Assembly (NCBI GenBank): GCA_029975165.1
Contig: JARKPR010000085.1
Span: 1 to 64,000, forward strand
Length of the DNA: 64,000 bases
Direction of reading: 5' to 3'
DNA from: Selenomonadales bacterium
GTDB taxonomy: Bacteria; Bacillota; Negativicutes; Sporomusales; UBA7701
The notes beneath the pieces are model-generated. The model was not told the DNA's origin, did no database searches, and saw only the letters and a list, made by a program, of their open reading frames with translations. Below, piece by piece: positions 1 through 64,000 of this stretch. Made by a program: the position numbers and the translations under genes. Each line of letters starts with the position of its first letter. The stretch's first letter is position 1.

Positions 1-58
1 CGTCTCTGGTACTGTTGTGGGGCAACAGTACACCAAACAGAGACGTCTTTTCCTTTTT
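1..58 (+). terminator. Hairpin with T-rich tail, possible terminator of an off-window gene
   Basis: Nested inverted repeat: CGTCTCTG (1-8) pairs with CAGAGACG (38-45), and GTACTGTTG (9-17) with CAACAGTAC (23-31) around a TGGGG loop. A T-rich run follows (46-58). This fits an intrinsic terminator for a plus-strand gene that ends before the window, but the upstream gene is not visible. Confidence 0.45.
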
Positions 59-611
59 CAGATTGATATGGCCATTATACCCAGCAATTTTCGGTCAGGC
101 AATCCCGTCAGCTTTCGGGCATTTAATTTTGGCAGCTACAACATATGTCCCCCACGATATGGAGACAGAACGTTTTAGCGGGCCGGAGGGGACGGGGATA
201 AGGTTCTGGTTGAGCCGCGGCGAGGGAGACAAACGGTATCAAGCGTATGCTACTATTTTTGTTTTCCCGCAGGGGACGACGAAGGAGCAGACGAGGCAAA
301 TCATCAATGAACTGATGAAGCGGTCAGGATGGGAGAAGCGCGACCAGGAAGAAAAATACTTCCCTTGGGCACTCTACGAGCTGAAATTTACGGCCGACTG
401 GTATAAGATGGGCACGAAACGGATACCGATCGGGACAATAGCGGTCGGGCAGCATGGCAATCTGTTTTTCTGCGTGATGAGCCACTATCGGGCTTCTTTC
501 AGCGATGGACTCGTCCCCCGGTATCTGCGGATATTGGACGAGTTCGTATGGACGGATACGAACGAAGGGCTGCCACGGATAGAGATGCAGCGATGCTGGA
601 AAGCGGAATAA
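15..611 (+). CDS. Hypothetical protein, start uncertain
   Basis: Open frame of up to 198 codons that I do not recognise. The first codons lie inside the hairpin at 1-45, so the real start is probably later (for example the ATG at 159, giving METERFSG...). The C-terminal ~150 residues look like a compact alpha/beta domain rich in aromatic residues, with no membrane segment. The first ~45 residues are hydrophobic and could be the tail of a signal peptide or out-of-frame sequence, so the gene may be 5'-truncated or frameshifted. It is not part of the opposite-strand polysaccharide cluster. Confidence 0.4.
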   Translation: MWGNSTPNRDVFSFFRLIWPLYPAIFGQAIPSAFGHLILAATTYVPHDMETERFSGPEGTGIRFWLSRGEGDKRYQAYATIFVFPQGTTKEQTRQIINELMKRSGWEKRDQEEKYFPWALYELKFTADWYKMGTKRIPIGTIAVGQHGNLFFCVMSHYRASFSDGLVPRYLRILDEFVWTDTNEGLPRIEMQRCWKAE

Positions 612-662
612 ATCATCTAAGGAAAGGAAGAAATTGAAGAGAATAGCAAAAAAAATTTTCGT

Positions 663-691
663 AGTGGACCCTGAGTGGACTTCTAGTGGAC
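663..691. repeat. Three AGTGGAC repeats at exact 11-bp period
   Basis: AGTGGAC starts at 663, 674 and 685. An exact 11-bp spacing puts the copies on one face of the helix, as in protein-binding arrays. Their role is unknown. Similar short repeats lie just past integrase genes in integrated elements, so this could be an old attachment-site arm. Confidence 0.5.
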
Positions 692-731
692 TAAGAGGCG
701 AAAAAGTGTGATATGATAGTAGTGTGAGAGG

Positions 732-757
732 GACCGCCCTGGGGAGGGCGGTCTTTT
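732..757 (+). terminator. Rho-independent terminator
   Basis: GACCGCCC (732-739) pairs with GGGCGGTC (746-753) around a 6-nt loop, followed by TTTT. It lies about 120 bp after the ORF ending at 611 and would end that transcript. Confidence 0.6.
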
Positions 758-1184
758 CGTTCGACCGGGGAGGCCGGGAATATGCGAGATTTGGAGGGTG
801 AAAAGGCGATGAGGGAAAGCAGGGAAGAAAAACACCACCCCGGCCCCGTTATAATCTCGGGGTGGGGTGGGGGACGAACGGGCCGGCACTTACGGCAGGC
901 GGACGGCTGGGAAACGGACAGGCAGGGTGGTGGCTGTACGGCGACCGACGGACGCTGGCGACGGGGTTGACGGTCCCGTTGGGACGGTGAGGCCGTCAGC
1001 GATGCCTAAAGCCGCGGCAATATATTTGAAATGAACGACGGATTTGGATAACTTTATCGTCGCCTTTCCTTCCATTTTTCTGGTCGCCAATTACGCAGGC
1101 AACAGCGTCAGAAGTATGGCAAGCAGCAATCGGTGGTTGAGCGTTGGGTAACACCTACTTTTACGGAGATTTCGCGGACAGTAA
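758..1184. other. Gene-poor stretch before the polysaccharide cluster
   Basis: I see no convincing gene here. Short open frames occur on both strands but lack ribosome-binding sites. No clear terminator for the minus-strand cluster ending at 1185 could be identified. A minus-strand frame near 1090-890 could be debris of an older gene. Confidence 0.4.
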
Positions 1185-2090
1185 TTATTGGCGCCCCAAC
1201 TGGTAGAGGTAGGACGCGACTTTGCGGCATGGCTTGAGCAAGTCCCGGGATACGATTTCGCCGTCGATTACTTCCCAGTCTTCGTTGGCGTTGTATGTAT
1301 GACAGCTTTGGCAGCCAGGGAGCCAGTCGGGTTCGACCTGTTCCAGGACTGTTTCGCGATAGTCGTTCTCGGTCAGGCAGGTGACTTGGTTGAAAACGAG
1401 GGCATGCCCGTAGCTGAGCAATGAGTTTTGGCCAGGTCTTATGATTTCGCCGTTGTGGCGGAAAAGCTTTCCGGCCGGCCTTGCCGTATTTATATTACTA
1501 ATCACGGGGTTGAGCGGATGAGCATGCCATTCTTCAAAAAGGGAATCGGCGTAGAAAAGGTGGAGGTCGGTGTACGGGCGCCCACCGGTCGCGAGGATAT
1601 TGGTGAACAGCCAAACTTTCCCGTCAGCAAACCATACGGTGGTGTCGTTGGCGTTGAAATCTTTCATGAGCACCTGCACCAGGGTCCATTCGCCGGGGAA
1701 GTTTTTGGCCGCGTAAAGTTCAATCGTACTATTGCCGCTGGTTTCGGGGATCATGTAGAGCTGGCCGTCCACCGCAAATACGCAGGGGTAAGAAAGGTGA
1801 TAGTCCCGCTCCAGAACCTTCTCAGGAGGGGTGGGGTTGCCGTCGGCTTCGATCTCCACGAAGCTGATGCAGCCTTTGCGCGTGACGAAAGAGAATTCTT
1901 CGAAAAAGAGATAATTCCGTCCTTGGTTTTTCAGGATGAAAGGGTCGGCGTAGTAGCTCCCGGGGGGAGGCACGATAACCGTGAACCCGCTGTTGTCGAA
2001 AGGAATGGCGAAAGGCCTTTTCCGCCGATAGGCTATTAACCAACGCGGATAGGTGAACATTTTTTCGAAAAAAGCGGCCACGGTCATCAC
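1185..2090 (-). CDS. Beta-propeller GINT1-like protein, putative polysaccharide transferase
   Basis: 301 residues resembling the N-terminal propeller-like domain of glucosamine inositolphosphorylceramide transferase family proteins, common in bacterial polysaccharide clusters. Visible marks are the YYADPFILK stretch near residue 45, a paired FFEEF, the MIPETSG block near 115 and repeated aromatic/acidic blade motifs. No signal peptide or membrane helix is evident, so it should act in the cytoplasm on a sugar precursor or lipid-linked glycan. Its ATG overlaps the stop of the upstream glycosyltransferase by 4 bp, so the two are translationally coupled. It is the last gene of the cluster. Substrate unknown; it could also be a glycosidase-like fold without that activity. 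Confidence 0.65.
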   Translation of the reverse strand: MMTVAAFFEKMFTYPRWLIAYRRKRPFAIPFDNSGFTVIVPPPGSYYADPFILKNQGRNYLFFEEFSFVTRKGCISFVEIEADGNPTPPEKVLERDYHLSYPCVFAVDGQLYMIPETSGNSTIELYAAKNFPGEWTLVQVLMKDFNANDTTVWFADGKVWLFTNILATGGRPYTDLHLFYADSLFEEWHAHPLNPVISNINTARPAGKLFRHNGEIIRPGQNSLLSYGHALVFNQVTCLTENDYRETVLEQVEPDWLPGCQSCHTYNANEDWEVIDGEIVSRDLLKPCRKVASYLYQLGRQ

Positions 2091-3295
2091 CTCCCGCTAT
2101 GGCTAACCGGCGAGACCTGGTTCAGCCCGGTCTTATGGCGATAAATGGCTTCGATGGCGCAAATGTTGTTCAGGATATTAAACATAGTGCCGCCTATGGT
2201 CCGCAGGCATTCGGCCTGAGGGGGGGGCGCCTGTTCCTCATGAGCCTGCAAGCACGCTTTGGCCCAGACCGCCGGCGGCTGGGAAAGGGACAGCCAGCTG
2301 AGCAGGCCGGGGACGGCCTCAACCTCGGCCGGCACGGTATCGGCAATAATAACCGGCAGGCCAGAGGCCTGGGCCTCGATGGCGGCAAGGCCCAGCCCTT
2401 CGAAAGCGGAGGGGAACAGGAATACGTCGGCCGCTGCGAGGATAGCAGGCACATCGGCCCGTCGGCCGAGAAAACGAACCTGGCCGGCAATAGCTAGCGA
2501 TGCGGCGAGGGCTTCTGTTTCACCGCGCAAGTCCCCGTCGCCGACAAGTAGGAGGTAGCTGTCCGGTTTAATTTTGATCAGTTCGGCGAATACCTGGAGC
2601 AAGAAGCGGTGATTCTTGGCAGCGGTGAAATTTCCCACATGGGCGACTACCATCGCAGCGTCGGGGATGCATAGTCTCTGCCGTTGCGGGGATTTGTCAA
2701 GCAGCAGCGCAAACGGGGACAGGTCGATGCCGCAAGGAACAATTTGCCACTTCAATTGACAGGATACGCCATTTCTGAGTGCCGATGCAGCGTTAGCGCT
2801 GACGGCTATCCCTGCTGTTGCCCAGCGGTCGATCAGCCATTTCATTAGTCGCATATACAGCCGACGGTCAAAAGAGGCGCCCGCATCGACCACCGTCGTG
2901 TCGGTGTGACTGTGAGCAATCCGTACCGAGACGCCCGACAGCCGGGCGATAAGCAATACCAAGCCACTGAAATGATGCAAGTGGCTATGAACAACATCGT
3001 ACGGGTTTTGGCGCAATATTTTTGCCAACCTGACGGCATAGACGATAGGGTTGCCGTCATGGGGACAGATAAATATCTTCGCTCCCAAGGCGGTTATCTC
3101 TTCATCGTATTCGCCCGGTTCCCGCAGATGGACGAGGACATCGTTATGAACTTCCTTGCGGTCCATGGTGCGGAGCATGTGCGTAAGCCATGTTTCGACT
3201 CCGCCGCGGACCATTCTTTCTACGACATGCAGAACCCTAAGAGGGTGAGAGCGGTCGTGCATCTGCCTAGACCTCCCTTGATAAAAACAGGACAT
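2087..3295 (-). CDS. Glycosyltransferase, GT4 family
   Basis: Up to 402 residues with a GT-B fold. The N-terminal RVLHVVERMVRGGVETWL is the usual GT4 beta1/glycine loop, and the C-terminal FPSAFEGLGLAAIEAQASG holds the nucleotide-sugar-binding E-x7-E-type motif. It should transfer a sugar from a nucleotide donor to a lipid-linked repeat unit at the inner face of the membrane. The true start is probably the internal ATG at 3262 (MHDRSHPLRV), because the first 11 residues precede the conserved strand. It follows the acyltransferase gene with almost no gap and overlaps the next gene by 4 bp. Confidence 0.85.
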   Translation of the reverse strand: MSCFYQGRSRQMHDRSHPLRVLHVVERMVRGGVETWLTHMLRTMDRKEVHNDVLVHLREPGEYDEEITALGAKIFICPHDGNPIVYAVRLAKILRQNPYDVVHSHLHHFSGLVLLIARLSGVSVRIAHSHTDTTVVDAGASFDRRLYMRLMKWLIDRWATAGIAVSANAASALRNGVSCQLKWQIVPCGIDLSPFALLLDKSPQRQRLCIPDAAMVVAHVGNFTAAKNHRFLLQVFAELIKIKPDSYLLLVGDGDLRGETEALAASLAIAGQVRFLGRRADVPAILAAADVFLFPSAFEGLGLAAIEAQASGLPVIIADTVPAEVEAVPGLLSWLSLSQPPAVWAKACLQAHEEQAPPPQAECLRTIGGTMFNILNNICAIEAIYRHKTGLNQVSPVSHSGR

Positions 3296-3299
3296 GGAA

Positions 3300-4445
3300 T
3301 CAAATGAAGCTATTTATCATGTTGCGCAGCCGGCGCACTTTATTGACAAGATTGACGAGCATACCGCTTTTTTTCAGCCACGGCCTGATGCCGGCAAGCC
3401 ACAGGCGGAGGAGGCGCGACTTCCAGCCTTTATGAAATACCCGGATATTGAAAGACTTGCGTTCGCCATTAGCCCAGCGATATTTATAAGGTTCATCGCC
3501 TAATAGAAAGTCGACCGTCCCGATGCTGGATTGTTCGCAGTCCAGCATCAATTCTTTAACCAGCAGCATGCCGGGCGAGCACCGCGCATACTGGGACGAG
3601 TAGCAGGTTTTGTAATCGTAATAAGCCCGGCTGTCCACAAAGCCGAAATGATAGGCGATGGGAACGTCATCGAGGTTCAGACTGGAAAAGTGGATAAGCG
3701 GCGCTAACTGAGCTTCTCTCAGGAGGGCGGCGAGGAAACTCTTCTCCTGTTCGAACGTCGCGATGGACTCAAAGCTGCTCTTGGCAGCATAACCTGCTTT
3801 CAGCATCGCGGTAAATGAGTCGAATACTTGTAAGGCTTCGTAACCTTGGTTGCGTTTGAATGTCACTTTTCCCTGCTGTTCGAGATGGCGGCCTTTGCTG
3901 GCAATATCGTTGCGCATATTGCGCGATTTCCTGCGCCAGTATTCGTCGAAAGAAGAGCCGATCCCGGCGTACGGCAAAACGCCGTGGACCGCGGCATCGT
4001 GCGGCACCACCGCCGCCTCCAGGATTTTCCGAAAAGCAGCCAGGTTGGGGGAAGTTTCGCACAGGTGTTCGAAGACGGCGACATCCCAAAGATGGGCGTG
4101 GGCGAGGATGAATGACAGCGTCGTCTTTATGCAAGCTTCTTTGTCTTCCCCCAGCAGAAAGTCACCGTAGTCGGCGTTCGACTGGCCGGCAAACCGCAAA
4201 AGGCGAAAATTAAGGGGCCCGACCGAGGACGAATCAATGACCAGCGGGATTATGCCGACAATTTGTTCACCCTCTGTGAGCTTGATGAAGAAAGGCTTTG
4301 TATTTGTTCCGACCGTTCTCAGCCAGGCCAGTAGCCAGTAACGGTTTTGAAAGGGAGTATCGCTGCTGCCGCCGGCCTGCAGTTTGTCCCAGATAGACTG
4401 GGGAATTGAATTGTCGTCGATCGTCGAGATGATTTCGGCCTTCAT
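3300..4445 (-). CDS. FemAB/CelD-like GNAT acyltransferase
   Basis: 381 residues matching the BcsL/CelD-like acetyltransferase type (Acetyltransf_6) found in cellulose and capsule loci. The diagnostic central block is YWRRKSRNMRNDI near residue 170, then a C-terminal GNAT core with SLNLDDVPIAYHFGF and the YYDYKTCYSSQYARCSPG region. It probably acylates or aminoacylates a sugar in the exopolysaccharide. No signal peptide, so it is cytoplasmic. It lies between two glycosyltransferases in one transcription direction, downstream of an unassigned remnant (4457-4630). Confidence 0.75.
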   Translation of the reverse strand: MKAEIISTIDDNSIPQSIWDKLQAGGSSDTPFQNRYWLLAWLRTVGTNTKPFFIKLTEGEQIVGIIPLVIDSSSVGPLNFRLLRFAGQSNADYGDFLLGEDKEACIKTTLSFILAHAHLWDVAVFEHLCETSPNLAAFRKILEAAVVPHDAAVHGVLPYAGIGSSFDEYWRRKSRNMRNDIASKGRHLEQQGKVTFKRNQGYEALQVFDSFTAMLKAGYAAKSSFESIATFEQEKSFLAALLREAQLAPLIHFSSLNLDDVPIAYHFGFVDSRAYYDYKTCYSSQYARCSPGMLLVKELMLDCEQSSIGTVDFLLGDEPYKYRWANGERKSFNIRVFHKGWKSRLLRLWLAGIRPWLKKSGMLVNLVNKVRRLRNMINSFI

Positions 4446-4456
4446 CGTCGCGTCCT

Positions 4457-4630
4457 CTACTTTCCCGTATAGCGGATATAAGGCTTTACAGCTTCAAGAT
4501 CGGCGCTTTTGCCCCGCCCCTCTTCGATGACAGGGTCGATTATCGAAACCCTCTGCACAGTGCGACCTGGTACGTCGTCCCAGACATGAAAAGGTGTCAC
4601 GAGCGTCGTCGCAGTGTTGATGATGAGCAT
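4457..4630 (-). pseudogene. 57-codon remnant or small ORF between cluster genes
   Basis: Minus-strand frame beginning MLIINTATTL and ending KPYIRYTGK, with FHVWDDVPGRTVQRV in the middle. It reads like the C-terminal part of a longer soluble enzyme. An in-frame TGA lies four codons upstream of the ATG and no ribosome-binding site is visible, so I read it as debris rather than a working gene. The original family was not recognised. It fills most of the gap between a glycosyltransferase and the acyltransferase. Confidence 0.45.
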
Positions 4631-4719
4631 GGCGTGATGTCACTAGTAAAGCCGGACGGACTGCACGCTGGGTGCCTATTGGTGTTACGGCAATCCCTCG
4701 AAATACCGGCAGCCCAGCT

Positions 4720-5901
4720 TTACGTTTTTCGGCAATAGTCTTTAAAATTTAACCAAAAGCGGCGTCTGATCGGATCGAGCACCACGTGGTCATACTGCGC
4801 GGCCTTGCGAAAATTTGCCTCGGCATGCCTGGCCCGCCAACCTTTATCGTTTATGGCCCGCTCCAGAAGTGCGGCCAACGTCCGACTGTCACCCGGCTGG
4901 TGGATGCACTCGGGCTCCAGAAGTTCCGGGATGCCGCCCGCACTGGAGCCGAGCGCCGGACACCCCCGGCTCATGGCCTCGACAAGCGCTCTTGGCAATC
5001 CTTCGATATAGCTCGGCTGGATGTAAATATCTATACCATCGAGCCATTCGTTTACCGCCGTTCCGCTGGGCAAAACTCCGCAGAACTCGGTCCGGTCCCC
5101 TACACCGTGTTCGTTCGCAAGTTTTTTCCAGCGCGTCGGGTCGCCGCCGCCGAGCACTAGAAATTGGAAGGGTGGAAGTTGGTCTTTAATTAGTCCCAGA
5201 GCCTCCAGAGACGTATCAACGCCCTTCTGGCCATGGGCCAGTGAACCTATGAGGCCGATGCGGAAAGGGCTTCTTAATTGGCTGAAACTTGCCAGTCTCT
5301 CCGTGAGTATTCCTTCATCGCGATCAATCAGCTGAACATCGGAACACCCAACTGTTACGCCCAAGCAAGGGTAGCGGCGCTGGAGGAATTCCTTGGTGAC
5401 ATAAAAGGCGAAAGGTGCTTTGCTAATCATCCTTCTAGCCAAATAGGCGGCTAGGGGAGCATACGCTTTGCCCTGCCAGCTACCGTGATACCAAAGACAA
5501 TCGAAGGTACATGCAGTGATTTCTACCGCCCATGGTTTGCGCATTTCTTCAGCGACTTGGTAAGCGACCCGGCTTATCTCGCTCACCACCCTGACGATGA
5601 GGGCATCGCAATCCTGCAACACGTCGGTAATCTTTCTTTTCGCCTCCACGCGATTGATTAACGCCGTCGGCAGCCCGCTGATATTGGGAATCTCGACAAA
5701 ACTTACCCCCGGCCCGTTCGATAAGTCAAGGTCTTTCAACTGTTCGCCGGGGCGTAGCGGTCTCACTCGCCCCGCCACCACGATCTCGTCGAAAAACTCC
5801 AGATAACGCTGCCAGAGTCTGTAGGGAAACTGCCCGTCCGAGTAATATAGGCCGTCTGCTCCGCGGCAAAATTTGTTGTCGAAAGCGAACAAAACTTTCA
5901 T
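4720..5901 (-). CDS. Glycosyltransferase, GT4 family
   Basis: 393 residues, GT-B fold. The C-terminal half has RIGLIGSLAHGQKGVD (start of the donor domain) and QPSYIEGLPRALVEAMSRGCP, the conserved E-x7-E nucleotide-sugar site. The N-terminal half is more divergent and begins MKVLFAFDNKF. A ribosome-binding site (TAGGAG) lies 6-7 bp before the ATG. It sits between two stretches of decayed sequence (4457-4630 and 5910-6230). It should add one sugar to the repeat unit; linkage and donor cannot be told. Confidence 0.85.
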   Translation of the reverse strand: MKVLFAFDNKFCRGADGLYYSDGQFPYRLWQRYLEFFDEIVVAGRVRPLRPGEQLKDLDLSNGPGVSFVEIPNISGLPTALINRVEAKRKITDVLQDCDALIVRVVSEISRVAYQVAEEMRKPWAVEITACTFDCLWYHGSWQGKAYAPLAAYLARRMISKAPFAFYVTKEFLQRRYPCLGVTVGCSDVQLIDRDEGILTERLASFSQLRSPFRIGLIGSLAHGQKGVDTSLEALGLIKDQLPPFQFLVLGGGDPTRWKKLANEHGVGDRTEFCGVLPSGTAVNEWLDGIDIYIQPSYIEGLPRALVEAMSRGCPALGSSAGGIPELLEPECIHQPGDSRTLAALLERAINDKGWRARHAEANFRKAAQYDHVVLDPIRRRFWLNFKDYCRKT

Positions 5902-5909
5902 GTCGGCTC

Positions 5910-6230
5910 CTAATTATATTGATCATAATTTATCGCCACGCCGATTATCAGCAAGAAAACCATATGGATATCCTTTAACCGCACCAAGAACAGCAAGGTT
6001 AAGGTCTTTAGGGAAGTTTTACGATATGAAGGCCGGCACACTACCGAGACCATACTTATGACCGCTGGCGGCCAGCAGCCACCGCGGAGGAGGCAGTTCG
6101 GAAAAATCGATAATAGAGGTAAGTACGATTATCAGCATAACCAAAAGAATAATGAGAATAACGGTGCCGAAAGGCAAGTGGGTTCGATGCTAGAACAGAA
6201 TCGTTCGCTTGCAGGATAAATTATTCGCAT
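5910..6230 (-). pseudogene. Frameshifted, internally deleted membrane-protein gene (possible O-antigen polymerase)
   Basis: Behind the stop of the GT2 gene a GGTGAAGG ribosome-binding site precedes an ATG at 6230 that opens MRIIYPASERF, then runs into a stop. The next frame continues with a strongly hydrophobic helix (TVILIILLVMLIIVL, then FSELPPPRWLLAAS), stopping at 6019. A third frame carries another hydrophobic tail, LTLLFLV...MVFLLIIGVAINYDQYN, stopping at 5910. The pattern is a polytopic membrane protein shortened by an internal deletion and broken by frameshifts. In this position a Wzy-type polymerase or ligase is the natural candidate, but that identity is inference. Confidence 0.5.
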
Positions 6231-6236
6231 ATGGCC

Positions 6237-7214
6237 TCAGCCTTCACCTGGCAATCGCTTTCGGTTAACCAATTGGTATTTGCCGTGTTTCATCGCGGTC
6301 AGGACCCGTGGTCCCATAAGCCCGGCAAGGAAGATTACCCAGCCTTCCAGGCACCACGGATAGTTCGCCAAGTATTTTACGGCCAGACGGCTTCCGGCAA
6401 GACGGTGACCGGCGATAAAGCTGTATAGGACTCGTGACTTACTGAAAATGCGGAAGTATCTCGGACCGTAGCGACGGAGCGCCCCCCCGTGGCGGGTGAA
6501 GATGTATTCCAGTGCCGCTAGCTGGTCTTCGGCACCGATAAGAAGCTTGTCGGCGGAAGATTTCTCCCATATGGTCGTAATCCTGTTGAAGCTGTCGGTA
6601 TGAACAAGGACCGCGACCTCCGGGATAATATGGATCTTGTTGAAAAAAGCCAGATCGTACTGGTAGGAATCCTCATAAGCACGCCCAGCGGCGAATTTTG
6701 CCAGCGGGAAGGTTCGCCGACGAACACACTGAACGTAGTCCGACACGGCCAAGCGGTCGGACCATTTTATGAAATTTTCATAATCCAATATTTGTTCTGT
6801 TGGCACCGGTTCTGGCAAAATTTTGCCTGTATCCCATTGGCACAAAAACCCTATGCTGCCTATATCGTCAGGACAAACGCTGGCCTTCTCCCACACTTTC
6901 TGCAATATTCCCGGTAACAATTCGTCGTCGCTGTCTAGATAAATGACCCATTCGCCGTGACTATTCGCTATCCCGGTATTACGGGCCGAACAGACCCCTC
7001 TGTTCTGGTCATGGCGGATTAGCACGACCCGCGGGTCTTCGATCCCTTTTACGGTCATTGCGGTTTCATCCGTAGAGCCGTCGTCAACGACGACGATTTC
7101 AATATTTGTGAACGACTGCACAAGGCAACTGTTCACCGCCCGCAGAATTTCGTATTCGCGGTTGTAGGCGGGTATCACGATACTAAAGTACGGATTATGG
7201 GGAAGTAATTTCAT
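6237..7214 (-). CDS. Glycosyltransferase, GT2 family
   Basis: 325 residues with a GT-A fold. The N-terminus FSIVIPAYNREYEILRAVNS is canonical, followed by VVDDGSTDET (residues ~41-50), RNTGIANSHG, and the metal-binding VIYLDSDDELL motif near residue 92. The C-terminal third is helical and variable. It should use a nucleotide sugar with a divalent metal to extend the repeat unit. It lies between two remnants (5910-6230 and 7250-7393), and only about 35 bp separates it from the upstream remnant. Confidence 0.85.
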   Translation of the reverse strand: MKLLPHNPYFSIVIPAYNREYEILRAVNSCLVQSFTNIEIVVVDDGSTDETAMTVKGIEDPRVVLIRHDQNRGVCSARNTGIANSHGEWVIYLDSDDELLPGILQKVWEKASVCPDDIGSIGFLCQWDTGKILPEPVPTEQILDYENFIKWSDRLAVSDYVQCVRRRTFPLAKFAAGRAYEDSYQYDLAFFNKIHIIPEVAVLVHTDSFNRITTIWEKSSADKLLIGAEDQLAALEYIFTRHGGALRRYGPRYFRIFSKSRVLYSFIAGHRLAGSRLAVKYLANYPWCLEGWVIFLAGLMGPRVLTAMKHGKYQLVNRKRLPGEG

Positions 7215-7249
7215 CTACTTAACCTTTCTCCTGGTCGGACGAGGCACAA

Positions 7250-7393
7250 CTAATTTCTGAGATGGTACGCGGCAATCCGGGGAAATAAAAGAAGGGCTCC
7301 GGCAAAATAAAGACTGGTGCCCACGGCGATAACCGAACATAATCCCCAAATGTTGTCGAGCTTCTCAAAACACCGGTAAATTGCTGACAGCGC
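7250..7393 (-). pseudogene. C-terminal remnant of a polytopic membrane protein (possible Wzx flippase)
   Basis: Directly after the TAG of the kinase homologue, and in the same frame, 47 codons read ALSAIYRCFEKLDNIWG, then a hydrophobic helix SVIAVGTSLYFAGALLLF, ending RIAAYHLRN and a stop. There is no start codon. It resembles the last helix of a MATE/MurJ-like polysaccharide flippase, the expected gene at this point of a Wzx/Wzy cluster. The rest of that gene is absent, which indicates a deletion. The flippase identity is inferred from context. Confidence 0.5.
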
Positions 7394-8059
7394 CTAAAAA
7401 ATAAGATCTTGCTCATCGCTCACGTTATGCAAAACAGTACCAATGATGTTGGCGCGGGCTCCCTTGAGTAACGCCAATACCTTCGAAGCGGTATGCACCC
7501 GCAGCGTTCGCGCCTCGACGAGCAGGATAACGCCGTCCACCCTTGAAGCAAGTACGCAGGCATCGGTGGCGATTTCGTTCGAAGCCACTACCAGTGGCGA
7601 GCAAGTATAAATAACCAAGTCGGCCAAAGTGTTCAATTGTTCGCCCAACTCTCGCAGCACCGGGTGAAAGAGAACATCGGAGGGGTTATTCGTCAAGGGG
7701 CCACTTGGCAGAATCTGCAGGTTGGTGATGCCGGGCGACTGCAGCATACTTTCCAGTTTGGCATTTTCGTAGATGATGTTCGTGATGCCGGCATTCAATA
7801 GACCGAAAACGTTGTGCAAGGTCGGGGTGCGGAAATTGCATTCGACAAGGATGATTTTTTTTCCGGTGTAGGCTAAACTGGTCGCAGTATTAGCGGCTGT
7901 TATACCGCTGCCCTCGCCTTGGCTGGCGCTGGCGAACAGTAACGCTTTGAGGCCGCTGGCGGTCTGTGCCGCCTGGATCTTGCCGCGCAGGGCACGAAAC
8001 GCTTCGGCGACAGGCGTCTGTTCCCTATCGGCGATAATGTATTCCCTATGCTGCGGCAT
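7394..8059 (-). CDS. BY-kinase-like CpsD/Wzc-C homologue with degenerate ATP site
   Basis: 221 residues aligning end to end with bacterial tyrosine kinases of the CpsD/CapB type that control polysaccharide chain length with a Wzz-like partner. All three nucleotide motifs are altered. Walker A reads GEGSGIT (48-54) where the family has GEGKSTT, so the lysine is missing. Walker A' reads LVECNFRTP (71-79) instead of LIDADLRRP. Walker B reads LVIYTCSP (148-155) instead of VIIDTPP. No C-terminal tyrosine cluster is present. The fold seems kept, so it may be a pseudokinase that works as a structural partner, or a gene in decay. It overlaps the upstream wzz-like gene by 14 bp. Confidence 0.8.
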   Translation of the reverse strand: MPQHREYIIADREQTPVAEAFRALRGKIQAAQTASGLKALLFASASQGEGSGITAANTATSLAYTGKKIILVECNFRTPTLHNVFGLLNAGITNIIYENAKLESMLQSPGITNLQILPSGPLTNNPSDVLFHPVLRELGEQLNTLADLVIYTCSPLVVASNEIATDACVLASRVDGVILLVEARTLRVHTASKVLALLKGARANIIGTVLHNVSDEQDLIF

Positions 8060-9512
8060 GTTTGGCCCTCCGGTGCTTTGACTTCCTGCCCGCCGGTATC
8101 AGGTTTTCCCAGAGGCCCAGCCAGAAGGATTTACTGCGCTTGGCCACGCGGTTATAGCAGGGGATGCTGCCGATGACGGGAATCCCCAGTTGCCGCAGAT
8201 CCTCGACTCGGTCGATCGTCTTGTAGAAGTAATCGGCAATAAAGGCGACGCTGACACCCGCGAACAGGCCCAAAACCACGGCGATCGCCAAATTCAATAG
8301 CCTGCGGGGCATGACCGGCTTTTCCGGCAAGGCGGCGTCATCGACCAACTGGATATTCGTAGGCAGCGTCATCTCAGTGATGCGCGCTTCGTCGAAACGC
8401 CGCGCCACCATAGTGTATGAATTTTCCGCCAAGGCATAGTCAAGCTGTAGACGCGCCAGTCCTTGTTCCGTTAACGGCAACTGGGACAGTTCCCTTTTTC
8501 CTTCGGCGGTGTGTTGGTCGAGCACAATCTTTTGCGCCCGGGCCTGGGCAAGATCGGCCTCGGCCTGAACCTTATTCTGCGCCAGTACTTGATAAACCGG
8601 ATTGTTCGATATCGTCTCCCGGTTCACGATTCTGGCGATTTCCGCCTGCAATTTTTCCCTGGTCGAGGTGATCGCTCCTTCAAGGGCGATCACCCGGGGA
8701 TGGGCATCGGTCATCGTCTTTTTAAGTCCGGCTAACTCGGTCTCCTGGTCGGCCAGCCGGCTCTTGAGCTGCTGGATAAGCGGATTGTCGGCGTAGTATC
8801 CGGGGTGCTCCCGGGCTATTTGCTGATTTATGCTATCGATCCTGGCCTGACTTGCCGCCATCGCCAGGCGGTTGTCGGCCATCTGTCGCGCCAGAGCCGA
8901 TTGTTTCTCAAGGAAGAGATTGGTCTGGCTGGTCGGGGTAACAGTTCCCTTGGTACGCTTATATTCGACAAGGGCTTTTTCGGCTTTATCGAGACTGTTC
9001 CTCGCTTCGGCCAAGTTTTCGGCCAGGAAGATTCGGGCCTGTTTGTTCTCGAAGCGGACGATTTCCGTCAGGCGTTCTCTGAACTCTTTGATAAGTGCGC
9101 TCGTCACCCGTTGGGCTTGCTGGGGCGAACGCGACTGGTAGCTGATTTTGAGGAGTTCGGTATTTTTCACCGGCTGGGCGTCGAGCGATTTGACAAATTC
9201 CTCGTAGGCGGGTTTGACGGCCGAGGCGGCGAATTCATTATCAATGACGGTTTCAACGACCACACGGCTCTTTACGATTTCAGCGTAGGTAAATATTTGC
9301 TGCTTGATCTGCTCGTCAGATATGGGTAAGTTTTGGTCGTTGTTCGTTCTGGCAATTTTGACGCGCATCGTTGCGGCGGCCTCGTACACCGGCGGCATGA
9401 AGACATTGATAAGTAGGGCAATACCGACAGATATACAGAAGAAATAGGCTATCAGCTTGCGTTGCCGGTTGAGGATCGCGACGAGATCCCGCAATTCGAA
9501 GTTTTCTTCCAT
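8046..9512 (-). CDS. Wzz/GumC-type polysaccharide co-polymerase (chain-length determinant)
   Basis: I chose the ATG at 9512 (MEENFELRDLVAIL), which has a GGAGG ribosome-binding site; the frame is open 14 codons further. The 488 residues give an inner-membrane helix near 20-40, a long periplasmic coiled-coil region, and a second helix near 405-430 preceded by the proline-rich LPEKPVMPRRLLNLA block of Wzz proteins. The cytoplasmic tail is short and basic. It should set chain length together with the polymerase and the exporter. It overlaps the kinase-like gene downstream, the split CpsC/CpsD arrangement typical of Firmicutes. Confidence 0.85.
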   Translation of the reverse strand: MEENFELRDLVAILNRQRKLIAYFFCISVGIALLINVFMPPVYEAAATMRVKIARTNNDQNLPISDEQIKQQIFTYAEIVKSRVVVETVIDNEFAASAVKPAYEEFVKSLDAQPVKNTELLKISYQSRSPQQAQRVTSALIKEFRERLTEIVRFENKQARIFLAENLAEARNSLDKAEKALVEYKRTKGTVTPTSQTNLFLEKQSALARQMADNRLAMAASQARIDSINQQIAREHPGYYADNPLIQQLKSRLADQETELAGLKKTMTDAHPRVIALEGAITSTREKLQAEIARIVNRETISNNPVYQVLAQNKVQAEADLAQARAQKIVLDQHTAEGKRELSQLPLTEQGLARLQLDYALAENSYTMVARRFDEARITEMTLPTNIQLVDDAALPEKPVMPRRLLNLAIAVVLGLFAGVSVAFIADYFYKTIDRVEDLRQLGIPVIGSIPCYNRVAKRSKSFWLGLWENLIPAGRKSKHRRAKHAAA

Positions 9513-9567
9513 GGAAGTGCCTCCAAGAGTGGTGTGCGATTCTCTTGTCCTCATGACGACGTCCGTC

Positions 9568-10206
9568 CTATGTGGTAGGCTGGTTCATCCAATGACGGAT
9601 CAACCATATCGGACTGACCATCGGCAAAACATCCTTGTTGATATCGATCTTGCCGTTATTCGTCAGGTAGACGATATCGCCGCTATTCAGCACATAGTTC
9701 TTACTGGTGTCGCCTCTTTTCAGCAAATCGAGCAAATTTACTTTTAAGGGGTTGTCTTGCGAACCGTTGCGGATGATATACACCTTGGTTTTGAGCGCCT
9801 CCTGCGTCCAGCCTTCTGCTTTGCCGATCGCATCCATCAGGGTATGGCTTTTTTCCAGATCGTAAGCCCCCGGTCGGGTGACCTGGCCGACGATATAAAT
9901 CCGCGTCGTGCCGAAGGTTTTTACCCCGACGTTGACGATCGGGTTTACATAGAATTTGCCCAGTTTTTCGGTCAGTTGGGAAGAAAGCTCAGCCACGGTC
10001 AGACCGGCGGCGACGACTTCTCCCACCGGCGGAAAGGTCACTTTTCCGTCCGGGCGAATGGTCGTCTCGGGGACATTCAGATCGACCATTCCGAAAACGC
10101 TGATCGACAGAACATCCCCCGGAATGAGGGCATAATCGCTGGCGTGTGCACTCACTGGCAGCAATGACAACAGAACAACCATCAAGAGCAGTTTCCATTG
10201 CTTCAT
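9568..10206 (-). CDS. Wza-like polysaccharide export protein
   Basis: 212 residues with a signal peptide (MKQWKLLLMVVLLSLLPVSAHA). Next comes the Poly_export domain starting YALIPGDVLSISVFG, with TIRPDGKVTFPPVGEV, then an SLBB domain IYIVGQVTRPGAYDL. It is shorter than E. coli Wza (about 380 residues) and lacks the extended C-terminal helix region except for an amphipathic end (PIWLIRHWMNQ). There is no lipobox cysteine. It should form the periplasmic/outer-membrane export ring, which implies a diderm cell. It is followed by the wzz-like gene 56 bp downstream. Confidence 0.85.
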   Translation of the reverse strand: MKQWKLLLMVVLLSLLPVSAHASDYALIPGDVLSISVFGMVDLNVPETTIRPDGKVTFPPVGEVVAAGLTVAELSSQLTEKLGKFYVNPIVNVGVKTFGTTRIYIVGQVTRPGAYDLEKSHTLMDAIGKAEGWTQEALKTKVYIIRNGSQDNPLKVNLLDLLKRGDTSKNYVLNSGDIVYLTNNGKIDINKDVLPMVSPIWLIRHWMNQPTT

Positions 10207-10300
10207 GCGCGCTACTCCCTATCGTTTAGAAAAGATTATTGTCGAAACTATGTATTTCCTATTTTGCCAAATTCGCTATATTGATAAAAAAACCTTTATT

Positions 10301-10316
10301 TTTCCATAATTTCTAC
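10301..10316 (-). promoter_or_regulatory. Leader motif shared with the pga operon
   Basis: Minus strand GTAGAAATTATGGAAA, just upstream of the wza-like gene. The pga leader carries the same sequence less one A at 22701-22715. A shared site upstream of two polysaccharide operons suggests a common regulator acting on DNA or on the leader RNA. Confidence 0.4.
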
Positions 10317-11467
10317 TATATATTGATATTTTTTGACGGCGTAGCGATGACAATCTCGTCGTAAACGGCCACTGTTCTGTTAATCATCGCCGGCAGGGTG
10401 AATAACTCTTCGAAGCGCTTCCTGGCATTGACACCCATTCTTTTTCTCAATGCAACGTCGTCATGAAGTTGGCGAAGACGACGGACCAGGCAATCCAGGT
10501 CGCCGGCAGGAATAAGAAAGCCGGTTTCGCCTTCGACCACCAACTCGTTCACGCCGCCGACGTTCGAGGCGACTACCGGCAATCCTTGACACATCGCTTC
10601 CAAGATACTGAGAGGCAACCCTTCCCAGTTGCTCGTAAGGGTGAAAACATCGCATCCGGCCAGAAGCTGATCGACATCCAGCCGCAACCCCAAAAACGCC
10701 ACATCGGCGCCTAACTGCAAATCGGCCGCCAGTTTTTCGTTCTGCGCCAGATCGGGGCCTTCGCCGATCAAAATCAACGAAACCCTTATTCCTTGCTTCT
10801 TAAGTACGGCGACCGCTTTTAATAACAACGGATGATCCTTCTGTTTACAGAATCTGGCCACCATCGCCAGTCGTAGGGGGCCGTGCTCTTTGGCGGCGAG
10901 TGCCGGCCTGGCGATATCGTCAACCCCGTTGTAAACAGTCACCAGTTTGTGGGCACTCTCCGGCATGGCCGCCGTTGCAAGCAGCCGATCAAATTCGGAA
11001 ACGCAGATTATCTTATTCGTCCATCTGGCCGCCAATTTCTCTAGCAGCCGGTAGACGAAGCGCTTACCGTGGGAAACGCCGACCGTGAACGACCAGCCGT
11101 GCACGGTAAACACCACCGGCACACGGCAGACCCTGGCGACGATTCGCCCAATGAAGCTCGCCTTGCTGGAATGACAATGAATTAAGTCCGGGCCGACTTC
11201 CCGGACTATTTTCAGCAGACCGAAAAGCGCTTTCAAGTCGTTGAGGGGCGAAATCGGCCTGATCAGCGACGGCAGGTCGATGAGATGCGTGTTCGACTTT
11301 TGCAGCTCGTCCCACAGCCAGAGATGCTCGCCCATGACCAGATGGGCCTCAATATTTAACGGCAAGCCTGCTATCAGCGCGTTAACGTGGACCTGCGCGC
11401 CGCCAAGATTGCCGTTGGTGATTACGTACAACACCTTCAATGGCCTGTCCATATTGGCAACATTCAT
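10316..11467 (-). CDS. Glycosyltransferase, GT4 family
   Basis: 383 residues, GT-B fold. The N-terminus KVLYVITNGNLGGAQVHVNALI contains the GGAQ glycine loop of GT4 enzymes. The donor domain has FTLTSNWEGLPLSILEAMCQGLPVVASNVGG with the E-x7-E motif. By family and position right after the priming transferase it probably adds the second sugar of the repeat unit on undecaprenyl diphosphate. It starts 7 bp after the priming transferase stop, so the pair is one transcription unit. Confidence 0.88.
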   Translation of the reverse strand: MNVANMDRPLKVLYVITNGNLGGAQVHVNALIAGLPLNIEAHLVMGEHLWLWDELQKSNTHLIDLPSLIRPISPLNDLKALFGLLKIVREVGPDLIHCHSSKASFIGRIVARVCRVPVVFTVHGWSFTVGVSHGKRFVYRLLEKLAARWTNKIICVSEFDRLLATAAMPESAHKLVTVYNGVDDIARPALAAKEHGPLRLAMVARFCKQKDHPLLLKAVAVLKKQGIRVSLILIGEGPDLAQNEKLAADLQLGADVAFLGLRLDVDQLLAGCDVFTLTSNWEGLPLSILEAMCQGLPVVASNVGGVNELVVEGETGFLIPAGDLDCLVRRLRQLHDDVALRKRMGVNARKRFEELFTLPAMINRTVAVYDEIVIATPSKNINI

Positions 11468-11474
11468 GGCAGCA

Positions 11475-12908
11475 TCAAACCATCCTTCTCCCGGAGCCTC
11501 CGGGTTCCGGTTCTGCGGCTTCGTACAGCGGACGCGAAGTCGTTTTGCCGACGCTCTTCCGCCGGTATTTGCTCAGATCGGCTTTTAGGGCCTCCCGTTT
11601 GACGCCCTGGGTGCTGCTCTTTGTCACCAGCACCTTCAACGTCTGAAGGATGATCATCAGGTCGGTAATTACGTTGTACTGCTGGATATATATCAAATCG
11701 TAGGCTAATTTGTCGCGGGGGATAGTGTTGTATTTACCGTAAACCTGCGCCATGCCGGTTATGCCGGGCTGGACGTTATGGCGATAAACATACTCCGGCA
11801 TCTCCTGTTTGAACTTGGCCACGAAAAACGGCCGTTCCGGCCTGGGGCCGACGGTGCTCATATCGCCAAGCAGAACGTTGAGAAATTGCGGCAGTTCGTC
11901 AATGCGGGTAGCCCTGAGAAAACGGCCGACGGCTGTGATCCGTTGGTCGTTTTCCTCCGCCAGGATAGGGCCGGTGAAAAACTCGGCGTCCTGCCGCATC
12001 GTACGGAATTTGAATATCCGGAAAGGCTTCTCGTCCAAGCCGCTACGAATTTGGGTGTAAAACACCGGCCCGGCGCTGTCGAGTTTGATCGCCAGGGCAA
12101 CGATGAGAAAAAACGGCCAGAGAAAAAGCAATGCCGCGCTCGAAACGACGATGTCGAAGATACGTTTCAATGTGCGCTGTTCAATGGAAGGCTTCAAATA
12201 CCGCGGGCGAAACACAGGAATGTCGTCGATCTTGTCCAACGATACGCTGCTGCAAAAAAGTTCGTAAAATCCGGGAACGATCAATACCTGTTTGTTGTGA
12301 ACGTGGCAGTAATGAATGATGTCCGCCTTATTGACCGTGGTAAGTTCGGAGCAGATAATGAAAAGGTCGATTTCGTCGGCGATCGGTTGCCACCGTCCGT
12401 CGAGGCAGACATATTTAACCATGTATTTGAGGTGTGGCTGGCCCTCCAGGTGGGCAACCACACGCTCGCATTCGGCCCTGTTGCCGAGCAGCAAAGCGCG
12501 GCGGGGCCTGACAAGGGCATTCTCAAGCCGCCAGAAAAAATACTTCCAGATAGCCAGCAATACGAACTGCATCGCCATGGCCACCAGCAGGATACTGCGC
12601 GAATAACTGAATTCACGGATAAAGAAGCTGATCGCCATGAGGATGATCATCATATTCATCATGGCGACCGCCAAGCTGACGATTACTTCGTAGTATTTTT
12701 TGAAGGCCAAGGAGAATAAACCATAAATATTGAACAGTAAGCCGCACACGACCACCATGACCGGCAGCATGCTTTTATACACGTCCATTTCAACTATAAC
12801 ACCGCTGTAGCCAACGACAATATTCACCGCGGCGTCGGCGACGGCGATGATTATCAGCATATCTCCCACTAGCAGCAATACCCTGAGGGCTCGGGGTATT
12901 TTAAGCAT
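11475..12908 (-). CDS. Undecaprenyl-phosphate sugar phosphotransferase (priming transferase, WbaP-like)
   Basis: 477 residues. The N-terminal half has four to five membrane helices (about 8-125), then a nucleotide-binding-like linker, and the C-terminal Bac_transf catalytic domain from about residue 250: KRIFDIVVSSAALLFLWP re-entrant helix, FRIFKFRTMR, DELPQFLNVLLGDMSTVGPRPE and YDLIYIQQYN. It moves a sugar-1-phosphate onto undecaprenyl phosphate to start each repeat unit. It heads the Wzx/Wzy-type half of the locus, about 110 bp behind the pgaD-bcsB fusion gene. Confidence 0.9.
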   Translation of the reverse strand: MLKIPRALRVLLLVGDMLIIIAVADAAVNIVVGYSGVIVEMDVYKSMLPVMVVVCGLLFNIYGLFSLAFKKYYEVIVSLAVAMMNMMIILMAISFFIREFSYSRSILLVAMAMQFVLLAIWKYFFWRLENALVRPRRALLLGNRAECERVVAHLEGQPHLKYMVKYVCLDGRWQPIADEIDLFIICSELTTVNKADIIHYCHVHNKQVLIVPGFYELFCSSVSLDKIDDIPVFRPRYLKPSIEQRTLKRIFDIVVSSAALLFLWPFFLIVALAIKLDSAGPVFYTQIRSGLDEKPFRIFKFRTMRQDAEFFTGPILAEENDQRITAVGRFLRATRIDELPQFLNVLLGDMSTVGPRPERPFFVAKFKQEMPEYVYRHNVQPGITGMAQVYGKYNTIPRDKLAYDLIYIQQYNVITDLMIILQTLKVLVTKSSTQGVKREALKADLSKYRRKSVGKTTSRPLYEAAEPEPGGSGRRMV

Positions 12909-12944
12909 ACCAAGGTCCCTTCCTCTAGCCGTCTAAAGCCATTT

Positions 12945-12974
12945 CCGGCAGGTAGCGCATAGCCTACCTGCCGG
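12945..12974 (-). promoter_or_regulatory. Perfect inverted repeat between the pga and EPS gene sets
   Basis: CCGGCAGGTA (12945-12954) pairs perfectly with TACCTGCCGG (12965-12974) around a 10-nt loop. It has no U-run, so it is not a classic terminator. It could stabilise or attenuate the transcript between the two halves of the locus, or be an operator. Confidence 0.5.
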
Positions 12975-13021
12975 TTTGACGCACCATCTATGCGGCTACA
13001 ATCCTCACGCCGTAAGGGAAG

Positions 13022-15796
13022 TTATTTCTTTCTGCCGCCGACGCGGCCGAAGAGCAGATTGACGACGATAAGCAGCAGAACTATGCCCAGACCCCACAAC
13101 AACGGTGTCTGCCAGCGCTTCACCAACGCCACTGCCTTGTACCAGACCGTCTTGAACCAGGTAGTGTAGGTGGACGAGAAATCCTCGCCGATTATCTTTA
13201 CTGAGCGGCTGTCGACCGACAGCATCTGAGGGTCGCCGTTATACACGAGGATATCCCCGGCGAGAGTGTCGTAGCTTTTCGTATCTTGCAAATAGCGCAG
13301 CGCCTCGGTAAGTATGCCGACCTGCAGGTTCGCTGATAAGCTGACCATCGGGATCCCCTGATAGTTGCCTACCTGACCGACCACGGTGTTTACGGCCGGC
13401 TGATAACGATAGATCACCGACTGATCGTCTTTTTTGTAAATTGTATAATTCTTCGTGCGCTGTAGGGGTATGCCGGCCTGGAATCCCTCCGGGATCTCGT
13501 CGACCAGCCCCAACAGGATAAGATAGACTGGTTTGGCGGCCGGACTGTAATCTTTCGTGCTATAGACGGATGGCAAGGCATGTGTGCCGGGCGGCAGCTG
13601 GCTGTTCAGCCAGGCGACCGTTTCTGCCACCGCGCGGATTATATCCTCTGACGCATAATCGCTGATAACGATAGCGCCTTTCTTGTTGAACAGGATGCCG
13701 ATATTCTGCCAGTTGAACTCATCGAAGGATAGGTGGTCCTTGCCTTGAAAGTAGCTGGACTTGAGAATCTGAGCCGTCTGGGATATGCCGTCGACTTTGC
13801 AGTTGGCGGTCTCGAAAGGATAGACAAATTCAAGGCCCAGCGCGTTGCGCGCCTTTAGCGGCACGGAAGGGGGGAAGTAGATTTCTTTGTCGAGGATGCC
13901 GCTGTCATCCAACAGTTCGCTGTGAATAAGCGTACGGTTGGCAAAAACGTCCAGCCTGGCCTGCTTGCCGGCGATGTTGCTGGGGCTGTAGCGGCCCTGG
14001 AGGCGCACTTTCAGACTCCCCGGCACTTCTTCGAGCAACGCCGGGTAAAGTTTAAAATCGACCCCCACGGTCAGAATATCGGACTGGGAGGTGGTGTTGC
14101 CGAAAAAGACCTTGCCTTTTTCCTTGTCTTTGCTTTCAGCCTGGTTTTGGACGCTGATATTGATGCTGGCACTGGGAATAGCGGCCAGTATCTCCGGGGA
14201 AGTCAACTGGCGGGCCATTTGGCCGAGGATTTCGCCATCGTTCGCCGTTATCAGCAAGGTGTCGGCGAAGGGGAGGTGGAGACCGTCGCCGTAAGCGGAC
14301 ATCGCTGCCGGCAAGTTTGCCTTGCTTGTCACCCAGACCCGCGGGATGCCCTCATATTGGGCCCGTTCCTTTTCAAAGATGAATTTCACCGGCAGATGAG
14401 AATAATAACGCTTGAGAATCCCATAAGTCCATGCCCCCGCAGATATCTCGGCCGGGGAGGGCTTGTCGGGAACGATGACCACAACGCCGCGGGCGATGGT
14501 CGAGAGAAATTCCGCCACCGTCCTGGGGGCAGGATTGTTAAAATTATAGGTTATCGAAGATGAGTTGCGGAGAATGTAAGACAGGTAGCCGCGCTGATAA
14601 TCGACGCAGATGCGGTCGGTCGCATAAACGTGGGCCGATATCGTGAGTTTTGCTGGACCCAGTATGCCGATATCGGGCGGCAAGGCCAACTGGACGTTCG
14701 GTCTGGCCTTCAGTTGGCCGGCCGAATAGATGCCGAGCGATTTATCGTTGAGATAGAAAGTAAAGGTACTGTTGTCATTCAAAAATTTCCCCGGCTCGAC
14801 CACCAGGTTGATTGTGCTACCAGGGAGCAGCGGCACGCGCGGCAAGGGGAAAGTAATCGGCAGGTCGCTATTTGACCCTATCACGGTTATATCGTCAGCA
14901 TAGCCCAGCTGTTTAAGGGAAAATGTGTTCGCAACCGCCTCGGCGGAGAGCGGGGTGTAAAGTACCAGCAACAGCAGAATACTGGCGACAATCTCCTTGA
15001 TTGGCAGACTTACCCGTTTAATCTGGATGCCGTCTTTGTCGTCAAGTGCGCACACGGCCATTTTGACCTCCCTTGCTTCCTCCACAACCGCCAGAGGTAC
15101 TTTATAGAACGCGGCCACCTCGGCATCGCTCATTACCGGCCGCGGTTTACGCCGGCTGAGGCGGCCGTACCGCCAGTAGTTCCAGCTAGCCCACGAGAAC
15201 AGGATGATAAAGGACACCAAACCCAAATAGAAAATGAATTTGAACATGAAGGTGGTTGCCTCGATTGCGGAAAGAGAAAACACCTGCGTCTGGAAAAGAC
15301 GGACCCCGGCCAGCCACATGACAACGGTAAAAATCGGCTGCAGCAGATTGAGGAAAATCGCCCACACCGCCACCGACAGCACCGTTTCAACGCCGCGGTT
15401 AACAGGCTTGTTCAGGCGGTAATCGTCGATAATTATTTCGCTTTCTTTGCGGACCTGCTCGGAATATACCTCATCCTTCGGCTCAGGCGACCTGTCGTGT
15501 GACATCGACCTGCCGATGAATCTGATGCAGGAAATAAGCAAGAATAGTGCGATAAGGCCGTAAGAGGCGATAATCACGATCGGTAATGACAACATGAAGT
15601 TTTCTGGGCTCCAGTCAAAAGCCTGCCCAAGCAGCACCAACGGGCCGAGGATCAGTCCGGCTTTCAGAAAGCGCGAAACCTTGCTGGACCCGTCTTTAGA
15701 CTGTTGTTCGCTTGAGGTCTTGGGCACATTTGCGGCCCACCCGCCTTTAGACCGCAGCCTTCTTTCCCTTCGCGGCGGGAATGGAATAGGTTCCAT
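13022..15796 (-). CDS. PgaD-like/BcsB-like fusion protein
   Basis: 924 residues with a composite plan. Residues 43-60 and 70-92 are two membrane helices. Residues ~118-235 look like PgaD: two helices (~135-163, ~184-205) ending in WNYWRYGRLSRRKPRP, then a cytoplasmic stretch. A further helix at ~268-283 leads to a large extracytoplasmic region that matches the cellulose synthase subunit BcsB (ITFPLPRVPLLPGSTINLVVE near 315, then alternating carbohydrate-binding and ferredoxin-like modules), closed by a C-terminal helix (~895-917) and a basic tail. PgaD is the small partner of PgaC in PNAG synthesis, and BcsB guides nascent cellulose. A single chain carrying both types beside a PgaC-like synthase suggests it binds the synthase and receives the polymer in the periplasm. 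Assignment rests on motif memory, not a search. Confidence 0.75.
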   Translation of the reverse strand: MEPIPFPPRRERRLRSKGGWAANVPKTSSEQQSKDGSSKVSRFLKAGLILGPLVLLGQAFDWSPENFMLSLPIVIIASYGLIALFLLISCIRFIGRSMSHDRSPEPKDEVYSEQVRKESEIIIDDYRLNKPVNRGVETVLSVAVWAIFLNLLQPIFTVVMWLAGVRLFQTQVFSLSAIEATTFMFKFIFYLGLVSFIILFSWASWNYWRYGRLSRRKPRPVMSDAEVAAFYKVPLAVVEEAREVKMAVCALDDKDGIQIKRVSLPIKEIVASILLLLVLYTPLSAEAVANTFSLKQLGYADDITVIGSNSDLPITFPLPRVPLLPGSTINLVVEPGKFLNDNSTFTFYLNDKSLGIYSAGQLKARPNVQLALPPDIGILGPAKLTISAHVYATDRICVDYQRGYLSYILRNSSSITYNFNNPAPRTVAEFLSTIARGVVVIVPDKPSPAEISAGAWTYGILKRYYSHLPVKFIFEKERAQYEGIPRVWVTSKANLPAAMSAYGDGLHLPFADTLLITANDGEILGQMARQLTSPEILAAIPSASINISVQNQAESKDKEKGKVFFGNTTSQSDILTVGVDFKLYPALLEEVPGSLKVRLQGRYSPSNIAGKQARLDVFANRTLIHSELLDDSGILDKEIYFPPSVPLKARNALGLEFVYPFETANCKVDGISQTAQILKSSYFQGKDHLSFDEFNWQNIGILFNKKGAIVISDYASEDIIRAVAETVAWLNSQLPPGTHALPSVYSTKDYSPAAKPVYLILLGLVDEIPEGFQAGIPLQRTKNYTIYKKDDQSVIYRYQPAVNTVVGQVGNYQGIPMVSLSANLQVGILTEALRYLQDTKSYDTLAGDILVYNGDPQMLSVDSRSVKIIGEDFSSTYTTWFKTVWYKAVALVKRWQTPLLWGLGIVLLLIVVNLLFGRVGGRKK

Positions 15797-15844
15797 CTAT
15801 ACTGTTCTCCTTTCGCATCGGCATTCGGTCTTTATATACCCTGA

Positions 15845-17086
15845 CTAAAGCTTTGGCGATAGTCCGCGGTCCGGACTCTTCCATACCGCACGTTGGCCCA
15901 TGCGGCGGAAAAGTCCGCGCGGCGTGGCCTTCACAACCGCCAGAGCGGCTATGATCCAGTAGATGAACGGATACCAGATGACCCAGAAATGATACCATAA
16001 GATGGTCTTTTCGTAGCGACGGTCGATGAACATCGCCACTCCCGACTGGATCAGACACAGGGCGACCAGGATAGTGCCTTTCCATTCGGGGAATATCTTC
16101 ACCACCGGGAACGGATGGGGGATAACCAGGCTTATCAGCCACAGCATGCCGAAAACAACGTAGGTAAACGACCAGAGCACGGAAACCACATACTCGATAT
16201 AAATCGGCCAAAGACGGCGCTGCCGCCAGTCGAACCAGATATCGGTATGCCGGCGAATGACCTCGATACCGCCCTGCGCCCAGCGGACCCGCTGTTTCCA
16301 AAGTCCGCCCAGCGTCTCCGGAACGAGGATCCAGCAGAGGGCATTGGGCTCGTAACGTATGTCCCAGAACTTTTTCTCCAGCTTCCAGGTGATGTTGATG
16401 TCGTCGGTAATCATGTCGAAATCCCAGAGGCCGATCTCGAACAGCGCCCGACGGCGAAAAGCCACCACAACGCCGGAAACGGTAAGCACCTTGCCAAGAA
16501 TACGCTGGGTGCGCTTGATCATGCCGATAACGGACGAATACTCGCCTACTTGGATCTTGGCCAGCAGGCTGGTACGGTTGCGCACCCGCGGGTTGCCGGT
16601 TACTGCGCCGACCCTGGGGCCGGTGACAAAATGACTCACCATCCAACGGATAGCGTGTTCGTCAAGATAAGCATCGGCGTCGATGGATACGATTATCTCG
16701 CCGTTGCAGGCCATGGCACCGCACCGCAAAGCCGAGGGCTTGCCGACGTTGGTTTCCATCACGATCGTCCGCAGGCGGGGATGCTCCGTGGCGAGCTGGC
16801 GGAGGATATGGGGCGTTTCGTCCTTGCTGCCGTCATCGACGACGATAACTTCGAAGTTGGGATAATCGGAGGCCAGAACGCTCAAAACCGTATTGCGGAT
16901 CGCACCTTGTTCGTTATGGGCCGGAATCAGTACCGACACAAACGGATACTCGGCAAGGACGGGCGGTTGCTGGGTATGGCGAGCTTCGCGGCGCAGGAAG
17001 AAAAAAATGGCGCCGACCGTCCAGGCTATGCTCATGGTCAGAGGATAGTAAAAGATAAATTCCTCGAGAAACTCCAGCAGGTCCAA
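15845..17086 (-). CDS. pgaC: PgaC-like poly-beta-1,6-GlcNAc synthase, GT2 family
   Basis: 413 residues. One N-terminal helix (~15-32), the GT2 core FVSVLIPAHNEQGAI (49-63), VVDDGSKDET (82-91), metal-site SIDADAY (134-140), acceptor-side ITDDINI (226-232) and the processive synthase signature QRVRW (265-269), then three to four C-terminal helices. This is the PgaC/IcaA layout (E. coli PgaC is about 440 residues). The enzyme should polymerise GlcNAc from UDP-GlcNAc and pass the chain through the inner membrane. It lies between pgaB-like and pgaD-bcsB genes with short gaps. The sugar could differ from GlcNAc; the PgaB neighbour supports an N-acetylated one. Confidence 0.85.
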   Translation of the reverse strand: MDLLEFLEEFIFYYPLTMSIAWTVGAIFFFLRREARHTQQPPVLAEYPFVSVLIPAHNEQGAIRNTVLSVLASDYPNFEVIVVDDGSKDETPHILRQLATEHPRLRTIVMETNVGKPSALRCGAMACNGEIIVSIDADAYLDEHAIRWMVSHFVTGPRVGAVTGNPRVRNRTSLLAKIQVGEYSSVIGMIKRTQRILGKVLTVSGVVVAFRRRALFEIGLWDFDMITDDINITWKLEKKFWDIRYEPNALCWILVPETLGGLWKQRVRWAQGGIEVIRRHTDIWFDWRQRRLWPIYIEYVVSVLWSFTYVVFGMLWLISLVIPHPFPVVKIFPEWKGTILVALCLIQSGVAMFIDRRYEKTILWYHFWVIWYPFIYWIIAALAVVKATPRGLFRRMGQRAVWKSPDRGLSPKL

Positions 17087-17146
17087 GAATCACCCTCCTT
17101 TCGCGGGCCGGCCGGGCTGGCGACCCTTTGCCGAGACACCGTCACT

Positions 17147-19030
17147 CTAATAGGTCAGAAGTTCGTCTTTGCTGGAGAACACGTTAAGGGGGTAGTAGCT
17201 GAAGAGAGTGGCGCCGCCTGCTTTTAAAGCCCGGACGTGATTTTCCAGTTCGCGCGCGGAGAGCCATTTCTTTTTCCACCAATCATAGGTTTGCAGCTTG
17301 AATACTACCTTGTTCTTTGCGCCGGGCTGGGATAGCGCGGCCCGCGCCAGGTTTTGCAGCCATTCGGCGGGGTTATCCGCTTTCTCCATATAAGGATAGG
17401 CCATGACAACCGTATAATCGTACAAGTTGAGATAATCGTTAAAGTCCTGGCTCAGCCATATCGGGCCGTTGGGGTCAAGGATGGCGGGCGCGTAAATGTT
17501 GCGGGCCACCATCGTCTGCGGGCGATATACCCTGACCTCGTTGGCCAGTTCCACCGTCAGGTCGTTAAGGGTCCGGATTTTGATGCGGGCCCATTCTTTC
17601 TGAATCTCGGGATCTTTCAAAGCTTCAGGCGTCATATCGCGGTTGAAGCGGGCCCGGAAAACCGCCTTGGCGGCGGGCGAAGCATCTTCGAAGTCGCTGA
17701 GGTAAACGTCATCCTGGAAAAGGATGCCGTCAAAGGGCGGGTTGTAGGCAGCGAAATCGCGGAACAAATGCCTCAGTTTTTCCCGCACCTGCGGGCTGAA
17801 GGGCGAAGCCCGTCGGTACCAGCCCTCTTTGCCGGTCTCGATGGGCTGGACGGCGTCTTCCGGATGATCCTTGACCAGCCACTGGCAGGCCAGCGAAGGC
17901 ATCCAGGCATATACGAAAAGCCCTGCCGCCTGCAGCTTCTGGACCACGTGGCTGAACACATTGGCCTTCACCGGGCCGGCCGTGGTATGGAAGTAAACCT
18001 GGCGGATATTGCCGTCGCCCTTGTCGTCGGCAAAGGCCTGCAACACGACGATATTGGTACCGGAACGGTTCAGCAGGTGGGCGACGCTATCGATATTCTG
18101 CTCTAATCGCACCGGCGACTCATCATAGATATAATCCAGATCGAGCTGCGCCATTTTCGGCATCGGCTTCACATTGGCAGTCGAGATGGTTTTCGTGAAC
18201 TCCTTCTCGCCGGGACTGCCATAGATGATCGTCCGCTTGATCCCCATCTTCTGGTGGAGGCTCGCCGTCACATCGTCGCCAAGCATCAGGAACGTCTCGA
18301 AGCCGGCCTGTTTGGCGACCTCGACCGCAATCAGCGAATACTCGCCGAACGGCCAGGTCAGCACTTTGACCGGATGCCCGAGATTGCCCGCCAGTACCTC
18401 CTGGGATCTTTGCAAATCGGCGGCGACGCGGTTTTTGTACGCTTCAGGCGTTTCGTACTGTCCGTTGCGATATTCCAGCGCCACGGCTGCCGGCGTGTCT
18501 TCGACGGGAAACGTGTCGGTCTCCAGGAACTTGTGGAGGGCGTGGGTATGCGAAGCGATTGTCACCAACCCGGAAGCTTCCATCTCCCGCATCTGCTCCC
18601 AGGTGACCAGCGGTCCTATGCCGGGGGGCGGGCCGCTCTGCAGCCAGGAAGTGACGACCGAAAATACGGCCGGGTAACCGTAATCTTTAAGCAGCGGATA
18701 CACGTCTCGGTAAAAAGACTGATAACCGTCGTCAAAGGTTATCAGCACCGGCTTATCCGGCAGGACGGCCAAGCCCTGCTGGGCCTGAACATACTGCTCC
18801 ACGGAAATGGGGTGGTAGCCGTTGGCCTTTAGAATATTGAAATGGTCGACTAACTGCTCTTTCCGGATGGTATAAGGGTTCTTTTTATCCGGCCCCACAT
18901 CGTGATAACACAAGGAAATAACATTTTGAATCCCGGCGGCGTAGCCTATCGCCGCCGGCAATAGCAGCAGCGGCGCCAGCAGCAACGCCCCCAGCAGGCG
19001 TCGGCAGAAAGCATGCATTGTCATGTTCAC
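17147..19030 (-). CDS. pgaB: PgaB-like poly-GlcNAc N-deacetylase with C-terminal hydrolase domain
   Basis: 627 residues with a signal peptide (~10-31) and no lipobox cysteine, unlike the E. coli lipoprotein. The N-terminal CE4 deacetylase has LCYHDV (40-45), ITFDDGY (97-103) and SHTHALH (160-166), giving the metal-binding Asp/His/His set. The C-terminal half matches the PgaB GHL13 domain: LDLDYIYDESP, a HTTAG segment, FVYAWMPSL, and FDGILFQDDVYLSDFED with the paired catalytic aspartates. It should partly deacetylate and trim the polymer in the periplasm before export. GTG at 19030 abuts the pgaA stop; the ATG at 19024 is better placed behind GGTAGGTG. The coupling shows one operon. Confidence 0.88.
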   Translation of the reverse strand: MNMTMHAFCRRLLGALLLAPLLLLPAAIGYAAGIQNVISLCYHDVGPDKKNPYTIRKEQLVDHFNILKANGYHPISVEQYVQAQQGLAVLPDKPVLITFDDGYQSFYRDVYPLLKDYGYPAVFSVVTSWLQSGPPPGIGPLVTWEQMREMEASGLVTIASHTHALHKFLETDTFPVEDTPAAVALEYRNGQYETPEAYKNRVAADLQRSQEVLAGNLGHPVKVLTWPFGEYSLIAVEVAKQAGFETFLMLGDDVTASLHQKMGIKRTIIYGSPGEKEFTKTISTANVKPMPKMAQLDLDYIYDESPVRLEQNIDSVAHLLNRSGTNIVVLQAFADDKGDGNIRQVYFHTTAGPVKANVFSHVVQKLQAAGLFVYAWMPSLACQWLVKDHPEDAVQPIETGKEGWYRRASPFSPQVREKLRHLFRDFAAYNPPFDGILFQDDVYLSDFEDASPAAKAVFRARFNRDMTPEALKDPEIQKEWARIKIRTLNDLTVELANEVRVYRPQTMVARNIYAPAILDPNGPIWLSQDFNDYLNLYDYTVVMAYPYMEKADNPAEWLQNLARAALSQPGAKNKVVFKLQTYDWWKKKWLSARELENHVRALKAGGATLFSYYPLNVFSSKDELLTY

Positions 19031-22000
19031 CTACCACGTCACGCGATACAATAGTTCGTACTGGCGGTAGCTATAGCGGAGACTGTCGCCGGTAAAGTTG
19101 TCGGAATGCAGACCGTATTCGGCGGCCAGCATCAGCGAATGATTGGCGGAAAAATTGGCGCCATACTCCAGGCGGAAAAAGGGCTGGAAATTCAGGGATT
19201 CCGGCGAATCTTTGCCCCAGGCCAAATTCGAGGTAAACTGCCAATAAGACATCGGCAGGTTTCTCCGCCAGGCCCAGCCTACGCCGACCATTTCCCGCAT
19301 GGGCGGGCTCTCGTATACATCATCCCGCTGGAACTTCCAGTAATTGCGGCTCCAGTACAGATAGCGCGTCAGCGATTTGTAATCGCGGTCGTAAAGCTGA
19401 TAAGCGTGATCGATATTGAACCCGAAGGTACTATTGTCGTCGGTCAGAGAACCGCGTGTCAGATTGATCGAGTAATTCTCCTTCCGCGATACCCTATACG
19501 AATATGTGACGCCGGAATAAACGGCCCCGATCGGATTGCCGCTGGCGGCCTTGAGGGCCTGTACGTCGCGGATGGGTTCACCGCGTGCGAAAAGGCCCAA
19601 AGTGGCCTGGTCGGAAAGATGCACGTCCGCCGACACATCCCATCGGTTGAAGCCGCCTGCATCCGGTGAGATCCGGTCTTTCGTGTACATGACCCGCCAG
19701 TCGAGATTCGGGTTGCTTTGGCGGAGCCCGATGCTCATGCTGTTCATCGTGATGCGCTCTTTGGTGGCGGTATCGTCCAGCCGCAGGCGGCCGACACCCG
19801 CCAGAATGCGGTAGTTGTCGCCGATATTCTGTTCGGCGGAAAGCTGCATTTCCCAGGACTGATGCTGTTTATAGCTGTTGTTGTACACGAAGCCAGCGGA
19901 GACTTCGCCCCGCTGCCGATCCTGGTTGTAGCCCTGCATTGCGGCTACGGCCGAACTGCGGCCGTATTTCGTCTCGATTTGGCCGGTGATGCGGCGCAGG
20001 TCGTCGTACTCGCCCATTTCGTACGCCATCCTGCCCATGCCCATCAAAGACACCTTTTCATATTCCGGCCACGCGCCCAAAGCGGCGAACTGTTTATAGG
20101 CCGCCCGGGGCAGGTCGTTGCCGGCCAGCGCTTCTGCATATCTCAGGCGGTACGCCGGTTGATCGGGGAAACGGCGGATGACCAGTTCGAACAGACTCTT
20201 GCCCTGGGTGTAGTACTGCCCGGTCATCAGGGTCTCGGCGTCGCGCAGCACCAGCGGGGCGTTGGATGGGCTCAATGTCAGCAGCTTGTCGTAGACGGCC
20301 AGGCTCTGCACCATCTTGCCGTCGAACATCATCGCGAACGCCATCCCGAATTGGGCATTGTTATCGTTGGGGTCGCGGGAGAGGACGAGTTCGTATATTT
20401 TTACCGCCTGCCCGTATTCCTTGAGCTGGATGTGGCAATCGATCAAGGCCCTGAGGCCGAAGACCGGCGCCTTGCCGTAATCCGGCCAGATATGCTTGGC
20501 CTCCATGACGGCCTGCCGATATTTCCCGTGGTTGCGAAGCGCCAGTAAATAGTCGCCTTGCATATTCAGCGTGGCGGTGCCTTTGACGATGAAGGGCTTC
20601 AACACCTTTGCCGCCTTGTCGGGCTGGCCGGCGTTGATCAGCGCCGCCGCGAACAGACCCTGGATTTCTGTTTCCCGCTGGGCGTACTGGGATTGGGTTT
20701 GCGTAATCTTTTGCGCCTTGTCAAAATCGGTGACCGCGTTGGCATACTCGCCGGCGAAATAATACATGTTGGCCCGGCTGAGGTAAACATCGAGATCGTA
20801 GGGGTCCTGGCGGAGCAGTTCTTCATAAATCGCCTGGGCTGCTTTCACGTCGCTCAAGCGCATCAGCGTCTCGGCCTGCCAGATGCGGGCCCGCTTGTCG
20901 CCGCCGGCGGCCAGCTTGGCAAAAATATCATGTGCCTTGCGGTAATCGCCGTGCTGATAATACGCGCTGCCCGCGCTGCGGACAACATAATCGGGGACCT
21001 CGGCCCCCTTCGGGAGCTTTTCGTACAGCTCGGTGGCCGATTCGGTGCTTCCCGCCCAGGAAAGAACCGTGATATAATCGTACGTAACCTTGAGATCGGC
21101 CGGGTTGGCCTGATACAGCAGGCGGAAAATCGCCAGCGATTCGCTGTAACTCGCGTTGCGGCCGAGGGTTACCGCCTGCTCGTGGAGCTTGGCGCGTTCG
21201 GCGGGGTCGGTATACTGCTGGCCGACCTGGCGGGCGACGGTTGCGGCATTCGCATCCTTGGCCGGTGTATCCGTCGTCGCCTTATCGGCGGTCATGATGG
21301 CGTTCATTGTTTTATCGGTCGGCGCATTGGCCGTCGTCGCCGCCAACACGGCCGCTGTCGCCGACCTTCCGGCTACGGCCGCGGTTTTCGGAACCTTGGG
21401 CTTGGCGATGGCGTGCCCCGGCGCATACATTGCCAAGGCCCGGGTATATGCCTGGCGATATTCCAGCTTCTGGGGGAACATTGCCACCGTTTTTTCGAAT
21501 AAAGCTTTGCCGCCGAGCAGATTGCCCTGCGCCAAAAGGGCGGTGGCATCCTCCACCGCGGTGGGCGCAAGCTGCGGGGCCGCCTGGAGCGTATCGGCGT
21601 AAAGCCGTATCCCTTCGAGATAGCGGCCGCCGTAAATAAGGGCGTACGCCTGCCCGGCCCTGCCGGCCATATTTCCGGGTTCGCGTTGCAGCGCAGCCTG
21701 GTAGAGGGGAAGAGCTTCGACCGCGCGGCCGGTCCGGGCATAACAATCGCCCAGGGCTACAATACCATCCACTGGAGCCTGCGACAGATCAGGCCACAGC
21801 GCCTTGGCTTCATCGATAGCAGCGGCGGCATTGCCGCTACGGCCCAAAGCGGTGATATAATCGACCTTAGCGACGGCAGTGGCTTGTCCGCTTTTGACGA
21901 GCGGCGACAAAACCTGCAGCGCGTCGTCGTACGAACCGGCGCCGACAAGGGCGGCGGCCAGCGATTCCAACAAAGCGCCGGAGGCGGCGCCCTGTTTATT

Positions 22001-22606
22001 TTTCAACAATACAGCGGTACCAAGATCGGCGGCCGCTTTGTCATATTGCTGCCGTTCGAGGTAAAGCGCGCCGCGCTGTTGGTACAGCATGGCATCGGCG
22101 GGGTTGGCGGCAATCAGCGCCGTATAGGCCGCCTCGGCCTCGGTCCAGCGGCCCAGGGCAGCCAGGCTTTCCGCCTCGCCCACCCGAGCTTTTGCGTAGC
22201 CGCCGGCGGCGGCATCGCGATATAAACCAAGCGCCTTCTCCCAATTTCCCTGGCTCGCATAGGCTGTGCCCAGCGCATAAACGGTATCGGCCGGGAAAAC
22301 GGTTTTGCCGGTCCGGGCGTAGACATTGACAGCAGCAGCCATGTTACCCGCTCTGGTGAGGGCAGTAATATACTCAGCGGCAATTTGACTGTTGCCGGGA
22401 TTCTGTTCCAGCAGGGAACGCAATACCGATACGGCCGCAGCGTATTTTTGCTTGGCAATAAGTTTTTTGGCGCTGGCAAACGCCGCCGCCTGGTCCTCGG
22501 CGAGAATTTCCTGCGCGGGTAACTGAACGGGAGCCGCAGCGGCAGGATTATAATTGGCGGCGATAGCCCCGGCCAGAACGGTCCAGAATAGTTTTGTCTG
22601 CTTCAC
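19031..22606 (-). CDS. pgaA: PgaA-like outer-membrane export porin with duplicated TPR domain
   Basis: 1191 residues, against about 807 for E. coli PgaA. A signal peptide (~1-25) is followed by a TPR superhelix (~35-400), an Ala/Thr-rich linker (~405-460), a second TPR superhelix (~465-840) that repeats the first almost motif by motif (for example EAKALWPDL versus EAKHIWPDY), and a C-terminal beta-barrel (~900-1191) ending in W. It should bind the deacetylated polymer with the TPRs and export it across the outer membrane. The extra length is explained by the TPR duplication. First gene of the operon; pgaB follows with no gap. Confidence 0.85.
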   Translation of the reverse strand: MKQTKLFWTVLAGAIAANYNPAAAAPVQLPAQEILAEDQAAAFASAKKLIAKQKYAAAVSVLRSLLEQNPGNSQIAAEYITALTRAGNMAAAVNVYARTGKTVFPADTVYALGTAYASQGNWEKALGLYRDAAAGGYAKARVGEAESLAALGRWTEAEAAYTALIAANPADAMLYQQRGALYLERQQYDKAAADLGTAVLLKNKQGAASGALLESLAAALVGAGSYDDALQVLSPLVKSGQATAVAKVDYITALGRSGNAAAAIDEAKALWPDLSQAPVDGIVALGDCYARTGRAVEALPLYQAALQREPGNMAGRAGQAYALIYGGRYLEGIRLYADTLQAAPQLAPTAVEDATALLAQGNLLGGKALFEKTVAMFPQKLEYRQAYTRALAMYAPGHAIAKPKVPKTAAVAGRSATAAVLAATTANAPTDKTMNAIMTADKATTDTPAKDANAATVARQVGQQYTDPAERAKLHEQAVTLGRNASYSESLAIFRLLYQANPADLKVTYDYITVLSWAGSTESATELYEKLPKGAEVPDYVVRSAGSAYYQHGDYRKAHDIFAKLAAGGDKRARIWQAETLMRLSDVKAAQAIYEELLRQDPYDLDVYLSRANMYYFAGEYANAVTDFDKAQKITQTQSQYAQRETEIQGLFAAALINAGQPDKAAKVLKPFIVKGTATLNMQGDYLLALRNHGKYRQAVMEAKHIWPDYGKAPVFGLRALIDCHIQLKEYGQAVKIYELVLSRDPNDNNAQFGMAFAMMFDGKMVQSLAVYDKLLTLSPSNAPLVLRDAETLMTGQYYTQGKSLFELVIRRFPDQPAYRLRYAEALAGNDLPRAAYKQFAALGAWPEYEKVSLMGMGRMAYEMGEYDDLRRITGQIETKYGRSSAVAAMQGYNQDRQRGEVSAGFVYNNSYKQHQSWEMQLSAEQNIGDNYRILAGVGRLRLDDTATKERITMNSMSIGLRQSNPNLDWRVMYTKDRISPDAGGFNRWDVSADVHLSDQATLGLFARGEPIRDVQALKAASGNPIGAVYSGVTYSYRVSRKENYSINLTRGSLTDDNSTFGFNIDHAYQLYDRDYKSLTRYLYWSRNYWKFQRDDVYESPPMREMVGVGWAWRRNLPMSYWQFTSNLAWGKDSPESLNFQPFFRLEYGANFSANHSLMLAAEYGLHSDNFTGDSLRYSYRQYELLYRVTW

Positions 22607-22700
22607 CGAAAAACCTCCCGGCAGACAGCCTGTTTAAACAAAACTAACCCCACAAACGCAACGGGGCTTTTCCTTGCCACGAATATTTCTGCGAATCATA

Positions 22701-22763
22701 TTTCCATAATTCTACATACTTATGGTAATTCCTGCAAAATTCTACGACTTTATGGTAATTCCT
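22701..22763 (-). promoter_or_regulatory. Two 26-bp direct repeats plus shared motif in the pga leader
   Basis: Two copies of an A/T-rich unit (minus strand AGGAATTACCATAA then GTAGAATT) sit at 22708-22733 and 22738-22763, exactly 30 bp apart, about three helical turns. The first runs into ATGGAAA, forming the motif shared with the wza leader (10301-10316). They lie downstream of the predicted transcription start, so they could be operators or RNA sites. The repeated AGGAA would also suit CsrA-type binding, which is known for E. coli pgaA. Confidence 0.55.
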
Positions 22764-22789
22764 TAAAGAAAATTGTTATTTTTTCAGAT

Positions 22790-22819
22790 TTTATAGATAT
22801 TCAGTGTAGTTTTTGTCGA
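22790..22819 (-). promoter_or_regulatory. Predicted sigma-A promoter of the pga operon
   Basis: Minus strand -35 TCGACA (22819-22814), 18-bp spacer, -10 TATAAA (22795-22790). Each box matches five of six consensus bases. Transcription would begin near 22783 and give a leader of about 175 nt before pgaA. Confidence 0.6.
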
Positions 22820-22906
22820 GAACAACTTCCATAGATGGCTTATTATGGCAAGATTTATTTGCCGCCACTGGGTTTTATGCCCCAACGTTGATGCTGTTGC
22901 TGCGCC

Positions 22907-22938
22907 AACCGGGGGAAATTCCTTCTGCCGGTTTTTTT
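22907..22938 (+). terminator. Short hairpin with T7 tail in the divergent intergenic region
   Basis: AACCGG (22907-22912) pairs with CCGGTT (22928-22933), followed by a T-run to 22938. No plus-strand gene precedes it. It may end an antisense or unannotated short transcript. Confidence 0.35.
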
Positions 22939-23014
22939 CGCCACCCCAGTGCCGGTTAAACATAAACCCTCGACAATATAATCAATTGTGTAAACTTTAT
23001 AATTGACTGTAAAC

Positions 23015-23068
23015 AAAAAAAGCGCCGAACGGACGCCCAAACATGGCGTGCCGTGCCACAGCTTTTTT
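23015..23068. terminator. Bidirectional terminator-like hairpin between divergent operons
   Basis: A-run then GC (23015-23023) pairs with GC then T-run (23061-23068). The inner stem ACGCC/GGCGT with ACGG/CCGT extensions is strong and GC-rich. T-runs exist on both strands, so it could stop transcription from either side and insulate the pga operon from the divergent gene. Confidence 0.5.
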
Positions 23069-23100
23069 ATAAGGAAAGTTAATTCTTCAAATTTCGGCTC

Positions 23101-23129
23101 TTGCAGGTTTGCGAATTGTCGGCCATAAT
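23101..23129 (+). promoter_or_regulatory. Predicted sigma-A promoter of the thiD operon
   Basis: TTGCAG (23101-23106), 17-bp spacer, CATAAT (23124-23129). It lies about 25 bp before the start codons of the first gene. Confidence 0.6.
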
Positions 23130-23155
23130 AAAGCTTGTAAATAGGATGGATGATA

Positions 23156-23839
23156 ATGATGAGCGAAATTATCGCACAAGTTAATGCCTGGCCCTTTTTG
23201 CAGCAGCTTCCCGACCGGCAGGCGGGTTTTTCCTTGAGCCTCGACCTTGCCGAGAGCGGTACGCAGTATAATATTTTTTCTTACCGTAACGAACAGGAGC
23301 TGCGGAGTTTATCCGTGCTATACGATCAGACCACGCGGGATTTCCTTGCCCGGGTGGCGGTCGGGCTTAACGAATTTTATGACATAAGCTTTATTTGCGG
23401 CAATTTGGCCGGCCTGGAGAAGATTCTGACCGTCAAACTGGCTTCTACCCTTAGCGATTTGGACGGTGGGCGGCAATACGAAAGTATCTTCCGGGCCAAA
23501 AAGATTGCCGAATGGCCCTACGGTGCTCGGTTACCCGGCGAAATAGAAGGTTTTCGCCTGTTCATCGGTCCCGGACGGCCCACCAGGACGATCAACGGTT
23601 CTTATGTGATCATCGACTATAGCGACTTCGCCGCTGCCAGCAATCTCAACATAAGCTATAATGTCTATCGGGACGAGTTTTTCGGGCAGCAGCATTTTCG
23701 CCACACCCCGGAAATGAGCGCTGCCTTCGATACCCGCGACCTCGGCGAACTGGCTTCGCGGCTCGAACAGAACCTGCGGCCGGCGCTCCGGGAATTGCGC
23801 AACCGCATCACCCAGACGGAGGGACAAGACCAGTCATGA
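23156..23839 (+). CDS. Conserved hypothetical protein
   Basis: About 227 residues, soluble, no signal peptide, not recognised. It begins [14 protein letters not shown]; the ATG at 23156 or 23159 is better spaced from the AGGA site than the one at 23150. Notable segments are [50 protein letters not shown] and a helical C-terminus. Its last codons overlap thiD by 4 bp (ATGA), so the two are coupled. The context of thiD and a cheY-like gene does not settle its role. Confidence 0.75.
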
Positions 23840-24648
23840 AAACAGCGTTGACGATCGCCGGCTCTGACTCGAGCGGCGGCGCCGGTATCCAGGCCGACCT
23901 CAAGACATTTTCCGCTTTAGGCGTTTTCGGCATGAGCGTAATCACGGCCATAACGGCGCAGAACACCTGCGGCGTGACCAATATCCGCGAACTGGATGAG
24001 GAAATCATCGCCGACCAGATTGACGCGGTTTACGGAGATATCCCCGTAGGGGCGGTTAAAATCGGCATGCTGTCGAGCGCGGCCATAACCCGTGTGGTGT
24101 CGGCGGCTCTCGCCAGGTGCGGCGCGAAAAACATCGTCGTCGATCCGGTCATGGTCGCCAAGAGCGGCAGTCGCCTGCTGAAGCCCGAAGCTGTAGACGC
24201 CCTTGTACGGCTGTTGTTTCCTCTCGCCGACGTGGTCACGCCCAATTTGCATGAAGCGACGGAAATTGTCGGCTTCACCGTCGACGACCGTGATGCCATG
24301 GAGCGGGCCGCAGTTGCGATCAAAAAGATGGGACCCCGCTTCGTGGTGGTGAAGGGAGGCCATCTTCCCGGGGCCGCCTGCGACCTCTTTTATGACGGCA
24401 CTAATTTCACCGTTCTCGCCAACGAACGAATCGAGACCCGGCACACCCACGGAACGGGCTGCACCTTCTCCTCCGCCATTGCCGCCGGCCTGGCGAAAGG
24501 ACTGACGGTCGGCGAGGCTGTCGCGGCCGCCAAACGGTACATCACCGTGGCCATCGCCCACGGTTTTTCCCTCGGGAAAGGCGTGGGACCGACCCATCAT
24601 TTTTATGAACTCTATTCCAAAGCAGGCATAGCAAACGAAGGAGAATAA
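23836..24648 (+). CDS. thiD: Hydroxymethylpyrimidine (phosphate) kinase ThiD
   Basis: 270 residues, usual length for ThiD. The substrate loop [17 protein letters not shown] (9-25), PVMVAKSG near 112, the VKGGHL strand and the anion hole [17 protein letters not shown] near 207 mark a ribokinase-fold HMP/HMP-P kinase. It phosphorylates 4-amino-5-hydroxymethyl-2-methylpyrimidine and its phosphate in thiamine synthesis. A pyridoxal kinase of the same fold is possible, but the [13 protein letters not shown] block favours ThiD. No other thi gene and no TPP riboswitch is near, so it probably serves salvage here. Overlaps the preceding gene by 4 bp. Confidence 0.92.
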
Positions 24649-24650
24649 AC

Positions 24651-25013
24651 TTGGCCAGAGTATTGGTATGCGACGATTCGGCTTTTATGCGAATGATGCT
24701 CAAGAAGGTGCTGACCGACCTTGGGCATCAGGTGATAGCGGAAGCGGCCGATGGCAAAGAAGCGGTCGACAAATACCGCCAGCATAAGCCCGATCTTACG
24801 ACGATGGACATCACCATGCCCGAACGCGACGGCATCGACGCGGTCAAAATAATCCACCGCGAAGATAAAAAGTCGAAAATCATCATGGTTACGGCCATCG
24901 GTCAGCAGCAAATACTGCGTGAAGCCATCGCCGCCGGAGCGCTCGACTTCATCGTCAAGCCTTTTGAAGCCGGCCAGGTCGCCAAAGCGGTCGAGAAGGT
25001 CCTGGGCAAGTAG
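24651..25013 (+). CDS. CheY-like single-domain response regulator
   Basis: 120 residues forming only a receiver domain. Acidic pair D8-D9, phosphoacceptor D53 (TTMDITMPERDG), conserved MVTA with the switch Thr, and FIVKPF with the Lys near 103. It starts at TTG (24651) behind AAGGAGA, 2 bp after the thiD stop. With no output domain it must act by protein contact, as CheY or a sporulation/motility regulator does. No cognate kinase is in the window. The sequence is close to CheY proteins of motile Firmicutes. Confidence 0.88.
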   Translation: MARVLVCDDSAFMRMMLKKVLTDLGHQVIAEAADGKEAVDKYRQHKPDLTTMDITMPERDGIDAVKIIHREDKKSKIIMVTAIGQQQILREAIAAGALDFIVKPFEAGQVAKAVEKVLGK

Positions 25014-25071
25014 CCGCGGCGTCCGCAAACGGCAGCAGGATAAGAATTGACACTATCCAGTATGTGGCGCA

Positions 25072-25100
25072 TTGACAGGCAGAATCGAATCATATATACT
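25072..25100 (+). promoter_or_regulatory. Promoter of the tRNA cluster
   Basis: TTGACA (25072-25077), 17-bp spacer, TATACT (25095-25100), about 20 bp before tRNA-Asp. This is a near-consensus stable-RNA promoter. Confidence 0.8.
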
Positions 25101-25120
25101 AAGTAATGCAATTTCTAAAC

Positions 25121-25197
25121 GGCCCCGTGGTGTAGTGGTCTAACATGCCGCCCTGTCACGGCGGAGATCGTCGGTTCAAATCCGATCGGGGTCGCCA
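25121..25197 (+). tRNA. tRNA-Asp (GTC)
   Basis: Cloverleaf of 77 nt including an encoded CCA. The acceptor GGCCCCG pairs with CGGGGTC, the anticodon loop is CTGTCAC with anticodon GTC, and the T-loop is GGTTCAAATCC. First of four tandem tRNAs. Confidence 0.97.
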
Positions 25198-25203
25198 TAT
25201 CAT

Positions 25204-25279
<76 letters not shown>

Positions 25280-25285
25280 TATATT

Positions 25286-25360
25286 GCGGAAGTAGCTCAG
25301 TGGTAGAGCATCGCCTTGCCAAGGCGGGGGTCGCGGGTTCGAATCCCGTTTTCCGCTCCA
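25286..25360 (+). tRNA. tRNA-Gly (GCC)
   Basis: 75 nt with CCA. Acceptor GCGGAAG/TTTCCGC, anticodon loop TTGCCAA with anticodon GCC, T-loop GGGTTCGAATCCC. Third tRNA of the cluster. Confidence 0.97.
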
Positions 25361-25366
25361 GTTTCT

Positions 25367-25441
<75 letters not shown>

Positions 25442-25450
25442 AAATTATCG

Positions 25451-25480
25451 AAAACCACCCACACCTGGGTGGTTTTGTTT
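25451..25480 (+). terminator. Terminator of the tRNA cluster
   Basis: AAAACCACCCA (25451-25461) pairs perfectly with TGGGTGGTTTT (25466-25476) around CACC, followed by GTTT. Confidence 0.85.
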
Positions 25481-25608
25481 ATAATTCATTAAAATATAGT
25501 AATCATGGACTTAACAATTGCTTTTTCCACTACGATATTATAACGATGGGCTTTTGTTCATCCAGGCAAATTTTCCGCTTTTTAAAAATAAATTGAGGAG
25601 GCTCTACT

Positions 25609-26694
25609 GTGCGCAAAATCACCCTCACCGATTTGCAGTCGGGCATGGTAACGGCCGAGCCGATTTTTTCCCGCGGCGGCCGACAGGTACTCATCCAGGC
25701 TGGTAGTCGACTTAATGAACAGATAATCCTCCAGATCCAAAAATGGGACTTACCCTATATTATGATTGTCGATGAAAACGAAGCGGACCTGCTGGCGCCG
25801 CCGCCCGAGAACGACCCGGTACTGGCCGTTCTCCCGGAAACGATGGCCAAGAAAGTGATAAATTTCGCCAACAACCTTGAAGAAACTCTCTATGATACCG
25901 CTGATTTTTTCGAAACCGTGCGTACAACCGGCAACTTCGACATGAAGCTCTGCAGCGAGATAGGCTCCAAAATCGCCCGCAACCTTGTCCAGCCTTCGGA
26001 AGCGATAAACAGTCTGCTGTTCAGAATTTCTGCCAAAGACCACGACTATCTCGAACGCCACTCGGTTTCGGTGGCTGCCTTGGCAGGGATGCTGGCGACT
26101 TGGATGGAACTGGCTCCTGCGGAAATCGAAGCAATTGTCCTCGGCGGCTTCCTTCATGACATCGGCAAGGTCAGGATGCCGCGCAGCCTGATAACGGACA
26201 ACGACCCCACCCCCCAGCGCCAGGAATTGCTCAGGCAACATGTTTTTTTAGCGCACAAACTTCTCAAGGACGTCGCAGATTTCCCCGCCGCCGTATTCGC
26301 TGCCGTCACCCAACACCATGAATACCTGGACGGAAGCGGCTACCCCGCAGCCGTGTCCGGCGACAACATTCACCGGCACGCCCGTGTAGTCACCGTGGCC
26401 AACCGGTTGTGTCACTTTGCCGAAGGCGTCTCAGGACTGAACCCCTTCAAAATGATCGAAACCGTCAAAGGCGAAATGTTCACCATGCTCGACCCGGCCG
26501 TTTGCGACACCTTCGTAAGGAGGATCAGCGACTATCTAATGAACAATCCCGTCAAGCTCGACGACGGGCGCAAGGCAAGAGTCGTATACCTGCCGATGAT
26601 TAACCCGACCTCGCCGGTGCTGAAGACCGAAGACGGCCAATTCGTTGACTTGACGAAGAACAAAGATATCACCATCATCGGTTTGACTTTCTAA
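25609..26694 (+). CDS. HD-GYP domain protein, putative c-di-GMP phosphodiesterase
   Basis: 361 residues starting at GTG behind GAGGAGG. An N-terminal ~100-residue domain of the type often preceding HD-GYP leads into the catalytic domain: ERHSVSVA (~149), LHDIGK (182-187), H211, HHE (236-238) and DGSGYP (241-246). It should hydrolyse c-di-GMP. The conserved metal-ligand aspartate of the RI..VAD motif is N265 here (VVTVANRLCHF), so metal binding and activity may be altered. No receiver domain is present. It may be linked functionally to the nearby pga locus, as PNAG synthesis is c-di-GMP-controlled in other bacteria, but nothing in the sequence proves this. Confidence 0.85.
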   Translation: MRKITLTDLQSGMVTAEPIFSRGGRQVLIQAGSRLNEQIILQIQKWDLPYIMIVDENEADLLAPPPENDPVLAVLPETMAKKVINFANNLEETLYDTADFFETVRTTGNFDMKLCSEIGSKIARNLVQPSEAINSLLFRISAKDHDYLERHSVSVAALAGMLATWMELAPAEIEAIVLGGFLHDIGKVRMPRSLITDNDPTPQRQELLRQHVFLAHKLLKDVADFPAAVFAAVTQHHEYLDGSGYPAAVSGDNIHRHARVVTVANRLCHFAEGVSGLNPFKMIETVKGEMFTMLDPAVCDTFVRRISDYLMNNPVKLDDGRKARVVYLPMINPTSPVLKTEDGQFVDLTKNKDITIIGLTF

Positions 26695-26718
26695 ATAAAT
26701 GCCAATCGTGACGCGCTC

Positions 26719-26747
26719 TTGTCAACCGCGACAACTTGCGATATAAT
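26719..26747 (+). promoter_or_regulatory. Promoter of tRNA-Leu
   Basis: TTGTCA (26719-26724), 17-bp spacer, TATAAT (26742-26747), about 47 bp before the tRNA. A hairpin CCCGGCAG...CTGCCGGG (about 26758-26782) lies between promoter and tRNA and may be a processing signal. Confidence 0.75.
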
Positions 26748-26794
26748 ATAAACGCTGTCCCGGCAGGCCTTTTGCTGCCGGGATATTAATCCGC

Positions 26795-26883
26795 GCCGGA
26801 GTGGCGGAACAGGCAGACGCAACGGACTTAAAATCCGTCGGTCAGCAATGACCGTACCGGTTCGACCCCGGTCTCCGGCACCA
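26795..26883 (+). tRNA. tRNA-Leu (TAA)
   Basis: 89 nt with CCA and a long variable arm (class II tRNA). Acceptor GCCGGAG/CTCCGGC, anticodon loop CTTAAAA with anticodon TAA, T-loop GGTTCGACCCC. Its 3' end adjoins prophage debris, so it served as an integration target. Confidence 0.96.
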
Positions 26884-26884
26884 A

Positions 26885-27188
26885 TGGGATGCAATCAACC
26901 TTGAGAGAAATGTCAAAGGTTTTATCAGGGTTGACGGTTACTTTATCCACGTAGTCTTGAATTATGGCCCGGAGAGTATCCGGGTCATCTTTTTTTATGA
27001 CTTCGGCGTGAGAGCGGGATAATTTCTGCAACTTGATCCTCCGATAACGCTATTGGTCGATTTTGTCCTTAATGTCGGTACCTGAATGTCGGTACCTGCG
27101 ACCGTACCTGTAGAGTTTGGTTTTTACTTCTTTTAGGTTATCAAATTCATCGGCTTCACCATCTTCGATAAGCGAATAGAGGAGGCGG
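26885..27188 (-). pseudogene. Broken C-terminal remnant of a phage serine integrase
   Basis: Two minus-strand frames read as consecutive parts of a large serine recombinase. The first (about 27188-27053) has the coiled-coil RLLYSLIEDGEADEFDNLKE and ends at a stop after DIKDKIDQ. The second (about 27050-26885) has LSRSHAEVIKKDDPDTLRA and VDKVTVNPDKTFDISLKV, then reads into the tRNA-Leu end. A tandem duplication AATGTCGGTACCTG x2 near 27073-27100 lies close to the frame break. The catalytic N-terminus is gone. Confidence 0.75.
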
Positions 27189-27190
27189 TA

Positions 27191-27697
27191 ATGTTGGACT
27201 TGGATAAATTTTTTTACCGTATTTACGAGGGATGGCAGATAAATGTGTTTGTCAGTCTTGTGTTAGTGTGGTTATTCGGCGAGTATACCGCCTCTCTCGG
27301 CGGGCTCCTGTGCCTCGTGTGCCTTGACTGGCTTACAAAATGGGCTGTTCTTAGCAGGCAGGTTGGCAGCTTCTGGACGGCGTGGAAAACCGACGTCATC
27401 AGCAGCCAGGGCATGCGGGACGGATTGAAGAAAATCGTCTGGTACTGCGTGGCGCTGATTGTCGGACATCAACTCTCCTACATCAGCATTGCCGGGTACA
27501 GTCCCGGCAGCGTGGGGACGGAGGTCATATGTACCTACTTGATGGTCATTGAGGCAAAGTCAATTTTGGAAAACCTTCGCGATATGGGCTTCAAGGAGGC
27601 TGGCCCGCTCGTGACAATGCTGGGGCGTAAGCGGGACCAAATAACAGGTGAGCAATCACAAATAGTCACGAAAGGAAACGGACCAAATGACAGATAA
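27191..27697 (+). CDS. Phage holin family protein
   Basis: 168 residues matching the TcdE/Cph1-type holin family (Phage_holin_4). Three to four hydrophobic segments (about 17-45, 75-95 and 105-125) are followed by a charged C-terminus. FGEYTASLGGLLCLVCLDWLTKW is the family's typical stretch. It would form membrane lesions that release a lysin or another protein. A GAGGAGG site precedes the ATG. Next to it are only fragments, so it is a survivor of the prophage at tRNA-Leu, perhaps kept for a host role. Confidence 0.8.
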   Translation: MLDLDKFFYRIYEGWQINVFVSLVLVWLFGEYTASLGGLLCLVCLDWLTKWAVLSRQVGSFWTAWKTDVISSQGMRDGLKKIVWYCVALIVGHQLSYISIAGYSPGSVGTEVICTYLMVIEAKSILENLRDMGFKEAGPLVTMLGRKRDQITGEQSQIVTKGNGPNDR

Positions 27698-27794
27698 GCA
27701 ATTGGCCTACGAAATAGCGTGTGCATCGGCACCGAGGCAACTACTGCAGCATATCCTGTACCAACGCCGGCGATTACCCCTCAATGGGAACTAG
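27687..27794 (+). pseudogene. Truncated ORF after the holin, possible lysin remnant
   Basis: ATG overlaps the holin stop region and opens MTDKQLAYEIACASAP, then stops after 35 codons. Other frames downstream (to about 27990) hold short plausible peptide stretches, such as a run with YPVPTPAITPQWEL. The layout suggests a frameshifted gene, and a lysin would be usual here, but I cannot identify it. Confidence 0.3.
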
Positions 27795-27999
27795 TCAATG
27801 GAAATGATCGGCGGCCGGAAGGATTCATTACTGGCCCTTGGATGGTGGCGACTGCTTCACAGGCCGCACCTACAGCGACATCGAGGCTATAGCGGCGAAA
27901 CTATCGACTATTTCTTGCCGTGTTCGCCCCTGTTGCCGCATTTGCAGGATAATCCCTCAACCGACCGGATATCTGTCCATTTCCGTTACATACAAATCA

Positions 28000-28042
28000 A
28001 CGGCTCCCGGGTTTTTGACCTGGGAGCCGTCTTTCGTTTTTC
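28000..28042. terminator. Strong terminator hairpin, probably bidirectional
   Basis: ACGGCTCCC (28000-28008) pairs with GGGAGCCGT (28022-28030), extended by GG/CC inside, followed by CTTTCGTTTTT on the plus strand. It ends the prophage remnant and could serve the minus-strand amidohydrolase gene ending at 28090. Confidence 0.7.
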
Positions 28043-28089
28043 TATCATGTATCTAACGGTTTTTGCGGCAGCGAAATTTCGTCTTCCCG

Positions 28090-29685
28090 TTACTGCTCGT
28101 ATACCACCTTGCCGCCGCAGACGGTGCACAACACTTTGGCCGCCGCGATCTCCTCCGGGGGAAGGACGAAAATATCATGTGACAAAACGACGAAATCGGC
28201 CGACTTTCCTGGGGCCAAGACGCCTTTGTCCGCCTCCGCGAACTCCGCGTACGCCGCCGCCGCCGTATAGGCGCGGACCGCCTCCGCGACGCCGATGCGC
28301 TGTTCAGGGTGCCACCCTTCAGGGGAATATCCCACGCCGAGGCGGCGGGTAACGGCCGCCTGGATGCCGGCGAGCGGATCCAGCGAAGCAACCGGCCAGT
28401 CGCTGCCGAACGCCAGTATGACTCCGGCGTCGAGCAGGGACCGGAAGGGATAGGCGAATTTTGCCCGCTCGGCGCCGATGCGCCTTTCCGCCCAGCGGCC
28501 GTCGTCGACGACATGGCTGGGCTGCACGGCGGCAATCACCCCCAACGCCGCCATCCGGGCAATATCGGCGACGGCGAGATGCTGGGCGTGCTCGACGCGG
28601 AAGCGGCGGTCGCGGGCGCCGTTTCTGGCCGCGACTGCGGTGAATACGTCCAGAAGGATGCTGTTGGCCCGGTCGCCGATGGCGTGCACGGCAGCCTGCA
28701 GTCCGGCGCCGTCGGCCACGGCGAGCTGGTTCGCCAGTTCGGCCGGCTGGTGCATCAAAAGGCCGCGGTTATCCGGCTCATCGTCGTAAGGGGCGAAGAA
28801 AAGGGCGGTTGCCGAACCCAGCGATCCGTCGACAAAACTCTTTACGCCCCCCAGCCTGAGCCATTCGTCCTGTATCCCGCCGGGGGCTTGACGGTCGGCG
28901 CTCCATTCGGCCAGCGGCATGCGGACGCAAAGCCGCACCGTCATCTCCCGCCGCTCGCGGAAAGCCTGGAAAATCCGCCAGTTTTCCCATGTTTCCCCCA
29001 CCGCCATATCCTGCAGGGAAGTGACGCCGAGCGAAGCGGCCAGCGCGGCGGCTTTCGCCACGGCGGCCAGCGAATCGTCCGCACTGGGCGGCGGAATTGC
29101 GCGCCGGACAAGGTCGAGAGCCGCATCCTTCAGGATCCCCGTAGGTTCGCCGTTCGGCCGACGCACGATCGCGCCGCCGACCGGGTCGGGCATCGCGGCC
29201 GTTACCCCCGCCAGCGACAGGGCGGCGCTGTTGGCCAGCCCCATATGCAGGTCGCTGCGGGTGACGAAAACCGGTGTCGCCGGCGTATATGGATCGATGT
29301 CTTCTTTCGCCGGCAGGCGCTTGTCCGGCCAGGCGCCATCGTCCCAGTTGCCGCCTGTCAGCCATTTTCCCGGCGGTAGTGCGTGGGCGCGGGCCGCAAC
29401 AAGTGCGGCGAACTCGACCATACTGCGGGCGCCGCGCAGATCGGCGCTTAAAAGCTGGTAGCCGCCCAGGAGCAGGTGGGCGTGGCTATCATTGAAGCCC
29501 GGCAGGACAAGGTTGCCGGCGGCATCGATTTCTTTTGTGGCGGCACCGATAAACGGGGCAACATCCGCCATACTACCGACCGCCAGGATTCTGTCCCCAC
29601 GGACGGCGATGGCCTGGTGGCGGCCGGCTGGCCCGGTGCCGGACCAAACGGCGGCATTCGTTACGACAAGGCTGGCATGAGCCAC
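28090..29685 (-). CDS. YtcJ-like metal-dependent amidohydrolase
   Basis: About 531 residues from a GTG at 29685 behind GGAGG (the frame is open 15 codons further). Features of the amidohydrolase_3 family: N-terminal beta-sandwich, LPGFNDSHAHLLLGG (HxH metal ligands), MHQPAEL then AAVHAIGDRANS, VEHAQHL and the C-terminal AFGSDWPVASLDP aspartate. No signal peptide. Family members hydrolyse C-N bonds in cyclic amides or N-acyl compounds; the substrate cannot be told. It stands alone, opposite to its neighbours. Confidence 0.85.
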   Translation of the reverse strand: MAHASLVVTNAAVWSGTGPAGRHQAIAVRGDRILAVGSMADVAPFIGAATKEIDAAGNLVLPGFNDSHAHLLLGGYQLLSADLRGARSMVEFAALVAARAHALPPGKWLTGGNWDDGAWPDKRLPAKEDIDPYTPATPVFVTRSDLHMGLANSAALSLAGVTAAMPDPVGGAIVRRPNGEPTGILKDAALDLVRRAIPPPSADDSLAAVAKAAALAASLGVTSLQDMAVGETWENWRIFQAFRERREMTVRLCVRMPLAEWSADRQAPGGIQDEWLRLGGVKSFVDGSLGSATALFFAPYDDEPDNRGLLMHQPAELANQLAVADGAGLQAAVHAIGDRANSILLDVFTAVAARNGARDRRFRVEHAQHLAVADIARMAALGVIAAVQPSHVVDDGRWAERRIGAERAKFAYPFRSLLDAGVILAFGSDWPVASLDPLAGIQAAVTRRLGVGYSPEGWHPEQRIGVAEAVRAYTAAAAYAEFAEADKGVLAPGKSADFVVLSHDIFVLPPEEIAAAKVLCTVCGGKVVYEQ

Positions 29686-29785
29686 GCTAAAACCTCCAGT
29701 ATGTCTTCCGGTTATAAGATACCACGCCACCGGCGGGTCAGCAACACGGCTGCTTAAAATAAGGGAAAAAAATTATCCTTCGATA

Positions 29786-29814
29786 TTGACAAAGGACCGC
29801 TTTATATTTACAAT
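29786..29814 (+). promoter_or_regulatory. Predicted promoter of a short transcript
   Basis: TTGACA (29786-29791), exact 17-bp spacer, TACAAT (29809-29814). No gene starts within 140 bp, but a terminator hairpin follows 30 bp later. Confidence 0.6.
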
Positions 29815-29819
29815 GAATA

Positions 29820-29886
29820 CATATTAATATACGGTTAAGTCAAAGAGGACTTCCTAAGCTGTTAGGAGGTCCTTTGCGCTTTTTCC
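29820..29886 (+). ncRNA. Candidate small RNA of about 65 nt
   Basis: A transcript from the promoter at 29786-29814 would start near 29821 and meet the stem AGGACTTCCTAA (29846-29857)/TTAGGAGGTCCT (29862-29873), loop GCTG, with a T-run near 29880-29885. The hairpin buries a perfect AGGAGGT, so it could also be an attenuator leader. No known RNA family recognised. Confidence 0.4.
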
Positions 29887-29960
29887 GGCCACTATTGACA
29901 AGATGGATTTTTTTGTAGGCTGATGCCGGAAAGTACGAAAAATAGCAGGGGGGATTGACA

Positions 29961-30074
29961 GTGAGTTTAACAAATGAAGAGTTCACCCAGATGCCCCTTT
30001 ATTGGCAAATCGTTGCTTTACTGCAGCTTTGGGCAGGCTGCGAGAGCGATAGCCAGGTTGGGGCAGGCCGCTAG
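29961..30074 (+). CDS. Possible 37-residue protein
   Basis: A GTG start lies 8 bp after GGGGGG and opens SLTNEEFTQMPLYWQIVALLQLWAGCE..., stopping at 30074. The ribosome-binding site is good but the peptide is short and not recognised. It could be a truncated gene. The rest of 30075-30405 holds no gene I can support; it is the upstream region of the glutamine synthetase homologue. Confidence 0.3.
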   Translation: MSLTNEEFTQMPLYWQIVALLQLWAGCESDSQVGAGR

Positions 30075-30405
30075 AATACGAAGACAAAAGTTGATAAATC
30101 TTGGCGCTGATGCCGCATACGCCCTGAGTTCAACCCCGCGCGTGCGCGGCCCTATTTTATATTAAATCAGAGATAGGGGAGGGATACTCCACCAATCCTA
30201 AAACCAAGCGGATCGAATCCCGACTATATTTCGATTGCCGGCCGGTTACATTCCTAAGCGCTCATCGCCAGGAGCGTTCACATTTTGTAAAAAAAGGGGG
30301 CAATTTCAGAATAATTATATTTATGCAGACGCCAGGATAATCAAACTTGATGTGTAATACAATAAAAATGCATTTCCCTGAATTTATTTGAGAGGTGGAT
30401 TCTCT

Positions 30406-32298
30406 ATGTCAAAAGATTTGCTTTATTACATCCCGGCAGGTAAATATACCAACGAACAACTGGTACACTTGCTAAAAAATCACCCGGAAATCAAATTCGT
30501 ATCCCTGGTCGGCGTGGACTTGGCCGGCAACGACACCGACGAAAAGGTTCCTATCAACCTTTTCTTGAAAGACGTCGAAAAGTTTTTCCTCGGCGGCGCG
30601 GTCGAGACGGATGGGTCGTCCGTCGTCCTCACCGGCGTGGCCACCCTTAACAACGCCAAAGTCGACATGATTGGCGACCCCAACGTCAACTGGTTCGTCG
30701 ACTACAACTGGGAAAATATCGACGAAGAAACCGGCAAGCCGGTCGGCAGTCTGCGCATCCCTTGTTTTCTGGTCCATAATGGCCTGAAGGTCGACTCCCG
30801 GTCCATCTTGGCGCAGAGCCTGGAATACGTTAAAGGGGAGATTACCGGCCTGCTGAAAAAGGCCGGCAAAGTCTCCGGCCTCGAGCACCTCGACCCCGCC
30901 GAGATCGACGACATCGTCTTCACGGTCGGCACCGAGCTTGAATTCTGGGTGAAAACGCCGGACGAAGCCGCCGAAGTCGAAGAACTGTCCGCCACCCAGG
31001 TCATGCAGGAAAACTACTGGGCCCGGGCCCGCGGTCAGGCCCGCACTGCTCTGGAAAACGCGATAATCATGCTTGGCAGGTATGGCCTCGAACCCGAGAT
31101 GGGCCATAAGGAAGTCGGCGGCCTCAAAGCCCGCATCGGCGAATCCGGCAGCCTCGCCCATGTCGTCGAACAGATGGAAATCGACTGGCGTTTCGCCAAT
31201 GCCATGCAGGCGGCCGACAACGAACTTCAGGCCCGGATCACCGTCAAGGAAGTATTCCGTGAAAACGGCCTCGAGGTAACCTTCAAAGCCAAGCCGATCA
31301 TCGGCGTCGCCGGCAGCGGCGAACACACCCACGTCGGTATCGCCGCCAAGCTCAAATCCGGCAAGATCGTCAACCTATTCGCTCCCGGCGACATGAAGGG
31401 CGACTTCCTCAGCGCGGTCGGCTACGGCGCCATCATGGGCCTGCTGAAAAACTACGAGGTCGTCAATCCCTTCGTATCAGCCACCAACGACTCCCTCAAC
31501 CGCCTCAAGCCCGGCTTCGAGGCCCCGGTGTGCATCGTCACTTCGCTTGGCCACAGCCCGGCCGTGCCGTCCCGCAACCGCACCATTCTCGCCGGCCTGG
31601 TCCGCGACATCAACAACCCGCTGGCCACCCGCTTCGAAGTGCGCGCCCCGAATCCCTTCACCAACACCTACATCGCCGTTTCCGCCTTCTATCTCGCCAT
31701 GCTCGACGGCATCAAAGCCGCCGTCGGCGCCGGCAAGACCACCAAAGAGCTTGAAGCCGAGTTGTCCAAAGAACCGGAAGCCGCGGGCTTCTATCTCGAA
31801 AAAGGCCGCGCGTACCGCAGCGAGCACGATGTATTCGAAGACTACACCGCCGAGGAACGCGACCGCCTCTTCAGCAAACCGCCGGCCACCGTATGGGAAA
31901 ACATGCTCAACATCGCGAAGTACCCGGACAAGGTCGCTGCCCTGACCGCCGGCAACGCCTTCCGCAAAGAGCTCATCGACGCCTTCGTCGCCGGGGCGCT
32001 GCTCCGCTGGCGGACCGAACTGGCCAACAGGATCATCGCCGAGAACTGCGAGATAATCAAAGACTGCAAACCCAACCACGACGCCAAGGACGAAGTCGAT
32101 GCGAAAGCCTGGCAGAAGGTCGACGACCTGCGCCGCTATCTCGCCAAGGACAACGCCGCCAAGAGCCTTTTCAGCCGCATCCGGGAAGCGGTCGATGCCG
32201 GTGATTATGCTGCCGCGTCCAACCTGCAGATCGAGATGGCCGAGAAAATCGGCGAGCTTAAAGCCGCCTACGCCCAGTACAAACGCAACATAATATAA
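30406..32298 (+). CDS. Glutamine synthetase family protein, long form
   Basis: 630 residues from the ATG at 30406, behind GAGAGGTG. The N-terminal beta-grasp domain (FVSLVGVDLAGNDTDEKVPI, ~30-50) and catalytic domain are present: VGTELEFWV (Glu metal ligands), GSGEHTHVGI (the His loop), PSRNRTI and RFEVRAPNPFTNTYIAVSAFYLAMLDGI. A helical C-terminal extension of ~150 residues has no match in ordinary type I enzymes (~450 residues), and the protein is shorter than type III (~700). It should ligate ammonia or an amine to glutamate using ATP, but the substrate may differ. A terminator follows, then an Lrp/AsnC regulator gene, a likely controller. Confidence 0.8.
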   Translation: MSKDLLYYIPAGKYTNEQLVHLLKNHPEIKFVSLVGVDLAGNDTDEKVPINLFLKDVEKFFLGGAVETDGSSVVLTGVATLNNAKVDMIGDPNVNWFVDYNWENIDEETGKPVGSLRIPCFLVHNGLKVDSRSILAQSLEYVKGEITGLLKKAGKVSGLEHLDPAEIDDIVFTVGTELEFWVKTPDEAAEVEELSATQVMQENYWARARGQARTALENAIIMLGRYGLEPEMGHKEVGGLKARIGESGSLAHVVEQMEIDWRFANAMQAADNELQARITVKEVFRENGLEVTFKAKPIIGVAGSGEHTHVGIAAKLKSGKIVNLFAPGDMKGDFLSAVGYGAIMGLLKNYEVVNPFVSATNDSLNRLKPGFEAPVCIVTSLGHSPAVPSRNRTILAGLVRDINNPLATRFEVRAPNPFTNTYIAVSAFYLAMLDGIKAAVGAGKTTKELEAELSKEPEAAGFYLEKGRAYRSEHDVFEDYTAEERDRLFSKPPATVWENMLNIAKYPDKVAALTAGNAFRKELIDAFVAGALLRWRTELANRIIAENCEIIKDCKPNHDAKDEVDAKAWQKVDDLRRYLAKDNAAKSLFSRIREAVDAGDYAAASNLQIEMAEKIGELKAAYAQYKRNII

Positions 32299-32318
32299 CG
32301 TTTTTCCCAAGAAGCGCG

Positions 32319-32352
32319 AATCCCCCGGCATTAGGCCGGGGGATTTAACTTT
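32319..32352 (+). terminator. Terminator of the glutamine synthetase homologue
   Basis: AATCCCCCGGC (32319-32329) pairs with GCCGGGGGATT (32335-32345), followed by TAACTTTTTT. Confidence 0.88.
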
Positions 32353-32427
32353 TTTGGTAAAAATTACTTGAAATCAATAATCAATTAACCTAAAATGGTA
32401 TTTGGAATAATCTTTCTGAGGTGAAGC

Positions 32428-32862
32428 ATGGACAATATCGACTTGAAAATTATCGATATCCTTCAGGCTGATGGCCGGATAACCATGAAAGAGCTCGGCC
32501 AGCGCGTCGGCCTGACGAGTCCGGCGACCATCGAACGGGTCAAGAAACTGGAAGACGGCGGCATCATCGGCGGTTACCGGGCCGACATCAACATCGCCCA
32601 AGCCGGCCTGCCGGTGCGCGCTTTCATCCTCGTCATCACCCCTAGCCAATCAGGCGAACAATTCGTCGACTTTGTCCGCCGTCATCCCAGCCTGCTCGAA
32701 TGCCATCGTCTGGCCGGCAGCGCCGCTTACCTTGTCGGCGCGGCCGTAGCCAACACCGCGGCCCTTGAGAAGGTGCTCGACGAACTGGCGCCTTTCGGCC
32801 GGACCGAAACCTATCTTGTCCTTTCCAGCCCCGTAGCCAATAAAAAGATCAATCTAGCTTGA
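32428..32862 (+). CDS. Lrp/AsnC family transcriptional regulator
   Basis: 144 residues. The N-terminal winged helix begins DNIDLKIIDILQADGRITMKELGQRVGLTSPATIERVKKLEDGGII, almost the family consensus. The C-terminal RAM domain (FILVITPS..., SLLECHRLAGSAAYLVGAAV) binds amino-acid effectors. It probably senses an amino acid and regulates itself and its neighbour, the glutamine synthetase homologue. The gap between the two genes is A/T-rich and could hold its operator. Confidence 0.9.
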   Translation: MDNIDLKIIDILQADGRITMKELGQRVGLTSPATIERVKKLEDGGIIGGYRADINIAQAGLPVRAFILVITPSQSGEQFVDFVRRHPSLLECHRLAGSAAYLVGAAVANTAALEKVLDELAPFGRTETYLVLSSPVANKKINLA

Positions 32863-32873
32863 TAAACAACATA

Positions 32874-32906
32874 CAACCCCGGAGCAAACGAGACGCTCCG
32901 GGGTTG
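32874..32906. terminator. Perfect 12-bp hairpin downstream of the lrp-like gene
   Basis: CAACCCCGGAGC (32874-32885) pairs with GCTCCGGGGTTG (32895-32906). It has no T-run on either strand, so it may only protect the 3' end; the true terminator follows at 32928. Confidence 0.5.
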
Positions 32907-32910
32907 CAGC

Positions 32911-33066
32911 TTAGAATTCATCCGCCTCGCCGCCTTTTGTGGGGCGGCGTTTTTTGCTGTTGACGTCAAACGTCTCTTCTGGCTCGATCCCGCCGCAATG
33001 GGCGTAGCCGCGCAACTCCCGGTAGCCTGTCGCGTACTTGTCCATGCAGGGATCTTCGTTAGCCAC
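32911..33066 (-). CDS. Doubtful small ORF opposite the lrp-like terminator
   Basis: A minus-strand frame contains CMDKYATGYRELRGYAHCGG and ends KKRRPTKGGEADEF. It is open back to about 33160 with no start codon; GTG at 33066 or ATG at 33045 are possible starts, both without a clear ribosome-binding site. It could be a small protein or the tail of a lost gene. Its 3' part is also the hairpin that terminates the opposite gene. Confidence 0.25.
   Translation of the reverse strand: MANEDPCMDKYATGYRELRGYAHCGGIEPEETFDVNSKKRRPTKGGEADEF
32928..32955 (+). terminator. Terminator of the lrp-like gene
   Basis: CGCCGCC (32928-32934) pairs with GGCGGCG (32943-32949), followed by six T residues. Confidence 0.8.
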
Positions 33067-33265
33067 TCGAGGCGGAGAAGGCCTTTGGCCGCGAAGACGG
33101 GCGTATTCATTCTCTACAAAATGCTCATATTTAACCTTGAATAATACCTTACATCCCTACTATAAACATATTCTGTCCCGCGACAGGCGAAAGGAATTCT
33201 CCGGTAGCGGGCCGTATTTGGTAAAGTGGTAAACGCTTCCGCCCAAACGGGGCAAAGGTGATAAT

Positions 33266-35002
33266 ATGGACTTCCTACGCTATCTATATATTCTTACGCC
33301 CTTCTTCCGGCGGCGCTGGCCGGCGTATGTCCTCGGCATCGCCGCGCTCATAGCCGTCGACCTGATGCAGCTCGTCATCCCCCGCCTGACAGGCCGGGCG
33401 ATCGACCAACTGACCGGACCCGTCGGAGCGCTCGGGCCGCTGCTGCTTATCCTGGCGGGTATTGCCGTCGTTATCGCCTTTTTCCGGTACCTTTACCGGG
33501 AGTTGATCATGGGCACGACCCGCCGCCTCGAATATTATCTGCGGGCGAGAATATTCGCCCATGCCCTGCGCCTGCCGTCCGCCTATTTTGACCAGCACGG
33601 CCCCGGCCGGATCATGGCCCTCACCGTCAACGACGTCACCGCCGTCCGCGTCGCCGTCGGACTCGGCGCGCTCCTGCTCATCGACGCCCTCATCATGGGC
33701 ATGGCGTCATTCGCCGTCATGGCCAGGGTCGTCAACTGGCAACTTGCCTGGCAGTCCGTCCTGCCCCTGCCGTTTATCCTCGCCGCCACCGCTCTGATGG
33801 GGGGGCCGATTCACCAACGCTTTCGGGTCGTACAGGAGCAATTCAGCCAACTGACCGAATTCGTCCAGGAAACATTCGCCGGGGCCCGCGTCGTCAAAGG
33901 CTTCGCCGCCGAGCCGGTGGCCATCGAGCGGTTTACCGCCGTAAGCCGCGCCAACGTCGCCGCCAACCTGTCCATGGCCCGACTGCAGGCCGCCTACTTC
34001 CCCATCACCCACACCGCGCCGCTCTTCTGCTACGCCATCGCCCTCTACGGCGGCGGCCGACTCATCCTGGCCGGCGGCCTCACCATCGGCGACCTTGTCG
34101 CCTTTCTCGGCTACCTCGGCCTTATGATATGGCCTGTCACCGGGTTCAGCTACCTTGTAGCCACCGTGCAGCGCGGCTCGGCGTCGCTGGCCCGCATCGC
34201 CGCCCTGCTCGCCGAGCCGGCATACGAGGCCGAGGCGGCGGCCTTCATCGCCGCCCTGCCCGGCAGCGGCATCGAACTGCGGAGCCTGACCTTCCGCTAC
34301 CCGGGCAGCGGCAGTCCCGCCCTCAAAGACATCACCATATCCATACCGGCCGGGGCGGTTGTCGGCATCGTCGGCCGCACGGGCGCCGGCAAATCCACCC
34401 TGCTCAAGCTCCTCCTCCGTCTTTACGACCCGCCGGCCGGCGCCATCTTCGTCGGCGGCCGGGAAATCCACGCCATCGACTACGGGACCCTCCGCCATGG
34501 CATCGGTTACGTACCTCAGGATAGCTTCCTCTTCGCCCGCACCATCGGCGAAAATATCGCTTTCGACCGCGACTATGCCCGGCCTGTCGTGGAAGCCGCC
34601 GCCGGGCTGGCGGCCGTCAAGGAGGCCATCGGCGAAAAGCCTTACGGTTTCGGCACCGTCCTCGGCGAAAAGGGCCGCCGCCTGTCGGGCGGCCAGCAGC
34701 AACGCGTTGCCATCGCCCGCGCGCTCGTCAAAGACCCGGCTATCCTGCTCCTTGACGATGTTTTTTCCGCCCTCGACTACGGCACGCAGACCGAACTGCT
34801 CGCCAACATGAAAAACTTCAGCGGCGGCCGCACCACCATTATTGTCTCTCAGCGGGTGGCGGCGGTCAAGGACGCCGACTTCATCATCGTCCTCGAGGAC
34901 GGGACCGTCAGCGAACAGGGGACCCACGCCGACCTCGTCGCCGGCGGCGGCCTGTACTATAAACTGTACGAGCAACAACTGATCAACGGTGAACAATCGT
35001 GA
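33266..35002 (+). CDS. Heterodimeric ABC exporter, subunit with degenerate catalytic site
   Basis: 578 residues: six-helix exporter membrane domain (~15-305), then an ATPase domain with Walker A GRTGAGKST (~372), Q-loop YVPQDSF, signature LSGGQQQR, Walker B ILLLDDVFSALD and H-loop IVSQRVAAVK, where the usual switch His is Gln. The Walker B motif carries Asp where the catalytic Glu is expected. This is the pattern of one half of asymmetric exporters such as TM287/288 or BmrCD. The stop overlaps the partner gene by 4 bp. Likely exports drugs or lipid-like compounds; substrate unknown. Confidence 0.9.
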   Translation: MDFLRYLYILTPFFRRRWPAYVLGIAALIAVDLMQLVIPRLTGRAIDQLTGPVGALGPLLLILAGIAVVIAFFRYLYRELIMGTTRRLEYYLRARIFAHALRLPSAYFDQHGPGRIMALTVNDVTAVRVAVGLGALLLIDALIMGMASFAVMARVVNWQLAWQSVLPLPFILAATALMGGPIHQRFRVVQEQFSQLTEFVQETFAGARVVKGFAAEPVAIERFTAVSRANVAANLSMARLQAAYFPITHTAPLFCYAIALYGGGRLILAGGLTIGDLVAFLGYLGLMIWPVTGFSYLVATVQRGSASLARIAALLAEPAYEAEAAAFIAALPGSGIELRSLTFRYPGSGSPALKDITISIPAGAVVGIVGRTGAGKSTLLKLLLRLYDPPAGAIFVGGREIHAIDYGTLRHGIGYVPQDSFLFARTIGENIAFDRDYARPVVEAAAGLAAVKEAIGEKPYGFGTVLGEKGRRLSGGQQQRVAIARALVKDPAILLLDDVFSALDYGTQTELLANMKNFSGGRTTIIVSQRVAAVKDADFIIVLEDGTVSEQGTHADLVAGGGLYYKLYEQQLINGEQS

Positions 35003-36771
35003 GCATGTACTACCGGGGACGGGAATACGACGCCGCCGCCCCGGAACGTCCGCCCGACCGGGACGTTGCGTCCGTCCTGTGGGCCTTCGCCGGCCCGTTC
35101 CGCGGCCCGTTGGCCATGGCTCTCGCCATTATGCTCCTCGGCACCGCCGCCGACCTCGTCCGCCCCTACCTCCTCAAAATCGCCATCGACAGCCAGATAG
35201 CCGCCGGCGACCTCGCCGGCCTGGAGAGGACCGCCTGGCTTTACGGGGCCACCATTGCCGCCAGCGTGCTCCTGGCCTACGGGCAGACCATCCTGCTCCA
35301 GTACATCGGCCAGCAGATCATCTTCGCCGTGCGCCAGAAGGTGTTCCGCCAGCTCATCTATCAGCGCTACACCGACATCGAAGGCCAGCAGGTAGGGCGT
35401 ATAGTCACGCGGGTGACCAACGACACCGACGCCATAAAGGAACTCTACACCGACGTCATCGTCGCCTTCGCCAGCGACCTGCTCGTCCTCGCCGGCATCA
35501 TCGTCGTCATGCTCGTCATCGACTGGCGTCTGGCGCTCGTCTCCTTCACCGTCATCCCCGTCATGATACTGCTCGCAGCCCTGTACCAGCGCTACGCCCG
35601 GCGGGCCTACCGGCTCGTGCGGGAAAAAACGGCCGCTATCAACAGCTTCCTGCAGGAGACCATGAATGGCGTCGTTGTTGTCAAAGCCTTCGCCCGCTTT
35701 GCCCGCAGCGAGGAAGAATACACCGCCGTCAGCCGCGAATACCTCGCCGCCGGACTGAGAGAGATGCGCACCTTCGCCCTCTTCCGGCCGTTTGTCGACC
35801 TCGTCTACACCCTGGCCGTCGTTCTTCTCCTTTGGTATGGCGGCTGGCAAAGCCATTTGGGCGGCGTGGAGATCGGCGTTATCGTCGCCTTCCTGCGTTA
35901 TATGGAAAAATTCTTTTGGCCGATCAGAGATCTCGCGGAAAAGTACAGCCTCCTGCAGTCGGCCATGGCCGCCGCCGAAAGGGTATACGAACTCATCGCC
36001 GCCGAACGGCCGGCGGAAGAACCGGCGGACAACAACCCGCGCCCCCACGCCGCCGGCACGATCGTCTTCGAAGACGTCTGGTTCGCCTATGAAGAACCGC
36101 GCTGGGTGCTCTGCGGACTGTCCTTCTCGGCCGCTGCCGGCGAATTCATCGGCATCGCCGGCCTCTCCGGCTCAGGCAAGACCACGATCGTCAGCCTGCT
36201 GCTCCGCCTCTACGAACCGCAGCGGGGGAGGATACTCCTCGACGGCACCGACATCCGCGACATTCCCCTCGACATCCTCAGGCGGACAATCGGGGTCGTG
36301 TTCCAAGACGTCCACCTTTTCAACGGTACGGTGGCCGAAAATATAAGCCTGTTCGACTCCGCCATCCCCCGCCGGGACATCGTGGCCGCCGCCAAAATCG
36401 CCAACTGTGACGAATTTATCGCCAAAATGCCGCAAGGGTACGACACCCCTATCGGCTACCAGGGAGCGCTGCTGTCCGTCGGCCAGCGCCAACTGCTTTC
36501 CCTGGCCCGGATGCTGGCCTGCCGTGCCGACATCCTCGTGCTCGACGAAGCTACCTCCAGCATCGACAGCGGAACCGAAACCCTCATCCAGGGAGCGCTG
36601 ACCCGCATCGCCAGGCAGCGTACGATGCTCGTCGTCGCCCACCGCCTTTCCACCATCCAGACCGCCGACCGCATCCTCGTCGTCCACCGGGGAGAGATCG
36701 CCGAAGCCGGCAGCCACGAAGAGCTCATCGCCCGGCAGGGTATTTACTGGCGCCTGTACCGCAGCCAGTGA
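34999..36771 (+). CDS. Heterodimeric ABC exporter, catalytically competent subunit
   Basis: 590 residues starting at GTG inside the upstream stop. Six-helix domain (~30-320), then an ATPase with Walker A GLSGSGKTT (~390), FQDVHLF, a variant signature LSVGQRQ, Walker B ILVLDEATSSID with the catalytic Glu, and VVAHRLSTI with the switch His. It pairs with the preceding subunit: the consensus site combines this Walker A/B with the partner's LSGGQ, and the degenerate site combines the partner's Walker A/B with the LSVGQ here. No regulator adjoins. Confidence 0.9.
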   Translation: MSMYYRGREYDAAAPERPPDRDVASVLWAFAGPFRGPLAMALAIMLLGTAADLVRPYLLKIAIDSQIAAGDLAGLERTAWLYGATIAASVLLAYGQTILLQYIGQQIIFAVRQKVFRQLIYQRYTDIEGQQVGRIVTRVTNDTDAIKELYTDVIVAFASDLLVLAGIIVVMLVIDWRLALVSFTVIPVMILLAALYQRYARRAYRLVREKTAAINSFLQETMNGVVVVKAFARFARSEEEYTAVSREYLAAGLREMRTFALFRPFVDLVYTLAVVLLLWYGGWQSHLGGVEIGVIVAFLRYMEKFFWPIRDLAEKYSLLQSAMAAAERVYELIAAERPAEEPADNNPRPHAAGTIVFEDVWFAYEEPRWVLCGLSFSAAAGEFIGIAGLSGSGKTTIVSLLLRLYEPQRGRILLDGTDIRDIPLDILRRTIGVVFQDVHLFNGTVAENISLFDSAIPRRDIVAAAKIANCDEFIAKMPQGYDTPIGYQGALLSVGQRQLLSLARMLACRADILVLDEATSSIDSGTETLIQGALTRIARQRTMLVVAHRLSTIQTADRILVVHRGEIAEAGSHEELIARQGIYWRLYRSQ

Positions 36772-36878
36772 CAACCGCCGCGGCCGGGAGGAATAGCGCG
36801 CCGCCGCGTGGAATATAATAGCAGAACCCGGCGCAAGAGAACCATATAACCGGGCTTTTAGCCAAAGGAGGGAATAAT

Positions 36879-37145
36879 ATGGAAGCCGGCCTCATCCTCT
36901 ACAACCTCGAATCCTGTCCGGAATGCCGGGCTATCCGGGAAAAACTCGCCGAACTGGAGCTTACCTACGTCTGCGTTAACGTCAATGCCGTCAAAGCGAA
37001 GCGGGACCAGGTCTTCAACCTGACCGGCCAGCACTCGGTGCCTGTGCTCGTAGACGGCGGCAAAATCCTCTCCTCCACGGACAACATCCTCGAATACCTG
37101 GTGGAAACCTACGCCCATAACGGCATAAAGCCTGTGAAATACTAG
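36879..37145 (+). CDS. Glutaredoxin-like protein
   Basis: 88 residues with a thioredoxin fold: LILYNLESCPECRAIREKL with the redox pair CPEC (C14, C17), the cis-Pro TVP-like HSVPVLVDGG, and a C-terminal helix DNILEYLVETY as in glutathione S-transferase N-domains. It likely reduces or transfers thiols in the cytoplasm. A strong AAAGGAGGG site precedes the ATG. It sits after the ABC exporter but about 100 bp apart, so it is probably independent. Confidence 0.8.
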   Translation: MEAGLILYNLESCPECRAIREKLAELELTYVCVNVNAVKAKRDQVFNLTGQHSVPVLVDGGKILSSTDNILEYLVETYAHNGIKPVKY

Positions 37146-37197
37146 CGTTTCCGGCGCCATACGCCCCGCATATCATGTATTGCGGGGAGGGATGAAC

Positions 37198-37368
37198 ATG
37201 CGCCAGAAGAAGCGGCGCCGCACATGTCCCATCCAGAAGGGGGTAAAAATCATCTGCCCCCACTGCGGCGCCATCATCATTGTGCCGATGTGCCAGGCCG
37301 TAAACGGCGAAAAAATAGTCTGCACCGCCTGCGGTCTAGAATTCGTTTTTGGCCGCGACACAACTTGA
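37198..37368 (+). CDS. Small zinc-ribbon protein
   Basis: About 56 residues from the ATG at 37198 (6 bp after GGGGAGGG; earlier ATGs overlap the site). A basic start MRQKKRRRTC is followed by CPHCG and CTACG, two CxxC knuckles able to bind one zinc. It resembles small nucleic-acid-binding or regulatory ribbons; role unknown. It is followed after about 55 bp by another tiny gene. Confidence 0.6.
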   Translation: MRQKKRRRTCPIQKGVKIICPHCGAIIIVPMCQAVNGEKIVCTACGLEFVFGRDTT

Positions 37369-37428
37369 AAAATCCGCCAAAGACGGTAAAATTAATATTA
37401 ACGCGACGAACTTCGGAGGAGGATGGCT

Positions 37429-37560
37429 ATGCCAAAAGGACCCAGCAAGCGCGGCTATCACAAGCAGGATTCCGTGAGGTTGAACCGCACCGCGCTGATT
37501 ATCGGCGGCGTCACGGCCGCGGTCCTTTTGATCGTGATGGTCGTGTCCTTCGTCAGGTGA
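37429..37560 (+). CDS. Small single-pass membrane protein
   Basis: 43 residues (45 from the ATG at 37423), behind GGAGGAGG. A basic N-terminus MPKGPSKRGYHKQ is followed by one hydrophobic helix ALIIGGVTAAVLLIVMVVSF and ends VR. The inside-positive charge pattern suggests a cytoplasmic N-terminus. Not recognised. It lies about 60 bp before the M20 hydrolase gene. Confidence 0.55.
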   Translation: MPKGPSKRGYHKQDSVRLNRTALIIGGVTAAVLLIVMVVSFVR

Positions 37561-37618
37561 GTCTCCACGAAAGCGCCGCACGGCGCTTGTTTTTTAAAGT
37601 GAAAAGGAGGCCAGGGCC

Positions 37619-38851
37619 ATGGATAAACAATGGGTGATGGCCACAATCGACGAATTGGCCGGCTTCAGCGCCGGCGGCCCGGGAATCACCCGCCTCGCCT
37701 TCAGCGACGAGGACCGGCGGGCCGGCGAATACATACAGGAACTGATGCGCCAGTCCGGTCTCGCCGTGCGCCGCGACCCGTTCGGCAACATCATCGGCCG
37801 GCTGGAAGGCACGGTGCCCGGAGCACCAGCCGTCGCCACCGGGTCGCACCTCGACACCGTCCCCCAGGGAGGCAGGTACGACGGCGTCGTCGGTGTCGTC
37901 GGCGGCCTGGCGGCTATCCGCCGTCTGGCGGCACAGGGACCGCTTCCCCATCCGCTGGAGCTCATCGTCTTCATGGCCGAAGAGTCCAGCCGCTTCGGCC
38001 TCGCCACCATGGGCAGCAAGGTCATGACCGGCCATGCCAGCCCCGCCTGGAGCAAAGCCAAGGACCAGGCCGGCGAAAGCCTGCCCGCCGTTCTCGCCGG
38101 CCACGGCATCGACCTGGCCGGAGCGCGCGCTGCCGGCCGCAGCCGGCAGGAGTTCGCCGCCTTCCTTGAACTGCATATCGAACAAGGCCCGCTCCTCGAG
38201 CGGAGCGAGAAAACCATCGGCATCGTCGAAGCAATCGCCGCCCCCACCCGTCTCCGGATCGCCGTCGAAGGGACGGCCGGCCACTCGGGCACCACGCCGA
38301 TGGACGACCGCCAGGACGCGCTCGTCAGCGCGGCGATGATCATCCTCGCCGTGCAGGAGATCGCCCTCGAACAGCACCACCGCGGCACGGTCGGGACGGT
38401 AGGCGTCATCCGCAACCACCCTAACGTCACGAACGTCATCCCCGGCCGGGTGGAGCTGGGCGTCGACATCCGCGGCGTCGACCACGACAGCATCATCGAA
38501 ACCATCCAGGACATCAAGGACGCCGTCAGCACCATCGCCGACGGGCAGGATACGCCGGTGGCCATCGAGGTCGTCACCTCCGACAAGCCCGTGCCTCTCA
38601 ATCCCGACATCATCCAAACCATCGAAACCGTCTGCCGCCAGCTCGACCTGCCCTTCAAGCGCATGAATAGCGGCGCAGGACATGACGCCATGAACATGGC
38701 CGCCATCACCCCCACCGGGATGATATTTATCCCCTGTCGGGCCGGCATAAGCCACAACCCGGACGAAGACGCCGCTCCCGACCACATCATGCGCGGCATC
38801 GACGTCCTGACCGCCACCCTTCAACAACTGGCCAAGCAGGTGAATCCGTGA
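37619..38851 (+). CDS. M20 family N-carbamoyl-amino-acid hydrolase / allantoate amidohydrolase
   Basis: 410 residues with the AmaB/AllC-type pattern: GSHLDTVPQGGRYDGVVGV (metal His and Asp), FMAEESSRFG (Glu pair), FLELHIEQGPLLE, EGTAGHSGTTPMDDRQDAL in the dimerisation lid, and the C-terminal SGAGHDAMNMA with GMIFIPCRAGISHNPDE. It uses two metal ions to remove a carbamoyl or ureido group from an amino acid or allantoate. Substrate not decidable. It overlaps comB by 4 bp, which is an unusual pairing. Confidence 0.88.
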   Translation: MDKQWVMATIDELAGFSAGGPGITRLAFSDEDRRAGEYIQELMRQSGLAVRRDPFGNIIGRLEGTVPGAPAVATGSHLDTVPQGGRYDGVVGVVGGLAAIRRLAAQGPLPHPLELIVFMAEESSRFGLATMGSKVMTGHASPAWSKAKDQAGESLPAVLAGHGIDLAGARAAGRSRQEFAAFLELHIEQGPLLERSEKTIGIVEAIAAPTRLRIAVEGTAGHSGTTPMDDRQDALVSAAMIILAVQEIALEQHHRGTVGTVGVIRNHPNVTNVIPGRVELGVDIRGVDHDSIIETIQDIKDAVSTIADGQDTPVAIEVVTSDKPVPLNPDIIQTIETVCRQLDLPFKRMNSGAGHDAMNMAAITPTGMIFIPCRAGISHNPDEDAAPDHIMRGIDVLTATLQQLAKQVNP

Positions 38852-39561
38852 AAATCGACGTATGCTTCACCCCGAACGATTACCTTGCCAATCCGCCGGA
38901 CGGCGGCCATGCCGTCGCCGTCCTCGACATCTTCCGGGCGACGACCTGCATGACCACCGCCTTCGCCAACGGCTGCCGCCGGTTTTTCCCCGTCCGGACC
39001 GTAGAAGAGGCCCGGGATCTGAAAAAACAGTTTCCCGAGGCCCTGCTGGCCGGAGAGCGGGGTGCCCGCCCCATACCAGGCTTCGACCTCGGCAACTCGC
39101 CCGGCGAATACGACCGGCGGACAGTAGCGGGCAAGACGATCATCATGACAACCACCAACGGCACCGTAGCTCTGAAAACGGTCGAACAGGCGGCGAAAAT
39201 CTACGTCGGATCGTTCGTCAACGCCGCCGCCCTCTGCCGGATGCTCTCCGCCGCCGCCCTGGACATCGTCATCCTCTGTGCCGGCACTGTCGGGCGCTTG
39301 ACCTTGGAGGACGCGCTGTGCGCCGGCCTTATCGCCGAACGCCTCGCAAACCGGGCCGACCTCAGCGACGCCGCCCTGACCGCCAGGGCGCTCTACAACA
39401 ACTGTCGCCCCGAACTGCCCAGCCGGGCAAGGCAGGGCTCCCACGCCAAGCACCTCGTCGCCGTAGGCTACGCGGCCGACATCGACTACTGCCTGCGGCA
39501 CGACCTGTACGACGTAGTCCCCGAATTCCGCCAAGGAGTGATAACCGCCCCAGGCTGTTGA
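38848..39561 (+). CDS. comB: ComB-family 2-phosphosulfolactate phosphatase
   Basis: 237 residues, family length, starting at GTG inside the upstream stop. Conserved segments: VAVLDIFRATTCMTTAFANG, LLAGERGARPIPGFDLGNSP, IIMTTTNGTVAL and VILCAGTVGRLTLEDALCAG. Family members hydrolyse 2-phosphosulfolactate, second step of archaeal coenzyme M synthesis; in Firmicutes the substrate is uncertain. The last codons and stop lie within the end of a MITE-like repeat, so the C-terminus may have been rewritten by its insertion. Confidence 0.85.
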   Translation: MKIDVCFTPNDYLANPPDGGHAVAVLDIFRATTCMTTAFANGCRRFFPVRTVEEARDLKKQFPEALLAGERGARPIPGFDLGNSPGEYDRRTVAGKTIIMTTTNGTVALKTVEQAAKIYVGSFVNAAALCRMLSAAALDIVILCAGTVGRLTLEDALCAGLIAERLANRADLSDAALTARALYNNCRPELPSRARQGSHAKHLVAVGYAADIDYCLRHDLYDVVPEFRQGVITAPGC

Positions 39562-39736
39562 AAAACTTCGCCTAGCGGCGTTGCTCCTCAGGTCGACTGC
39601 TAGCTTACTTCCCACGTACGCGCGATGCTGTTAAACCCAGCCTCCGCAAACCATGTTATGCATACTTGGTCGCAGAGGAAACGGTGCGGCGCGCCCTTCC
39701 GGTGCGCCTTGCTATGATCGTTTTGAAACAGCCTGG
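39550..39736. repeat. MITE-like element of about 187 bp
   Basis: The ends are imperfect inverted repeats: CCAGGCTGTTGAAAAAC (39550 onward) against CCAGGCTGTTTCAAAAC read from 39736 backward. The inside holds a smaller palindrome (GGCGCGCC...GGTGCGCC) and no ORF of note. It starts within the last codons of comB and separates that gene from the terminator-like hairpin at about 39736-39765. The structure fits a non-autonomous transposable element. Confidence 0.6.
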
Positions 39737-39854
39737 ACCCGGCTGCCGGATAAGGCGGCCGGGTATTTGCTTGCTCTAGGTAAATATTTCGCCTTCAGTT
39801 TACGTAATATTCGTGGTAAAATGGGGGCTGAGCATCATGGAAAGGAGATGTCCT

Positions 39855-40325
39855 ATGAAAAAATTCGTTATCATGGCGATGCTCGCCATGGCGGCCAACT
39901 TCCTTTCGCCCCTGATGCCGTCAGCTCATGCCGCCACCGCCGACGAGGTTCTGGCCCAGATACTGACCCAGAACCCCAACGCCGCCCAGGTTCAACAGGT
40001 TCTGGCCCTCAAGCAGGAACTGGAGCAGGGCGGCAGGGGAGCGATCGTCGGCCGTGTGGCCCAAACGGCCCTCGAACGGGCCGGGCAGGGTGAATACGCC
40101 GGCCTGGTAAACGCCTTCGCCACCGGCGGGGACCTGCGGACCGCGGTTCAAGACACGATGCGTCAGGAATTCACCGCCCGGATGGCCGCCCAAATCGCTC
40201 CTTACGGGGACAGCCTCAATCTGATCGCCCAACTGCTGCAAAACAGCGGCCTCATTCCCCAGACCCTGATCGACAGCAACTCCCTGGCCGGCATGGCCGG
40301 GAATTACCCGCAGATTATCCAGTAG
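39855..40325 (+). CDS. Secreted hypothetical protein
   Basis: 156 residues from the ATG at 39855, which has AAAGGAG 8 bp upstream. Signal peptide MKKFVIMAMLAMAANFLSPL...SAHA with cleavage near residue 26. The mature part is Ala/Gln-rich and helical (EVLAQILTQNP, VLALKQELEQGG, TALERAGQGEYAGLVNAF), without cysteines. Not recognised. Likely periplasmic. Two hairpins follow, the second a strong terminator. Confidence 0.7.
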   Translation: MKKFVIMAMLAMAANFLSPLMPSAHAATADEVLAQILTQNPNAAQVQQVLALKQELEQGGRGAIVGRVAQTALERAGQGEYAGLVNAFATGGDLRTAVQDTMRQEFTARMAAQIAPYGDSLNLIAQLLQNSGLIPQTLIDSNSLAGMAGNYPQIIQ

Positions 40326-40380
40326 GACGCAAACAAAACGGGACAGGATGGTCAACCTGCCTGCCCGTTTACATAAAATA

Positions 40381-40407
40381 AAAAACCGGCCTGCGCCGGC
40401 TTTTTTT
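40381..40407 (+). terminator. Terminator between convergent genes
   Basis: CCGGC (40386-40390) pairs with GCCGG (40395-40399) around CTGC, with an A-run before and T7 after, so it can work for both strands. A longer imperfect hairpin AAACGGG...CCCGTTT lies just upstream (about 40335-40370). Confidence 0.75.
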
Positions 40408-41608
40408 ATGCCGAAACATCCTTGCGGGCCGCCGCGAGAACGGCCGCCAACGAATCGCACCAACTGCCGCCGCCCTGGGCCCAGTGGGCGTTGCCGCCCC
40501 CTTGGCCGCCCGTCGCCTGCAGCGCCTTCTTCAGCAGGCCGCCCATATCGGCGGCCGCCCCGGGGGTACACGCGAAAAGGAGGTGGCTCTTGTTGGCCTC
40601 CGCGCTGCCGGTCGCCAGCAGGACGACCGCGCGGCCGCGGGCCAGCACCTGTCTGGCCAGGTCGGACAATTCGCCCGGGGTAGCGTCGGGGACGACAGCG
40701 ACCACCAGCCGCAAACCGGCAAGCTCGTCGGCCTCATCGTACAGGCTGGCCGCCAGATGGCGGTTCAGTTCTTGCCGGGCGCTTTGCAGCAGCCGGTTGA
40801 GCGACTCGCCTTTGCTTGCCTGCCGCGCGAATGCCGCCGGCACCTCCTCGACCGGTACGGACAGGCGGGTCGAAAGCTCGCGGGCCACCGCGCTGGTCAG
40901 ACGATAATCCGCCAACGCCCGGCCGCCGCACACGAAATCGACCCGTGTTGCCCCGGCCTTGCGCTCCCAGCCGCGGATCTTGATCAGGCCGATCTCCCCG
41001 CTCGCGGCGACATGGGTGCTGCCGCACGGGCAGCAATCGATACCCTCCACAGTGACCAGGCGGATATTGGCATATTCCTTGGCCGGCCGCTTGCGCAGAT
41101 GATACTTGGCCAATTCACCGGCAGCCACTATCTCGCTCTTGACCGGCAAGTTCGCGAAAACCGCGGCATTGGCCGCCGCTTCCGCCGCCGCCGTCTGTTC
41201 GTCCGTAAGTTCCGTCAGCGTCACATCGATATACACCCGATCCGCACCGAGGTGGAAGCCGACATTCTCCGTCCCGAACAAATCGCCGAATACCCCTGAT
41301 ACGATATGCTCGCCGCTATGCTGCTGCATATGATCGAACCGCCGCTCCCAGTCCAGGCGGCCATGCACCGTCTGCCCCACAGGCCTCTCGGCCACCACAT
41401 GCACGATGGCGCCGTTATCCTCGTACACCGCCGAAACCGGAATCCCGTCAAGCCAGCCCTTATCGCACGGCTGGCCGCCGCCTTCCGGGTAAAAAGCCGT
41501 CCGGTCGAGCACGACCCCCCAAAGACTTCCGGCCAGAGGGCGCACCTCCGTGACCGTCGCGGCGAACTCCTGCAAATACTGGTCTGCGTAGTACAGTTTT
41601 TCCGTCAC
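40406..41608 (-). CDS. AlaX-like alanyl-tRNA editing protein with DHHA1 domain
   Basis: 400 residues from a GTG at 41608, 9 bp after AGGAGG (an ATG further up would run into the divergent gene). The N-terminal part equals the AlaRS editing segment (TAFYPEGGGQPCDKG, MQQHSGEHIVSGVF with HxxxH, CPCGSTHV with the second metal site). The C-terminal part is a DHHA1 domain with GGGGN-type glycine-rich QGGGNAHWAQGGG. It hydrolyses mischarged Ser- or Gly-tRNA(Ala) in trans. There is no aminoacylation domain. Confidence 0.9.
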   Translation of the reverse strand: MTEKLYYADQYLQEFAATVTEVRPLAGSLWGVVLDRTAFYPEGGGQPCDKGWLDGIPVSAVYEDNGAIVHVVAERPVGQTVHGRLDWERRFDHMQQHSGEHIVSGVFGDLFGTENVGFHLGADRVYIDVTLTELTDEQTAAAEAAANAAVFANLPVKSEIVAAGELAKYHLRKRPAKEYANIRLVTVEGIDCCPCGSTHVAASGEIGLIKIRGWERKAGATRVDFVCGGRALADYRLTSAVARELSTRLSVPVEEVPAAFARQASKGESLNRLLQSARQELNRHLAASLYDEADELAGLRLVVAVVPDATPGELSDLARQVLARGRAVVLLATGSAEANKSHLLFACTPGAAADMGGLLKKALQATGGQGGGNAHWAQGGGSWCDSLAAVLAAARKDVSA

Positions 41609-41735
41609 CGGCCGCTGCCTCCTGTCAGATATTCTCCAACCCATTATACCCGACCGCCGGTCGGCTGGCAAAGCTCTCTGCGGTGATATTGACCGCCGGA
41701 GGCACATATATTTGACCAGAGAGGAGGGGGGAAAA

Positions 41736-42452
41736 GTGATACTATTTAGCGCACTGCAGGGCGGACGGACCCGCATATACTACGGCCTCACCCTGTTGGT
41801 CGCAGTCGGTCTGCTGGCCGGCTTTCTGGGTTTCGAATACTGGGATGAACAAGAACTGGCGGCCATTCCCGGCCAGCCTTCGGAAAAACCGACCGGGACC
41901 ATAACCCTGGTCATCAAGGTGCCGGACCGCGTCCTCGAAGTGCACAGCGACGGCAAGATCCACAAGAAATACCGCATCGCCGTGGGCAAATCGGAAACCC
42001 CGTCGCCATACGGCGAATGGATCGTCACCTGGAAGGCCTACCACTCCGGCGACATCTTCGGCACCCGCTTCCTCGGCCTCAACGTGCCCTGGGGCGGCTA
42101 CGGCATCCACGGCACCAACCGTCCCTGGTCGATCGGCCAATTCGCCAGCCACGGCTGTATCAGGCTGCGCAACAAGGACATCGAGGAACTGTTCGAATGG
42201 GTTCCCGTAGGCACCCCCGTGCGCATCGTAGGGTCCGCCGTACGGATAGGAAGGCAGCTAAAATACGCCAACTCCGGTCCGGACGTAGCCCTTCTCCAGG
42301 TGAAGCTCCGCCAGCTCGGCTATTATGAAGGGCGGGCCGACGGGCTTTATAGCCGGGACGTAGAAACCGCGGTGAAAAGATTCCAGCACGACAAAGGCCA
42401 AAAACCCAGCGGAATCGCCGATCGCCGCACCCTCAACCTGCTCGGCCTTTGA
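41736..42452 (+). CDS. L,D-transpeptidase (YkuD) with peptidoglycan-binding domain
   Basis: 238 residues from the GTG at 41736 behind AGGAGGGGGG; a TTG at 41712 is a weaker option. N-terminal membrane anchor (~10-32), YkuD domain (~55-165) with GIHGTNRPWSIGQFASHGCIRL holding the catalytic HGC cysteine, then a PG_binding_1 repeat (LLQVKLRQLGYYEGRADGLY, ~185-235). It should form 3-3 cross-links or attach proteins to peptidoglycan in the periplasm. It precedes the 3D-domain gene with its own riboswitch. Confidence 0.88.
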   Translation: MILFSALQGGRTRIYYGLTLLVAVGLLAGFLGFEYWDEQELAAIPGQPSEKPTGTITLVIKVPDRVLEVHSDGKIHKKYRIAVGKSETPSPYGEWIVTWKAYHSGDIFGTRFLGLNVPWGGYGIHGTNRPWSIGQFASHGCIRLRNKDIEELFEWVPVGTPVRIVGSAVRIGRQLKYANSGPDVALLQVKLRQLGYYEGRADGLYSRDVETAVKRFQHDKGQKPSGIADRRTLNLLGL

Positions 42453-42488
42453 AATCCGGCGTCGACATTTTTGCCGAAAAAAATGATT

Positions 42489-42517
42489 TTGCTGTTTTGT
42501 GTCGAATAAATTATATA
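42489..42517 (+). promoter_or_regulatory. Predicted promoter of the riboswitch-controlled gene
   Basis: TTGCTG (42489-42494), 17-bp spacer, TATATA (42512-42517), directly before the aptamer. The -35 box is weak. Confidence 0.5.
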
Positions 42518-42518
42518 G

Positions 42519-42635
42519 CCGAATCCATCCGGTAGGGGAGAACCGCTAGAAAAGACAGGGGTGAATCCGCGGCAGCGGAAGGGCGTCTAATCCTCTTCGC
42601 CCGAACCCGACAGCTAATCCCCGAGGCGCACGCCC
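42519..42635 (+). promoter_or_regulatory. ydaO-type c-di-AMP riboswitch
   Basis: Signature elements of the ydaO/yuaA aptamer appear in order: GGTAGGGGAGAACC, GGGGTGAATCC, GGGCGTC-region pairing, and the closing CCCGACAGCTAATCCC, followed by GGCGC. The aptamer normally turns off cell-wall hydrolase and potassium-transport genes when c-di-AMP is high. Here it precedes a 3D-domain cell-wall protein. The G/C-rich sequence after 42635 would form the expression platform. Confidence 0.88.
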
Positions 42636-42688
42636 CGCGGCCCGTTTCCGCAGGCACCGCGGCGGCGACCAACAAGAGGGGTGACGGA

Positions 42689-43282
42689 ATGAAAAAAGTC
42701 TATACCGCGGCCATACTGGCCATGCTGCTGCTTCTCGGCGTCACGGCAGCCTCGGCTGCTGCGCCGGCGGCGGACAAGCCCCTCGCATACGGGGCGAGAG
42801 GCGATGACGTCAAAATGGTCCAGAAGCTGTTGGCCGAAACCGGCTACTACGCCGGCCAGATCGACGGCGTCTTCGGCGGCGCCACCCTTCAGGCCGTCAA
42901 AGAATTCCAGACCTACCACGGCCTTGCATCCGACGGCAAGGTGGGCAAGGAAACCATCGCCTTCCTCCAGCGCGAACGGGCCAGCACCGAACCGGACCGT
43001 TACAGCCGCACCCTGACCATGACCGCCAGCGCCTACACCTCCCAGGACGACGGCAACGGCAGCGTCACCTACCGCGGCCACGAATTGCGGCGCGGCCTCG
43101 CGGCCGTCGATCCGCGGGTCATCCCCCTCGGGACCCGCCTCTTCATTAAAGGCTACGGCTTCGCCGTCGCCGACGACGTCGGCGGCGCCATCCGCGGCAA
43201 CAGAATCGACCTTGCCTTCGAGAACCGCGCCGAGGCCATCCAGTTCGGCGTCCAAAAGGTTACCGTCTACATACTTGATTGA
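42689..43282 (+). CDS. Peptidoglycan-binding 3D-domain protein
   Basis: 197 residues. Signal peptide (~1-23), a PG_binding_1 repeat (MVQKLLAETGYYAGQIDGVF, ~42-95) and a C-terminal 3D domain (~110-197) with TASAYTSQDDG, IPLGTRLFIKGYG and DDVGGAIRGNRIDLAF, carrying the three conserved aspartates. It resembles YocH/SleB-associated lytic transglycosylase-like proteins and should cleave or remodel peptidoglycan outside the inner membrane. Expression is under the c-di-AMP riboswitch just upstream. Confidence 0.88.
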   Translation: MKKVYTAAILAMLLLLGVTAASAAAPAADKPLAYGARGDDVKMVQKLLAETGYYAGQIDGVFGGATLQAVKEFQTYHGLASDGKVGKETIAFLQRERASTEPDRYSRTLTMTASAYTSQDDGNGSVTYRGHELRRGLAAVDPRVIPLGTRLFIKGYGFAVADDVGGAIRGNRIDLAFENRAEAIQFGVQKVTVYILD

Positions 43283-43371
43283 CGGCAGGCCAAGGCCTGC
43301 CGCCTTTTTTCGCCGGCCAGGAATGGGGCGCCAGCTTGGCGTATATCATAATTCACACATACGAACCGGAG

Positions 43372-43821
43372 GTGAGCATCACGGAAGAAGTCGCATCCAG
43401 CCGACTTGCCAGGCTCAAACAGCAACTGCTCAAATTATACGACAGCAATCCCTACGTCGGCGTCCTGCGAATGAAACTCGAGGACATCCAAATAGGGGCA
43501 GCGACCCTCTCCATGCCGGTCATCCAAGAAATCCACGGCAACCTCTATGGCATGGCCCACGGCGGGGCGTCCGCCTCCCTGGCCGACACCGCCATGGGGG
43601 TGGTCTGCGTCACCCTCGGCAAACGGGTCGTCACCCTGGAGATGAACATCAACTACCTCTATAGCGCTACACCCGGCGATACGATCACCGCGTTCGCCAA
43701 AGCCATCCACGACGGACAGCATACCCTCGTGGTCGAGGCTGAACTCAAGGACGCCGCCGGCAGGCTTCTCGCCAAAGCAAGGGGGACCTTTTTTGTCATC
43801 GGCAGCTTCGATTGCGAATAA
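43372..43821 (+). CDS. Hotdog-fold thioesterase, PaaI type
   Basis: About 150 residues. The core HGGASASLADTAMGVV, with the catalytic Asp/Glu helix, is typical of PaaI/YdiI acyl-CoA thioesterases; VTLEMNINYL and KARGTFFVIG complete the fold. The start is unclear: GTG at 43372 overlaps the GGAGGTGA site, and upstream TTG codons are alternatives. It should hydrolyse an acyl- or aryl-CoA. The esterase gene downstream overlaps it by about 29 bp. Confidence 0.8.
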   Translation: MSITEEVASSRLARLKQQLLKLYDSNPYVGVLRMKLEDIQIGAATLSMPVIQEIHGNLYGMAHGGASASLADTAMGVVCVTLGKRVVTLEMNINYLYSATPGDTITAFAKAIHDGQHTLVVEAELKDAAGRLLAKARGTFFVIGSFDCE

Positions 43822-44563
43822 CACGAAAGAATTCACCATACCTGCGGGTGGCGGCCTGCTTGCCGCCGTCCTCCACACTTCCGCCGGGCGGAAGAGCGGC
43901 ATAACCGTCATCATCTGTCACGGGTTCAGAGGCTCAAAGGAAGGCGGCGGCCGGGCCGCGGCCCTGGCCGTCGAAATGGCCTGCCGCGGCTTTGCCGCCC
44001 TGCGGTTCGACTTTACACCCCTTGGCCGGCTATCCTCCCAGGTTGACGAACTCCGTGCCGTGGTCGACTACTGCCGGGCGAAACTCGGTAGCCGGCTCGT
44101 CCTGCTCGGCCGCAGCATGGGCGGCAGCGCGGCCCTTGCCGTCACCGCCGCCGACCGCTCTATCGCCGGACTGTGCCTGTGGTCGACCCCCTGCGACCTG
44201 CACGAAGCCTTCCGCATCTCACTCGGAGAAGGGTACGCCCGCCTCGCCGGCGGGGAAACCCTGGACCTCGCCGACGAATTCGGGCACCTTCGCCTTACGC
44301 CGGCCTTCCTCGGCGACTTCGACCGTTTCGACCTGCTGGCTGACGCCGGCCGCTTGGCGGGACGCCCCCTCCTCGTCATCCACGGCGAGAAGGACGAAAT
44401 CGTGCCGCTAAAGCAGGCGGAAAAAATTTCCGACCACGCCGCCGGACCCAAGAAACTGATCGTTATCCCCGGCGGCGACCACCGTTTCCTCACCGGCTAC
44501 GGCCAGGCGTCCGCCGCCGTCCTCTCCTGGCTGACGTCCACATTCACGCCCGCCGGCGACTGA
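43793..44563 (+). CDS. Alpha/beta hydrolase (esterase/acyl hydrolase)
   Basis: 256 residues beginning at TTG within the thioesterase 3' end. The oxyanion segment VIICHGFRGSKEGG, nucleophile elbow GRSMGGSAAL, acid VIHGEKDEIVPL and base GGDHRF give a complete Ser-Asp-His triad. No signal peptide. It resembles cytoplasmic serine esterases of the YitV/BAAT-like type. It is coupled to the thioesterase gene; the shared substrate class is probably an acyl ester. Confidence 0.85.
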   Translation: MSSAASIANNTKEFTIPAGGGLLAAVLHTSAGRKSGITVIICHGFRGSKEGGGRAAALAVEMACRGFAALRFDFTPLGRLSSQVDELRAVVDYCRAKLGSRLVLLGRSMGGSAALAVTAADRSIAGLCLWSTPCDLHEAFRISLGEGYARLAGGETLDLADEFGHLRLTPAFLGDFDRFDLLADAGRLAGRPLLVIHGEKDEIVPLKQAEKISDHAAGPKKLIVIPGGDHRFLTGYGQASAAVLSWLTSTFTPAGD

Positions 44564-44642
44564 CAGGGCCGGCCTGCATATAATAGCGAATCGGGCCCAT
44601 ACTACCTAAGTAAGCACTCGCTCGCAAGGGAGGTGTGGCCCG

Positions 44643-45095
44643 TTGGACTTTGTCCCCGCCCATTTGCTGCCGCTCCTCCTGGCGCTCGTGTCCGGCGTGC
44701 TGATGGCTGTGCAGGGTTCGGTCAATGCCGCGCTTAGCAAGGCAGTCGGCCTGTGGGAAGCGACCTTCGTCGTTCACGCCACCGGCACGTTTGTCTTGCT
44801 CGTCGTCTTGTTCCTGCTCAAGATGGGGCGGGGCGACCTCGCCAACCTGTCCCAGGCGCCGTGGTACTCCTATCTGGGGGGCATAATCAGCGTCTTCATC
44901 ATCTACCTCGTAGCGGCCAGCATTCCCAGCGTCGGCGTGGCCAACGCCACCACCGCCATCATCGTCGGCCAGGTGCTCACCGCCGTCATCATCGACCATT
45001 TCGGCATCTTCGGCCTGGAAAAGATACCCTGCAGCTGGCCCCAGCTTGCCGGCCTGGCATTGCTCGCCGTAGGCGCCAGACTGCTGTTCAAGTAA
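44643..45095 (+). CDS. YdcZ-type DMT superfamily transporter
   Basis: 150 residues with five hydrophobic helices, starting at TTG behind GGGAGG. SGVLMAVQGSVNAALSKAVG near the start and AGLALLAVGARLLFK at the end are characteristic of the DUF606/YdcZ family, half-size members of the drug/metabolite superfamily that work as dimers. Substrate unknown. It stands apart from the genes on either side. Confidence 0.8.
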   Translation: MDFVPAHLLPLLLALVSGVLMAVQGSVNAALSKAVGLWEATFVVHATGTFVLLVVLFLLKMGRGDLANLSQAPWYSYLGGIISVFIIYLVAASIPSVGVANATTAIIVGQVLTAVIIDHFGIFGLEKIPCSWPQLAGLALLAVGARLLFK

Positions 45096-45178
45096 GATTT
45101 TCCTTCACAAAAAAAATATTATAAGATATACTTATTTTTAGGGTTTTTGCCATCGAATCTTTACAAGGAGGATAAGTA

Positions 45179-46312
45179 ATGGACTTTAACTTTACTCCCG
45201 ACCAGCTTGCTCTTAGGAAGATGGCCCAGGAAGTAGTTGCTAAAGAAGTTATCCCTTACGTGCATGAAATGGATCATGACGGGAAAATGCGCCCCGATCT
45301 GCTAAAAAAGCTTGACGATGCCGGGCTCGTCAGCCTGGTAGTGCCCGAGGAGTATGACGGCCCCGGGCTTGATGCCGTCACCATCGCCCTTATCTATGAA
45401 GAACTCGGCAAAGGCTGCGCCGGTGTCGCCACCAGCGTCGCCGCCAACGCCTTGGCCTCATACCCCGTCATTCTTGTGGGTACCGATGAACAGAAAAAGC
45501 ACTGGTTCGACGTCATCAACAGCGGCAAACTGGCAGCGTTCGCCCTGACCGAGCCGGGAGCCGGATCCGACGCCGGCGCCGTGTCCACCACCGCCGCCAA
45601 AGACGGCGACGATTACATACTCAACGGCACCAAATGCTTCATAACCAACGGCGGAATCGCCGACATATTCGTCATCTTCGCCAACGCCCGCAAATCGGCC
45701 GGCATCCGCGGCCTGACCGCCTTCGTCATCGACCGCAACACCCCCGGCTTCTCCGTGGGCAAAGAAGAAGACAAAATGGGCATCCGCGCCTCCAACACCT
45801 GCGAACTCATCCTCGATAACGTCCGCATCCCTGCCGCCAATCGCCTCGGCCGGGAAGGCGAAGGCTTCAAAATCGCCATGAGAACCCTCGATGCCGCCCG
45901 GCCGCTTGTCGGCGCCGTATCTGTCGGCATCGCCCAGGCCGCCTTCGACGCCGCCGTCAAATACTCCAAAGAACGCGAACAATTCGGCAAACCCATCGCC
46001 TCCTTCCAGCTCGTCCAGGCCATGCTCGCCGACATGGCGATCGCCATCGAGACGGCCCGTCTCCTCGTCTTCAAAGCCTGCTGGCTCAAAGACCAGAACC
46101 TGCCGTTCGCCAAAGAGGCGGCCATGGCCAAATGCTATGCCGCCGACGTCGCCATGAAGGTCACCACCGACGCCGTGCAAGTTCTCGGCGGCTACGGCTA
46201 CATCAAAGAATATCCCACCGAGAAATACATGCGGGACGCCAAGATCATGCAGATCTACGAAGGCACCAACCAAATCCAGCGCCTCGTAATCGCCAACCAA
46301 ATTTTGTACTAG
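45179..46312 (+). CDS. Acyl-CoA dehydrogenase, short-chain type
   Basis: 377 residues, canonical length. FALTEPGAGSDAGA (FAD/substrate loop), CFITNGGIADIF, EDKMGIRASNTCEL, EREQFGKPIASFQ and the C-terminal TDAVQVLGGYGYIKEYPTEKYMRDAKIMQIYEGTNQIQRL with the catalytic Glu. Close to butyryl-CoA dehydrogenases (Bcd). It needs an electron-transferring flavoprotein; no etfAB is adjacent. AAGGAGG precedes the ATG. It may serve butyrate-type fermentation or fatty-acid breakdown. Confidence 0.92.
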   Translation: MDFNFTPDQLALRKMAQEVVAKEVIPYVHEMDHDGKMRPDLLKKLDDAGLVSLVVPEEYDGPGLDAVTIALIYEELGKGCAGVATSVAANALASYPVILVGTDEQKKHWFDVINSGKLAAFALTEPGAGSDAGAVSTTAAKDGDDYILNGTKCFITNGGIADIFVIFANARKSAGIRGLTAFVIDRNTPGFSVGKEEDKMGIRASNTCELILDNVRIPAANRLGREGEGFKIAMRTLDAARPLVGAVSVGIAQAAFDAAVKYSKEREQFGKPIASFQLVQAMLADMAIAIETARLLVFKACWLKDQNLPFAKEAAMAKCYAADVAMKVTTDAVQVLGGYGYIKEYPTEKYMRDAKIMQIYEGTNQIQRLVIANQILY

Positions 46313-46388
46313 CCTATCCCCTTGACAAACCATGTTTACAGTAATATAATCTTTCTTGCGGCAGTTGCTAAAGCTGCCGCAAAAAAAT

Positions 46389-46465
46389 GGGGTTATAGCT
46401 CAGTTGGTTAGAGCGCCTCGTTGACATCGAGGAGGCCCGCCGTTCGAGTCGGCGTAACCCCACCA
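46389..46465 (+). tRNA. tRNA-Val (GAC)
   Basis: 77 nt with CCA. Acceptor GGGGTTA/TAACCCC, anticodon stem CCTCG/CGAGG with loop TTGACAT, anticodon GAC, T-arm CGCCG/CGGCG. The 3' part from the anticodon loop on is repeated at 52610-52654, so the gene is the left attachment site of the 6.2 kb element. Confidence 0.96.
46421..46465 (+). repeat. attL: left attachment site in tRNA-Val
   Basis: The core TTGACATCGAGGAGGCC (46421-46437) matches 52610-52626 exactly. The following 28 bp are similar but not identical and keep a functional T-arm on both sides, so crossover lies in the core and the element supplies a working tRNA 3' half. Confidence 0.85.
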
Positions 46466-46475
46466 GAAAACACAA

Positions 46476-46506
46476 GGCCCGAGGGCATTCGCCCCCGGGC
46501 CTTTTT
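46476..46506. terminator. Terminator after tRNA-Val, also facing the integrase gene
   Basis: GGCCCGAGGGC (46476-46486) pairs with GCCCCCGGGCC (46491-46501) around ATTC, followed by TTTTT. It lies inside the element. Confidence 0.8.
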
Positions 46507-46512
46507 CTGTCT

Positions 46513-46531
46513 GTACCCCATTTAGTACCCC
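46513..46531. promoter_or_regulatory. Left pair of GTACCCC repeats, candidate integrase arm sites
   Basis: GTACCCC at 46513-46519 and 46525-46531 (12 bp apart), each followed by A. The right end of the element has the same pair at 52445-52462 in the same orientation. Paired short repeats flanking the core are typical of lambda-type integrase arm-binding sites. Confidence 0.55.
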
Positions 46532-46533
46532 AA

Positions 46534-47712
46534 TTATTTTTTCTTTTTGCGCGGGTGTTTCGGCGGCGGGGCCGGGGAGAACGAGACCCCATCGGTCATC
46601 TTCTTCACTTCCAGACGTTGAAATTCTGGCCGGACGTGGGTGTATCGGTTGGTCATTCTCGGGTCTTTGTGACGGAGTCTTTCTTGAATAACTTTCGAGG
46701 AGACTCCTTTTTCATTGAGGATCGAGGCATGGGTGTGCCGGAGGTCGTGCCAACGAGTGCCCTTCAGGCCTTTTTTCTTGACGATATTCTGAAAACTTCT
46801 TTGGAAGTTCCGGGGGGCAATAGGGGTGCCATTCCTGGTCGGAAACACGTAGGACGATTTGGTCGGGCATTGTTCCCGCCAGTTTTCCAGGACGGCCAAC
46901 TGGGTTTCATCCAGTACTACGGTGCCATTGGAGGCGGCGGTTTTCGGCGTGGAGATCACGTTCTTTTTACCGGCCCGGGAGTACGTCCTCTTGACCGTCA
47001 GGTACATCTGTTCAAAGTTGATATCCGCCCATTTCAGTCCAAGGACTTCACCCCGTCTGAGGCCCGTGGTGGCCCCCAGATACATCGCAACCCGCATGAG
47101 GGGCGTTCCGGTATTAAGGACGTCATTAAGTTGTTCCTCGGTCAACGCAGAGATTTCTGGGAGTTCGTATTTGGGGATGGTGATATCCTTGCACGGATTC
47201 TCGCGGAGTTTTTTCTTTTTGACGGCCCACTCAAAAATCCTCTTTAGAAGGAAGTACGTTTCCCGGACGGTGGCCGGGGCAAACTTCTTGGCCATGCCGG
47301 ACACAAATTTCTGGATGTGGAAGTCGGTGATCTCGTTAATGGGAAGGTTGCCCAGTTCGTTAATAATCCGCCCACGGATCAGGCCGCAGTATTTCACGTA
47401 TGTGGTTTCCTTAACGCCGACCTCGATCCGGTTCAAAAACTGTTCGCCGAGTTCCTCCAGGGTCATGTCCTCCGACTGAATCTCGTTGCCGATGATTGCC
47501 TGTTTGCGGAGTTCGGCCAGTTTTTCGACCACTACGTTGCGATCCTTATCGTAGACGGACGGGCGGATCGGGTTGCCGTCTTTGTCCTCTCCGATCTGGA
47601 TGCGGCCCTCCCAGAGTTTCTTTTCTTTTATGTACCTGATACTGCCGTCCAGATTGCCGGTACGTGTGTTCTTGCGTGGTTTGCCGTCCTTTTTCAGTTT
47701 CCTTTCTGCCAC
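46534..47712 (-). CDS. int: Tyrosine recombinase/integrase
   Basis: 392 residues from a GTG at 47712 behind AAGGAGGG. N-terminal arm-binding region (GSIRYIKEKKLWEGRI), SAM-like core-binding domain (~75-165) and catalytic domain with Arg in TGLRRGEVLGL, HDLRHTHASIL (HxxR) and TNRYTHV (nucleophile Tyr). It integrates the element into tRNA-Val by recombination between attP and the tRNA. The 3' end faces attL, the usual phage arrangement. Its promoter overlaps that of the divergent excisionase gene. Confidence 0.92.
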   Translation of the reverse strand: MAERKLKKDGKPRKNTRTGNLDGSIRYIKEKKLWEGRIQIGEDKDGNPIRPSVYDKDRNVVVEKLAELRKQAIIGNEIQSEDMTLEELGEQFLNRIEVGVKETTYVKYCGLIRGRIINELGNLPINEITDFHIQKFVSGMAKKFAPATVRETYFLLKRIFEWAVKKKKLRENPCKDITIPKYELPEISALTEEQLNDVLNTGTPLMRVAMYLGATTGLRRGEVLGLKWADINFEQMYLTVKRTYSRAGKKNVISTPKTAASNGTVVLDETQLAVLENWREQCPTKSSYVFPTRNGTPIAPRNFQRSFQNIVKKKGLKGTRWHDLRHTHASILNEKGVSSKVIQERLRHKDPRMTNRYTHVRPEFQRLEVKKMTDGVSFSPAPPPKHPRKKKK

Positions 47713-47725
47713 TAGAATTCCCTCC

Positions 47726-47754
47726 TTGACAAAACATTACATCAACGATAAGAT
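47726..47754 (+). promoter_or_regulatory. Promoter of the excisionase operon
   Basis: TTGACA (47726-47731), 17-bp spacer, TAAGAT (47749-47754). It overlaps the first AGATAATA...TCGATAAA repeat. Confidence 0.65.
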
Positions 47755-47823
47755 AATAACATCGATAAACAACAATAGTCAATACAAAACAGGAAAAATA
47801 AAAAGATAATAGTATCGATAAAT
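47751..47823. repeat. Two 20-bp direct repeats in the int/xis control region
   Basis: AGATAATA then (ACA/GTA) then TCGATAAA, at 47751-47770 and 47804-47823, 53 bp apart (about five helical turns). The first overlaps both divergent promoters. Likely binding sites of the excisionase or another element regulator. Confidence 0.6.
47753..47782 (-). promoter_or_regulatory. Promoter of the integrase gene
   Basis: Minus strand TTGACT (47782-47777), 18-bp spacer, TATTAT (47758-47753). The -10 lies inside the first direct repeat, so occupancy would block it. Confidence 0.55.
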
Positions 47824-47856
47824 TGCAATACAGTATTATTGAAAAGGAGGTGTGAG

Positions 47857-48021
47857 ATGGACAAACTGTTATCCGCGCAGGATGTGGCGGCAATCATGGG
47901 GGTTTCGTACAGAACGGCCCTAGTCTTTATCCACAAGAACAAACTGGTTGTCAGGATTGGCCGCCAGTACAGGGTTCCCGAGTCGGCGTTAACCCGTCAC
48001 ATTCAGAAAGAAGTCAACTAA
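47857..48021 (+). CDS. Excisionase-like MerR-type DNA-binding protein
   Basis: 54 residues from the ATG at 47857 behind AAGGAGGTG. MDKLLSAQDVAAIMGVSYRTALVFIHKN is a winged-helix of the excisionase (HTH_17) type, followed by RIGRQYRVPESALTRHI. It should bind near att or the int promoter, directing excision and perhaps repressing int. Divergent from int and first of the plus-strand genes of the element. Confidence 0.8.
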   Translation: MDKLLSAQDVAAIMGVSYRTALVFIHKNKLVVRIGRQYRVPESALTRHIQKEVN

Positions 48022-48038
48022 CCCGGTGGGAGATGGTA

Positions 48039-48500
48039 ATGGACGAAACAACGATTCTAGACACAGTTAGTTCTTTGGTTGTCTCACAAGAATACCTTGC
48101 GGCCGAAAACCGTCAGTTGAAAGAGGAAAGGGACGAAAGACTGGCACGGGCACGGGAACGCAAACTAAAAGGCCGGGGTGTCTACTTTACTCGAATCATT
48201 CACGACCCCTGCCAAAAACTTATTCGGAGTAAGACGTTAACCCAGATGGAAAAGGCCTTCCTGTTCACGATACTGCCGTTTCTGCAACACCAAACAAATC
48301 GGGTAATCAATGAGGATAAAACCTTAATGAACACCAATCAAATGGCGGAGTTAACCGGGATTTCCTCGCGACACATGCGAGACATTATCCGTGGCCTAGA
48401 GGAAAAAGGTGTCCTTTGTAGGGTAAAGAATGGACGGCAGGTCGGTATCAGGTTGAATCCTGACTACTTCCAAAATGGGGAGGCAATATCGGAACTGTAG
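48039..48500 (+). CDS. Winged-helix protein, possible replication initiator
   Basis: 153 residues from the ATG at 48039 (155 from 48033), behind GGTGGGAG. An N-terminal coiled-coil stretch (ENRQLKEERDERLARAR) leads to a helical region with MEKAFLFTILPFLQHQTNRV and the winged helix MNTNQMAELTGISSRHMRDIIRGLEEKGVLCRV. The plan recalls small Firmicute Rep proteins (RepL-like) or phage regulators. Two palindromes lie at and just after its stop. Function inferred from fold only. Confidence 0.55.
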   Translation: MDETTILDTVSSLVVSQEYLAAENRQLKEERDERLARARERKLKGRGVYFTRIIHDPCQKLIRSKTLTQMEKAFLFTILPFLQHQTNRVINEDKTLMNTNQMAELTGISSRHMRDIIRGLEEKGVLCRVKNGRQVGIRLNPDYFQNGEAISEL

Positions 48501-48528
48501 TTCCGCATAATAGGAACTGGGGTTCCTA
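48490..48528. promoter_or_regulatory. Twin palindromes (GGAAC...GTTCC) after the winged-helix gene
   Basis: CGGAACT-GT-AGTTCCG (48490-48505) and TAGGAAC-TGGG-GTTCCTA (48511-48528 region), centres 22 bp apart, about two helical turns. Perfect arms suggest a dimeric DNA-binding protein; could be an operator or the element's origin. The first overlaps the stop codon of the preceding gene. Confidence 0.6.
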
Positions 48529-48615
48529 TATTGAGGGAGTTTTGTACACCTCCGAACGAACCATCAGGGCGGGCAGAATGCATGGTACATAAGGACATCA
48601 GAAGTCGGGTGGGAA

Positions 48616-48783
48616 ATGTCTGCACCCTACAAAGATGTATCCCTTCTGTTATGGGTACTCCCCCCAGTCTCCACCACCAACCCCTTACCACGGAGTATGA
48701 CGATGGCGATGATGCCAGTGGCGACGAGGATTAGAGAGGTAAATTGCCGCAGAAGGTCGATAGACAATAATGGACATACCTAG
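48616..48783 (+). CDS. Doubtful 55-residue ORF
   Basis: ATG after GGGTGGG opens MSAPYKDVSLLLWVLPPVSTTN and stops at 48783. A different frame overlaps the same DNA (48531-48734) without a better start. Not recognised. Between 48530 and 48911 I can support nothing else except a small CCCGCC/GGCGGG hairpin near 48797. Confidence 0.25.
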   Translation: MSAPYKDVSLLLWVLPPVSTTNPLPRSMTMAMMPVATRIREVNCRRRSIDNNGHT

Positions 48784-48911
48784 GGGATTCACTATTATCC
48801 CGCCTTCGGCGGGGCCGGAATACATAATATGGGAATTGACAAGGTGTTTCGAGAGGAAAAAAGATAGGTTTGTAACACTAATTCAAATAACCGTAACAAG
48901 GGGGTAAAAAC

Positions 48912-49664
48912 ATGGAAAAGGCAGTCGGTTATCTTCGGGTGTCAACAGACGGCCAGACCGGCGAAGACAAGTTCGGACTGGCGGCCCAGAAAGAGGCAAT
49001 AGAGGCGTTCGCGGCCCAGAATGGTTATGAGATCGTCGAATGGTATGCCGACGAAGGTGTATCCGGTGCATTGATTGAACGACCAGGACTTCGCGCCCTA
49101 GAAGATGCCGCAAAAGAAAAAGGATTCTCCATAGTCCTTGTTGCCAAGATGGATCGTATCGCCCGAGACCTGTTTGCACAGTTGTACATTGAGAAGAATC
49201 TTCTAATACACGGGGTTGAACTTGTTTCGGTGGCCGAACAGTTTCGCGGCAATGATCCGGCCAACGTCCTCTTTAGGCAAATCATCGGGGCCTTTGCAGA
49301 GTTCGAGAAGTCCAGAATCGCAGAACGCATGTCTGGGGGGCGGAAACAGAAGGCGAAGACCGGCGGTTACTCCGGCGGCGGGGCGGCCATAGGGTACAAG
49401 GCAGTCCGGGGCGGCAAGAAACTGGAGATCGACAACGAGAAGATTGGCGTAGTCAGAAGGGTTTTCGAGATTAGGCAGGCATACCCGGAATGGACGTTAC
49501 GCCAAATTGCGGCCCAGTTGAACAAGGAAGGGTACAAAACCGCGCAGAACAAAGAGTTCCACGCGGTGCAGGTAATGAGGATTCTAGACCGGGAAGACTT
49601 CTACCGGGGCACATACAAATACTTGGATATCAAGGCGCAGGGTCAACATCAGGCCATAATCTAA
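48912..49664 (+). CDS. Serine recombinase (resolvase/invertase family)
   Basis: 250 residues. The resolvase domain starts AVGYLRVSTDGQTGEDKFGL with nucleophile Ser11, has DEGVSGALIERPGL, VAKMDRIARD, and EFEKSRIAERM. Then a short Recombinase-type domain GAAIGYKAVRGGK and a helix-turn-helix-like EWTLRQIAAQLNKEGY. It lacks the long zinc/coiled-coil C-terminus of large serine integrases. It may resolve multimers or invert a segment; no inverted crossover sites were found. Having both recombinase types in 6 kb is unusual. Confidence 0.85.
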   Translation: MEKAVGYLRVSTDGQTGEDKFGLAAQKEAIEAFAAQNGYEIVEWYADEGVSGALIERPGLRALEDAAKEKGFSIVLVAKMDRIARDLFAQLYIEKNLLIHGVELVSVAEQFRGNDPANVLFRQIIGAFAEFEKSRIAERMSGGRKQKAKTGGYSGGGAAIGYKAVRGGKKLEIDNEKIGVVRRVFEIRQAYPEWTLRQIAAQLNKEGYKTAQNKEFHAVQVMRILDREDFYRGTYKYLDIKAQGQHQAII

Positions 49665-49687
49665 ACCATCAGAGAGGAGAAATTACA

Positions 49688-49828
49688 ATGTATCTGGCGG
49701 CAATTGAATTACCTGGAGGAGATCGAACTTTCGAGAGGTTCGAGACCAGAGAACTGGCCCTGGCGTTTATCCAGGAGTTGACCGATTTGGAACTTGAACC
49801 AAAGGCCACTATTTACGAGGTGCAGTAA
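49688..49828 (+). CDS. Small hypothetical protein
   Basis: 46 residues behind GAGAGGAG. MYLAAIELPGGDRTFERFETRELALAFIQELTD reads as a beta-hairpin plus helix, typical of small phage proteins. Not recognised. It is followed by a terminator at 49882. Confidence 0.5.
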   Translation: MYLAAIELPGGDRTFERFETRELALAFIQELTDLELEPKATIYEVQ

Positions 49829-49881
49829 GAAATCTATTTGCAAAATGTAATAAAGTGCCCGATTTTTTTGATGATATTGGG

Positions 49882-49905
49882 AGGCGAGAACAACTCGCCT
49901 TTTTT
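49882..49905 (+). terminator. Terminator within the element
   Basis: AGGCGAG (49882-49888) pairs with CTCGCCT (49894-49900), loop AACAA, T6 tail. It separates the recombinase transcript from the Xre and virion-like genes. Confidence 0.8.
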
Positions 49906-50006
49906 GTTTGCCTTCAAAGGGAGGGGATTCCATGAAAAGGCGGCGTTAATCCACCCGAAAAATTTTTCTCGTAGTATTTGCATTCCGTTAATCAAGGAGG
50001 TATCAC

Positions 50007-50216
50007 ATGTTACGCAAACTCCGTAGGGGCCGGGATATTACCCAGGCGGCCCTTGCCCGGAAGGTGGGTGTATCCCGTGGATACATCTCAATGATCGAAA
50101 CAGGACAAGCGCCCTGCCCTTCATACCTAATACCCCGTCTAGCCGGGGTGTTAAATGTGTCCCGGCAAGAGTTATCTCACGGTATGAGGATCATCGAGGT
50201 AGAGGAACCTTGTTAG
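50007..50216 (+). CDS. Xre/Cro-type HTH regulator
   Basis: 69 residues behind AAGGAGG. MLRKLRRGRDITQAALARKVGVSRGYISMIETGQAPCP contains a full helix-turn-helix, then PRLAGVLNVSRQELS. A one-domain protein of this size usually works as a Cro-like dimer. It precedes the virion-like genes and may control them. Confidence 0.8.
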   Translation: MLRKLRRGRDITQAALARKVGVSRGYISMIETGQAPCPSYLIPRLAGVLNVSRQELSHGMRIIEVEEPC

Positions 50217-50367
50217 TTCATTCCATTTTTCGTGGGATTCAGGTTGTATCCAGGAAATCGGCAAATGAAAATCGATCCTGGTATGAACATGAAGGAAGTC
50301 GATCAATGATTATTTTCACTGTTACACGCAGGCCGCACATCAATTCTTTTATGGAGGAGTTGCACAC

Positions 50368-50751
50368 ATGGAAAAGAACCAAGTCGAATCACTCACCAAA
50401 TTAGTCACGGAGTACGCCGCCCAGACCGGCAGGGATGTTGAGGAAGTGATCAATTTTATCGCCCGAAACTTTATCGTGGCAAATGACCATAGTTTCATCT
50501 CCTTTGCCGTGCCTAATGGTCGAGATGCCGTGATTTTCCACGGGTACGTCAAGGAAGGCCATGAAGATGAACTGGTAAAACTGGTTGGTGAACTAGAAAA
50601 CAAATTGGGGGAAATCGGTATCACCCGGATACTGGCCGCAGTTGACAATAATAACGCAAGGGAGATATCCCGCCTCTTTCCGAGTTATCACCGCATATCC
50701 ACCATCTTCTCCAAGGAGTTGATCAACGATGGGGAACCCGTTCTCGACTAG
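50368..50751 (+). CDS. Phage-type GNAT-like hypothetical protein
   Basis: 127 residues behind GGAGGAG. N-terminal helices (VESLTKLVTEYAAQTGRDVEEVINF), a central sheet (FISFAVPNGRDAVIFHGYV), then GITRILAAVDNNNAREISRLFPSYHRISTIFSKEL, which reads like the C-terminal half of an acetyltransferase fold. In some podoviruses a gene of this kind precedes a virion protein. Its end overlaps the next gene by 23 bp. Function unknown. Confidence 0.55.
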   Translation: MEKNQVESLTKLVTEYAAQTGRDVEEVINFIARNFIVANDHSFISFAVPNGRDAVIFHGYVKEGHEDELVKLVGELENKLGEIGITRILAAVDNNNAREISRLFPSYHRISTIFSKELINDGEPVLD

Positions 50752-51511
50752 TCAAACCTCTTCTCAGTCCTATACCCCGTTCACCGGCGAACAGGCCGGT
50801 TGGCAGAAGAATACATGGGATACCCTGAATTCCAGGTTCACTAACCCGTTCCAGAACCTCTATGGCGGGCAGACGCAGACGGCGAGTGGAAATCAAGTTA
50901 TGGGCGATGCCCTAACCTCGGCCAAAAACCAGATGAACAACGGCACTATGGCCGCCTTCGCCACTGGCCAATACCTTGACCCGATGAGTAACCCGTACAT
51001 GAAAGGGTACATCGATCAGGCCATGGGCGACTTCGGCAAGATGTTGGGCAAGTCGTTCGATAATACGAACGGTTTATTCCAGACCCGTGGTATGCCGGGG
51101 AGTTCGGCATGGTACAACGCCCAGGCGGCGGCCAAGAAACAGATCGGAGATCAGGCCAGTCAGTTCCTGACGAACCTCGGGAATCAGGCCTATCAACAGA
51201 ACGTCGGAAACATGATGCAGGCCAACAACCTGATCAACAGTGCAACCGGCCAGTACGGCACTTTGGCCAACGCCGCGAATGCAATCGACCAAAGAAATAT
51301 CCAGAACGGCCTGAGTGCATGGCAACTTCAGAAATCTCTGGATCAACAGGACACCGGGAACCTTCTCAATATGTTGAACATGTCGAAGAATCCGGTGTCT
51401 GAAAATACCACGGAGTCTGAAGGCGGGTGGGGGCCTGCGATCCTTGGCACAGGGTTTGGGATGTTGGCAAAGGCCAATAACTGGTTTAAGACTCCTAAGA
51501 CAGGGCAGTAA
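50729..51511 (+). CDS. Virion/DNA-ejection-like phage protein
   Basis: 260 residues, rich in Asn, Gln, Ala and Gly. Begins MGNPFSTSQTSSQSYTPFTGEQAGWQ, with long amphipathic helices (AAAKKQIGDQASQFLTNLG, YQQNVGNMMQANNLINSATG) and a hydrophobic glycine-rich end (WGPAILGTGFGMLAKANNWF). This make-up is typical of podovirus internal virion or pilot proteins that enter the cell with DNA. No capsid or tail gene adjoins, so it may be packed into a helper's particle, or be a leftover. The overlap with the upstream gene shows they are expressed together. Confidence 0.55.
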   Translation: MGNPFSTSQTSSQSYTPFTGEQAGWQKNTWDTLNSRFTNPFQNLYGGQTQTASGNQVMGDALTSAKNQMNNGTMAAFATGQYLDPMSNPYMKGYIDQAMGDFGKMLGKSFDNTNGLFQTRGMPGSSAWYNAQAAAKKQIGDQASQFLTNLGNQAYQQNVGNMMQANNLINSATGQYGTLANAANAIDQRNIQNGLSAWQLQKSLDQQDTGNLLNMLNMSKNPVSENTTESEGGWGPAILGTGFGMLAKANNWFKTPKTGQ

Positions 51512-51544
51512 CATATTGACCGGGGTTATTGCACTTCCCGTTTG

Positions 51545-51725
51545 TTTAATAGTAGAATGGGGTAGGGGGGATTTTGAAAAACACCCCCCGCCACCATCGC
51601 GAGGCCTGCGGGTTCCCAATCCGACGAGTTATACTCTAAGGTTCTCTTAGAACCTCACCGGGGTGTTCGGTTATTTCAAAAAACACCCCCCACCATACAA
51701 AATCCTAAAGGGTTCCCCCGGAACC
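51545..51725. repeat. Repeat-rich non-coding stretch in the element
   Basis: Near-identical segments AAAAACACCCCCC (about 51577 and 51683), plus two palindromes: AGGTTCT-CTT-AGAACCT (about 51640-51656) and GGTTCC-CCC-GGAACC (about 51712-51726). No ORF. The GGTTC/GAACC half-sites recall, in opposite orientation, the GGAAC/GTTCC sites at 48490-48528. Could be a packaging or regulatory region. Confidence 0.4.
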
Positions 51726-51756
51726 ACCCTATCTTGTTTCAAGGGAGAAAACTGTA

Positions 51757-51966
51757 ATGAGTACCAATCTCGGAGACCTGTTGACATTAGACCGAATCTT
51801 AGAATTGCATGGATACAAGACCAAACAAGAAGTTCCCGGGTATCCCCTGACGTTGGTAGACCTGATCAACTTCACCAGGGACAACGTGAACAGGTACGGG
51901 GAAGAGTGGATAATCAAGAACCGGCAGGCACTAAGAGACTCGATGGAGGAACTGGCGGAACTCTGA
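51757..51966 (+). CDS. Small hypothetical protein
   Basis: 69 residues behind AAGGGAG. MSTNLGDLLTLDRILELHGYKTKQEVPGYPLTLVDLINFTRDNVNR is helical and acidic with no cysteine or membrane segment. Not recognised. Last plus-strand gene of the element, facing the repressor gene. Confidence 0.5.
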   Translation: MSTNLGDLLTLDRILELHGYKTKQEVPGYPLTLVDLINFTRDNVNRYGEEWIIKNRQALRDSMEELAEL

Positions 51967-51984
51967 GGCCAATCTTTTTCTGAC

Positions 51985-52011
51985 GAAAAAAAACTCCCCG
52001 TCAGGGGAGTT
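51985..52011 (-). terminator. Terminator of the CI-like repressor gene
   Basis: AACTCCCC/GGGGAGTT stem (51992-52011) with a T-run on the minus strand (plus-strand A-run from about 51985). It abuts the repressor stop codon. Confidence 0.8.
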
Positions 52012-52348
52012 AGTCTTTAACCATCGGGAGTTCTTTTGTCACCTCGGCCAATTTTTTTTCGTGATAGGCCTTTTTGATCCACAGAAGGTTTTCGGGGTTC
52101 TTGACAAAGGCCCTTAATTCCAGGTCTAGGTGTTCGAGACCATCAGAAATCAGGTCGGCGGGGTTTATTCCTAATGCAGAGGCCATTTTGGTAATATAGT
52201 CATCAAGTCTATCAACTGCGATTATTTGGCCTGTGTCTAGTCGGGAGATTGTAGGTTGGTGCATACCAGATTTTTCGGCGAGTTCATGTGTTGACATGCC
52301 CCGGCCCTCTCGTAGTACCTTCACCTTCTCAAAGATTTCTTTTATCAT
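52010..52348 (-). CDS. CI-like Xre-family repressor
   Basis: 112 residues. An N-terminal helix-turn-helix (VLREGRGMSTHELAEKSGMHQPTISRLDTGQ) and a short helical C-terminus, without the LexA-type peptidase domain, so induction would not occur by self-cleavage. Opposite to the other plus-strand genes of the element. Three TATSATA half-sites lie over its start and promoter, suggesting autorepression. Confidence 0.8.
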   Translation of the reverse strand: MIKEIFEKVKVLREGRGMSTHELAEKSGMHQPTISRLDTGQIIAVDRLDDYITKMASALGINPADLISDGLEHLDLELRAFVKNPENLLWIKKAYHEKKLAEVTKELPMVKD

Positions 52349-52390
52349 AATCCAATCTCCAATCTTTTATGATACTATAACCTTATCATA
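52343..52390 (-). promoter_or_regulatory. Operator half-sites of the repressor gene
   Basis: TATCATA at 52343-52349 and 52384-52390, and TATGATA at 52368-52374. The last two form a perfect inverted repeat with a 9-bp spacer that overlaps -10-like TATAGT on the minus strand; the first overlaps the start codon. Confidence 0.6.
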
Positions 52391-52444
52391 CTGCATCTAA
52401 GTTGTCAACATTTCCCAAAGGAATCGCATCGGTCTATAGAATTT

Positions 52445-52462
52445 GTACCCCAGTTGTACCCC
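52445..52462. promoter_or_regulatory. Right pair of GTACCCC repeats, candidate integrase arm sites
   Basis: GTACCCC at 52445-52451 and 52456-52462 (11 bp apart), matching the pair next to int at 46513-46531. Confidence 0.55.
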
Positions 52463-52609
52463 AAATATTGTCCTCGGAGTAGAAACATTTCTGCCTTGAT
52501 CATTATTTTTGTATCGGTACTGCGGACAAAATGAATCTGATGATAACGAAACAACATCAATAAAATCCATTTTGATAACAAAATAACATCAAAATAATGA
52601 CCATCTGAA

Positions 52610-52654
52610 TTGACATCGAGGAGGCCAGCGGTTCGAGTCCGTTTAACCCCACCA
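52610..52654 (+). repeat. attR: right attachment site, displaced tRNA-Val 3' end
   Basis: Repeats the tRNA-Val 3' half, with an exact 17-bp core TTGACATCGAGGAGGCC and a diverged but pairable T-arm, ending CCCCACCA. The chromosomal tRNA terminator follows. Confidence 0.85.
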
Positions 52655-52661
52655 TAGATTG

Positions 52662-52693
52662 AAAAGCCTTCCGAATCTTTTGGAAGGCTTTTT
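52662..52693 (+). terminator. Original tRNA-Val terminator, now beyond attR
   Basis: AAAAGCCTTCC (52662-52672) pairs with GGAAGGCTTTT (52682 onward), T-run to 52693. Confidence 0.8.
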
Positions 52694-52807
52694 CCTATGC
52701 ATTGCATTATATCAGCCACAATCTGCGTAATTCACAAATCTCCGGCAGGTTTTTCTCATCCGGTGTTGAACACATGCTCCAAGACGCTTGCGAAGGGAAG
52801 GATAACT

Positions 52808-53389
52808 ACGCGTAAAAGCAAATTGTGCCTTGTCGTCCTGTGTCTGGTGATGTTTTCGCTCGTATCGCCCTGCTATGCCGTCACCCCGCAAAAAATCGCG
52901 ATCTTGCCGGTAATCAACCGGACCTACACCCACGACGCGGCCGTGGAAAACGTGATTTCCGCCGCCCTGGCCGCCAAATTCCGCATGCCTCTGGCCAACA
53001 TCGTCTCCATCTACGAGGTCGTTCCCGCCGCCGAAGTCCGGGCTGCCCTGCCCGCCGACATACATAACCGGGCCCAAGCGCGGAAATTCGGCGTCGACAA
53101 GCTGCCGGCGATAGCGGCGAAACTCAACGCCGACATCGTAATCGGCGCTATCATCACCGACCTTTCCGAAGAAAGGACGATAACCGGGAAGGATTCTTTT
53201 AACTTTCAGCGCACCGTGCTGGCGATCCGTGTGGTCGGTTATCGCGCCCGGGAAGGGACGACCTTCGCCGTCGGCGACCACCAGGAATATCGGGGCGACT
53301 GGTCGCGCTTAGGCGACGCCGACTATCTTGCCGGCGTCATCATGGACAAATTGCTCGAGAGCCTGGTTTTCCCCTACGACAAAGAATGA
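52808..53389 (+). CDS. Secreted protein with CsgG/GNA1162-like features, start uncertain
   Basis: The frame is open from 52697, but the protein proper starts near 52808: GGAAGGA lies just before, yet only an ACG stands at the expected site. A signal peptide follows (RKSKLCLVVLCLVMFSLVSPCYA), then QKIAILPVINRTYTHDAAVENVISAAL, recalling the TolB-N/CsgG-type fold of outer-membrane-associated proteins. About 190 residues. The missing ATG could be a non-standard start or a mutation. Likely periplasmic; function unknown. Confidence 0.6.
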   Translation, partial: TRKSKLCLVVLCLVMFSLVSPCYAVTPQKIAILPVINRTYTHDAAVENVISAALAAKFRMPLANIVSIYEVVPAAEVRAALPADIHNRAQARKFGVDKLPAIAAKLNADIVIGAIITDLSEERTITGKDSFNFQRTVLAIRVVGYRAREGTTFAVGDHQEYRGDWSRLGDADYLAGVIMDKLLESLVFPYDKE

Positions 53390-53508
53390 TGCGCCCGTTG
53401 CCGCCGCCGGTCTGACTGTCGGCGTTTCTTCTTACGGCGAACATTCCACGCTTACTCCCGGTGGCCCAGGAATATGATTAACAAAAAGCTGCGGAGGGAG
53501 TGGCAGGG

Positions 53509-53724
53509 ATGATAAGGCAGGACCTCGACCAGAAGGCTAACCAGGCAGGCGAAGTACCCCTTGTTGCCGTTCAGACGGGAAATTATGTAGCTGTTTTTAC
53601 CATGCTCATCCTCCAGGACATCCTTATTCAACTTACCGCGAACCCCCTGACCAACTTCAACAACATCATCGCGGTCGCCAACAGCATCGCTAACCTGAAT
53701 GCCAGCATCAAGCCCATCCAGTGA
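53509..53724 (+). CDS. Small hypothetical protein with hydrophobic segment
   Basis: 71 residues from the ATG at 53509, 10 bp after GGAGGG. MIRQDLDQKANQAGEVPLVAVQTGNYVAVFTMLILQDILIQLTANPLTNFNNII... One moderately hydrophobic stretch in the middle. Not recognised. Stands between a secreted protein and another small gene. Confidence 0.5.
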   Translation: MIRQDLDQKANQAGEVPLVAVQTGNYVAVFTMLILQDILIQLTANPLTNFNNIIAVANSIANLNASIKPIQ

Positions 53725-53837
53725 CAATAAGCGCCTGTACAGATACGGGTGCGCCTAAAAGATCCACCTGACCGTACAGTAAATAAATTTGCGAAATGCT
53801 ATATTCAGCGAATACTCGCGACCGGGAAGTGATCAGC

Positions 53838-54098
53838 ATGAAGAGAATCATATCCGCCAGACGCGCCCGCGCCACCGCCGCGGCGACGCCGCAGACTGCC
53901 GCCGCTTACGGCGAAGCCGCCAGACGTCTGGCCTCAACAATCGAGGGTGAGCGCTGCAAAATACAGCATCTTACCTTCACCGACTTGCATTGCCCGGACG
54001 TAATCAGGCAGATGGGCGAATTGGAGCGGATGATAAACGAATTTATCCTGCTCGTTTACGTCCGCAACGACGGAAGCATGCGGCGCAAACCGCAGTAG
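53838..54098 (+). CDS. Small hypothetical protein
   Basis: 86 residues from the ATG at 53838. Basic Ala/Arg-rich start (KRIISARRARATAAATPQ), then a helical acidic part with CPDVIRQMGELERMINEFILLVYVRN. Not recognised. It precedes the pair of GRAM-like genes by about 100 bp. Confidence 0.45.
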   Translation: MKRIISARRARATAAATPQTAAAYGEAARRLASTIEGERCKIQHLTFTDLHCPDVIRQMGELERMINEFILLVYVRNDGSMRRKPQ

Positions 54099-54199
54099 CG
54101 GCATACCCGCAGACAGCCGGCAGGAAAGCGGGTAAAGGACGCGGAATAAAGGTATACAATAGACTAGAAACGATGCGCGGCAGTGCTTCGAGGTGTGAT

Positions 54200-54526
54200 A
54201 TGTACGCATTCCCGCTCGCCGACGACGAATACATCATAAAAAAAGACATGGCTACAGTTCTTACAGGTGACAAGGCCGGCATGGGGGCCCTCTACCTGAC
54301 GACCGAGCGCGTAGTCTTCGTCGGCTACGAACGGACGTCGATCATCACCACGCTGGCGATTGAGGTCCCCTTGGAGCACATCGACGAACTGCGGGCGGAA
54401 AAAACCTTTCGCCTGCTCCCGAACGCGATCGTCCTCACCACCATCCGCGGAGACCTAATCCGGATATTAGTCCGCGACCGCGACCGCTGGATAGAGTCCA
54501 TAAGAACCCAGATGGACAAGATATGA
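54200..54526 (+). CDS. GRAM/PH-like domain protein, copy 1
   Basis: 108 residues beginning MYAFPLADDEYIIKKDMATVL. ALYLTTERVVFVGY and NAIVLTTIRGDLIRILV alternate as strands of a GRAM/bPH-like barrel with a final helix (WIESIRTQMDK). Such domains bind membranes or partners. The next gene is a diverged copy with the same start. No signal peptide, so cytoplasmic. Confidence 0.65.
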   Translation: MYAFPLADDEYIIKKDMATVLTGDKAGMGALYLTTERVVFVGYERTSIITTLAIEVPLEHIDELRAEKTFRLLPNAIVLTTIRGDLIRILVRDRDRWIESIRTQMDKI

Positions 54527-54557
54527 ACGGCATAAATTCAGAACGCGGGGTGGTACC

Positions 54558-54887
54558 ATGTACAGTTTTCCGTTAGCGGATGACGAAAAAATCATCAAAA
54601 AGAGTCACGCCAGCCTCCATCTCGAAGACAGCGCTTTTACCGGCGCCTTCTATCTGACTAACAAGCGGCTGGTATTCGTCGGCTATGTTATGGATATTAC
54701 CAGGAAGTATATGGAAGAAATCCCCTTGCCCCATGTCACCGACGCCCGGGGCGAGAAAACATTTCTCGTCATCCCCAACGCGCTGGTCATCTCCGCCTTC
54801 GGGGGGAAAAGCCTGCGGGTAATCGTCGACCCGGGAAGCCGCAACGCTTGGCTCACGGCGATCAAGCAGGAATTACAAAAAAACTGA
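54558..54887 (+). CDS. GRAM/PH-like domain protein, copy 2
   Basis: 109 residues, MYSFPLADDEKIIKKSHASL..., with FYLTNKRLVFVGYV and NALVISAFGGKSLRVIV in the same order as copy 1. A tandem gene duplication, 31 bp apart, co-directional. It ends at a strong terminator. Confidence 0.65.
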   Translation: MYSFPLADDEKIIKKSHASLHLEDSAFTGAFYLTNKRLVFVGYVMDITRKYMEEIPLPHVTDARGEKTFLVIPNALVISAFGGKSLRVIVDPGSRNAWLTAIKQELQKN

Positions 54888-54905
54888 ACCGCCTGTTAGC
54901 CGCTT

Positions 54906-54937
54906 AAAAAAGCAATCCTGGCCGGGATTGCTTTTTT
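54906..54937 (+). terminator. Terminator after the GRAM-like pair
   Basis: AAAAAAGCAATCC (54906-54918) pairs with GGATTGCTTTTTT (54925-54937). Confidence 0.9.
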
Positions 54938-55016
54938 CATTTTGTCAGGTAACGCTCTGCGGGTCGTATGTGGGCAAATCCGAACACATATAATAACAGC
55001 GAAGGGGGTGAGGTGG

Positions 55017-55913
55017 TTGAAAATACTCTCGCTAGGCTTTTCTGGTGCACCTGAGGAAATACGGACCCGACTTCAGCAAGACTGCCGCGCCCTCCTGCAG
55101 GAAGGTTACAGGGTGGCCGTAGACGAGAGCAATAAGGGTAAATATACCTTCCTGGGCTGCAATATCGCCGAAGGCGAACTCTCCTTCCGCAACTACGAGC
55201 GGGTCAAAAACATGCTCAAAAACTGCGTCGCCCGCATCCTCGCCGAACACATCGTCGTCCGGGAAGAGAAAACCCTGGTCCGCAAAATCGTCAGTCGCAA
55301 CTATTATTATTTCAGTGAACCGGAGCGCGCCGCCATCTACGACAATGTCCTCAAGCTCCTGGAGAGCGACGGGCACAGCGATTTCACCTATATTACCCGC
55401 CGTAACCGGATATTGGCCAAACTCCAGGAATACTTCGACCTGCACCACGAGCTGGTGCTGGAGGGCTTTATCGCCTTCCGCCTGAAAGACTACCGGGGCC
55501 GCCTGTCCGAGATTGTCGACAAAGCGGTCGACGAATACATGATGGACATGGAATACAAGGAATTCATCCGCGTCCTCCGTTATTTCGTCGACGTGCAGGA
55601 AACCCAGGTGGACGAAGTCCATATCGTCATCGACGGCGGCGACACCTTCAAGATCCGCGACTCCCGGGGGCGGAGCATCCACAATCAGTATCTCGAAACC
55701 CTGATGATCCGCAGCGAAGAAATCAACTACGAAGACCTGCTAATCAGCGCCCTGATAACCATCGCCCCCCAGACCGTCATGCTGCATTTCGCCGCCGCGC
55801 CGGGCAAAACCCATCCCGTAGTGGAAACCATCCAGAACGTGTTCGCCGGCAGGGTGGTAATGTGCCGCGGCTGTAAGCTGTGCAAAAGCGAGAACATCGC
55901 CCCCGAAACCTGA
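55017..55913 (+). CDS. ytxC: YtxC-like sporulation-associated protein
   Basis: 298 residues from the TTG at 55017, behind AAGGGGGTGAGG (the frame extends 25 codons further up). Matches the YtxC family: an N-terminal domain, EEKTLVRKIVSRNYYYFS, then DEYMMDMEYKEFIRVLRYFVDVQ and a C-terminal CRGCKLCKSENI. In Bacillus subtilis ytxC also precedes thrS, so the neighbourhood is conserved. The family is tied to spore-formers; molecular role unknown. The two CxxC-like cysteines at the end could bind metal. Confidence 0.85.
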   Translation: MKILSLGFSGAPEEIRTRLQQDCRALLQEGYRVAVDESNKGKYTFLGCNIAEGELSFRNYERVKNMLKNCVARILAEHIVVREEKTLVRKIVSRNYYYFSEPERAAIYDNVLKLLESDGHSDFTYITRRNRILAKLQEYFDLHHELVLEGFIAFRLKDYRGRLSEIVDKAVDEYMMDMEYKEFIRVLRYFVDVQETQVDEVHIVIDGGDTFKIRDSRGRSIHNQYLETLMIRSEEINYEDLLISALITIAPQTVMLHFAAAPGKTHPVVETIQNVFAGRVVMCRGCKLCKSENIAPET

Positions 55914-55969
55914 CTAATTGACAGCCGGTGTCAAACTGGCTATAATAACCTTAAATATATACCGCAAAC

Positions 55970-56200
55970 AGTGATGCCGAGGATATGACGGCTGGACCGG
56001 ACGTCGCAGAGAAAAGGCGCCTAGGCTGAGAGCTCCTTTACGGACCCCCTGACCGTTACCCCCTCGAAACTGTGAGGCTGAACAACAGTAAGCCTTGCCG
56101 GGCGACCCCCGTTAACACATGCGAAAAGCCGGGCTGAAAAGCCAACAAGGGTGGAACCGCGGGCAACCAACCCCGTCCCTACGAGGACGGGGTTTTTTAT
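55970..56200 (+). promoter_or_regulatory. T-box leader for thrS
   Basis: T-box sequence AGGGTGGAACCGCGG near 56149-56163, preceded by a stem-I region with GAG and AGAGA-like bulges and ACC triplets fitting a Thr specifier. The terminator AACCCCGTCC (56169-56178)/GGACGGGGTT (56185-56194) plus T-run ends it. Uncharged tRNA-Thr would favour readthrough into thrS. Confidence 0.88.
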
Positions 56201-56226
56201 GTTCTAGCAAAAGGGAGGACAAAATC

Positions 56227-58137
56227 ATGAGCAAAATAGACATCACCTTGAAGGACGGCGCCGTCAGGCAGGCGGAAGCCGGCACAACCCTGCAGGAAAT
56301 CGCCGAAGCCATCAGCCGCAACCTCGCCAAAAGCGCTCTGGTCGCCAAAGTCGACGGCCAGACCGTCGGCCTGCGCCACAAACTCGAGCATAGCGCCCAG
56401 GTCGAATTCCTCACCTTCGACGACGCCGAGGGCAAGGACGCCCTCCGCCACAGCGCCTCGCACATCCTGGCGCAGGCCGTCAAAAGGCTGTACGGTAGCG
56501 TCAAGCTCGGCATCGGGCCGGCGATCGCCAACGGCTTCTACTACGACATCGACACCGCCCATACGTTCGTCCCCGAAGACCTGGAAAAAATCCAGGCCGA
56601 AATGGAGAAGATCGTCAAAGAAGACCTGCCCATCGAACGCCGGGAAGCGAGCAGGGAGGAGGCCCTGCGCCTGTTCGACGAAATGGGCGAAACCTACAAG
56701 CAAGAACTCATCCGCGACCTGCCTGAAGACGCCGTCATCTCCCTTTACCAGCAGGGCGAATTCGTCGACCTGTGCGCCGGGCCCCATGTCCCTTCCACCG
56801 GACGGGTCAAGGCCATCAAGCTGCAAAGCCTGGCCGGCGCCTACTGGCGGGGCGACCAACACAACAAAATGCTCCAGCGCATCTACGGCACCGCCTTCGA
56901 AAAGAAAAGCGACCTCGACACCTACATCACCATGCTCGAAGAAGCCGCCAAGCGCGACCACCGCAAACTCGGCCGCGAGCTCGACCTGTTCAGCATCCAG
57001 GACGAAGGCCCCGGCTTCCCCTTCTTCCATCCCAAAGGCATGATCGTCCGCAACGAACTGGAGAATTACTGGCGCAAGCTGCACGTCAAATACGGCTACC
57101 AGGAAATCAAAACCCCGATCATCCTCCACCAGCGGCTGTGGCAGCAATCGGGCCACTGGGACCACTACCGCAACAACATGTACTTCACCACCATCGACGA
57201 CGAAGGCTACGCCGTCAAACCCATGAACTGCCCGGGCGGCATCCTCATCTACCGCTCCCAGCACCACAGCTACCGCGAATTCCCCCTCCGCACCGCCGAA
57301 CTTGGCCTCGTCCACCGCCACGAGCTCAGCGGCGCCCTCCACGGACTTATGCGGGTCCGCAGCTTCACCCAGGACGACGCCCACATCTTCTGCCTGCCCG
57401 CGCAGATCAAAGCCGAAATCAAAGGCGTCATCGACCTCTTCAACACCATCTACGGCACCTTCGGCATGAGCTATCACGCCGAGCTCAGCACCAAGCCCGA
57501 AAAAGCCATGGGTTCGGAAGAAGTCTGGGAAGAAGCCACCGCCGCCCTCCAAGAAGCCCTCGAAGAATACGGCATGCCCTACAAGGTCAATCCCGGCGAC
57601 GGCGCCTTCTACGGGCCGAAGATCGACTTCCACCTGCGCGACTCCATCGGCCGCACCTGGCAATGCGGCACCATCCAGCTCGACATGCAGATGCCGGAAA
57701 AATTCGACCTCACCTACACCGGCGAAGACGGCGCCAAACACCGCCCCGTCATGATCCACCGCACCTGCTACGGCAGCATCGAACGCTTCATCGGCATCCT
57801 CATCGAGCACTACGTCGGCGCCTTCCCCGCCTGGCTCGCCCCCGTCCAGGTCAAAATCCTTCCCATCACCGACCGCCACCTCGACTACGCCGAAAAACTG
57901 GCGGCCGACATGCGGACCAGGGATATCCGCGCCGCCGTCGACGACCGCAACGAAAAAATCGGCTACAAGATCCGCGAAGGCCAGCTGGAAAAAGTCCCCT
58001 ACATGCTCGTCGTCGGCGACAAAGAAGCAGAATCAGGGACCGTCGCGGTACGTAAACGTGGACACGGCGACATGGGCGCCATGCCGGCCGCCGACTTTGT
58101 CGCCGCCATCCTTGCCGAAATCGCCGCCAAAAAATAA
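56227..58137 (+). CDS. thrS: Threonyl-tRNA synthetase
   Basis: 636 residues from the ATG at 56227 behind GGGAGG. N-terminal TGS domain (IDITLKDGAVRQAEAGTTLQEIA), SAD editing domain with HSASHILAQAV (HxxxH), class II catalytic core (MIVRNELENYWR, PMNCPGGILIYRS with the zinc Cys, RVRSFTQDDAHIF) and anticodon-binding domain to the end. It charges tRNA-Thr. Controlled by the T-box leader just upstream. Confidence 0.97.
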   Translation: MSKIDITLKDGAVRQAEAGTTLQEIAEAISRNLAKSALVAKVDGQTVGLRHKLEHSAQVEFLTFDDAEGKDALRHSASHILAQAVKRLYGSVKLGIGPAIANGFYYDIDTAHTFVPEDLEKIQAEMEKIVKEDLPIERREASREEALRLFDEMGETYKQELIRDLPEDAVISLYQQGEFVDLCAGPHVPSTGRVKAIKLQSLAGAYWRGDQHNKMLQRIYGTAFEKKSDLDTYITMLEEAAKRDHRKLGRELDLFSIQDEGPGFPFFHPKGMIVRNELENYWRKLHVKYGYQEIKTPIILHQRLWQQSGHWDHYRNNMYFTTIDDEGYAVKPMNCPGGILIYRSQHHSYREFPLRTAELGLVHRHELSGALHGLMRVRSFTQDDAHIFCLPAQIKAEIKGVIDLFNTIYGTFGMSYHAELSTKPEKAMGSEEVWEEATAALQEALEEYGMPYKVNPGDGAFYGPKIDFHLRDSIGRTWQCGTIQLDMQMPEKFDLTYTGEDGAKHRPVMIHRTCYGSIERFIGILIEHYVGAFPAWLAPVQVKILPITDRHLDYAEKLAADMRTRDIRAAVDDRNEKIGYKIREGQLEKVPYMLVVGDKEAESGTVAVRKRGHGDMGAMPAADFVAAILAEIAAKK

Positions 58138-58154
58138 AGCGCAGCAACAACTGC

Positions 58155-58183
58155 TTGACTTTGCTGGCTGATAATGCTAATAT
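58155..58183 (+). promoter_or_regulatory. Promoter of the infC operon
   Basis: TTGACT (58155-58160), 17-bp spacer, TAATAT (58178-58183), followed by the L20 leader. Confidence 0.65.
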
Positions 58184-58189
58184 AACTTA

Positions 58190-58345
58190 AGCGAATAGAA
58201 TACATTTCAAAAGTAGAAGCCTCCCGCTTCTCACCTCACAACGCCTGCGCTGTTCGTGTGGTCCGGCAATCAATTCTTTTATTGCATTAATGCGGGTGGT
58301 ATCTGCCACCCGCTGATTTTATTTGGGCAAGATATATTAGGAGGT
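58190..58345 (+). promoter_or_regulatory. Ribosomal protein L20 leader of infC-rpmI-rplT
   Basis: Contains AGAAGCCTCCCGCTTCT and, before infC, a terminator-like stem GCGGGTGG (58290s)/CCACCCGC followed by TGATTTTATTT. This matches the Firmicute L20 autoregulatory leader, in which L20 binding promotes termination. Confidence 0.7.
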
Positions 58346-58353
58346 GTAACGCA

Positions 58354-58872
58354 ATTAGTAAGGATAACCTTCGGATCAACGAAGAAATCCGCGCCAGAGA
58401 AGTCAGAGTCGTATCCGTAAACAACGAACAACTGGGGGTCATGCCGCTTCGCGAAGCATTCCGTCTCGCCACCGAAGCCCAGCTTGACCTGGTGGAAGTC
58501 GCGCCGCTTGCCAAACCGCCGGTCTGCCGGATCATGGATTACGGCAAGTACAAATACGAGCAACAGAAGCGCGAGAAGGAAGCCAAGAAGAAGCAGAAAC
58601 TCGTCACCATCAAGGAAGTCAAAGTCCGTCCCAACATCGAGGACCACGACTTCCAGGTCAAACTTAAAAACGCCCAACGCTTCCTGCAAGACGGCGACAA
58701 AGTCAAGGCGACCGTCATGTTCCGGGGCCGCGAACTTTCCCACCCCGAACTCGGCCGTCAGGTACTCGTCCGCATGGCGGGCGAACTGAAAGACATCGCC
58801 AACATCGAGCGCGACGCCAAACTGGAAGGCAAGAACATGATAATGATTCTCGCCGCCAAGCAACAACACTAA
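58354..58872 (+). CDS. infC: Translation initiation factor IF-3, AUU start
   Basis: 172 residues starting at ATT (58354), 7 bp after AGGAGGTG; no ATG or GTG lies at the right spot. Reads [53 protein letters not shown] (the linker), then the C-domain [31 protein letters not shown]-3 checks the start codon and keeps subunits apart. AUU starts in infC allow IF-3 to repress its own translation. First gene of the L35-L20 operon. Confidence 0.95.
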
Positions 58873-58885
58873 GGGGGAACTGTCA

Positions 58886-59083
58886 ATGCCGAAAATCAAA
58901 ACTCGCCGCAGCGCCGCCAAGCGTTTCAAAATCACCGGCAGCGGCGAATTTAAACGCGCCAAAGCTTACAAAAGCCATATTCTCGAAAAAAAATCGCCGG
59001 CCCGCAAGCGCAACCTCCGCAAAGCCGGCCTGATCAGCAAAGCCGACCACGACCGCGTTACCAAGATGCTTCCTTACGCCTAA
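58886..59083 (+). CDS. rpmI: 50S ribosomal protein L35
   Basis: 65 residues: [46 protein letters not shown], family consensus and length. Highly basic; binds 23S rRNA. Lies 13 bp after infC. Confidence 0.97.
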
Positions 59084-59122
59084 AACCAACCTTGATAATA
59101 TTTCGAATTGGAGGTATAAAAC

Positions 59123-59479
59123 ATGCCAAGAGTCAAAAAAGGCGTGACTGCACATAGACGGCACAAGAAGATTCTCAAACTTGCCAAAGGTTACCGGGGT
59201 GCGAAGAGCAAGCTCTTCAAAAAAGCCAACGAAACGGTGATGAAAGCCCTGTACTACGCCCGCCGCGACCGCCGGGCCAAAAAGGGCGAATTCCGCCGCC
59301 TCTGGATCGCCAGGATAAACGCCGCCGCCCGCCTCAACGGCATCTCCTACAGCCAACTGATGAACGGCCTGAAAAAAGCCGGCGTCCAAGTCAACCGCAA
59401 AATGCTCGCCGACCTCGCCGTCAACGACAGCGGTGCCTTCACCAAGCTTGTCGACACCGCCAAAGCCGCCAACCAATAA
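59123..59479 (+). CDS. rplT: 50S ribosomal protein L20
   Basis: 118 residues: [35 protein letters not shown]... through [25 protein letters not shown], full-length consensus. It joins 50S assembly and represses its own operon through the leader before infC. Ends at a terminator. Confidence 0.97.
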
Positions 59480-59485
59480 CGCCCT

Positions 59486-59510
59486 GCCCGGACATCCTGT
59501 CCGGGCTTTT
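59486..59510 (+). terminator. Terminator of the infC operon
   Basis: GCCCGGACA (59486-59494) pairs with TGTCCGGGC (59498-59506), then TTTTC. Confidence 0.9.
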
Positions 59511-59691
59511 CTTGTCCTGCCGGACTGCATAAACGCCGGAAGAACGGGACAAAATGACTGATAATTATCTGTCGCCGGAAAATCTTTAGAACATTCCGAA
59601 GGTTTTTTCGCCACCGGGCGCGAATATCATATTAACAAAATAGTAACAAACAGGAACCTTGCCAGAGCAATTCGTAAGGGAGGAGTTTAAC

Positions 59692-60540
59692 TTGAGCTTG
59701 GTAACCATGCGGGAACTGCTGCAGGACGCCCGGAAGAAAAAATATGCGGTCGGTGGATTCAACGTATTCAATTTCGAAACACTAAGCGCCGTAACGGAGG
59801 TCGCAGAAGAACTAAAAACCCCCCTGGTCCTCGGCATTCCCGAACGCCTTTTCAAATTCGTCGACGTCAATACCCTCAGCGCAGCCATGGTCCGGGCCGC
59901 TCAGAAAGCATCGGTGCCCGTAGCCTTGCATCTCGACCACGGCCGCACCTACGAAGGAGTCTTGAAAGCAATCCGCTGGGGCTTCACATCCGTGATGTTC
60001 GACGGTTCGGCGCTGCCCCTGGCCGAAAACCTCAAAAGAACAAAAGAGATCACCCGCATAGCCCATACTCTTGGCATTTCCGTCGAGGGTGAACTGGGCT
60101 ATGTTGGTTTTAACGATACCAAAACCGAGATCGACGAAGACAACATCGTCACCGCCGACATCGCCGCCGACTTCGTCGACAAAACGAAAATCGACGCCCT
60201 GGCCGTAGCCGTAGGCAACAACCACGGCGCCTACCGCGGCAGCCCCAAAATCAACTTCTCCCGCCTGAACGAACTCAACCTCGCCGTAAACGTCCCGCTC
60301 GTCATGCACGGCGGCTCGCGCCTCAGCCGCGAAGAATACCGCAATTCCATCGAAGCGGGAATATCCAAGATCAACGTCGCCACCGACATGTCGCTGGCGG
60401 CGGCGGAAACGCTCAAAGCCGAACTCGCCAAGAGCCCCAACGCCAACTACATCCACCTCATGACCGTCGTCAAAAAAGGCGTTAAAGATTCGGTCCGCAA
60501 ATACATGCTGGCCTTCGAATGCATCAGCAAAGCGGTGTAA
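59692..60540 (+). CDS. Class II ketose-bisphosphate aldolase
   Basis: 282 residues from a TTG at 59692, 6 bp after GGGAGGAG; an ATG lies 15 bp on. KYAVGGFNVFNFETLSAV, VALHLDHGRTYEGVLKAI (zinc His), SVEGELGYVGF, AVAVGNNHGAYRG (zinc His) and LVMHGGSRLSREEYR with ISKINVATDM define the family. It cleaves fructose-1,6-bisphosphate or tagatose-1,6-bisphosphate to trioses. GGSR in place of the more usual GGSG may hint at another ketose substrate. Confidence 0.88.
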   Translation: MSLVTMRELLQDARKKKYAVGGFNVFNFETLSAVTEVAEELKTPLVLGIPERLFKFVDVNTLSAAMVRAAQKASVPVALHLDHGRTYEGVLKAIRWGFTSVMFDGSALPLAENLKRTKEITRIAHTLGISVEGELGYVGFNDTKTEIDEDNIVTADIAADFVDKTKIDALAVAVGNNHGAYRGSPKINFSRLNELNLAVNVPLVMHGGSRLSREEYRNSIEAGISKINVATDMSLAAAETLKAELAKSPNANYIHLMTVVKKGVKDSVRKYMLAFECISKAV

Positions 60541-60546
60541 ACCCGT

Positions 60547-60585
60547 AAAAAAAGACACCCGCCAGCCACGGCGGGTGTCTTTTGC
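60547..60585 (+). terminator. Terminator of the aldolase gene
   Basis: AAAAGACACCCGCC (60550-60563) pairs with GGCGGGTGTCTTTT (60570-60583). Confidence 0.9.
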
Positions 60586-60710
60586 GTCCGTAAGTGAAAA
60601 GCCGGCAACAGCGCTTATAAATCGGCGTAGACACCGGAAAACTGTAAGTATTATAATTAACCAGGCGACACACCAATTCCAGACATTTCCGAAAGGGATG
60701 AGAACCGTCA

Positions 60711-62072
60711 ATGGCCGTCCCGCAGAACGTAACCGACCTCCTCGACATCGCCCATTGGAAGCTCACACCCTACCAGATACTGGCGGCCGGTTTCGCCGGC
60801 CTCATCCTCGCCGGCGCCATCCTCCTGTCCGCCCCGTTCGCCTCGGCCACCGGCCAGCCCGTGCCGTTCATCGACGCCCTCTTCACCGCGACCTCGGCCG
60901 TATGCGTAACCGGCCTCGTTGTGGCCGACACCGGCACACGCTACTCCCTGGCCGGCCACATCATCATCATCCTTCTCATCCAGGCCGGCGGCCTGGGGTT
61001 CATGACCATGGCCACCCTCATGGCCCTCCTCATGGGCAAGCGCATCAACCTCCGCGAACGGCTGATAATGCAGGAAGCCATGAACCAGCTCACCGTCGCC
61101 GGCATCGTGCGCCTTACCCGCTACATCGTCAAAGCCACCCTGCTGATCGAATTCATTGGCGGCACCATCCTCGCCGCGCGCTGGTACCTCGACTTCGGCC
61201 CCAAGGGCATATTCTACGGCTACTGGCACGCCATATCCGCCTTCTGCAACGCCGGCTTCGACCTCTTCGGCGAATACCGCAGCCTCACCGGCTACGTCGA
61301 CGACCTGACCGTCAACCTCGTCATATCCTTCCTCATCATCCTCGGCGGCATCGGCTTCACCGTCATCGCCGACATCTGGGAAAACCGCCGCTTCCGCGAC
61401 CTTTCCCTCCACAGCAAAATCGTCATCGCCGTCAGCGCCTTCCTCACCGTCTTCGGCGCCGCCGTCATCCTCGTCTTCGAATGGGACAACCCGGCCACCC
61501 TCGGGCCGCTGTCCTGGGACGGCAAAATCCTCGCCGGCTACTTTCAGTCGGTCACGCCCCGCACCGCCGGCTACAACACCCTGCCGATCGGCGACATGGG
61601 CGGCGCGACCCTCTTCTTCATCGTCCTCCTCATGTTCATCGGCGCCTCGCCCGGCTCCACCGGCGGCGGCGTCAAGACCACGACCGCGGGCCTCGCCGCC
61701 GCCGCCATCTGGGCCATGATCAGGGGCCGGGAAGAAGTCGAGATATTTGAGCGCGGCATAGCGCGGACCGTCATCTACAAAGCCTTCGCCCTGGTATTCA
61801 TCGCCGCCCTGCTGGTCGTCTTCGTCACCATGATGCTCACCCTGACCGAACAGGCTCCCTTCCTGAACATCCTCTTCGAAGTCGTATCCGCCTTCGGCAC
61901 GGTCGGCCTCACCACCGGCATCACGCCCCAGCTCACCGTCAGCGGCAAACTGTGGCTCATCCTCACCATGTTCGCCGGCCGGGTCGGCCCCGTCACCCTC
62001 GCCCTCGCCCTGGCGCTCCGCCAGCGCAAAGCGCGGATCAAATATCCCGAAGGCAAAGTAATAATAGGGTAG
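60711..62072 (+). CDS. ktrB: Potassium transporter membrane subunit KtrB/TrkH type
   Basis: 453 residues with eight to ten membrane helices and four P-loop repeats: TSAVCVTGL, SAFCNAGFDLF, VTPRTAGYNTL and SAFGTVGLTTG. The glycine in each filter loop (for example VTGL, NAGF, TAGY, TVGL) marks a Trk/Ktr/HKT channel. It takes up K+ (possibly Na+-coupled). The regulatory subunit is encoded 12 bp downstream. Confidence 0.92.
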   Translation: MAVPQNVTDLLDIAHWKLTPYQILAAGFAGLILAGAILLSAPFASATGQPVPFIDALFTATSAVCVTGLVVADTGTRYSLAGHIIIILLIQAGGLGFMTMATLMALLMGKRINLRERLIMQEAMNQLTVAGIVRLTRYIVKATLLIEFIGGTILAARWYLDFGPKGIFYGYWHAISAFCNAGFDLFGEYRSLTGYVDDLTVNLVISFLIILGGIGFTVIADIWENRRFRDLSLHSKIVIAVSAFLTVFGAAVILVFEWDNPATLGPLSWDGKILAGYFQSVTPRTAGYNTLPIGDMGGATLFFIVLLMFIGASPGSTGGGVKTTTAGLAAAAIWAMIRGREEVEIFERGIARTVIYKAFALVFIAALLVVFVTMMLTLTEQAPFLNILFEVVSAFGTVGLTTGITPQLTVSGKLWLILTMFAGRVGPVTLALALALRQRKARIKYPEGKVIIG

Positions 62073-62084
62073 AGGTGGTACCCC

Positions 62085-62750
62085 ATGGGCAAGAAAGACA
62101 AAAGGCAATACGCCATCATCGGCCTGGGCAGATTCGGCACCAGCGTAGCCAGCACCCTGTTCCGGGCAGGCTACGAAGTGCTCGCCATCGACGCCGACGA
62201 AGAGCGGGTCCAGAAATTCAGCGACGAGGTCACCCATGTCGTACAGGCCGACACCACCGACGAAGCCGCGCTCAAATCCCTCGGCATCCGCAACTTCGAC
62301 ACCGTCGTCGTCGCCATCGGCGAGGACGTCCAGGCCAACATCCTCACCACCCTGCTCCTCAAGGAAATCGGCGTACAGTACATCGTCGCCAAGGCCCGCA
62401 ACGAACTGCACGGCAAAATGCTTACGAAGATCGGCGCCGACAAGGTCATCTACCCCGAGCGCGACATGGGGGTGCGCGTCGCCCACAACCTCGTATCCAC
62501 CAACGTCCTCGACTACATCGAACTTTCCCCCAACCTCAGCCTTGTCGAAGTCGCCGCCCCGCGAACCATCCGCGGACTAAGCCTGGCCGAGGCCAACCTC
62601 CGGGCCCTCTACGGCGTAAACGTCGTCGCCATGAAACGCGGCGAACAGATCATCGTTCCCCCCCAGCCGGACGAAAAGATCGGCGACCACGACATCCTCA
62701 TCGTCGTCGGCAGCACCGCCGGCGTACAGAAGCTGGAGGAACTGGAATGA
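62085..62750 (+). CDS. ktrA: Potassium uptake regulatory subunit KtrA/TrkA type
   Basis: 221 residues: RCK-N domain IIGLGRFGTSVASTLFRAGYEVLAIDADEERVQ with the Rossmann GxGxxG, and an RCK-C domain from ~135. It forms an octameric ring gating KtrB upon ATP/ADP or NAD binding; the C-domain also can bind c-di-AMP in some species, which is notable given the c-di-AMP riboswitch elsewhere in the window. It overlaps the next gene by 4 bp. Confidence 0.92.
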   Translation: MGKKDKRQYAIIGLGRFGTSVASTLFRAGYEVLAIDADEERVQKFSDEVTHVVQADTTDEAALKSLGIRNFDTVVVAIGEDVQANILTTLLLKEIGVQYIVAKARNELHGKMLTKIGADKVIYPERDMGVRVAHNLVSTNVLDYIELSPNLSLVEVAAPRTIRGLSLAEANLRALYGVNVVAMKRGEQIIVPPQPDEKIGDHDILIVVGSTAGVQKLEELE

Positions 62751-63559
62751 CCGAGCTCATCACCAGCCCCCACAACCAACTCGTGAAAACGGCTGCCGCC
62801 CTCCGCCAGAAGAAATACCGCGACGAACTCGGCCTGTTCGCCGTCGAAGGCGTACGGCTGGCGGAAGAACTCGTCGCCGCCGGCTGGCCGGCCGAAATAT
62901 GCCTCTTCACCGCCGCCGCCGCCGACAACCGGCGGGCGGCGGAAATCATCGACCGCCTCGCCGGCGGGCGCTGCCGGCTCGCCCAGGTGTCCGACGCCCT
63001 CTACGCCAAAATCACCGACACGCAGGAACCGCAAGGACTGATGCTCATCGCCCCGGTACGGCAGACCCCCTTCGCCGCCGCCCTAACCGGCCCGCGGCCG
63101 TCCCTCATCGCCGTCCTCGACGGCATCAGCGACCCCGGCAACGCCGGCGCCGTCATCCGCACGGCCGACGCCGCCGGCTGCAGCGGCGTAGTGCTCCTCA
63201 AAGGCTGCGTCGACCTCTACGCCGGCAAAACCGTCCGGGCCACCATGGGGTCGCTCTTCCACCTGCCGGTCGTCGCCGGCATGGCGGACGGCGAACTGGC
63301 CGCCGCCCTCGCCGCCGCCGCTATCCCACTCGTGGCGACAGCCGCCGGCGGAGCTACCGACTACACCGCCGCCGACCTCGCCGGGCCGGTCGCCATCGTC
63401 TTCGGCAGCGAAGCGCGGGGCGTGAGCGACAGGCTTCTCGCCAGCGCGGCGGCCCGCATCGCCATCCCCATCTACGGCCGCGCCGAATCCCTCAACGTCG
63501 CCACCGCGGCCGCGGTCATCCTTTACGAAGCCGCCCGCCAACGCCGGCCAACCTTGTAA
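62747..63559 (+). CDS. SpoU-family (TrmH-type) 23S rRNA/tRNA 2'-O-methyltransferase
   Basis: 270 residues from ATG inside the ktrA stop (a longer open frame on the same phase reaches back to 61952 but overlaps two genes). N-terminal substrate-binding domain (LVKTAAALRQKKYRDELGLFAVEG) then the SpoU knot: LDGISDPGNAGAVIRTADAAG (motif 1), IVFGSEARGVSD (motif 2) and IPIYGRAESLNVATAAAVILYE (motif 3). It methylates a ribose in RNA. It precedes pheS, a common Firmicute order. Confidence 0.92.
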   Translation: MTELITSPHNQLVKTAAALRQKKYRDELGLFAVEGVRLAEELVAAGWPAEICLFTAAAADNRRAAEIIDRLAGGRCRLAQVSDALYAKITDTQEPQGLMLIAPVRQTPFAAALTGPRPSLIAVLDGISDPGNAGAVIRTADAAGCSGVVLLKGCVDLYAGKTVRATMGSLFHLPVVAGMADGELAAALAAAAIPLVATAAGGATDYTAADLAGPVAIVFGSEARGVSDRLLASAAARIAIPIYGRAESLNVATAAAVILYEAARQRRPTL

Positions 63560-63582
63560 TTTACCGGCCGATGTGCTATAAT
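63554..63582 (+). promoter_or_regulatory. Promoter of the pheS T-box transcript
   Basis: TTGTAA (63554-63559, overlapping the previous stop codon), 17-bp spacer, TATAAT (63577-63582). Confidence 0.75.
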
Positions 63583-63619
63583 ACGTGGTAGCAATGACCT
63601 GTTATTTCCATTGATAGCA

Positions 63620-63966
63620 GAGAGGGTGTGGTCTCGTTGGTGGTGACCGCCGATTTCTTCTGGAGGATGTTCGAAGCCACCGGTTCCATTGCTGCCTATT
63701 TACTCTATAAAAGGCTGATGATTCAATAGATTGCCTGCCATGACGGAGAGAGTACGCCTGCTTCGTTTCCACAGGGAGGCTGCCGCCACAGACTGAGAGC
63801 GGCGCCGCAACGGACGGCCGAAGTTCACTCCCGAGTATCCGCGCTGAAGAGAGCGATCTTGCGTAGGCCGGACGGTTTTTCCCCGTTAGCGGAAAAGCGA
63901 GCACACTAGTAGGGTGGTACCGCGGAAGCAAAGCTTTCGCCCCTTGGGGCGGAAGCTTTTTTATTT
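63620..63966 (+). promoter_or_regulatory. T-box leader for pheS (Phe specifier)
   Basis: T-box AGGGTGGTACCGCGG at 63911-63925, with stem-I sequence containing GATTTCTTCTGG (TTC triplets, Phe) near 63652-63663. The terminator is AAGCTTTCGCCCC/GGGGCGGAAGCTT (63931-63958) with a T-run. Two AGAGAG-type loops lie in stem I and the linker. Confidence 0.9.
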
Positions 63967-63992
63967 GTCAACACCAACATTTGGAGGTATGT

Positions 63993-64000
63993 ATGGAACA
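63993..64000 (+). CDS. pheS: Start of phenylalanyl-tRNA synthetase alpha subunit, cut by the window
   Basis: GGAGGT precedes ATGGAACA at the last bases. Only the first codons (Met, Glu) are visible; identity is inferred from the Phe T-box just upstream. Confidence 0.6.

Follow-up and report, generated by a model that had tools for sequence, protein, structure and literature searches.

The window, the whole 64,000-nucleotide stretch of Selenomonadales DNA analysed here, seems to encode a PNAG synthase that incorporates a BcsB-type co-polymerase. One gene joins a PgaD domain to a BcsB-like periplasmic region. Judged by sequence, a few diderm Firmicutes seem to have combined components of two machines for sugar secretion in this way. 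The gene is the fourth of a cluster ordered pgaA-B-C-[D+BcsB-like], all on one strand, with pgaC upstream. Its open reading frame is unbroken over 924 codons, in keeping with the single 924-residue protein proposed in the initial annotation, and lies on the minus strand, which that annotation had left unstated. The cluster and the parts of the fusion are as follows.

19031..22606, minus strand: pgaA-like gene for a TPR outer-membrane exporter, 1191 aa, best NCBIfam match TIGR03939
17147..19030, minus strand: pgaB, N-deacetylase / glycoside hydrolase, 627 aa, TIGR03938 553.7 bits (cut-off 321.9)
15845..17086, minus strand: pgaC, poly-GlcNAc synthase, 413 aa, TIGR03937 544.7 bits (cut-off 422.3)
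13022..15796, minus strand: PgaD/BcsB-like fusion gene, 924 aa, from the open reading frame, Pfam and NCBIfam
15434..15796, minus strand: N-terminal extension, residues 1-121, Arg-rich tail and two hydrophobic stretches
15035..15433, minus strand: PgaD domain, residues 122-254, two TM helices and a conserved WNYWRYGRLxRRK tail
14936..15010, minus strand: putative internal former signal peptide, or further hydrophobic segment, residues 263-287
14936..14944, minus strand: presumed signal-peptidase I site A285-E286-A287, with P282 at -6
13202..14935, minus strand: BcsB-like periplasmic region, residues 288-865, CBD1-FD1-CBD2-FD2
13040..13168, minus strand: C-terminal membrane anchor helix, residues 877-919, from AlphaFold and hydropathy

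The surroundings are a PNAG-type operon with a PgaC-like synthase, as was first suggested: PgaC and PgaB both score above their equivalog cut-offs. The TPR protein reaches 162 bits against the PgaA model TIGR03939, below the cut-off of 366.65, yet this is its best NCBIfam match. Gaps of 48 nt (fusion to pgaC), 60 nt (pgaC to pgaB) and 0 nt (pgaB to pgaA) separate the genes. PgaC has QxxRW and a C-terminal SPDRG in common with E. coli PgaC, and PgaB keeps the residues aligned to E. coli H55, D114, D115, H184, H189, D466, D467, D472 and E474, which we take to be catalytic. The cluster resembles E. coli pgaABCD in its pgaA-B-C order, in its PgaC and PgaB equivalogs and in the PgaD domain beside PgaC. 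Unlike the E. coli PgaD (137 aa), that of the window carries an N-terminal extension and runs on into a signal-peptide-like segment and the BcsB-like scaffold. The genome has 23 GGDEF matches. Four congeners have no PgaC-grade match (best 53 bits) and no PgaD, so that the pga operon is accessory in the genus. Rfam gives no match within window positions 9000-24000. Promoter-like sites number 11 (6.1, sd 2.3, in shuffles) and terminator-like sites 20 (12.1, sd 3.7), and no individual site is compelling.

Profile searches confirm both domains assigned to the fusion. The PgaD-like N-terminal domain matches Pfam PF13994 at residues 122-254 (E 1.4e-15, 58 bits against a cut-off of 27) and the NCBIfam equivalog PGA_PgaD, TIGR03940 (56.9 bits against 31.45); a hydropathy scan places its TM helices at residues 142-160 and 182-200. 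The BcsB-like domain matches Pfam PF03170 in two stretches, the best at 290-420 (E 1.4e-12, 47.2 bits against a cut-off of 21). A terminal helix was also anticipated, and is seen at 899-917 by hydropathy and at 877-919 by AlphaFold. The two extra N-terminal helices fare less uniformly. Both hydrophobic stretches are visible by eye (about 44-60 and 69-93), and the whole-protein AlphaFold model has helices at 28-59 and 64-99 with low confidence, but in the window the second alone is picked up by the hydropathy scan (73-91). The scan also flags only the second in one of the related fusions described below (G015, 62-80), and both in the other (G012). A similar extension is present in six of eight unfused PgaDs compared (G038, G132, G040, G035, G011 and G014) and absent from those of G048 and G036. 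The genome contains a single PgaD match, and PF03170 finds nothing in it outside the fusion gene; with this sole BcsB-family match next to a PgaC equivalog, cellulose is not favoured as the product.

The second half of the fusion is a BcsB relative rather than an ordinary cellulose BcsB, because it matches PF03170 and yet scores 12 bits against the NCBIfam cellulose BcsB equivalog NF008324, far below the cut-off of 972. Its partner gene is pgaC instead of bcsA. Sequence similarity to BcsB is remote: neither the fusion (by phmmer) nor a seven-row BcsB-like profile finds a match among PDB sequences at E up to 1. E. coli PgaD, too, has no solved relative among PDB sequences in a sequence search. 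The whole-fusion AlphaFold model is weak (mean pLDDT 61), but every one of the 21 chains that Foldseek matches to it at E <= 0.001 contains BcsB. A model of the BcsB-like half by itself, built from eight sequences, reaches pLDDT 74.4 and pTM 0.65. Its best 22 Foldseek matches are all BcsB-containing chains, with E down to 3e-27, the value found for the E. coli BcsB crown (TM 0.58/0.60). Superposition on 9fmt_B, from that crown, gives Z 20.7 and rmsd 5.0 A over 530 aligned residues, within fusion residues 284-864. In this model the aligned part spans the periplasmic region, with both carbohydrate-binding-like (CBD) and both flavodoxin-like (FD) domains. Profile match and fold thus agree with the BcsB-like extracytoplasmic architecture read from the sequence at the outset. 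The fusion resembles cellulose-synthase BcsB in this four-domain periplasmic fold, in a signal-peptide-like start and in a C-terminal membrane anchor.

The architecture recurs. A search with the window protein against 60 genomes, its own (G000) included, finds the full fusion in two further genomes of other families of the order, as frames of 912 aa (G012) and 914 aa (G015). Identity is 42-44% (within the match of this search, 45% for G012 and 46% for G015), and both halves exceed the curated cut-offs in these proteins as well. The gene order pgaA-B-C-fusion is common to G000 and G015. In G012, pgaABC lie on a separate 5.2-kb contig, which ends in a 77-nt repeat, 132 nt past pgaC; the same repeat occurs just upstream of the fusion. 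An assembly break at the repeat likely separates the two; it is no more than likely, because the fusion contig continues past the repeat into other genes. Elsewhere the parts are separate. In G038 and G132 the genes pgaA-B-C-D-bcsB-like are neighbours, the last two overlapping by 4 nt in G132. In G048 the BcsB-like gene lies at the opposite end of the pga cluster, and in G124 it stands beside an MshEN-GT2 synthase, with no PgaD match. The PgaC proteins of G015, G038 and G132 exceed the equivalog cut-off.

Across 380 genomes of the class, the Negativicutes, profile searches find PgaD in 35 and PF03170 in 8, the latter search missing G012; the seven-row BcsB-like profile matches 7, which are the profile's own seven rows. 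These seven genomes carry the BcsB-like part fused (G000, G012 and G015), beside pgaD (G038 and G132), at the end of the pga cluster (G048) or without PgaD (G124). BcsB-like part and PgaD occur together in six genomes of the class (hypergeometric P 2.6e-6, relatedness ignored). The survey of the fusion proposed earlier thus gives 3 of 380 class genomes, and the fusion is rare. Samples of the phylum yield the BcsB-like profile in 5 of 398 genomes and PgaD in 7 of 378, and the only frame among these with both domains is that of the window. Plasmids give no match to the fusion at 1e-5. Scans of genome contigs, made through short peptide patterns and so no census, give no match with the single fusion protein (a few patterns) and one with the three-fusion alignment (two patterns), which is G012 itself. 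Stretches of up to 20 kb around the pga genes were compared in the window and in 18 genomes besides it, namely G049 and 17 of the 34 further PgaD genomes. In one of these, G033, PgaC and PgaD are fused to each other, and in G049 the stretch holds a PgaD-like open reading frame without pgaC.

The junction between the halves has a distinctive composition. The separate BcsB-like genes of G038, G132, G048 and G124 open with a hydrophobic stretch resembling a signal peptide, and its counterpart in the fusions comes after the PgaD tail. Signal-peptidase I substrates carry a hydrophobic core, a helix breaker and small residues at -3 and -1, and by hydropathy and alignment this pattern is present in all three fusions. 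Only A247, I273, P282, A285 and A287 are invariant among them within residues 246-295. Of these, P282, A285 and A287 occupy -6, -3 and -1 of the motif in every fusion, whereas -5, -4, -2 and +1 to +8 vary. A285-x-A287 is the only conserved AxA in the three-fusion alignment (924 residues). The Ala at -1 is invariant in seven of seven aligned BcsB-like proteins and is lost once the distant G691 is added. As a control, open reading frames of the fetched stretches, called mechanically and with one stretch overlapping another, show P..A.A behind 10 of 896 internal hydrophobic segments, with the three fusions supplying five of those ten rows; among N-terminal segments, 10 of 218 are followed by it.

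Constraint is about equal in the two halves and does not extend to the linker, the internal hydrophobic stretch, the N-terminal extension or the C-terminal helix. Invariant positions among the three fusions amount to 28/85 in the PgaD core, 18/39 in the PgaD tail, 86/239 in CBD1-FD1 and 96/265 in CBD2-FD2, and to 1/17 in the linker and 1/19 in the internal hydrophobic stretch. Other membrane segments outside the PgaD core drift as well (1/21 and 1/25, with 4/48 in the C-terminal helix), so that the drift around the motif is not special in itself. The three sequences are related and hence do not provide three independent tests. A motif kept amid drift fits the picture of a cleavage site in use, short of proof. 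We lean towards a polyprotein that, by cleavage behind A287, would yield PgaD and a mature BcsB-like subunit in equal amounts, cleavage being favoured because the former signal peptide retains an intact signal-peptidase I motif. A second route to two chains, an internal translation start, was set aside. The window has an ATG at residue 246 preceded by GGAGG, and this has no counterpart in G012, where no start candidate lies at the corresponding place (a GTG with GAGG stands at 232), or in G015, where none has a Shine-Dalgarno-like run.

A precedent for cleavage of this kind is FbcH, the cytochrome b/c1 polyprotein of Bradyrhizobium, in which a signal peptide links a membrane protein to a periplasmic one and signal peptidase makes the cut. 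That protein belongs to a respiratory complex, and its cleavage has been demonstrated experimentally. The chief alternative, to which we give a substantial but minority share of belief, is a single uncleaved chain in which what was once a signal peptide serves as an ordinary TM helix, covalently tying PgaD to the BcsB-like domain. The internal segment has the hydrophobicity needed for a membrane span, the linker that precedes it varies as a tether would, and single-chain BcsA-BcsB fusions are described in passages of PMC8461298. An unused site should erode, and the retention of Pro -6, Ala -3 and Ala -1 in all three fusions amid drift argues against this reading.

It is unlikely, though worth weighing, that the machine makes another GlcNAc-like or modified polymer to which the BcsB-like part is tuned. 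A model for this is the Pss system of Listeria monocytogenes, whose PssC/PssD pair an IcaA/HmsR-like glycosyltransferase with a BcsB ortholog and whose product is thought to be distinct from cellulose and PNAG (passages of PMC4125290). By the same account the Pss operon is without other ica/hms genes and c-di-GMP is sensed by PssE, and the passages mention no fusion. The BcsB-like protein of G124 and the more distant one of G691 are encoded beside MshEN-GT2 synthases. In G013 and G016, of the same class, and G516, of the same phylum, a BcsB-family gene likewise adjoins an enzyme for which PgaC_IcaA is the best-scoring NCBIfam model. These enzymes differ from the window's PgaC in scoring 179-185 bits, far below the cut-off of 422.3, and their BcsB partners fall outside the fusion's group; G013 and G016 have no PgaD match. 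PNAG is favoured by the window's PgaC and PgaB, both above equivalog cut-offs, and by the intact deacetylase and hydrolase residues of PgaB.

That the BcsB domain is a vestige or bystander riding on PgaD, with no role in export, is very improbable. In eleven genomes pgaD is a separate gene of a pga cluster, and the stretch examined lacks a BcsB-like gene (G011, G014, G031, G035, G036, G037, G040, G052, G057, G129 and G272), so the gene is dispensable for the pga system as such. In the fusions the domain is about as constrained as the PgaD core (36% of positions invariant against 33%), and as a separate gene it neighbours pgaD in G038 and G132 and lies within the pga cluster in G048. An assembly or frameshift artefact is ruled out in practice, since the same architecture with an alignable junction occurs in three genomes of three families, and the window's gene has no internal stop and lies inside a 207-kb contig.

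In a BcsB tree of 14 rows, the pga-linked and MshEN-linked BcsB-like proteins group together (100/98), with E. coli BcsB and five further BcsB-family rows outside. Support for a group of the three fusions is moderate (82/92), and the three fusion genomes also group in a PgaC tree (90/82). G124, without PgaD, and G048 are placed beside the five fused or split rows, and the pga-linked rows are therefore not demonstrated as a clade of their own. The trees carry long branches (E. coli and G691), four rows of unlike composition and, within the outside rows, a long-branch join. The simplest reading of these sequences is one fusion event from a gene pair like that of G038 and G132. It is not proven that the outside rows are cellulose partners, because the enzymes beside the G013, G016 and G516 genes score less for cellulose synthase models than for PgaC_IcaA. 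A cellulose-type assignment of G013 and G016 was not upheld (PgaC_IcaA 179-183 bits, CelA 112-115, all below cut-offs), and the matches of their BcsB-family proteins to BcsB models fall far short of cut-offs.

The fusion is probably selected and inherited within a PNAG operon, with a PgaD activator and a BcsB-like chain guide as its working parts. PgaD elsewhere binds PgaC and c-di-GMP and activates synthesis. From such relatives we infer the following course. (i) PgaC would make the poly-GlcNAc chain. (ii) The PgaD half would join PgaC in the inner membrane, presumably as a c-di-GMP-dependent activator. (iii) The BcsB-like half, periplasmic on its C-terminal anchor, would take up the poly-GlcNAc leaving PgaC. 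(iv) It would then hand the chain on to PgaB and PgaA. (v) At the internal segment, which persists from the signal peptide that the BcsB-like gene had when it stood alone, signal peptidase would free the two parts. To our knowledge, the E. coli PNAG system has no dedicated inner-membrane-anchored scaffold. PgaB of the window, G012, G015 and G132 has, by eye, no lipobox in its first 35 residues, unlike that of E. coli; for this reason an inner-membrane scaffold could matter more, which is speculation. Receipt of the nascent chain by the BcsB-like half before PgaB is plausible from the known place of BcsB, which passages of PMC8461298 describe as periplasmic, with a C-terminal helix anchor that touches BcsA and a hexamer that may guide cellulose. 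Taken as a whole, the proposal of a PNAG synthase guided by a BcsB-type crown, with activator and crown held at 1:1 by a signal-peptidase-cut polyprotein and the co-polymerase recruited to PgaCD in diderm Firmicutes, is offered tentatively, at a little under an even chance.

The initial annotation knew of no described fusion of this kind. That stands for the fusion itself: searches of openly licensed PMC literature for the fusion, or for BcsB with PNAG, gave no description of it, none of the passages retrieved describes it, and passages of an EPS-operon survey (PMC7112194) do not mention a PgaD-BcsB fusion. It does not extend to a BcsB-family partner beside a PgaC/IcaA-like enzyme, already known from Listeria (passages of PMC4125290) and seen in G013 and G016. 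The novelty therefore lies in the fusion and in the place of a BcsB-like protein in an operon that also encodes PgaD, PgaB and an equivalog PgaC, for which no description was found. Fusion of synthase-complex parts is itself on record: passages of PMC7112194 list BcsAB and BcsZC, and those of PMC8461298 also describe a BcsA-BcsB single chain, in which BcsB is joined to its own catalytic partner and not to PgaD. Besides the known pairings, the first reading had missed the signal-peptidase I motif at the junction, through which the mature machine may consist of two chains.

The finding bears on how poly-GlcNAc crosses the periplasm from PgaC to PgaB and PgaA. A natural PgaD-BcsB fusion connects the two best-studied synthase systems. 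It suggests a role for the BcsB fold as a polymer guide beyond cellulose, and it offers a single gene with which this may be tested. If the internal signal peptide is cut, the gene would encode a bacterial polyprotein by which a membrane activator and a periplasmic subunit are made in a fixed ratio.

The N-terminal tail of the PgaD-BcsB-like fusion is Arg-rich (window 15700-15796). Scanning of N-termini found the pattern RRxR.. in all three fusions (those of the window, G012 and G015) and in G132, where pgaD and the bcsB-like gene are separate neighbours; in G038, which has the same arrangement, an Arg run at the PgaD N-terminus was seen by eye. The pattern was absent from the first 50 residues of the partnerless PgaD proteins scanned (G040, G035, G014, G011 and G036), and likewise from those of the G048 PgaD, for which a partner is present. 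Within the window fusion, residue 246 is encoded by an internal ATG (15059-15061) with GGAGG 5 nt upstream. This ATG is not conserved in the fusions of G012 or G015.

The PgaA-like protein of the window (19031-22606) has 1191 aa, against 807 for the shorter E. coli PgaA; the PgaA-like ORFs of G015, G038, G132 and G048 (747-970 aa) are all shorter than 1191 aa. A further polysaccharide gene set lies 113 nt downstream of the fusion. In G012, a 77-nt repeat, common to the end of stretch L099 and to L054 upstream of 16380, apparently interrupts the pga operon in the assembly. The pga cluster of G014 carries pgaB twice, in tandem.

Window 6237-12908, same strand as the fusion (-): Bac_transf, GT4, Poly_export, Wzz, tyrosine-kinase-like and GT2 genes
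L061:3920-12149 (G014): pga cluster, order C-D-A-B-B

Another instance of the signal-peptidase I-like pattern P..A.A (Pro -6, Ala -3, Ala -1), near residue 516 of a G036 ORF, may reflect a wrongly called start or a further internal signal peptide. G033 differs from the window in having a fusion of another kind, PgaC-PgaD, within the same class; its PgaD domain scores 23.8 bits, slightly below the cut-off of 27.

L068:17171-19901 (G036): 910-residue ORF, P..A.A behind an internal hydrophobic stretch
L063:8101-9897 (G033): 598-aa protein, PgaC plus weak PgaD domain

BcsB-family genes also stand beside other synthases.

L085:7416-10753 (G013): PgaC/IcaA-like enzyme and BcsB-family gene
L086:7770-11080 (G016): the same pair
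L102:7611-10971 (G516): the same pair
L084:4149-7996 (G124): BcsB-like gene adjoining a glycosyltransferase with N-terminal MshEN
L100:2465-6388 (G691): the same arrangement

The PgaC/IcaA-like enzymes of the first three score 179-185 bits, below the cut-off of 422.3, and the pairs, which include no PgaD, are perhaps systems like the Listeria Pss. MshEN is a c-di-GMP-binding domain, and the pairs of G124 and G691 probably represent an additional type of c-di-GMP-controlled synthase with a BcsB partner.
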